DNA of 27,498 nt, from IMG/VR virus record IMGVR_UViG_3300047551_001361, positions 1 to 27,498 of that record. One strand, given 5' to 3'. The DNA is from a virus. The position numbers were made by a program, and so were the translations under genes. Below, in pieces: positions 1 through 27,498 of this stretch (position 1 is its first letter; every line of letters begins with the position of its first letter). The notes under the pieces are model-generated. The model saw only the letters and a program-made list of their open reading frames with translations. It searched no databases and had not been told where the DNA came from.

Positions 1-253
1 ATGGTAAGATGCCCGTAATAAACTGAATCGCATCAGGGCAGTTAATCCACTGTCTGTCTATGTCGATTTGTTTAATTTGATGTTTTAGGTACATCTGCTG
101 TGTACCATCATAGTGATAATCGTTGAAGAAAGCTAAGGCATCATCTATTCTATCTTCAACTTGATCATCGTCTACATTAATTTGTACAACTGGATGCCCT
201 AGGCGTCTTAGGCAGTAATCTTTGAATTGTGCTCTGGTCGTTATTTTTGCCAT
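1..253 (-). CDS. gp13: gp13-like neck protein, N-terminal part (runs off left edge)
   Basis: The frame opens with ATG at 253 and stays open for 84 codons to the window edge, so only the N-terminus is visible. It begins MAKITTRAQFKDYCLRRLGH and continues with an acidic helical stretch (VDDDQVEDRIDDALAFFNDY) and HYDG. This matches the start of T4 gp13, which I recall as LKDVILRRLGAP followed by LYGEYHFDG, and is close to the marine T4-like versions. In T4, gp13 and gp14 form the neck that closes the filled head and joins it to the tail. An AGGTGG ribosome-binding site lies just upstream, and an exact late promoter (277-284) lies 24 bases before the ATG. Its place after the fibre genes copies the T4 order (wac then 13). 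The identification is from memory of the family, not from a search. Confidence 0.88.
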   Translation of the reverse strand, partial: MAKITTRAQFKDYCLRRLGHPVVQINVDDDQVEDRIDDALAFFNDYHYDGTQQMYLKHQIKQIDIDRQWINCPDAIQFITGILP

Positions 254-276
254 TTTCCACCTATAGTTTTATTTTG

Positions 277-284
277 TATTTATA
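277..284 (-). promoter_or_regulatory. T4-type late promoter upstream of gp13
   Basis: The minus strand reads TATAAATA, an exact match to the T4 late promoter recognised by the phage late sigma factor (gp55) with the sliding clamp. It ends 24 bases before the gp13 ATG, leaving room for a short leader with the AGGTGG site. The TAA stop of the upstream glycosyltransferase gene (280-282) lies inside the octamer. Confidence 0.75.
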
Positions 285-1962
285 ACTTCCTAAAACACAT
301 CAAGTTATTAACAAACCAACCAATATGATATCCACGTTTACAAAATTCTATACAGTCATAAGTCATTTTCTCATCGTATATTAGACCTAAACCCTCAAAT
401 TTTTCTTTCCAAAAGTGTTTATGTCTACAATTTATATGACGATGCCCGCCTTGCCCTGGTCTGGCTGCTGTCCACATTAAAGTAGAATTAGATTTCATGC
501 TATCAAAAACTGCTTTGACTATATCATCTGAGTATTGAGGGTCAATATGTTCTGCGACTTCAAATGAAATGACGAATTCTGATTTATATTTTCCGTTTAA
601 TTTTAGTAAATCTTCTTGTATCAAATAATTTTTTTCATCGACTCTTTTGTCTATGTCAATACCAAGACAAGGGATACCAATCTGATTTAAAGAATAAGTG
701 TGAATTCCTGGACCACATCCTAAATCCAATGCTTCTTTAGGATTAATATAAGATTTAATCCATTCAGCAAGTCTATTTGCAAAAGGTTTTTCTTCTTCTT
801 GTATTGTGTCGAAATCGATTTTATCTGAATTTTGTGGCAATATTTTTTGCATAAAATCTAAATCTGTTCTGTTTTCATTTACACGATACCATCCTTTGTC
901 ATTATGTACATCTAAAACAGACTGAAAAAACTCTTCATATTTTGAAGCAACTGCTTCTAAAGAGAAATTATTGATTGCCCAATCTCTACAGTTTTGCGGA
1001 TTTATTTTTTCTATATTCCTAGCTGCCCAAACAAAATGATCAAAAGTTCTGCAACGATATCCAGTAAGCCCGTGTATATTGTTTTCAGTAAAAGATCCCC
1101 AATCAGTAGTAATTGTTGGTGTTCCAGAAAATAAACATTCTACCTGTACTCCACCAAAAGGTTCTATATAAAAACTTGCGACAAAAGCCCCTTTAGCTTT
1201 CGACATTAATTGTTTTCTTTTTTCTACATCGGCATATCCAACAAACTCTACGTGATCCGGCACTTTATCATATCCACAATCTTTTAAATTGTTTTGTCCA
1301 GCTACAACTAATTTGGCACCAATCTCTTTTGTTGTCTGAATTGCAACATGAATACCCTTTCCTTCATACACTCTACCAAGAAATAGAAAATAATCATCTT
1401 TTTCTTTCGAGAAATGAAAGTCATCAGGATCAAAATAATTTGGAATCACAGTATCATACCAACTTTGTTGGCAAGAACCGACAGCATTTAAGCCGTAATA
1501 AGCATGATAAATTGCATACGATTCGAAAATTTTATATTTTGCCCAATGACCGCCTGCATATCCAATGCCTGGTTCAACACAGATCAAATCTGGGTGTGCA
1601 TCACAAACTGGTCGGTGACCAGAACCCCAAAAGGGTAAAATAAAATCGTCTTTTCTTTTTCTTCTATAGATTTCTTTTATTGCATTTGCATAAAAAGTTT
1701 GATATGCATGATCGCCAGTATTGAAAGTGAAAAATTTTTCTCTCCAATTATAATCACCATAGGCGATTTTCAAATCTTCGTTTGTAGTGACCGTGACATG
1801 CTCTGTACACTGTAAGTTGGAATCTTCATGACCATAATGAATTACTTCATGACCTCTATCAGTCATCATCTTACCAAACTTAAAAACTTTTTGTGTATAG
1901 GCACAAGCCACATATTCTTTATTCGTAACGGTATGCGGCAAACCTAATATGTGAAACCTCAT
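280..1962 (-). CDS. Glycosyltransferase (GT4-type) fused to SAM-dependent methyltransferase
   Basis: I place the start at ATG 1962 (560 aa), preceded by AAGGA at 8-base spacing; the frame can be read back to a TTG at 1980, but that codon lacks a good site. Residues about 1-345 look like a GT-B fold retaining glycosyltransferase of family GT4: LGRVYEGKG at about 195-203 opens the nucleotide-sugar domain, and the E-x7-E signature EPFGGVQVE lies at 267-275. Residues about 395-560 are a class I methyltransferase: motif I LDLGCGPG near 412-419, the acidic loop GIDID near 434, and EVAEHI at 468-473. No signal peptide or membrane segment is seen, so it should act in the host cytoplasm. The acceptor is unknown. 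It is the last gene of the unit that begins with the collagen-like fibre, directly before gp13, so a virion protein or its glycan is a plausible target; that is inference. Confidence 0.85.
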   Translation of the reverse strand: MRFHILGLPHTVTNKEYVACAYTQKVFKFGKMMTDRGHEVIHYGHEDSNLQCTEHVTVTTNEDLKIAYGDYNWREKFFTFNTGDHAYQTFYANAIKEIYRRKRKDDFILPFWGSGHRPVCDAHPDLICVEPGIGYAGGHWAKYKIFESYAIYHAYYGLNAVGSCQQSWYDTVIPNYFDPDDFHFSKEKDDYFLFLGRVYEGKGIHVAIQTTKEIGAKLVVAGQNNLKDCGYDKVPDHVEFVGYADVEKRKQLMSKAKGAFVASFYIEPFGGVQVECLFSGTPTITTDWGSFTENNIHGLTGYRCRTFDHFVWAARNIEKINPQNCRDWAINNFSLEAVASKYEEFFQSVLDVHNDKGWYRVNENRTDLDFMQKILPQNSDKIDFDTIQEEEKPFANRLAEWIKSYINPKEALDLGCGPGIHTYSLNQIGIPCLGIDIDKRVDEKNYLIQEDLLKLNGKYKSEFVISFEVAEHIDPQYSDDIVKAVFDSMKSNSTLMWTAARPGQGGHRHINCRHKHFWKEKFEGLGLIYDEKMTYDCIEFCKRGYHIGWFVNNLMCFRKL

Positions 1963-1982
1963 AATAAAATTCCTTAACAATG

Positions 1983-2735
1983 TTATCTAACAAATGGTCT
2001 TAAATTAAAGTCTCTCCAATATCCAACCTCTCTCGGGTCTGTTCGAACAGAATCGAAATCTTCACTGGATATAATCCCAGATTCAATCGTGTTTGCAATA
2101 AAAGGATTTCTTGGCGAATAATTAACTGTTCCTTCGACACTAGGTTTTATATCATTAATGCTAAAATCTTTATATGTTTTTTCATCTTGAAGTGTTAATA
2201 GAACAGTATTTGCGATTGCAGTTAAAGGGGCAGAAGGTTTTGTGAAGTTTGATGTATATAGGCCTGTTCCTTTAAGTATTCTCAAGTTCGAAATATAACC
2301 TTTAAAATCTAAAGTATTATCGAGTCCAGATATTGCTACTCTAGGTCTATTGTTTACTCCAACCAAATATGTATTGGTATCTGCATAGGTTGTTCCGACT
2401 TGAGTTCCATCTAAAAATAATCTAGTATTCGATGAGAATTTTGATAGAGCGACATGATACCATCTATTTACTGAAATTGTTCCTCCAGTTATTCTATCGG
2501 CAGCATTGGTATAATATCTCAAATTATTTGCGCTTGTCGACAAATATAAAGTTGGATAAAACCCCTGAGTTGCAGTAGGTCTGAAATCTATGAGCGAATG
2601 AGTTCCTGTGAAAGATAGTATATAGAACCATAGCTCTATAGTAAAATCTCCGGAGGAAAAACTAAAATCTGATTGGCCGGAGTAGTAAATGAAATCGTCG
2701 GTTCCATCAAAATAAACACTATTTTCACCAGACAT
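1983..2735 (-). CDS. LamG/concanavalin A-like lectin-fold structural protein
   Basis: The 250-aa product has the hallmarks of a LamG (laminin G-like jelly-roll) domain over residues about 3-170: VYFDGTDDFIYYSG, then FTIELWFY, RWYHVALSK, a LFLDGTQVG hairpin, and the closing GYISNLRILKGTGLYT strand pair followed by a Pro-rich exit. Such domains often bind sugars and are common on tail tips and fibres of marine phages. The last 60 residues (ending WRDFNLRPFVR) are not recognised and may dock it to a partner. The ATG lies two bases after the stop of the 67-aa gene with no strong ribosome-binding site, suggesting translational coupling. A host-surface glycan as ligand is inferred. Confidence 0.8.
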   Translation of the reverse strand: MSGENSVYFDGTDDFIYYSGQSDFSFSSGDFTIELWFYILSFTGTHSLIDFRPTATQGFYPTLYLSTSANNLRYYTNAADRITGGTISVNRWYHVALSKFSSNTRLFLDGTQVGTTYADTNTYLVGVNNRPRVAISGLDNTLDFKGYISNLRILKGTGLYTSNFTKPSAPLTAIANTVLLTLQDEKTYKDFSINDIKPSVEGTVNYSPRNPFIANTIESGIISSEDFDSVRTDPREVGYWRDFNLRPFVR

Positions 2736-2737
2736 AA

Positions 2738-2941
2738 TTAATTATACCATTCTTGTTTTTGTTGTTCAGTTCGAGAAGTTTTTGGAAAAGAGTAAGGAAG
2801 AGTTCCTAAAGCATATCTGAAAGAATTTAAACCGGTTAAATAAGTATTTTCATTCGAAATGATAGTTCCTTTTTGAGAACTAGAAGCTACTTGTACACTT
2901 AAATAAGTATTTTCATTATCTAAAATAATACCATCGGGCAT
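2738..2941 (-). CDS. Small repeat-containing protein (67 aa), function unknown
   Basis: ATG at 2941 follows AAAGG at 7-base spacing, and the gene fits exactly between its neighbours (1-base gap upstream, 2-base gap downstream), which supports it being real. The N-terminal half holds two copies of a 21-residue unit with the core NENTYL (IILDNENTYLSV and TIISNENTYLTG), backed by a 19-base direct DNA repeat. The C-terminus (TSRTEQQKQEWYN) is polar and charged. No family is recognised. Lying between a probable adhesin and a LamG protein, it may be a small adaptor or a fibre fragment; this is a guess. Confidence 0.65.
   Translation of the reverse strand: MPDGIILDNENTYLSVQVASSSQKGTIISNENTYLTGLNSFRYALGTLPYSFPKTSRTEQQKQEWYN
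2836..2917. repeat. 19-base direct repeat, two copies 63 bases apart
   Basis: The same 19 bases (TTAAATAAGT then ATTTTCATT on the plus strand) occur at 2836-2854 and 2899-2917. The spacing of 63 bases keeps frame and produces the duplicated NENTYL unit of the 67-aa protein. Confidence 0.85.
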
Positions 2942-2942
2942 T

Positions 2943-4088
2943 TTATGCCTTTCTTACTGCTAAAGCGAATCCGCTTGGCAGCTGCGAGTAAGTACCTCCG
3001 GCGGTATTTAGAAATACATTTGTTGTATCTCCTACTAGATAAACATAAGTGTTCGCTCCTACAGTAAAAGTATCGAAAGTATTTCCTATGTCATTCTCGA
3101 CTCTATATACATCAGCCAAACTACTGATATACATATGAGGTATTCCTATATGATGTTGATGATAAAAGAGTGGCTGCATATAAATGGCGTTTTGTCCTGT
3201 ACTCGATTTGGTGAATGTAGTGGGTACAGAGGTACTGGTGTCAGATTCTGCCAGTAGAGGCATTTCTTCTTGTTGATTATTAACTCCCCCCCAAGAAGTG
3301 GAATTTCTTATATTATATAATCCACTTGTTACTGTAGTTGAAGGATTATAATGATTCAACTGTATAAAAACGTCATATTTATAATTCTGAACAGCGATCG
3401 GTACTGTATAAGTAGGATGAGTTATCGTTACTAACGCAGCTTGAGTTGTAGTATTAGTCCAGTAATGACAGCGATGAAAAAAAACAAATGGAGCAACATT
3501 TCTAAAGATGCTTATTGGAGTTTCTGTGGTTTCGATGCATCCAGTAAATGCTCTTTGAGTTGTGTTTGCACTTGCCGTTCCGAACATTATTAAATGTCTT
3601 TGACTCCAACTTAAAGTTATGAAATTTCCAGTAAATTGGTGAAACAGATCGTTAACGGTGGCAGTTGTTGCGGTTTGATAGTAGGTTTCATTAGATAATA
3701 CAGTATTGGAAGTTGCACCAGTAGCGCAAGTTAATTTAACTCCTCCGGCTGTGGAAGTTTGAAATAAAGCAGATCCTCCTGCTTGTCCGGCTCCCCCATT
3801 AGCTATTTGACTACTAATTCTAATATATTTTAATTTTGTATTACTACTCTGACAAGGGGCAGTCAACACCCAGGATGTATTAGTATTTCCTTTTACACCA
3901 TGTGCGGCTGGATACAAAAAATCCCAGTTACTATTTTGTGTATTGACTATTTCACTCAAAGTTTTATCTGCAACAGTTAATTGAGATGTTGAAGTATAAG
4001 TTCCGGTTATTACTCCCACTATATCATGCATGACATGAGTTATTGTATTTGCTCCTGCATTATCAAACCAAAGTTTTGCGTATCCCAT
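2943..4088 (-). CDS. Adhesin-like structural protein, paralogue of the preceding gene (381 aa)
   Basis: ATG at 4088 follows AAAGG at 6-base spacing. The protein begins MGYAKLWFDNAG and shares with the 337-aa product of 4090-5103 the N-terminal MGYAKL, DIVxVITG and SEIVNT elements, a central LSWSxxH stretch, an SG(L/V)YN motif, and a C-terminal VGIPxxxxSxLxxVYR followed by F(T)VGxNxYVY. The two are therefore tandem paralogues that have diverged strongly in the middle. The composition (Thr, Ser, Asn, aromatic residues, few charges) fits an extracellular beta-rich fibre tip. No catalytic motif is seen. It has a His-rich stretch (YHQHHIGIPHMY), which could bind metal. The role as receptor-binding protein is inferred from composition and context. 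Confidence 0.72.
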   Translation of the reverse strand: MGYAKLWFDNAGANTITHVMHDIVGVITGTYTSTSQLTVADKTLSEIVNTQNSNWDFLYPAAHGVKGNTNTSWVLTAPCQSSNTKLKYIRISSQIANGGAGQAGGSALFQTSTAGGVKLTCATGATSNTVLSNETYYQTATTATVNDLFHQFTGNFITLSWSQRHLIMFGTASANTTQRAFTGCIETTETPISIFRNVAPFVFFHRCHYWTNTTTQAALVTITHPTYTVPIAVQNYKYDVFIQLNHYNPSTTVTSGLYNIRNSTSWGGVNNQQEEMPLLAESDTSTSVPTTFTKSSTGQNAIYMQPLFYHQHHIGIPHMYISSLADVYRVENDIGNTFDTFTVGANTYVYLVGDTTNVFLNTAGGTYSQLPSGFALAVRKA

Positions 4089-4089
4089 A

Positions 4090-5103
4090 TTAAGCCTTTA
4101 AAAAAGCAATTCCAAAATTTCCCGTGCTACTTGTTATACTTGTTGAGAGATTAAAATAAACATAATTATTCGACCCAACAGTAAATACTGTTTCCGGAGT
4201 GGCGGCGCTATGTGCTAGTCTATAAACCTTAGATAATTCACTTAGGTTAATCACAGGTATACCTACTGTAGGTAAACTCCAATATAAAGGAACGAATGGA
4301 TATGCATTATTCCCACTCGAATCTAAACTGACTATTGGATTAAATACTGCTCTCGTAACTGTTCCAAACCCGGATGTTCCAAAATTGTAAACTCCACTTG
4401 TAGATGATGTAGAGGGCTGATGAACAGATATTCCTTGAAAAAGTATAGCTTCGGCTGTTGATGTTCCGGGTGTTGTGGTTGTTATGAAAGTATTTGCGTT
4501 TAAGTATTTAATATTATATTGACAAACAGGACTTGTATTCGTAAATTGAGTTAACGATGTTTCTGGATATTCGAAAGAACCTAAAATTCCTGTCCCTGTC
4601 CCAGAAGAGGCTGCCGTTAATCCATATATCACAACATGGTTATTGCTCCAACTCAAATATAAATTAGTATTTGTTGCATCAACTTTAATCAAATATCTTC
4701 CGAGTCCAGTAGCTCCGGAACTTGTACTATAGAAAGTGGAGTTAGTTACTGTTGATGAATTTGTTGCCGAACTTACTGTACTAAATCCTAATCCTGCTGC
4801 CGTAGTGCTAAATGCGGCAGAAGTTCCCCAAGCAGTTCCGTTTGATGATTGCCACCATGTATAATGTTTCTTTCCAGCCGTTACACAAGGAGACTCTAAA
4901 ACATATCGAGTAGTGCTTTGTTCTACGCTACCATAAGTAACCGTCAAATTCTGATTGAGTGTATTAACTATTTCTGAATTGGTCGTACTTGCAAAAGTTA
5001 AATTAGAAACGTTTGCAACATTACCAGTAATTACTCGAACTATATCAAATAAAGCATTTGCTGTAGTTACCGTTGTCGCAAAATTTAATTTCGCATATCC
5101 CAT
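4090..5103 (-). CDS. Adhesin-like structural protein, paralogue of the following gene (337 aa)
   Basis: The ATG at 5103 shares its A with the TAA stop of the 65-aa gene (TAATG), so translation is likely coupled. The product starts MGYAKLNFATTV and carries the same pattern as its neighbour: DIVRVITG, NSEIVNTLNQN, LSWSNNH, SGVYN, VGIPVINLSELSKVYR and FTVGSNNYVYF near the C-terminus. The shared ends and variable middle resemble a duplicated fibre-tip or adhesin gene diversifying its binding surface. It is low in charge and rich in Ser and Thr, as expected for a virion surface beta protein. I do not recognise a named family. Confidence 0.72.
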   Translation of the reverse strand: MGYAKLNFATTVTTANALFDIVRVITGNVANVSNLTFASTTNSEIVNTLNQNLTVTYGSVEQSTTRYVLESPCVTAGKKHYTWWQSSNGTAWGTSAAFSTTAAGLGFSTVSSATNSSTVTNSTFYSTSSGATGLGRYLIKVDATNTNLYLSWSNNHVVIYGLTAASSGTGTGILGSFEYPETSLTQFTNTSPVCQYNIKYLNANTFITTTTPGTSTAEAILFQGISVHQPSTSSTSGVYNFGTSGFGTVTRAVFNPIVSLDSSGNNAYPFVPLYWSLPTVGIPVINLSELSKVYRLAHSAATPETVFTVGSNNYVYFNLSTSITSSTGNFGIAFLKA

Positions 5104-5300
5104 TATTCTACTCTTGTGTAATCTGGATGAGTAAATTCATTTGATACAACTACATAAAATCCTGTTGAATCGGAAAAAGTATGAATCGATTGATTTGCAT
5201 CTGTAAGAGCTTGTAAATCAGTTTTATTTCTAGCACACCTATAGACGATTGCATTTTCAGATAAATTAAATTTTTCTTTAATTGTTTGTAGATCCGACAT
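5103..5300 (-). CDS. Small hypothetical protein (65 aa)
   Basis: ATG at 5300 follows GGAG at about 6-base spacing, and the stop overlaps the next start by one base, so the gene is well supported by layout. The product (MSDLQTIKEKFNLSENAIVY... ending HPDYTRVE) has a short N-terminal helix and then probable beta strands, with one Cys. It is more polar and charged than the fibres around it. It has no recognisable family. A small chaperone or tail accessory protein cotranslated with the paralogous adhesins is possible but unproven. Confidence 0.65.
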   Translation of the reverse strand: MSDLQTIKEKFNLSENAIVYRCARNKTDLQALTDANQSIHTFSDSTGFYVVVSNEFTHPDYTRVE

Positions 5301-5313
5301 TTATTTCTCCAAT

Positions 5314-7770
5314 TTATGTTTCAACATATTCAAATATTAAAGACAAATCTTCTCCTGTTGCCAATGTTCCTACAGCAGTTATATCTACAGTAATATAGTC
5401 TCCTTGGACTACAGTTATTGTAGTGTTTACAACATTACTTGTAGTATTTGCAACAAGTGCTATATTTGCATTCGAGATTCCATTTTTATTTATTCGTATA
5501 TAAGCATTCGCACCACTTGGAGCAGTTGTCAAAAAGGTCAACATTCTATTAATTTCATATCCTTTGTTTATCCACCACCTTTTTGTTCCATTAAAAACAG
5601 AAAGTGATCCACTTAAATCTAACGTTTTAACTAACTTAGCTGGACCAGTTGCTCCTTGTATTCCATTTGATCCGGTAGCTCCTGTTGGTCCTGTAGCTCC
5701 TGTTGCACCACCAGGATCACCTTGCGGTCCTGTAGCTCCTGTTGCACCACCAGGATCACCTTGTGGTCCTGTAGCTCCTGTTGGTCCCGTGGCTCCTGTT
5801 GGACCCGTGGCTCCGCTTGAGCCTTGCGGTCCTGTAGCTCCTGTTGCACCACCAGGATCACCTTGTGGTCCTGTAGCTCCTGTTGGCCCAGTAGCTCCTG
5901 TTGGTCCAGTAGCTCCTGTTGGTCCAGTAGCTCCTGTTGTTCCTGCCCCTGTAGAGCCCTGAGGTCCAGTTGCTCCTGTTGTTCCTGTAGCACCAGGCAC
6001 TCCCGTAGCTCCTGTTGCTCCAGTAGAACCGCTCGGACCTGTAGCCCCTGTGGTTCCAACAACACCAGTAGCTCCAGTTGAGCCCGTTGCTCCATCTATA
6101 CCTTGCGAACCTGTTGCGCCCTGTGGACCAGTAGAGCCTTGAACCCCAGTTGCACCAGTTGCACCTTGTGTGCCTGTGGCTCCTTGAACCCCAGTAGCTC
6201 CTGTGGAACCAGTAGCACCATCTTGTCCTGAGACACCAGAAGATCCTGTGGCTCCTTGTGGTCCTGTAACACCAGTTGCTCCTTGTGGACCCGTTGCCCC
6301 ATCAGAACCTGTGGCTCCTTGAATGCCAGTGGCTCCAGTAGCTCCTGTTTCTCCGATATCTCCTGTTCGGGCAAAAGTTACAATTACGTTTGCATTATCA
6401 GCTAAGGAAATTATTCCAGACAAATAGTCTACTGGAACTTCAAAATAATTATTGCCATGCGTATGACTTCCTGTAATAGAAAACATCGCATAATTTGCTG
6501 TATTCGACTCTTCTGTTACCGAAAAATGTCCTTTTATAGTCGAAGTGCTATCATCTATTGTCTGTAAATAAGAAAAATTATTTAAAGAATTGAGGTCGGT
6601 GTAGTTTATATACAGAGTATTCGCGGAAGAAAAATCAGAATTATTAAATTTTAAATAGCCTGAACCAGGATCACTATCAGAAATATCTGTATCGAAAAGA
6701 TATTCGAAAGATGCCCCACCAAAACTTCCTGCCGGACCGGTTGCTCCTTGGGATCCAGTAGCACCGGTTGCGCCTATTCCGGTTGCTCCTTGGGATCCAG
6801 TAGCACCAGTCGAGCCTTGTGAACCTGCTGGTCCTGTAGATCCGGTTGCCCCATCTGATCCAGAAGTTCCTGTAGCACCTATTGGACCTGTTGCGCCAGT
6901 TGATCCTTGAACTCCTGTTGCGCCTTGAACTCCTGTTGCACCTTGTTCTCCTGTGGCTCCCTGAACCCCGGTTGAACCTGTAGCTCCCTGTGATCCGGTA
7001 GACCCTTGAGGACCTGTTGCTCCAGTTGATCCAATATCTCCAGTGGCTCCTTGGAGACCAGTAGACCCTTGAGGTCCTGTTGCTCCAGAAGAACCGATTG
7101 CGCCAGTAGATCCAATATCTCCAGGATCTCCTTGAGGTCCTGTTGCGCCTTGAGGTCCTGTTGCACCAGTCGCACCATCAGGACCAATAGGGCCAGTAGA
7201 TCCATCAGGACCTGTAGCTCCAGTAGCGCCATCAGGCCCTACAGGGCCAGTTGTTCCTGTCGCACCTATGTCCCCAGGATCGCCTTGTGGTCCAAGTTGT
7301 CCTGTTGCCCCAGTTGCTCCCGAATTTCCTTGAGGGCCTGTAGCTCCAGTAGCACCAATGACATTTGTAGCATCAAATTTTATTGATTTGATATTACTTG
7401 TTGTATTCGTTGAAATAGTTATATTATTACCAGAAATAAACTCGATTGTATCTAAACCTTGAGCTACAAGAGTATTACTTCCGTTAACTATCCAATACTT
7501 AAATGTGCTGTTAATACCAATGAGAATCTCGCCCGGAGATAATTCATTGACATTAAAACCAGATTCATCTTCGAAACGAAGAGTGTTTACATTGCTGAAT
7601 GCATTTGTTATGTTGCTGTTAGCATCACGAATGCTAACGGTTAAAACTGACGGGCCTGTCGCACCTTGTGATCCGGCTATCGTGGGACCTACCCAATAAC
7701 CGGCTGTATTTATGACTGCTGTATTGCCTACAGTCAAGCCATTTTTGACTATAAAATCTTTTTGCGACAA
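5314..7770 (-). CDS. Collagen-like tail fibre protein with TTG start (818 aa)
   Basis: The start must be TTG at 7770 or later: an in-frame TGA lies two codons upstream, and an AGGGG element precedes the TTG by about 10 bases. It gives [15 protein letters not shown], a usual N-terminal attachment sequence of marine phage fibres. Residues 1-138 are non-collagenous. Collagen-type Gly-x-y triplets, mostly GAT, GPT and GPQ, run over about 139-350 and 470-710. A roughly 115-residue globular domain lies between the blocks, and a 108-residue beta domain ([11 protein letters not shown]... LIFEYVET) ends the protein. Triplet phase breaks occur at [17 protein letters not shown] and the GDPGGATG units, which would kink the helix. 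It probably forms a trimeric fibre with the C-terminal domain as tip and trimerisation head. An exact late promoter lies at 7797-7804. Threonine in most triplets offers many possible O-glycosylation sites. Confidence 0.85.
5687..5866. repeat. 39-base repeats encoding a 13-aa collagen unit
   Basis: Units of 39 bases start at 5687 and 5726 in tandem, with a further copy at 5828-5866; they differ by at most a base or two. Each encodes the 13-residue step containing [13 protein letters not shown]. Identity at synonymous positions suggests recent copying rather than selection on protein alone. Confidence 0.8.
5879..5932. repeat. 18-base tandem repeats encoding GPTGAT
   Basis: Three consecutive 18-base units (5879-5896, 5897-5914, 5915-5932) are identical except for one base in the first. 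They encode consecutive GPTGAT hexapeptides of the collagen-like fibre. Confidence 0.8.
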
Positions 7771-7786
7771 GGTTCACTTTCCCCTT

Positions 7787-7806
7787 TATATAAGATTATT
7801 TATATA
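7787..7806. repeat. Short inverted repeat overlapping the collagen-gene late promoter
   Basis: The arms TATATAA (7787-7793) and TTATATA (7800-7806) are perfect inverses around a 6-base loop, with flanking CC and GG that could also pair past a 2-base bulge. The right arm covers most of the TATAAATA octamer. In such AT-rich DNA this may be chance. Confidence 0.4.
7797..7804 (-). promoter_or_regulatory. T4-type late promoter upstream of collagen-like fibre
   Basis: The minus strand reads TATAAATA exactly, ending 27 bases before the TTG start at 7770. The TAA stop of the 197-aa gene (7800-7802) lies within it, the same arrangement as the gp13 promoter. Confidence 0.75.
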
Positions 7807-8393
7807 GGAATCAAAGTTGCAGAACCTTTGATAGCAGTTGATGCATTCGTTGGAGTAAATAAAACACTTAATGCACCTTCACCAATTGATGCATCAAATG
7901 TTCCTAAAGAATTTGCAGTCTTCACTTCACCGTATTGGGACATATGTACTGTCGTATCATCATGTATCATACTCAACTCTATCATATGATACTCGGTGCC
8001 ACTTGTCATTTGAATTAAATACTTTGCGGAACGGTAAGTGCTTGTAGACCAAGAGTCTAATGTAATTTGAGATACAGATGATGTTGTTACAGATGTGGAT
8101 TTAAATACGGAATGATTATTTAATTTAATCGAGCCTTCAACAGTCAGTAACCCAGTTGTTTTATTAAATTTCAGTTTATCAGAAGCGCCGAAATCTCCCA
8201 GATCATTGAACTGAATTTCGGTATCTAATCCTGAAGGATTTCCAGCTGGATCAAACTGTATTACATGACTAGTCGAATTGCCATAGAATAACTTGCCATC
8301 ATAATGATTGATGGCAAGTTCTCCTGGTTGCAACGAAGAAGGAACATTTCCTGATGAGCCAGAATGTTTTAACTGTATTATTGTGTTTGCCAT
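7800..8393 (-). CDS. Small fibre-like structural protein (197 aa)
   Basis: ATG at 8393 gives MANTIIQLKHSGSSG, closely matching the start of the 556-aa fibre (MANTVIQLKYSSVTG). Both continue with a GELAIN/AEPAYS step and a GKLF/GVLW strand. This N-terminal module resembles the tail-attachment domain of many marine phage fibres. The rest (FNKTTGLLTVEGSIKLNN, then IQMTSGTEYHMIELSMIHDD) looks like a short beta-rich tip domain; the HMIELSMIHDD strand recurs in marine phage fibre C-termini in my recollection. It sits 10 bases after the coiled-coil gene, has only a weak ribosome-binding site, and its stop lies in the next late promoter. It could share a docking site with, or substitute for, the longer fibre. 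Confidence 0.72.
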   Translation of the reverse strand: MANTIIQLKHSGSSGNVPSSLQPGELAINHYDGKLFYGNSTSHVIQFDPAGNPSGLDTEIQFNDLGDFGASDKLKFNKTTGLLTVEGSIKLNNHSVFKSTSVTTSSVSQITLDSWSTSTYRSAKYLIQMTSGTEYHMIELSMIHDDTTVHMSQYGEVKTANSLGTFDASIGEGALSVLFTPTNASTAIKGSATLIPI

Positions 8394-8403
8394 CTAGTGA
8401 ATC

Positions 8404-9075
8404 TTAGAATGTTCCTCCAGACCTAACACCATCATCTGGAGTTTCCGTTTGAACTGTGTCTTCACCTAACTTTATTTTCTTCAGCTTTGTTGCGGGAACA
8501 ATACTCTCAAGCCTTGAAATATATTTAGTTAGCTCATCAATACGGGTGTTATTTCTGACTAGAACATCCTGTGATTCACTTTTTACTTTTACTAATTCAT
8601 TTTTGACTTCATTAAGTTGTCGCATGTAATCATTTGCCGCTTGTTGAAGTCTTAATTTTTCTTGATTTAAATTACCAAAACTTGTTATTTGAGAATCTTT
8701 TTGATTTAAGTCATTTCTTAAATTATCTCTTTCAACAGTTAAAGAATTGATAATTCTATCTTTCTCCGATGAGAGATTATTTAGAGCTTTATCTCGTTCA
8801 ACGGTAGATGAATTTGAAAGAGCAGAATTTTCAGCTTTAAGAGAATTTATAGCTCTTTCTTTTTCGCCTATTTCTTGGTCTTTTGCAGAAACAACTTTTT
8901 GTAATTCTTCGTTTCTTCCTGCTAACTCTTGTATTTTTCTTTTAATTTCGTTCGCTTCATTATTATCGCTTTTTATTACTTCAAGTTGCGCCTGAAATAA
9001 AATGTTTTGCTTAACAACCGAAAGAAAGTTGTCAAGCAAAACCTCTACATAAGCATTTTGTAATCTCACATCCAT
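8404..9075 (-). CDS. Coiled-coil structural or accessory protein ending in GGTF (223 aa)
   Basis: ATG at 9075 follows AAAGGG at 7-base spacing. After a short start (MDVRLQNAYVEVLLDNFLSV), residues about 30-190 are rich in Glu, Lys, Gln, Asn and Leu with heptad spacing (for example KIQELAGRNEELQKVVSAKD and EIGEKERAINSLKAENSALS), predicting a long coiled coil. A repeated phrase (TVERDKALNNLSSEKDR, then LTVERDNLRNDL) points to internal duplication. The tail ends DDGVRSGGTF, matching the ends of the two preceding gene products. T4 has the coiled-coil fibritin (wac) in this interval, but I see no fibritin foldon, so equivalence is unproven. It could be a fibre shaft, an adaptor or an assembly chaperone. 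Confidence 0.75.
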   Translation of the reverse strand: MDVRLQNAYVEVLLDNFLSVVKQNILFQAQLEVIKSDNNEANEIKRKIQELAGRNEELQKVVSAKDQEIGEKERAINSLKAENSALSNSSTVERDKALNNLSSEKDRIINSLTVERDNLRNDLNQKDSQITSFGNLNQEKLRLQQAANDYMRQLNEVKNELVKVKSESQDVLVRNNTRIDELTKYISRLESIVPATKLKKIKLGEDTVQTETPDDGVRSGGTF

Positions 9076-9098
9076 GATAAAACCCTTTCAAAAATAAT

Positions 9099-10769
9099 TT
9101 AAAATGTGCCGCCATTCAAGTGTGCGAAGGTTGGTGCTCCAGAAGAATTAATCTGTAAAATATGTCCTTCGGTCGCAGAAGTCAATGAGCTTAATGCTCC
9201 AGTTGTAGAAGAAGTATCAGAAACGATAACTCCTTTGATCGAGAAGGAAGAAGTTCCAGTACCGCCTCTAGCAACACCTAATGTTCCAGTAACTACTTGA
9301 GATGTATCGATGGCGATTGCATTATTAGTAATAGAACTTACTCTTCCATAAGCATCTGTAGTAATAGCGAGAGTTCTGCTAACATCACCAAATGTTCCAG
9401 CAGTTCCTGTATTAGCTAAAGTCGCAATCTTGGATCCATCAAAATATAATGCTGCTCCTGTCGTGTACGTATCATTATTAGTACCACCGCGATTTACTGC
9501 AAGCAAACCAGAAGTTACTTGATTTGCACCGATAGCTATCTCAGCTCCAGTTGCAGCAGAAACTCTTCCGTATGCATCTACAGTTAATGAAGTAATTGTA
9601 TTTGAAGAAGCTAATCCTCCGGTCAATGAATATGTTACATTGGCAAGTTCATTTAGTCCTCCAGTTCCATTACCAATTAAAATCGCACCAGAAGTAAATG
9701 TACTTCTTCCAGTACCGCCGTCTGCAACTGCAATATCTGAGAATAAACTCGAAACATTGCCTCCAACAATATCTGCATCTAAGACGGCTCTTTGAAATGA
9801 AGTATTCGCAACATCAATAATGTTATTTGGAGTATTCGTATCTAAAGAATCGTCTGTATAATTTTTAAATAGGTAATATTTTCCATCCGCTGCATGGCGT
9901 ACAAGACCGGTATGTCTCTTTGTTACACCAGCATCATCGCTATAGTGACCTAAGAATCCAATATCGACAGCATCAGACGTTTCGTTGTTTGCTGCTAACT
10001 GGATCATCGGATCATCTATCTTGATCGTATCAATGTCAAGGCTTGTTAGATTACCCGTGACTGCAATGTTTCCTGTTACGGTTAAATCTCCAGTAATTGA
10101 TTGATTTCCTGTTGTTCGGATAACCGTATTATCTACATCTATTCTAATACTGTCTGTCGGAGTAACAGAAGTAGTAATTCCATCTCCACCAACAAAATTT
10201 AACGAATCGGTCAATAAATCTATTGTATTCGAACCTGTATCAGCATTTACTGTCAGAGTTGTTGCTACGCTTACGTTTGCAGCATAACTAATTCTACCTT
10301 CAGCGTCTACCGTGAATGTTGGAATATTTGTCGATCCACCATAGGATCCTGCCACTACTCCAGTTTCTGAAAGATCAAAAGTTATATCCGCATTTGCCGA
10401 GCCGTCAAAAATAGAAGACCCCGAACCATCTCCGGTTAAATTGATATATCTTGGAGTCTGCAATTTGGTTGCAGTGTTGGCATTTCCTACTAGTTCACCC
10501 GCAATTGTTCCTACGATATTATTTGCGATAACATAGTTAAAACTTGCATTTCCAGTTAAATCTCTGAGAACGAGCGTATTGGCAGTTGCAGATGAAGTTG
10601 CATTGTCAATTTTCGTAGTGTATGATTTACCACCAATCGGAACTACGCCAGTACCATCATCAATCCAAAGAACTCCCGTTAAACTGGAATACGCAGGTTC
10701 CGCAACATTCAAGGTAGGAGGTTGACCTGTGACACTTGAATATTTTAATTGAATAACTGTATTTGCCAT
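9099..10769 (-). CDS. Tail fibre protein with repeated GRIS/GRVS modules (556 aa)
   Basis: ATG at 10769 follows AAGGA at 6-base spacing; the site lies in a small TTTCC-AAAA-GGAAA hairpin. The N-terminus MANTVIQLKYSSVTGQPPT, through GVLWIDDGTGVVPIGG, looks like a tail-attachment module shared with the 197-aa protein. The shaft has repeated phrases: GSYGGSTNIPTFTVDAEGRI early, and TVDAYGRVSAATGAEIAIG and TTDAYGRVSSITNNAIAID late, each followed by QVxxGxLxVxRGGT. The middle (ITGDLTVTGNIAVTGNLTSL, then IDDPMIQLAANNETSDAVDI) is of a type common in cyanophage fibres. The C-terminus is GHILQINSSGAPTFAHLNGG followed by TF. An exact late promoter lies 33 bases upstream, so it starts its own unit with the coiled-coil and 197-aa genes. 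Confidence 0.82.
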   Translation of the reverse strand: MANTVIQLKYSSVTGQPPTLNVAEPAYSSLTGVLWIDDGTGVVPIGGKSYTTKIDNATSSATANTLVLRDLTGNASFNYVIANNIVGTIAGELVGNANTATKLQTPRYINLTGDGSGSSIFDGSANADITFDLSETGVVAGSYGGSTNIPTFTVDAEGRISYAANVSVATTLTVNADTGSNTIDLLTDSLNFVGGDGITTSVTPTDSIRIDVDNTVIRTTGNQSITGDLTVTGNIAVTGNLTSLDIDTIKIDDPMIQLAANNETSDAVDIGFLGHYSDDAGVTKRHTGLVRHAADGKYYLFKNYTDDSLDTNTPNNIIDVANTSFQRAVLDADIVGGNVSSLFSDIAVADGGTGRSTFTSGAILIGNGTGGLNELANVTYSLTGGLASSNTITSLTVDAYGRVSAATGAEIAIGANQVTSGLLAVNRGGTNNDTYTTGAALYFDGSKIATLANTGTAGTFGDVSRTLAITTDAYGRVSSITNNAIAIDTSQVVTGTLGVARGGTGTSSFSIKGVIVSDTSSTTGALSSLTSATEGHILQINSSGAPTFAHLNGGTF

Positions 10770-10792
10770 TTTCTTTCCTTTTGGAAATTAAT

Positions 10793-10820
10793 ATTTTAAA
10801 CTATTTATAAGTTTTAAAAT
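10793..10820. repeat. Inverted repeat framing a late promoter
   Basis: ATTTTAAAC (10793-10801) and GTTTTAAAAT (10811-10820) are inverse copies apart from one extra T, and the late promoter octamer at 10802-10809 lies between them. The right arm covers the last codons and stop of the 186-aa gene. Possible chance pairing in AT-rich DNA. Confidence 0.4.
10802..10809 (-). promoter_or_regulatory. T4-type late promoter upstream of 556-aa fibre
   Basis: The minus strand reads TATAAATA exactly, 33 bases before the ATG at 10769, in the largest intergenic gap of the window (44 bases). It lies just after the stop codon of the 186-aa gene (10814-10816). Confidence 0.78.
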
Positions 10821-11374
10821 GTTCCGCCATAAACTGATCTTAATCCTATTTCGCCAATGTATCTGTATCCCATTACCATAATTACTTTAGATGATGTTAA
10901 AACTGTAGGTATGGAATTGCCTATAAAATGAAAAATTCCTGCTTGATAATCGAAAAACCATTCTCCAATTCCGGATATGCCAGAATCAAATATTTGAGTT
11001 CCGGTTGAAGCTGGATTGTTAGCGCCAGAATCATCGACGTATATTTTAACGAAATATGTGGATCCAAATTCTGGAGGTATCCAATCCGTTAGGTTTGTTT
11101 TCCATGTCGGATAAACTCCTGAAATTGATGTAGAAGTGGTATCAGCAACACATTGTATTCTTGAAGATCCTTGATATGATGCCACAACACCTTCGATACT
11201 ACTAGCCGTACTAGGAATTTCACTAGCCCTGGTCCAAATCCTATCTCCGCGATTCAAATACGGGCTAACAATAGACTCATTACTCGGGCTTTTGTTTATT
11301 GCTAAATCTGTTTTAGCAACACCAAATAGCTTTTTATATAATAAATCTGTTTTTTGTGAGTCGGTTACTGCCAT
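10814..11374 (-). CDS. Virion structural protein, cyanophage-type (186 aa)
   Basis: ATG at 11374 is directly adjacent to the stop of the 738-aa gene, so the two are probably translationally coupled. The N-terminus (DSQKTDLLYKKLFGVAKTD) is helical; the rest is beta-rich with notable segments WTRASEIP, YPTWKTNLTDWIPPEFGSTY, KIYVDDSG and FFDYQAGIFHF, ending VMGYRYIGEIGL and VYGGTF. This pattern recurs in cyanophage tail modules as an uncharacterised structural protein, in my recollection. The DYQAG...F pairing suggests a compact domain that caps or joins a fibre. The GGTF tail is shared with the next two gene products. Confidence 0.72.
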   Translation of the reverse strand: MAVTDSQKTDLLYKKLFGVAKTDLAINKSPSNESIVSPYLNRGDRIWTRASEIPSTASSIEGVVASYQGSSRIQCVADTTSTSISGVYPTWKTNLTDWIPPEFGSTYFVKIYVDDSGANNPASTGTQIFDSGISGIGEWFFDYQAGIFHFIGNSIPTVLTSSKVIMVMGYRYIGEIGLRSVYGGTF

Positions 11375-13591
11375 TTAATTACTCGAAGTTTCTATAGATA
11401 ATGCAGTTATGGATTGACCGCTAGTTAATTTTATTCTAACATAGATTTCATTAGTATCCGTACTTGAACTGGATATTGTTCCAAATGTACAAGTTTTGCT
11501 GTGATTTGTTACTGGCGAATTTAAAGTAACTGTTCCTCCTAATGCACAACCATTACTCCCATTTCCCGGCGAATTTAAACCTGGTATACCTGATCCCGCA
11601 TAAGAAGAAGCCATGCTCAACCATCCATTTAATGATGATGTAGTATCTATGATACTGCCAGGTAAAGCTACCCAAAGACCAGCTATAGTTCCTGTAAATT
11701 TTATATTGAATTTAGATACCGATGTTCTAACAAACTTGAAAGTAAAATATTGAGCTCCAGACCTTCCTGCACTCAAATCTGGACCTATTGGAAGATATCC
11801 AGTCGAATAATTAGTCTGATCATGTTTTAAGACTGAGCCGACAATAGTGGCATCATAAGATTCTAATGTGCTACTCTGACTATTAAAAACATTGGCATTT
11901 GATGTAAAAGATGGATTATCAGAGTCTCCAGGATTTATTATCCTAACTGCTAATCCATTTCCAATACCAACAGCAGATCCAAAAGTAATCGAAGATTCTT
12001 CCATTAAACTCGACGTTCCTGTTTTTCTTAGAATCACGTTTGAAAGCGCAGAAGTTAAAGATTGAGTTCCTATTTCATAACTGTTATCAACTCTTATGGA
12101 AGGACCAACCGAACTTGATCCAAATCCTGTTATTATAGAACAAGTAGAATTTACGGTAACGGATCCTGAACTTACATATAAATTTCTTTCCAGCGGATAA
12201 ATTATTCCAACATCTACATAATTATTACTTGCTGGAGCAGTAAAACTTCCTGCTGCAATACCAGTAAAAAAAGTATTCGTAGTAGGAAACATATCTCCAC
12301 TAAGTTTTGCAACATCTGCTCCAATTTCAAATACTGTAGAACTGTTATAATGCGGTATCGTACTCGAATAAGTTAATGATTCTGTACTTGGAAAAATGCT
12401 TAGATTACTAAACGTAGGAGTCCCTGGAGTGCTAGAGTCATAATACCATCCTATGGTATCAGTATATGTTCCTCCAGTATGTTGAAGATATACGTCATTC
12501 CAACCGGGATTAACAATACCCGTTGCTTGAGCATCAAAACTTCTCCAGAAATTAGGGGCATCTCCAGTAACTAGAGAATAATCTTTACTATCACTAATTA
12601 CTAAGTCATTATAAGTGCCATTAGCCGAATTTTCCGTAAATAAAACTTCTCCTGCTGGATTGTTATTTACATATACCGTCAATGTACCTGAACTTCCTGG
12701 GCCCATGTCATTAAATATATTAGTTTGATATGATGCACTTCTTCTCACATTCGAGACTAAAGTTCCACCAGGAACTATTCTAGAATTTATTGTGTTGTCT
12801 TGTTGCTGAAAATCACACATTCTATAAGAAGAAAAATCTAATATGGAGAGAGAAGTGTCTCCTGGAAAATAAGGAGGATAAGGAGGTATCAAACGAGTCA
12901 CTAATTGATTTATCAATGCTATTCCGTCGGTAACGCTTGTAGATGCATCAAACAATATTGCAGGAGAAGACAAATCGCCTAGGGTATTTAACCCCATCAA
13001 TAAATCATTCCCCTGTACTGTGTTTGCGAATTCGAAAGCTAGATTAGCTATATCAATTGCGACATTTACGACTTCAGAAACAGACTCAACTGTTGTGCTG
13101 AGAGTATCTATTGCTTGAACGCTAGTTTCTGCAACAGTCAATGCTTCAGAAGCATTTGTAACGACTTGATTGAATTGTACAGGCTCTTCACCAGGGCTAC
13201 CTATTGCTAATCCACCAGCAGTATTTCCAAGTACAATTCCGTCGATATCTACGGATCCAGGACCGACATAAAGTGAGTGCCATCTATATTGCTCAGAGCC
13301 AAGATAATAATAGTTGTCTATGGTCGGAACAATATTACCGGTTAAATTTAAATTCGATGTTAAATTACCAGCAGTCTCAAACTCCACCTTTTTCGAAATA
13401 AATTTTCCATTTGCAGAATCATATACAATAGTATCTCCATCCTGTAATACAGAAATATCAACATCAGATATATCAGTTAAAGAGATATTTAATTTCGGTT
13501 TATATTTGGGATCTGCAATAGTTGTGATTATATTTTGCTGAACCGAAACTTTTCCTATTGTCGCAGCAGGATTAATTCTTGCTTTTACCAT
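11375..13591 (-). CDS. Tail fibre or adhesin-like structural protein (738 aa)
   Basis: ATG at 13591 lies three bases after the stop of the 110-aa gene, with a short GAG-type site. The N-terminal 130 residues carry phrases typical of marine phage fibres: ISLTDISDVDIS, GDTIVYDSANGKFISKKVE, LNLTGNIVPTIDNYYYLGSE followed by QYRWHSLYVGPGSVDIDGIV. A helical stretch (about 140-190, NASEALTVAETSVQAIDTLS) may be a trimeric coiled coil, followed by a Pro-rich linker (RLIPPYPPYFPGD). The long remainder is Ser, Thr and Asn rich with many beta strands, ending in a domain with FTFKFVRTSVSKFNIKFTGT and a Cys-containing segment (SNGCALGGTV, KTCTFGT). It is probably a receptor-binding fibre; no enzyme motif is seen. 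Confidence 0.78.
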   Translation of the reverse strand: MVKARINPAATIGKVSVQQNIITTIADPKYKPKLNISLTDISDVDISVLQDGDTIVYDSANGKFISKKVEFETAGNLTSNLNLTGNIVPTIDNYYYLGSEQYRWHSLYVGPGSVDIDGIVLGNTAGGLAIGSPGEEPVQFNQVVTNASEALTVAETSVQAIDTLSTTVESVSEVVNVAIDIANLAFEFANTVQGNDLLMGLNTLGDLSSPAILFDASTSVTDGIALINQLVTRLIPPYPPYFPGDTSLSILDFSSYRMCDFQQQDNTINSRIVPGGTLVSNVRRSASYQTNIFNDMGPGSSGTLTVYVNNNPAGEVLFTENSANGTYNDLVISDSKDYSLVTGDAPNFWRSFDAQATGIVNPGWNDVYLQHTGGTYTDTIGWYYDSSTPGTPTFSNLSIFPSTESLTYSSTIPHYNSSTVFEIGADVAKLSGDMFPTTNTFFTGIAAGSFTAPASNNYVDVGIIYPLERNLYVSSGSVTVNSTCSIITGFGSSSVGPSIRVDNSYEIGTQSLTSALSNVILRKTGTSSLMEESSITFGSAVGIGNGLAVRIINPGDSDNPSFTSNANVFNSQSSTLESYDATIVGSVLKHDQTNYSTGYLPIGPDLSAGRSGAQYFTFKFVRTSVSKFNIKFTGTIAGLWVALPGSIIDTTSSLNGWLSMASSYAGSGIPGLNSPGNGSNGCALGGTVTLNSPVTNHSKTCTFGTISSSSTDTNEIYVRIKLTSGQSITALSIETSSN

Positions 13592-13594
13592 GTG

Positions 13595-13927
13595 TTATCT
13601 CGTAACAGACGGTAAAACAGTGACGATTCCTTCAACAACTCTCGTTACAACATTTTGTGGAGAAGTTATAATTAAATCATAAACATATCGTCCCGGAATC
13701 AAAGATGAGGTGTTTGATGAAGTTATCGAAAGAGTAATTTCACCATTAGCAGTCCCTGTAATGGACGCAGTTATAGTGGATGATGAAGATGAATAATAAG
13801 ACTTTCTCATCTGCGATTGAGCAGTATATGAATGTAAATTTAGGGCATTTCCATAAACATCTTCAACATTCACGGTGGTGCTAAAAGTCGCACCTTGCTC
13901 TACAGTTAATTCGGAAAAGGCTGCCAT
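13595..13927 (-). CDS. Small beta-sandwich structural protein (110 aa)
   Basis: ATG at 13927 lies one base after the stop of the 1680-aa fibre gene. The product begins MAAFSELTVEQGATFSTTVN and continues VEDVYGNALNL, SQMRKSYYSSSSS, ITGTANGEITLSI, IPGRYVYDLIIT and RVVEGIVTVLPSVTR. The order of strands (quasi-Ig, with an x-VxDxxGxxLNL turn and a GRYVYDL strand) resembles the N-terminal domain of baseplate upper proteins (BppU type) and similar phage Ig-like modules; this is an inferred likeness. Closely similar short proteins occur next to cyanophage fibres. It may be a connector between the long fibre and the baseplate or a fibre accessory. Confidence 0.72.
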   Translation of the reverse strand: MAAFSELTVEQGATFSTTVNVEDVYGNALNLHSYTAQSQMRKSYYSSSSSTITASITGTANGEITLSITSSNTSSLIPGRYVYDLIITSPQNVVTRVVEGIVTVLPSVTR

Positions 13928-13928
13928 T

Positions 13929-16900
13929 TTACTTATTCTTTAATTGTTCTAGTTTAGCATCTAATTCTTTAATTGCTTCGATTAGCAAAGGAACTAATCT
14001 TTCATAATGAACGGTCATATACTGGGAATCTATCGGTGCTGAAGTCACTACTTCAGGAAGAACTTTTTTAACTTGTTGTGCGCTTACACCAACTTTTCTT
14101 TCATCGGTATATCCAAGCTCTTTTGCAGTTTCGTTTGCTTTGTAGAAAAAACCTGAAAGTTCTTTCACTTTATCAAGAGCATTTTCGATATTGCCTAATT
14201 TGTCTTTCAATCTGTCATCGGAGAAATAAGATGTTATTTCACCGGTTGCTACAATTGATGCAGTAACATTGACTCTTCCTGAAGAACCCATTCTGCTAAT
14301 CAAAGCAATATCATTATTGGAAGCAATTGCGATTCCAGCTCCTTCTTCTGCTGAACTCATTATGTTCGTGGCAGCTCCGACTCTTATATAATTTCTTACG
14401 TTTGAGGTCGTACTGGTTGTACCTCCAGTTATAATAACTCCCCCACCCTTTTCATTCCCAACAGATGCAGCCAATAACTCGTTTGGAATAACCATTATTC
14501 CAGTAGATAAATTATTAGCATGCTGCATTACAAAAGGAACATTTGCAGCAGAATCTACATCGGTAATTCCTTTTAGAATCTGATTGAAAACGGAAACATC
14601 GGCAGAGGATATTGTACCTGTTCCATTGATATCATAAGAAGGTTTGACTAATATCCTAGCTTTGTTGTTATTTACATATGCAAGGCGAGCTTCACTTGCA
14701 GTAAGATCGCCAAGATTTAAGTTTCCATCATTGAATGCGCCAGAACGACCGACTGCTAAATTGTAAAAAGTAGGATCGCTAGGAAGAGTTACCGAAGAAG
14801 TAGAAATTCCCGTGATAAATCCCGTATCATCTATTTGCAAAACTGGAACTTGACTAGAACTTCCGTATGTTCCCGCAACAAATGCAGCACTATTAACAGT
14901 TTCGGTCGTTAAAGAAGTAATATGTCCAGTAGAATTTACTGTTATAATTGGTATTCTTCTATTTGTTCCGTATGTTCCTGCTGACACTCCAGAAGTATCG
15001 TGCGATGCAGATAACGCACCAGTACCTGCATTCAGTGACAAAGAAATTGGCGCCGTTCCTAATGCACTTCTTGCAACTCTCGTTCCATTATCATAAAGTG
15101 CTGTGGCATGAACATTTTTAGAAACTCCGATTCCTCCAGTAACAATTAAGGCTCCGGTCGTTTTAGATGTTGCTTCTGTAGCATTCGTGAGAGTAACTGC
15201 GGTAGCAGTTGTAGAACCCCTGGAAGTGACTGTCGCTAAAGTATCCGCTTCAGCAGGAAAAGCAATAGATAAATTAGCAACCGCAGTTATTCTGCCTGTG
15301 GAATCAACAACGATTCTAGGAATACTTGTTGATGAACCATAGTTTCCTTGAACCGCTCCAGAAGCTGGAAGCCTTGCCGAATTTAATGTTCCAGATGTTA
15401 TGTTTGTGGCATTAGATGTGTCTGTAGTTGCTGATGTTGCTAAACCAGAAACTGCACTAGATGTTATGGCGATAGCTTGCTGTGCCGCAGACGTTATTCT
15501 TCCTGTTGAATCTACTGTGAACGCCCCAACAGTTGCAGGCCCCCCATAAGTCCCTATAGTTACTCCAGAAGCTGGGAGCCTTGCCGAAGTTAATGTTCCA
15601 GATGTTATGTTTGTGGCATTAGTTGTGTCTGTAGTTGCTGATGTTGCTAAACCAGAAACTGCTGCGGAGGAAATGGATATTGCCGTATTTCCCGCGAAGG
15701 TTAAGTGACCTCTCGAATCTACTCTAAAAACGCCAACAGAAGAAGCGTTTCCATAATCTCCTGCTGTAACAGTGGAATTATCATGAGAAAATACGCCTGT
15801 TCCGCTACTGTATGATATGGGAGAAGTCGCCGAAAGAGCTTCTCTAGCTCTACTTGTTGTATGATAAAGATTGGTGCCTTCAGCTAAATCTGTTGTTGTT
15901 TTTGGAATTCGATATGAAGTTGTACCATCAAAAAATTCCCATACGTCATGAGTTTCATTCCAACGAAGATATGTGTTTGTAGAAGACCCCCTATTGATTA
16001 TGATTCCTGCATTTTGAGAAGGTGCTGTAGAGTTAGGTAAATCCGAGTTTAAAACTATTTCATTATCACCAATATTTAATTCGACCGTATTAATTGTAGT
16101 AACAATTCCAGAAATAGTTAAATTTTTGCTTACTATAACATTACCGGAAAATGTAACATCGGTTCCTATAGCCTGAGTGGATCCGCCTGAGGTGATTTTT
16201 AAGAACGAAGAATCTGTATAATTTTTTAAATTGGTATTAGCTACATCAACATAATTCTTCATGTTTGTATTAGCCACATCCACATAAGACTGCATCTTGG
16301 TATTGGCTGTAGATACTGCTACATCCACATAAGACTGCATCTTAGTGTTAGCTACATCCACATAAGACTGCATCTTGGTATTGGCTGTAGATACTGCTAC
16401 ATCCACATAAGACTGCATCTTAGTGTTAGCTACATCCACATAAGACTGCATCTTGGTATTGGCCGTAACGATATTGTCACTTATCGTTTTTGCTCCAAGA
16501 GAACTTAATGCTGTCGTTGTGCTAGTAGAATCGATACTACTACTGATAGAATTAGTGGTTAGAATGTTTTTATAAGATGTGGAGCTGTCTATATTAAACA
16601 CATCTCTTATTTGCCATGTATTCGATGAAGCATTCCAACGAATATACGCATTTGCTGTTGAATTTACTCCACCAACACCTCCATCTACTCCTCCGGAAGT
16701 TGCACCTCTAAACACACCAAAATATGCGCCTGAAGTAGTAGTTACAGGAACAACGGAGCTTATGGTGAGAGTATCGGTGTCATATAAAACATCACCATTT
16801 AATATAAAATCTCCCGCAACAGTCATTTTTCCTTGAACTGTAGAATCACCCGTAACCGTTATTCCACCAGTTATAGTTTGACTAGAACTGGTTAATTTTA

Positions 16901-18971
16901 AAAATGTGCTATCTGTATAATTTTTTAAATTGGTATTAGCTACATCCACATAAGACTGCATTCTAGTATTGGCTACATCCACATAAGACTGCATTCTAGT
17001 ATTGGCTACATCCACATAATTCTTCATGTTTGTATTAGCCACATCAACATAAGACTGCATTCTAGTATTGGCTACATCAACATAAGACTGCATTCTGGTA
17101 TTGGCTACATCCACATAAGACTGCATTCTGGTATTGGCTGCAGTGACATGATTTACTGTTGGCGCTGTTGTTGTGCTTGTTCCGCCAAGAGTATCTTCTA
17201 GTTGAACAACTCCCGTTTGATCAGTAGTAGCGGAACGAATTGTAGTGTTTACCGCTCCAGTTATATGGCCTGTGGTGTTCACCACATAAACAGGAATAAT
17301 AATATTAGAACCATATGAACCTGCGGTAACTCCGGATGTATCATGAGAAATTGAAAGATCACCGGTTCCCGAATTTAAAGTTGTAGAAATTGGAGCTGTT
17401 GCAGATGCGGTTCTTGCGACTCTATTTCCATTGTCATAGACTGCATTACCATGAATGTTTGAGCTTACTGCAACGCCACCATTAATTTTTAAAGCACCAA
17501 CAGAAGTTTTAGATGTAGATTCTAAACCACTTCCGAGTGTCAAATTGCCAGTAATTGTTCCATTACCTTGAACTGTTAGCGATCCATTTGCACCGCCAAG
17601 AGAAGTATCTGCTGCGTAAATGAATACATTACCAGCAGAATTAGATGTTCTATCTCCAATGGCTACTAGAACTGATGTATTAACAGCACCGGCAGCATCA
17701 CCTCTTACAGTTAAATTTCCTGATATGAAAGCGGATCTTGAAACTCCTAATCCTCCAGCAGTCGTAATTCCAGCCAAAGAATTTGATGTTGCTTCAAGAC
17801 TTGAGGTAAATCTTCCTACAGGGGATACAACAGAAGTTGATGATACTAAATTTCCTGTTGTAATATTAGCCGTGATTCTAGCGTTCTCAGCAACAACGGA
17901 ACCCGATGCAACGAAATGGGCGCCGGTTGTATTAGAAGTGATTCTAGCGTTCTCAGCAACAACGGAACCCGATGCAACGAAATGGGCGCCGGTTGTATTA
18001 GAAGTGATTCTAGCATTATCTGCAACTAGTGATCCAGATGATATTACGTTTCCGGATGTTGTATTAGAAGTAATTCTAGCGTTCTCAGTAACAACAGACC
18101 CCGATGATATAAAGTGTGTTGCTGTCGCATTTGATGAAATTCTAGCAGTTTCGGCTACTAATGAATGAGTAGCATTTAAATGAGAAACATGAATATTTGC
18201 AGTAACACCCAGACCACCAGAAACTCTGAGAGCTCCCGTTGTTGTGCTTGTTGAAATTAATCCACTTCCTATATCAATGTTTCCAGTTACAACTCCATTT
18301 CCTTCTAACAAGAGAGATGCATTAGAACCATTATTTAAAACATCACCCGCTCTTATACGAACATTAGCAGAAGTATTTGAAGTAGGAGAACCAAATTCAA
18401 TCAATACACTAGAATCCGGATAAGCATCTCCAGTAAATGAAACATTTCCAGAAACAAATAAAGACTTTCCTATTCCCGCGCCACCAGAAGAAACGATTGA
18501 ACCTGTTACATTTGAAGTGCTTTCTTGTGAGGAGTTTACTATCAAATATGAGGTATTAGTAGTTCCATAAACAGAAATATTGCTATTAGCTACAACATTG
18601 TTGGTAGTAATATTTTCAGTGACTTGAAGGTTTTTATTAATTGTCGCGCTATTTGCGACATATAAAGAATTATTTTTTCCCAGAATCGAAACATTTGAAC
18701 CAACTGTTAAATTACCTGTTTCGGATGGGCGAGATCCTAAAACTAAATTTTTTCCTACAGTAACATCCGTAGAAAATAAAGCAGCATTTGAAACAGAAAG
18801 GGGAGTTCCTTCGGCAGTTATCGAAATAGAACCATTAGAAGTTACGGATAAAATTCCATTCGATTTAGTATAATTACCAGTTTCGATATTATTGATAGCA
18901 TTCGCCGACTGATTGGTTTGAATTCTCCATTCATCAATCGTGTTTATTCTTGTAATATTTGGTATAGACAT
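13929..18971 (-). CDS. Long tail fibre with repeats, dockerin-like loop and S74 chaperone (1680 aa)
   Basis: The ATG at 18971 shares its A with the TAA of the 77-aa gene. The N-terminus SIPNITRINTIDEWRIQTNQ is characteristic of marine phage fibres. Tandem 22-residue repeats (core ARITSNTTGAHFVASGSVVA) span about 250-370. Two blocks of 11-residue repeats (TRMQSYVDVAN, TKMQSYVDVAN), about 609-690 and 835-925, each end NLKNYTDS and look like hendecad coiled coils. Repeats of the form VDSTGRIT...AIAI follow to about 1380. A dockerin-like loop DINGTGTISSAD lies at 1447-1458. The C-terminus is an S74-type intramolecular chaperone with SDDRLK (Ser1584, Lys1589), VGVSAQQVKKVLPEVV and VHYERLVPLLIEAIKELD; in this family the domain trimerises the fibre and cuts itself off at a Ser-Lys dyad. 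The role as a trimeric host-recognition fibre is strongly supported. Confidence 0.9.
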   Translation of the reverse strand: MSIPNITRINTIDEWRIQTNQSANAINNIETGNYTKSNGILSVTSNGSISITAEGTPLSVSNAALFSTDVTVGKNLVLGSRPSETGNLTVGSNVSILGKNNSLYVANSATINKNLQVTENITTNNVVANSNISVYGTTNTSYLIVNSSQESTSNVTGSIVSSGGAGIGKSLFVSGNVSFTGDAYPDSSVLIEFGSPTSNTSANVRIRAGDVLNNGSNASLLLEGNGVVTGNIDIGSGLISTSTTTGALRVSGGLGVTANIHVSHLNATHSLVAETARISSNATATHFISSGSVVTENARITSNTTSGNVISSGSLVADNARITSNTTGAHFVASGSVVAENARITSNTTGAHFVASGSVVAENARITANITTGNLVSSTSVVSPVGRFTSSLEATSNSLAGITTAGGLGVSRSAFISGNLTVRGDAAGAVNTSVLVAIGDRTSNSAGNVFIYAADTSLGGANGSLTVQGNGTITGNLTLGSGLESTSKTSVGALKINGGVAVSSNIHGNAVYDNGNRVARTASATAPISTTLNSGTGDLSISHDTSGVTAGSYGSNIIIPVYVVNTTGHITGAVNTTIRSATTDQTGVVQLEDTLGGTSTTTAPTVNHVTAANTRMQSYVDVANTRMQSYVDVANTRMQSYVDVANTNMKNYVDVANTRMQSYVDVANTRMQSYVDVANTNLKNYTDSTFLKLTSSSQTITGGITVTGDSTVQGKMTVAGDFILNGDVLYDTDTLTISSVVPVTTTSGAYFGVFRGATSGGVDGGVGGVNSTANAYIRWNASSNTWQIRDVFNIDSSTSYKNILTTNSISSSIDSTSTTTALSSLGAKTISDNIVTANTKMQSYVDVANTKMQSYVDVAVSTANTKMQSYVDVANTKMQSYVDVAVSTANTKMQSYVDVANTNMKNYVDVANTNLKNYTDSSFLKITSGGSTQAIGTDVTFSGNVIVSKNLTISGIVTTINTVELNIGDNEIVLNSDLPNSTAPSQNAGIIINRGSSTNTYLRWNETHDVWEFFDGTTSYRIPKTTTDLAEGTNLYHTTSRAREALSATSPISYSSGTGVFSHDNSTVTAGDYGNASSVGVFRVDSRGHLTFAGNTAISISSAAVSGLATSATTDTTNATNITSGTLTSARLPASGVTIGTYGGPATVGAFTVDSTGRITSAAQQAIAITSSAVSGLATSATTDTSNATNITSGTLNSARLPASGAVQGNYGSSTSIPRIVVDSTGRITAVANLSIAFPAEADTLATVTSRGSTTATAVTLTNATEATSKTTGALIVTGGIGVSKNVHATALYDNGTRVARSALGTAPISLSLNAGTGALSASHDTSGVSAGTYGTNRRIPIITVNSTGHITSLTTETVNSAAFVAGTYGSSSQVPVLQIDDTGFITGISTSSVTLPSDPTFYNLAVGRSGAFNDGNLNLGDLTASEARLAYVNNNKARILVKPSYDINGTGTISSADVSVFNQILKGITDVDSAANVPFVMQHANNLSTGIMVIPNELLAASVGNEKGGGVIITGGTTSTTSNVRNYIRVGAATNIMSSAEEGAGIAIASNNDIALISRMGSSGRVNVTASIVATGEITSYFSDDRLKDKLGNIENALDKVKELSGFFYKANETAKELGYTDERKVGVSAQQVKKVLPEVVTSAPIDSQYMTVHYERLVPLLIEAIKELDAKLEQLKNK
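14214..14225. other. Predicted S74 self-cleavage site (SDDRLK start)
   Basis: Codons for FSDD lie here on the minus strand, with Ser1584 at 14220-14222. In S74 chaperones the bond just before this Ser is cut after folding, using the nearby Lys (Lys1589). The mature fibre would then end near residue 1583, releasing a 97-residue chaperone. Confidence 0.65.
14598..14633. other. Dockerin-like calcium-binding loop in fibre
   Basis: On the minus strand this stretch encodes DINGTGTISSAD (residues 1447-1458). It follows the dockerin type I / EF-hand-like pattern DxNxDGxIxxxD except that the fifth position is Thr, and it is followed by a helix VSVFNQILKG as in dockerins. Only one loop is visible, whereas true dockerins have two. 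Confidence 0.55.
15356..15662. repeat. 100-base direct repeat, two near-identical copies 207 bases apart
   Basis: 15356-15455 and 15563-15662 differ at three positions as far as I can align by eye. They encode the NATNITSGTLxSARLPASG step of the 1680-aa fibre; the 207-base period equals 69 codons and contains one VDSTGRIT module. Confidence 0.8.
16277..16455. repeat. 78-base tandem repeat in fibre gene (26-aa unit)
   Basis: The 78-base unit at 16300-16377 is repeated without change at 16378-16455, and the similarity runs left to about 16277. Each unit encodes one 11-residue and one 15-residue step (TKMQSYVDVAN, then TKMQSYVDVAVSTAN). Confidence 0.85.
16919..17145. repeat. 33-base tandem repeats in fibre gene (11-aa unit)
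   Basis: Seven in-frame 33-base units encode TRMQSYVDVAN five times, NMKNYVDVAN once and NLKNYTDS last. The third to fifth units in gene order mix variant types, and the whole block parallels the one at 16210-16455. Confidence 0.8.
17875..18138. repeat. 66-base tandem repeats in fibre gene (22-aa unit)
   Basis: Four 66-base units run at 17875-17940, 17941-18006, 18007-18072 and 18073-18138. The first two are identical in all 66 bases; the other two have diverged. Degenerate protein copies continue just beyond. The unit encodes ARITSNTTGAHFVASGSVVA plus EN. Confidence 0.88.
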
Positions 18972-19204
18972 TATTGTTTACTCTGTTTCGATAATGACTG
19001 TAGCATGGCTTTTAATTCTGCTATATCTGAAGAAATGTTTCCCATCTTTTCCTTTAATTTATTTATCTCTTCATCTTTGCTCTGAGCCCTCTGAAGTAAT
19101 TTTTTTCTTGCTTCATTTTCTATGATTGCATTTTTAGAAGTCATTAGCAAAGCTCCTGTATTTGTATCTTTAACAAAATTCGTTCCTTGTACTTTGATTC
19201 TCAT
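18971..19204 (-). CDS. Small coiled-coil protein (77 aa)
   Basis: ATG at 19204 follows GGAG at 6-base spacing, three bases after the stop of the 2119-aa gene, and its own stop overlaps the start of the long fibre. The N-terminal 28 residues (MRIKVQGTNFVKDTNTGALL onward) form short strands like a conserved cyanophage motif; residues about 29-77 (ARKKLLQRAQSKDEEINKLK, MGNISSDIAELKAMLQSL) have clear heptads and predict a coiled coil. It may join the giant baseplate protein to the long fibre or act in fibre assembly. Neither role is shown by sequence. Confidence 0.75.
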   Translation of the reverse strand: MRIKVQGTNFVKDTNTGALLMTSKNAIIENEARKKLLQRAQSKDEEINKLKEKMGNISSDIAELKAMLQSLSKQSKQ

Positions 19205-19207
19205 ATG

Positions 19208-22200
19208 CTACTCCGCAGGCAATGCGATTGCTCTCAAATCTTTGATTCTTGGAACGACAGCAGGGTCGGAAGAAGTCATCACGACCTTAATTGCAAATGT
19301 TTTGAAAGTATCATAGGTAACCCCATTTTCCGAAGTATAATTAACATAATTTTCTGTGGAGGAAGGTCTGTATTCATACTCAGTAAATTCTGTCGTTGTT
19401 TTTGATGGAACTAAACTCGGATTCATTAATACCATTTTTTGATAAGGTCTATCGTTAAAGGCTGTAGTATCGAACTGACTCAACAATTTATAGTAAACGT
19501 GAACTTCGGTTCCTTGAGGTTTGTTTGCAGCAAGATAAACTTTCAAATCGCCAGAGTCGAATCCGTCAGCAAGAACGATAGGTTTCGTAATATAACGTGC
19601 TTCGCAAGGTCCACCAGAAGGATCAAATTCGCTATTGATTACAATACTTGCATTTGATGTAACATTTGCCCAAGAAGCGGTGTTTGGATAGTAAATCGTA
19701 AAGTCATCTGTGTATCCAGATCCACCGGATGTAACGTGAATCGAAAGAACATTACCATTCACACCATCAACTCTAACATTAGCATTTGCTGAAGTTCCGC
19801 TAGAACTGACAACGATAACGCTATTTGCATTGCTGTAACCTGCGCCTTCGTCAACAATAGTGAAATCTTCAACAGATATTTCTGCATTATCAATAAAGTT
19901 TTCCCATACATTTAGATAAAGATTCTGAAGAGAAATTACAGGAGAAATGTGATTGCTTATAGTTGATAAGGTTAATTTAACTTTAAAGTCGCCATGATTC
20001 GTAAGTTTTCTTCTTCTATTTCCGATAGAATATTTTTGAGACTGCCCATAGTCATAAATCTCATCCGGAGAAATATTTTCATACTCCGTTTCTTGTACGC
20101 CATTTGCTAATTTGGTGATTATGGAATACTTAGACAGTGCAACCCCATTTGTGAAGTTGGTTATTTCGTTTGTTAAAAGTCGAAGTCTATCTACGTTGTA
20201 ACTTAACCCACGATCCGTTAATAAGTTTGGATAATTTGTTCCTGGTTTTTCGCTATCGAAAACAAAAATCGCAGGAGTGGTTGTATTGAAAGAACATCTA
20301 TTAACTCTAAACATCAAATCTTCGTTAATATAAGGAACATATTCCATCGTATTTTGAGATTTGTAAAGAGTACCAATGTGCGGTTGACGGGAAACCGTTT
20401 CATTATTAACAGTGACTTTTCCTTTTTCTGCGACCCAAACTGAATAATCAGGTGAATCTGTAATAATTACTACAGCATATAACCCTGGTTTTAGATATAC
20501 TGGTGAATAAAACTTGAAGTTAGTTGTTGCTGCGGTATTAGTGAATGATGGGGGCAATTGTGAGGTTTTGATATCTGAAGGATACAGAACCGATACTGAC
20601 TCCGGATACCAAAAGTCTGCACTTGGTGTTCCATTCACTGTAGGTCTAATCTGAACAGTTACGGGTAAGTTAGAATCATCTTTGGCTTTAAAGAAAAGAT
20701 CGACGCTATCTAAAAATACCCCATTAGGATAAACCTTTTCATCAACAAAGAATGTTTGTGCTAACGGATCCGCTCCTCCATCACCACCACCATCACCTCC
20801 GGTGCCACCTCCCAAATCTTGCACTGTAGGCTCAGCAGTAACTATTTGTCCAACTTGAAAACTAGAAGTATCTGTTCTTGTTGTTGAAGAGATTGTTCTA
20901 TCGCTTGTTGTGCGACCCAATATTCTATTTTCTACACCAACAGTTAATACAGTATCTACTAAAGTGGTTTTCTTCGTACTGATTCCAGAAGAAGTATAAA
21001 CCGCTTCAGCAAACGAAATTGCATCTGCATCATACGTATTATTAAATGATTCAGTAACTCTAAGTGTTCTTTGACCGGATAAGAACGTTTCTGGGCGTAA
21101 GAAGAAATATGCAGATAAACGACCAAAAGCATCAGTTTTATTTGAACCGATACTATACAAAAACTTACCTGTTTTACTTGGTGTACCACTTAAAGTTGCA
21201 GTTCTAGTGGATCCATTATAAGCAGTAATAGTAAATTGTTCGTTGATCCAAGTAGAAGGATTAGAAACGTCCGTCATTAAAAGATTTATTGTATTTCCAT
21301 TATAATAATTATTCACACTCGATGAATCTCTTGTTGTTCCTCCATATAATCCGGAAGTGGAATCTCCAAGAACAATTGTATTTCCTACTACAAGACCATA
21401 ACCACCTCTGTGATTTTTAACCGATGATACTGTGAAAGAACGACCAGATTCGACACCATATAAATTAAGACCATTCATATCATACTGAGTAAATATTGTT
21501 GCAGTATTTGATGAAGTATCACCAAATCCAGCACTAGCCCAACCTATTCCAGTATTTGAAGGATTAGCTCTATAAGATGCTATGAGTTGATTAAGAGTAG
21601 TTGAATTATTGTAAATAAAGACTCTTTCACCAGGTATAAATTTAGGCAATCCAACAGCAGTTCCTCCTGCTGTCGTAGTCAAAGTAACTTCATTAGGTAA
21701 CCAAACACTATCATCAACATCTTTACCATCAAAGAAATGATAAAATGTCGTATTCGATCTTAGATTTTGAGCCGCAAATAATATTCCGGTTTGTTTCATG
21801 TATGGTCGAATAGCTAGATCGGTAACGAATGATCCAACTTCGACCTGAGATGCAGATGTTGTAAATTGTCTTCCTGATATTTGAGATCCTGCTGCTACTA
21901 CGTTATTGACGGTAGTAGTTGTTGCAGTTTCCCAAACACCTGATCTTCTCCCATCAATAACAATACCGTTATTAAAATCAACGGTTTGACGTTCAGAGGT
22001 TGAAGAGGATATTCTTTGCTGAAACCAATCTTGACTTGAGATTTGAGCATAAGGATTATTTCTATCTAATAACCAATCAGTATCATTTAATGCTTGATAT
22101 TGAATTAAATTATTAATGGCAGTAAAGGCTTGATTCAATCCTTGTGTAGAATTTAATACTACTCTAGCTGAGGTACTTGTATCAACACTCCCCTCAAATT

Positions 22201-25200
22201 CAGGAATTATTTGGAGGGTTCCTTTAAAGTTTGCAAATAATGCTCCAGCTACAACAACTTCTTTAGTTGCAAATTGTTGTCTGGTTAATTCTGTTGTTGT
22301 ATAATTTAAAGTTAATACTTTTTTATCGCCGACTCCATTAAATTTCGTAGCCCCAGAAGTTAATGCAGTATTCGAAAATAATTTTACGGTTCTCATTAAA
22401 GAAGCAGGTCTCAGTTCACCATTTTCAACTAAGTTTCGATTATCATACCCAACTTCTTCTCGGCTCGCTTGAAGGTCTTTAGTTGTGAAATTGTCAACAA
22501 AAATTCCATACTTGGAACGCTCCAAACCATTCGCATCAAGAATTTTTAAAGAGAGTGTGTCTTTCTCTAAGGCATTTAATGTAACATAATATTCTAATTG
22601 TTTTAATCTATTTTCGATTTTATCAATATCTCTCATCGTATATCTGCGATGATTTTTAAAGTCTGCTCGAATTAATTCTACAGTGTCGGTATAAGGAGGA
22701 ATATACAACGTATAAAGAATCATATCGTCATCACCAACTGTCGATGGAATAGGATTAATCGCAGATTTTCCTTGAACTATGGCAAACTCTCTAGAAGGTT
22801 TTATTACAATTTGATCAATTCTTCCTAAATAGTAATCGAAATCCATTGTTATGTTTTCTAGAGGTTCCGGATTTATGGCTCCAGATAAAGAGGTTCCAGC
22901 TATAGCTCTCGTCGGTCTAAAGTCGAAAGACGATCTTAGAGGAACAATTTTCGAATCTTCGGAGTTATTATAATAAAAAATTTGATCATATGTAAAATTA
23001 GATCCGTCTTTCAGATAGGAATCTACTGTAAATAAACCATTATTCTGTGGGCTTGGTGCAGATAGATGTTTCAAATATTTGTATTGAACTAAAACTCTTC
23101 CTCTTGGAGGAGAAACACCTCTTTTGAGTTTAATTGTTGCATGATCATAGTGAGTTTTTCTTTGCCCAGTATCAAACTCATAATTGTTTGTAATATTATG
23201 AGAATCATTTGTCAACATTGCCGTAGTAACATTTGAAGTCGTGCTTAATGAGTCGGTGATTCTGACTATCTCCATTACATCAGGGACTTGAAGACTAACA
23301 GGAATACCAGGAGTTCTAAGTTGTAACAGTGTAGACCCTAATGTGAAGTTTGTTGCTCCGATATCAGGAAACACCATTCCGCCAGAAAAGGTGGTATTTG
23401 ATGCAGTATTAGCTCCAGGTAAAGTATCGGCTCCGCCCATTATAGCAGGAACTTTCAGATGATCATTTGTGTAAAGAGGTATTGCTTGTTTTCCTCTAAT
23501 GGCACCGGTCGATGCATTATGGGCACCATTAATTTTCGTAGTAATGTATAGATCCAGTTTCACACCCGAAACATCCAAATCTATAGTAAATGATGTTGAG
23601 GATAGTGATGTTACTGTAAAATTATTATTCGCTAAGGCTAATATTTTCCCTTTAAAAATTCCCTTCGATACATCTTCGGCTGAGTCGGTTCTAACAAAAG
23701 CTAAAATATTTTCTGTAATTAAACTATCTGAAATGGTTCCGCTTCCAGGTGAGAAAGCAAATGTATCCGTTCCTGTTGCAGATATTGTTATCAGTCCTCC
23801 AGCATCAGACAAAGTATCTAAGTATGGCTTTCTTGCAAAGAAGCTCATATCAGATATTGTTCCAGCTTTGATAGCAGCAAAAGGAGCTTCAAATATTTTG
23901 CTTGTTCTCTGCGGTTCAGTTATATAAGCATATCCAGTATTCGTTTGAATAGAATCGGAATGTATGTCGCCAGCAAAAGTTACTCCCGTTCCATTGTTTG
24001 CAATTAAGGATCTTGCTGACTTGAAATCTGTTTTAATTTGAATCGTGTTCGAAGCTGGTATGAATGGAAGCGACGAAGATAGATTAATCGTTGATGAGTT
24101 TGAACTTACGATCAATATCGGAGATACTAATGTTCCGAGACCATCAGTAATTTGAAAGTACATATTTGCATATGCATTCACTACATTCGGCGTTAATGTT
24201 GTCGGAAGAGCTATAGTAGTTGCGGATGAACCAGAGGCGGGTAGTGTTCCGGATAATGGAATGGTGTTAATATTGAATACATTAACGGTTAATGAGTATG
24301 TATTTCCCAATGTTCTATCTGTAGAATCGTTATAACGAAGCATTGAAGCATTTAGAGTTCCAATTTTAGTTTCGTTATAATCACTTTGTGAGGCATTATT
24401 AACTTTATCTTGTGCTACACAATGAATATCTAAAATGGGATATGTTGTTATATTTAAAGCACCGAAAACATTTTCAACCACAACTGAGCTTTCGTAGTTT
24501 GTGGGAAGATCATAATTAGCAGCATTAGCTACCGATCTACCTCTATCTAGAGATAGAGTAGTTGGAGCAATCGTTTGAAATTCATATCCGGAAACATAAG
24601 CCTTTCCAGGATCCAAAATTGCTTCAAATTTGCCGTTTGCTATATCGCCTTCAGAAATTGAAATGACAAAAGGATCAACCGTATAGTTTCCAGATTCGTC
24701 ATAAGTTCTTCTTGCTAACGTTTTTTCTATTTCACTGTAAATAGGATATTCGATCTCTTTAGTTTTAACATCTTCAACTAATCGAATTACCTCAAAAAAC
24801 GTAGAAACGTCTGAAGAATCTATTGTTCTTTTCGATAACGTTGTTTCTATTTTAAAACGATTCGCTCCAGGAGCTTGATAATTAAATGCTCCCTGTGCAG
24901 GATCTAATAAAGAAACGTCATCTATCTCATCTATTATTCTCTCTTCAAACTCTATTCCAATTTTAAATGATGGTTTAATATTTACAGCAGAACTATTTCC
25001 TAATCTGTAGAAAAGTTCCACAATCAAAAACTGAGGAACAATTTTTACAAACTGACCTTTAAAATAATATATTCCTTCTTGAACACTAGCAACAAAAGTT
25101 CCTCCTGTTGCGTTAGCAGACCTCGCTGTTGCGAAAATATCTTGTCCATAAATTCTAACCGTCTCACTTTCTGAAAATTTATCTCCACTCAAATATTTCA

Positions 25201-25567
25201 ATACTAAAACTGGATTACCCGTCGTAGAATCTACAGCAATAACTTTAGCTCGAACATTTTTACTCGATCCGTAAGAAACTACAGTTTTATTTAAAAATAA
25301 TGAAACATCAATATCTTGTCCTTGATATTGGTTTTCCAAAATCACATAATTAGCTTTTCTATCTAAAGAAATTTTGCCGCCTATTATTGGGCTTCCATTT
25401 TTAAAAATATGATTACCAAATCTCTCTATTTGATTAGATAGAATTGTTTGTAATTGGGTAAGTTCTCTTGCTTGAACCGAATATCCAGGCCTAAACAACA
25501 CCCGCATAAAATTTTTATCTTCGTCGAAATCGTCGTAGTACGGATCGTAGTTGAAAAGAGTTGTCAT
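19208..25567 (-). CDS. Giant DUF4815-type virion structural protein (2119 aa)
   Basis: ATG at 25567 follows GAGGA at good spacing. The N-terminus has the DUF4815 signature (FNYDPYYDDFDEDKNFMRVL, then FRPGYSVQARELTQLQTILS), and the region to about 570 includes GIYYFKGQFVKI and YVSGYEF, typical of the family. A helical segment at about 975-1005 (DIDKIENRLKQLEYYVTLNA) may trimerise. At about 1585-1600 a Gly-Asp-rich linker (GGGTGGDGGGDGGADP) leads to the conserved DPLAQTFFVDE, followed by a C-terminal beta region with VQIRPTVNG and LKPGLYAVVI. Such proteins sit after gp8 in cyanophages and are virion components; position suggests they take the place of T4 gp9-gp10 at the baseplate rim, connecting fibres. 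That assignment is inferred from order. It has no known catalytic motif. Confidence 0.82.
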   Translation of the reverse strand: MTTLFNYDPYYDDFDEDKNFMRVLFRPGYSVQARELTQLQTILSNQIERFGNHIFKNGSPIIGGKISLDRKANYVILENQYQGQDIDVSLFLNKTVVSYGSSKNVRAKVIAVDSTTGNPVLVLKYLSGDKFSESETVRIYGQDIFATARSANATGGTFVASVQEGIYYFKGQFVKIVPQFLIVELFYRLGNSSAVNIKPSFKIGIEFEERIIDEIDDVSLLDPAQGAFNYQAPGANRFKIETTLSKRTIDSSDVSTFFEVIRLVEDVKTKEIEYPIYSEIEKTLARRTYDESGNYTVDPFVISISEGDIANGKFEAILDPGKAYVSGYEFQTIAPTTLSLDRGRSVANAANYDLPTNYESSVVVENVFGALNITTYPILDIHCVAQDKVNNASQSDYNETKIGTLNASMLRYNDSTDRTLGNTYSLTVNVFNINTIPLSGTLPASGSSATTIALPTTLTPNVVNAYANMYFQITDGLGTLVSPILIVSSNSSTINLSSSLPFIPASNTIQIKTDFKSARSLIANNGTGVTFAGDIHSDSIQTNTGYAYITEPQRTSKIFEAPFAAIKAGTISDMSFFARKPYLDTLSDAGGLITISATGTDTFAFSPGSGTISDSLITENILAFVRTDSAEDVSKGIFKGKILALANNNFTVTSLSSTSFTIDLDVSGVKLDLYITTKINGAHNASTGAIRGKQAIPLYTNDHLKVPAIMGGADTLPGANTASNTTFSGGMVFPDIGATNFTLGSTLLQLRTPGIPVSLQVPDVMEIVRITDSLSTTSNVTTAMLTNDSHNITNNYEFDTGQRKTHYDHATIKLKRGVSPPRGRVLVQYKYLKHLSAPSPQNNGLFTVDSYLKDGSNFTYDQIFYYNNSEDSKIVPLRSSFDFRPTRAIAGTSLSGAINPEPLENITMDFDYYLGRIDQIVIKPSREFAIVQGKSAINPIPSTVGDDDMILYTLYIPPYTDTVELIRADFKNHRRYTMRDIDKIENRLKQLEYYVTLNALEKDTLSLKILDANGLERSKYGIFVDNFTTKDLQASREEVGYDNRNLVENGELRPASLMRTVKLFSNTALTSGATKFNGVGDKKVLTLNYTTTELTRQQFATKEVVVAGALFANFKGTLQIIPEFEGSVDTSTSARVVLNSTQGLNQAFTAINNLIQYQALNDTDWLLDRNNPYAQISSQDWFQQRISSSTSERQTVDFNNGIVIDGRRSGVWETATTTTVNNVVAAGSQISGRQFTTSASQVEVGSFVTDLAIRPYMKQTGILFAAQNLRSNTTFYHFFDGKDVDDSVWLPNEVTLTTTAGGTAVGLPKFIPGERVFIYNNSTTLNQLIASYRANPSNTGIGWASAGFGDTSSNTATIFTQYDMNGLNLYGVESGRSFTVSSVKNHRGGYGLVVGNTIVLGDSTSGLYGGTTRDSSSVNNYYNGNTINLLMTDVSNPSTWINEQFTITAYNGSTRTATLSGTPSKTGKFLYSIGSNKTDAFGRLSAYFFLRPETFLSGQRTLRVTESFNNTYDADAISFAEAVYTSSGISTKKTTLVDTVLTVGVENRILGRTTSDRTISSTTRTDTSSFQVGQIVTAEPTVQDLGGGTGGDGGGDGGADPLAQTFFVDEKVYPNGVFLDSVDLFFKAKDDSNLPVTVQIRPTVNGTPSADFWYPESVSVLYPSDIKTSQLPPSFTNTAATTNFKFYSPVYLKPGLYAVVIITDSPDYSVWVAEKGKVTVNNETVSRQPHIGTLYKSQNTMEYVPYINEDLMFRVNRCSFNTTTPAIFVFDSEKPGTNYPNLLTDRGLSYNVDRLRLLTNEITNFTNGVALSKYSIITKLANGVQETEYENISPDEIYDYGQSQKYSIGNRRRKLTNHGDFKVKLTLSTISNHISPVISLQNLYLNVWENFIDNAEISVEDFTIVDEGAGYSNANSVIVVSSSGTSANANVRVDGVNGNVLSIHVTSGGSGYTDDFTIYYPNTASWANVTSNASIVINSEFDPSGGPCEARYITKPIVLADGFDSGDLKVYLAANKPQGTEVHVYYKLLSQFDTTAFNDRPYQKMVLMNPSLVPSKTTTEFTEYEYRPSSTENYVNYTSENGVTYDTFKTFAIKVVMTSSDPAVVPRIKDLRAIALPAE

Positions 25568-25577
25568 TTATTCCTCG

Positions 25578-26903
25578 TTAAAAGCTCAACACAAAACGGA
25601 TTCTTTCTGTTTGAGAGGCATCTCGTGTTACCGGAAGTTTATTAGCTATGTATAATATCTTCCCAGAATATAAGTCTAAAGTTGGATTAGTGGAAACATT
25701 CGCCACTCTAATTGCTCCACTTGTTAGTCCTTTAATTGCCTTATTTAATTCTAAAGTTCCTCTCAAATTATTCAAATATAAAATGTTATTATCAATATCG
25801 AAAGATATCACTTCCGCAGAAAAAGTTCTAGTATCGTAAGTTTGTCCTTGATATACTACTTCATCAACATTAAAATCACCCACGCCAGTAGATACTTTTA
25901 CTTTTGTATATAATGTGTAATTGGAAGCAGCAGCTAAAGTTGTTGTTCCATAATTGAAAGGATTATGTAATAAAACAACTTGTCTAAAATCGTTGTTAGT
26001 TGGTAATAGACCAGACTCCCCATTCTCAAATTCTACGTTAAACATTATGGAAGAAGCTCCGAGTTCAAAAATGGGATCATAACCATGCCCGTCATGAGGT
26101 GCTATACTAGCAGTGGCTGAAGCTCCGGTACCTATTCCCCCAGAAACATCTGAAAAAACCAAGTCGACATAGGTATAGTAATTTCCTCGACTTTGAATTA
26201 CTACATTTTGAACTTTTCCATTAGCTACATTGGCAGTTAAAATTGCTCCTGAGCCATCTCCGGAAACAGTTATTATATTTTGAGTAGTTCCGTTTACATA
26301 GTTATTTCCGCTATTAGTAACATTTACTATGTCTATGGAACCAGGTTCGGCTGCTGCACGAACAAATTTATTCACCGAGACTGGCATCCATTCTTGCGTT
26401 AAAAACTTTTGTTTTTGGGAAGAAGTTAAACTATACAAATATTTCCATTTATAACCATCCGAAGTCTGTAAAAATGGTTCTTCTAAAGAAGTTGTGGACA
26501 AAGTAAGCTCAGGTTCGGATAGGGAAGCCGCACCGGAGTTATTAAAAAGACATTTAAAAACTTGATCTTTAGAATTTAAAACATAAAAATTAGTATTTGA
26601 GAGATACGAATTATATACTGTATTGCTTGTCCAATTAATTCTAGGAACAACCAGTGAGGAGTTTTCCAAAGAGACTTGTTTTGCGAAAATTCCAGTTTTA
26701 TAATAATCGTTGAACGAATTAACGTTTTCAGAACCTAAAGGGGGAATTTCCACTCCTGTGTTCCACGGAAGTTGTTTTCCAACAAAAGCATAAACATAAG
26801 ACTTTCTCGCTAAAGGAAGGTATGAATTGGAAGAAACATCCAATAAATTATAAACCTGTTTTGCAAGAATAGTTTTGAAATTTTTAGTGATGAGAGTAGT
26901 CAT
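25578..26903 (-). CDS. gp8: gp8-like baseplate wedge protein (441 aa)
   Basis: The product aligns with T4 gp8 (344 aa, as I recall) at several signatures in order: VPRINW at 86-91 (T4 VPRRDW), SDGYKWKYLYSL at about 148-159 (T4 DGYVWYYLFEI), FRQVVLLHNPFNYG (T4 FRQISIITNPLE), and the extreme C-terminus SQTERIRFVLSF (T4 DQTEEINILFTF). HDGHGYDPIFELG is typical of the marine versions. About 100 extra residues lie mainly in the middle (about 190-270), a Gly-rich beta segment. gp8 is a structural subunit of each baseplate wedge, where it contacts gp7 and gp10 in T4. The ATG at 26903 has only a weak ribosome-binding site and lies 8 bases after the previous stop, suggesting coupling. Confidence 0.9.
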   Translation of the reverse strand: MTTLITKNFKTILAKQVYNLLDVSSNSYLPLARKSYVYAFVGKQLPWNTGVEIPPLGSENVNSFNDYYKTGIFAKQVSLENSSLVVPRINWTSNTVYNSYLSNTNFYVLNSKDQVFKCLFNNSGAASLSEPELTLSTTSLEEPFLQTSDGYKWKYLYSLTSSQKQKFLTQEWMPVSVNKFVRAAAEPGSIDIVNVTNSGNNYVNGTTQNIITVSGDGSGAILTANVANGKVQNVVIQSRGNYYTYVDLVFSDVSGGIGTGASATASIAPHDGHGYDPIFELGASSIMFNVEFENGESGLLPTNNDFRQVVLLHNPFNYGTTTLAAASNYTLYTKVKVSTGVGDFNVDEVVYQGQTYDTRTFSAEVISFDIDNNILYLNNLRGTLELNKAIKGLTSGAIRVANVSTNPTLDLYSGKILYIANKLPVTRDASQTERIRFVLSF

Positions 26904-26911
26904 AGTATTAT

Positions 26912-27498
26912 TTATCTAATTTTTTGAACTGAAGCACTTAAATTGCTTCCGTTAGACTTAAATTTAGTATCTAATATTACCGTATTAGCATTCAATGAAC
27001 TGACAATACCAATTTCATCAAAAGATACGTTAATTGTAGCGGAAGATGAGGAAATATTGATATGTGAAACTAGTATTGCTGAATTGCTGTTAATAACATA
27101 ATCAACTAATCCAACGTCTCCTGTCGAAAGAGTTATCTTATCTCCATCCTGTAAATCATTGATGAAGTTTGTAGTTGTCGAATTTCCGGTCAATACATTA
27201 GAACCCGAAAAAACTATCACATTACCGGATATGGGTTTTAGTAGTGCATTGAATATAATATAATCTCCGACAGATATGATTTGTTCTAAATTAGCAGAAG
27301 AATTAGTTGAAACTGCACTATTAGAATTTACGAAAACATTAAAACTATCAGACAAACTGTTGATTTGAATATAAGAAGTATTCGAGTTTTGTTGTATTGT
27401 TTCAAAATTATTTACGGTTCTTATAACGAAGGTTTTTGATCCTATAGGATGAACTAAATCTTCTAAAGGTTTTTTGAATTTAGTATAATCTGTGTTAG
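26912..27498 (-). CDS. Beta-rich virion structural protein, C-terminal part (runs off right edge)
   Basis: The frame is open from the window edge to TAA at 26912, giving 194 visible residues, so the gene begins outside. The TTG at 27355 is inside this longer frame and is not a start. The edge-proximal stretch includes DYTKFKKPLEDLVHPIGSKT followed by FVIRTVNN; an FxxPLxDLVHPxGxK phrase is common near the C-terminus of large marine T4-like baseplate proteins, in my recollection. It is followed by a repeated beta unit of the type NVIVFSGSNVLTGN... DLQDGDKITL... SNSAILV. The position directly before gp8 corresponds to gp7 in T4, but sequence alone does not prove that. Confidence 0.65.
   Translation of the reverse strand, partial: NTDYTKFKKPLEDLVHPIGSKTFVIRTVNNFETIQQNSNTSYIQINSLSDSFNVFVNSNSAVSTNSSANLEQIISVGDYIIFNALLKPISGNVIVFSGSNVLTGNSTTTNFINDLQDGDKITLSTGDVGLVDYVINSNSAILVSHINISSSSATINVSFDEIGIVSSLNANTVILDTKFKSNGSNLSASVQKIR

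Follow-up and report, generated by a model that had tools for sequence, protein, structure and literature searches.

A C-terminal Gly-Gly-x-aromatic tag as a probable plug for the N-terminal socket of the next phage fibre protein

Results

The window, i.e., the whole 27,498-nucleotide stretch of viral DNA analysed here (IMG/VR record IMGVR_UViG_3300047551_001361), encodes on its minus strand three consecutive products of 186, 556 and 223 aa (10814-11374, 9099-10769 and 8404-9075) that end in GGTF. Judging by gene order and conservation in relatives, we propose that this C-terminal tag is probably a plug for the N-terminal domain of the next fibre piece, called here the IQL socket (N-terminal sequence type MANTVIQLKYS...). 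The tails had been pointed out by a sequence-only reading as unique in the window and borne by unrelated bodies, and we could confirm this: GGTF ends none of the window's other called ORFs, the three bodies fall into separate clusters (coiled coil, repeat fibre and phrog_9417 domain), and GGNGGNACNTTYTAA occurs three times in the window, always at the three GGTF gene ends, against 0.03 copies expected from dinucleotide shuffles. The fibre module consists of the following features.

7800..8393, minus strand: 197-aa protein with an IQL socket (distal type), without a tag
8259..8393, minus strand: IQL socket domain, residues 1-45 of the 197-aa protein
8404..9075, minus strand: 223-aa coiled-coil protein with a tag at its end
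8404..8418, minus strand: C-terminal tag RSGGTF and stop codon of the coiled coil; the linker before the tag is variable
9099..10769, minus strand: 556-aa fibre segment made of IQL socket, repeat body and tag
9099..9113, minus strand: C-terminal tag LNGGTF and stop codon of the 556-aa fibre protein
10608..10769, minus strand: IQL socket domain, residues 1-54 of the 556-aa protein (HMM match)
10814..11374, minus strand: 186-aa adaptor (phrog_9417)
10814..10828, minus strand: C-terminal tag VYGGTF and stop codon of the adaptor; a tag ends 16/16 distinct stand-alone homologues
11375..13591, minus strand: 738-aa protein, the anchor domain (c3) fused directly to the c0 body; the joint lacks both tag and socket
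13595..13927, minus strand: 110-aa LtfC/p132-like collar protein (hmmsearch against PDB sequences)

Two of the tags stand directly before a socket, that of the 186-aa adaptor before the 556-aa protein and that of the coiled coil before the 197-aa protein. The gene next to the 556-aa tag is the coiled coil, with no socket directly after the tag, and the window holds three tags and two sockets. Searches of PDB sequences with the adaptor, the fibre, a DC31-type fibre, the socket, the anchor and a Pseudomonas phage neighbour yielded no relative that could be used, and the structure model of the adaptor (mean pLDDT 48) was too poor for a fold search.

In relatives the motif takes the form hydrophobic-[DN]-G-G-x-[F/Y]-COOH and is conserved at the protein level on non-homologous virion proteins, all within the fibre module. 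The 2,425 distinct ORFs of 105 loci, three of which are small fragments of the window, contain 56 GGTF strings, and 53 of these are C-terminal. The arrangement recurs in cultured phages, among them Mosig, P-HM1, S-CBS2, DC31 and two Vibrio podophages. One C-terminal motif is thus common to unrelated proteins of myo-, sipho- and podophages. No GGx[FY] tag was found in the genes read of HTVC008M, S-RIM8 and Sinorhizobium phage Phosso, nor in those of the Pseudomonas phages KPP25, JBD68 and LESphi2 and Xanthomonas phage phiXF1, where LtfC relatives are present.

The tag is tied to the socket by gene order. In a scan queried with socket sequences only, the predecessor being taken as the nearest gene, a tagged gene precedes 166 of 176 IQL-type sockets (114/123 among new sequences alone) by an extended pattern that was widened after homologues had been seen, and 133/176 by the strict GGx[FY] pattern. 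These counts include related sequences and are thus not independent observations; per family of the preceding protein, 5/9 are tagged for IQL sockets and 5/10 for Mtd_N sockets. In a neighbour test, a socket comes next in 33 of 48 cluster pairs after a tag vs 29 of 652 after untagged genes, and both sockets that the HMM found in previously unread sequence have a tagged gene before them. All 36 distinct stand-alone anchor (c3) proteins are tagged and 35 have a socket in the next gene; for stand-alone adaptors the figures are 16/16 and 15/16. In the two loci that account for the missing sockets (L111 and L013), the next ORF is cut by the locus end yet starts with a socket. The exceptions are sockets in S-SKS1 and ACG-2014f that follow an HNH endonuclease and one P-HM1 socket that follows an untagged coil. 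A one-to-one count of tags and sockets does not hold, the two numbers being equal in 33 of 78 distinct modules (one module with neither was left out). Tags outnumber sockets in many modules, and by one in the commonest module order, which is T ST T S.

The ending is also specific for the type of socket. A GG-type tag precedes none of the 70 Mtd_N-type sockets; instead, a D-[YLF]-G-x-[LVI] tail, a pattern written after examples had been seen, precedes 53/70 of them and 0/176 IQL sockets. Proteins that themselves carry an IQL socket end in GGx[FY] before an IQL socket and in D-[YL]-G-x-L before an Mtd_N socket, i.e., the ending tracks the socket of the next protein. The two socket types may be distantly related. 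The distal 'LRRGNTAQ' proteins of relatives match Mtd_N (E 1e-13 and 4e-9), the iterated socket HMM reaches Mtd_N sequences, and hhalign aligned the socket with Mtd_N collinearly from residue 1 (44% probability, E 2e-4); the window proteins at 9099-10769 and 7800-8393 gave no match to Pfam Mtd_N (PF18454) up to E 0.1. In the predicted model of a 110-aa protein composed of socket and tag, the beta region mostly reached pLDDT 75-91 and the tag stayed under 50. Mtd N-terminal-domain proteins were among the top viral fold matches of the socket monomer model. Against PDB, its fold search gave no significant match, Mtd chains scoring prob 0.2-0.7 with E 0.7 or worse, and no weight was placed on the VIA-align list, which consisted mostly of helix matches, with collagen XVIII at a Z of about 4.5.

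Fusion of neighbouring pieces removes tag and socket together. A tag precedes 21/21 c0 proteins with a socket and 1/29 of those without one, where the predecessor is known, and no chain that combines c3 or c11 with an IQL socket was found. The c3 fusions, the 738-aa protein of the window and a 1020-aa protein of HTVC008M, have neither element at the joint. In the cultured relative Mosig, by contrast, the pieces are split and both elements are present. The phrog_9417 adaptor domain likewise forms the N-terminus of a long fibre in untagged relatives. The sequence-only reading had named homologues lacking the motif in all three proteins as a refutation of its observation; the outcome was informative, adaptor and anchor homologues being untagged when fused to the next piece. 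Such losses would also be expected if tag and socket were independent folding caps, any separately translated trimeric piece having to trimerise through a domain at its N-terminus and to be capped at its C-terminus, both needless after fusion; the weak likeness of the socket model to trimerisation domains, e.g., those of collagen XV/XVIII, points the same way. This explanation is nevertheless unlikely, as first pieces have a tag but no socket and last pieces a socket but no tag, and the type of ending follows the next protein's socket and not the protein's own N-terminus.

We also considered docking of all tags on a single virion protein, the most plausible being the LtfC-like collar ring, as for the strands of T5-type fibres. 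In phage DT57C, LtfA contributes strands to the sheets of the LtfC ring (PMC10713586). The window protein at 13595-13927 is, by its matches to phrog_3304 (E 2e-23) and to LtfC of T5/DT57C (8hqz_Q, E 5e-4; 7qg9_R, E 2e-3; hmmsearch against PDB sequences), a homologue of LtfC/p132, and its own homologues match T5/DT57C LtfC as well. Of the tagged loci at least 10 kb long, 119/131 contain LtfC. As a common receptor LtfC was the strongest candidate, but it dissociates from the tag: the records G011 (160 kb) and G012 (400 kb) have a tag and one adjacent socket without an LtfC match, while G015 and G016 have LtfC, no socket and no tagged fibre gene that the pattern search could find. Furthermore, in loci L021-L025 LtfC itself carries the tag, on a 24-aa Pro-rich linker, and docking on one common protein leaves the disappearance of sockets along with tags unexplained, which makes it very unlikely. 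The docking tag for a common partner suggested by the sequence-only reading is supported as a docking tag, with a type of socket domain as the probable partner and not one fixed protein such as gp8 or the DUF4815 protein; nothing was found in favour of its second suggestion, a chaperone handle. As a side observation, a 198-aa LtfC has a relative over its full length in 26dk_M (E 1e-25).

What is conserved in the tag is a peptide. Between relatives the middle residue is free to change (T, S, Y, F, N...). In the 166 tags that stand before IQL sockets, the first Gly (position -4) is C, A or S in 21 and the second (position -3) is S in 12. The same substitutions bear on the idea that the GG, which stands two residues short of the C-terminus, serves for processing or ligation like that of ubiquitin-like precursors, or that the terminal aromatic residue is a protease or export signal. 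The Gly-Gly of ubiquitin-like precursors is invariant and that of the tag is not, which renders this idea highly improbable. The likeness of the DNA at the gene ends, noted in the sequence-only reading, is real: among 88 distinct GGTF proteins the second Gly codon is GGA in 64 (vs 26% of Gly codons overall) and the Phe codon TTC in 56 (vs 31% overall), and the codons lean to GG[C/T]GGAACATTC. That it is a recombination remnant with a functionless peptide can hardly be credited, since 27 different 12-mers encode GGTF in these 88 proteins and codons vary even inside single records, G-G-x-F/Y is kept on different proteins while x changes, and the tag is lost on fusion and predicts the first domain of the next gene.

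Discussion

We propose that the C-terminal hydrophobic-[DN]-G-G-x-[F/Y] peptide acts as a plug, which would be received by the IQL socket, a small beta domain that may be distantly like the Mtd N-terminal beta-prism. Separately translated pieces, presumably trimeric, would thus be joined end to end in gene order, i.e., the anchor at an LtfC-type collar, the adaptor, the fibre segment and the distal segment. In the window, the 186-aa adaptor would plug by its tag into the 556-aa protein, and the socket of the 197-aa protein would receive the tag of either the 556-aa protein or the coiled coil. Anchor and c0 are fused in the window, so that their joint is covalent.

The order of multi-protein tail fibres is known mostly from a few model phages, by cryo-EM. 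The fibre arm is the grip of the phage on bacteria, and tag and socket could serve as a simple connector code for building it. If our proposal is true, a joint readable from sequence predicts the attachment of fibre pieces across many unannotated phages, and it explains how the arm survives the splitting, fusion and swapping of fibre genes.

No C-terminal fibre tag or plug of such kind was recognised in the abstract openings and passages of the literature searched. In T5-like phages, fibres are joined to the virion via extended peptide strands (PMC10713586, PMC10038345), and the homologous collar protein of the window extends the likeness; there, however, the strands lie at the fibre N-terminus and are inserted into the collar, whereas the tags are C-terminal and present also in records without LtfC. 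In phages K1-5/SP6 and in Klebsiella phages, conserved N-terminal peptides of 7-11 aa dock second receptor-binding proteins on an anchor protein (PMC6872550). A short conserved peptide joins separately encoded receptor-binding proteins there as well, but it lies at the N-terminus and reportedly varies from one phage group to another, while the window and its relatives share one motif, which is C-terminal and hence unlike the N-terminal docking peptide of branched receptor-binding proteins. In phage CBA120, the N-terminal head domain of TSP1 and TSP3 mediates attachment to the neighbouring tailspike (PMC8825819); its partner is an XD domain and not a C-terminal peptide. TSP3 is among the Foldseek matches of the socket model (6nw9, prob 0.89, E 0.26, not significant).

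The N-terminal domain of Mtd in Bordetella phage BPP-1 presumably uses its beta-prism to hold the Mtd trimer on the tail fibre protein (PMC10743442), and like the socket it is an N-terminal attachment domain on a fibre-end protein. The window sockets differ in not being Pfam Mtd_N, and the tail that goes with Mtd_N sockets is D-[YLF]-G-x-[LVI], in our scan never GGx[FY]. It is conceivable, though we lean slightly against it, that tailed phages (myo-, sipho- and podophages) use a small set of mutually exclusive pairs of C-terminal plug and N-terminal socket as a connector code for the order of separately encoded fibre pieces. The set would include the pair of GGx[FY] and IQL sockets and that of D-[YLF]-G-x-[LVI] and Mtd_N sockets, the Mtd-Bbp9 joint of BPP-1 being one case. 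Such a code would make fibre order readable from sequence and would offer a candidate partner for the Mtd-type attachment domain. Bbp9, encoded just upstream of mtd, ends in LADLGGIA, which fits the D-[YLF]-G-x-[LVI] pattern.

The C-terminal motif and its carriers

According to ORF calls and annotation, the window is a 27,498-base viral fragment with T4-like baseplate and fibre genes on the minus strand.

Window genes referred to in the text (a run of fibre genes is also present)
25578-26903, minus, gp8-like gene
19208-25567, minus, DUF4815 protein
13929-18971, minus, S74 fibre
10814-11374, minus, 186-aa product ending in GGTF
9099-10769, minus, 556-aa product ending in GGTF
8404-9075, minus, 223-aa product ending in GGTF

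The sequence-only reading that the last three, consecutive genes share a GGTF tail was borne out, and the DNA pattern GGNGGNACNTTYTAA matched the window three times, always at these gene ends (0.03 expected). Megablast among 50,697 phage records found no near relative of window bases 1-25000. The window also encodes a 566-aa protein (280-1980) with group 1 glycosyltransferase and methyltransferase domains, where the fibre genes end, and an 818-aa protein (5314-7770) with two collagen-like GATG-rich stretches, where long spurious ORFs arise in the reverse strand and other frames.

Searches for relatives used the 186-aa protein (best 80 of 206 kept), the coiled coil (yielding 21 loci) and the fibre (yielding 16). 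The 105 loci obtained first, three of them pieces of the window, gave 2,425 distinct ORFs; GGTF stood at the C-terminus of 53 of these and elsewhere only three times. The motif widens in relatives to hydrophobic-x-G-G-x-[F/Y] (GGSF, GGYF, GGFF, DGGTY, DCGEY and others). No fewer than five unrelated fibre-module proteins carry it: the 80-aa anchor (c3), the 186-aa adaptor (c11), the fibre (c1), the coiled coil (c2) and, in L021-L025, an LtfC-like collar protein. This collar protein has been extended by a 24-aa Pro-rich linker that terminates in DGGTF (e.g. L022:6642-7046), which would give every collar subunit a plug. Coiled coils at about 30% identity conserve the end and not the preceding linker. 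Codons vary, with 27 different 12-mers among 88 GGTF proteins and a lean towards GGA, ACA and TTC. Across 20 whole records GGNGGNNNNTWYTAR matched 50 times, and 41 of these matches lay at ends of fibre-module genes when positions were compared with the loci by hand; the reversed pattern, used as a control, matched 31 times overall.

Tag and socket are lost together on fusion

Fusions gave the decisive clue to the partner of the tag. Some phages encode the adaptor as a separate, tagged protein, and others have it as the N-terminal domain of a long fibre. Most relatives have a separate, tagged anchor; in the window and L004/L005 the anchor runs without a tag straight into the next fibre protein (products of 738 and 736 aa). 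Wherever the two pieces separate, the downstream protein has an extra start, the IQL domain (MANTVIQLKYS..P..LNVAEPAYS...IGG), which is absent wherever anchor or adaptor is fused to it; no chain examined combined the IQL domain with either. Counting distinct cases, free-standing anchors were tagged in 36/36 and followed by an IQL gene in 35/36, and free-standing adaptors in 16/16 and 15/16; the two missing next genes are ORFs running off the locus, both beginning with the IQL domain, as do 17 of all 22 such ORFs after tagged genes. A tagged gene precedes proteins with the body of the window's 738-aa product (c0) in 21/21 distinct cases with the IQL domain and in 1/29 without it and with a known predecessor. 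Among 20 untagged adaptors fused to a body, none had an IQL match next, and the gene after one of them (L014, with the end DYGFVS) has an Mtd_N-like start. The c0 family (window 11375-13591 and homologues) keeps a terminal S-L-x-T/S-A-S-N, tags present or not; the adaptor domain usually comes next, and this end is perhaps another joint.

Both forms occur in cultured Pelagibacter myophages: in HTVC008M the anchor forms one chain with a c1-like body, with neither tag nor socket, and Mosig is split (anchor tag INAGAF, IQL domain, IDGGSF). The arrangement is also found in DC31; in Prochlorococcus P-HM1 (LtfC, 73-aa VNGGSF, IQL 559-aa IDGGTF, 68-aa coil, IQL); in Synechococcus phage S-CBS2, a siphophage (SGGSF, IQL IDGGTF, IQL); and in Vibrio phages 1.208.B and 172P1 (Zobellviridae), which are podophages, as the locus tag of 172P1 also indicates (two tagged proteins, IQL IDGGSF/Y, IQL). 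In six cultured-phage records a tag directly preceded 7/10 sockets, the others following an untagged coil (one) or an HNH endonuclease (S-SKS1, ACG-2014f).

Adjacency and socket types

The same grammar of collar, anchor-tag, IQL-body-tag and IQL recurred in 118 new loci, some from contigs met before, for which the queries were the anchor family or a Limnohabitans phage DC31 protein; L199 forms a daisy chain (77-aa LDGGEF, IQL 156-aa LDGGSY, IQL-like 828-aa IDGGTY). Over 2,218 neighbour pairs a socket came next after 256/364 strict tags and 104/1,854 untagged genes (33/48 vs 29/652 by cluster pairs), in loci that were found by querying with module proteins and are related to one another. Genes with a terminal F or Y but no tag showed no excess (3/45). 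Most tags with no socket next are those of fibres that precede the tagged coiled coil.

Socket-only scans of 190 loci gave 180 IQL sockets (four with no upstream ORF) and 73 Mtd_N sockets (three with none). A GG-type tag preceded 166/176 IQL sockets (114/123 in previously unseen sequences), strict GGx[FY] in 133 of the 166, and 0/70 Mtd_N sockets. Directly upstream of 53/70 Mtd_N sockets was a D-[YLFCW]-G-x-[LVIAF] ending, a descriptive count as the pattern was written after examples had been seen, which leaves the 0/70 unaffected. When the preceding proteins were grouped into single-linkage families, 5/9 families were tagged before IQL sockets and 5/10 were of the D-Y-G type before Mtd_N sockets. 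Two sockets found by HMM in unread sequence (G024, G022) each directly followed a tagged gene (VIDCGEY, TIDGGSF).

The iterated socket profile runs into the Mtd_N family (hhalign 44% probability, E 2e-4). In the predicted model of a natural 110-aa socket-plus-tag protein most of the beta region scores pLDDT 75-91 and the tag less than 50. Foldseek matches of the socket model in the PDB included phage N-terminal attachment domains (TSP3, hyaluronan lyase fibre, Mtd), not significant at E 0.25 or worse; in a viral library, two of three matches at E under 0.001 were annotated Mtd N-terminal-domain proteins. A passage of PMC10743442 has the Mtd beta-prism presumably attaching Mtd to the tail fibre protein. 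Among the genes that immediately precede Mtd_N-type fibre proteins and carry the second ending, D-[YLF]-G-x-[LVI](x) (53/70, L252-L441), is BPP-1 bbp9 (L247:4599-6125), which lies upstream of mtd and whose end, LADLGGIA, fits D-[YL]-G-x-[LI]; the 629-aa protein before the Mtd_N protein of HTVC008M ends TVDLGSVA. Both were seen before the pattern was written.

Proposed joining of fibre pieces, and the collar

Plug-into-socket joining of fibre pieces is the most likely reading: the C-terminal plug of each piece would insert into the socket at the N-terminus of the following piece, and the first piece would be anchored at an LtfC-type collar. The sequences show the motif, its adjacency to sockets, the loss of both on fusion, the specificity for socket type and the dissociation from LtfC; the tag-socket contact, the trimer geometry and the order of pieces in the virion are inferred. 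Tags outnumber sockets in the commonest module order (T ST T S, with T tagged, S socket and ST both; 21 modules) and in the window (3 to 2), because the coiled coil adds a tag with no socket of its own; the scheme does not account for this surplus tag or for the coil's place in the fibre. The tagged coil (window 8404-9075 and homologues) has a well-conserved N-terminal helix, VKQNxxFQAQ, and no socket.

Tag and collar dissociate among whole records, which may be incomplete: in G011 (160 kb) and G012 (400 kb) a tagged gene adjoins the only socket match and there is no LtfC match, and G015 (131 kb) and G016 (222 kb) have LtfC, no socket match and no tag on the fibre genes examined. The collar protein of the window has sequence matches to LtfC of T5/DT57C, where LtfA strands augment LtfC sheets, as a section of PMC10713586 describes. 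Chain M of PDB 26dk is a full-length match to a 198-aa LtfC relative, and the remaining chains of that structure may reveal the way anchors are seated in the collar. In Pseudomonas phages JBD68 and LESphi2 (L243:7581-7772, L246:7581-7772) the LtfC relative is followed by a 63-aa protein with a collagen-like stretch and a terminal W (QSEW, ATDW), which may be a comparable anchor that ends in a different aromatic residue.
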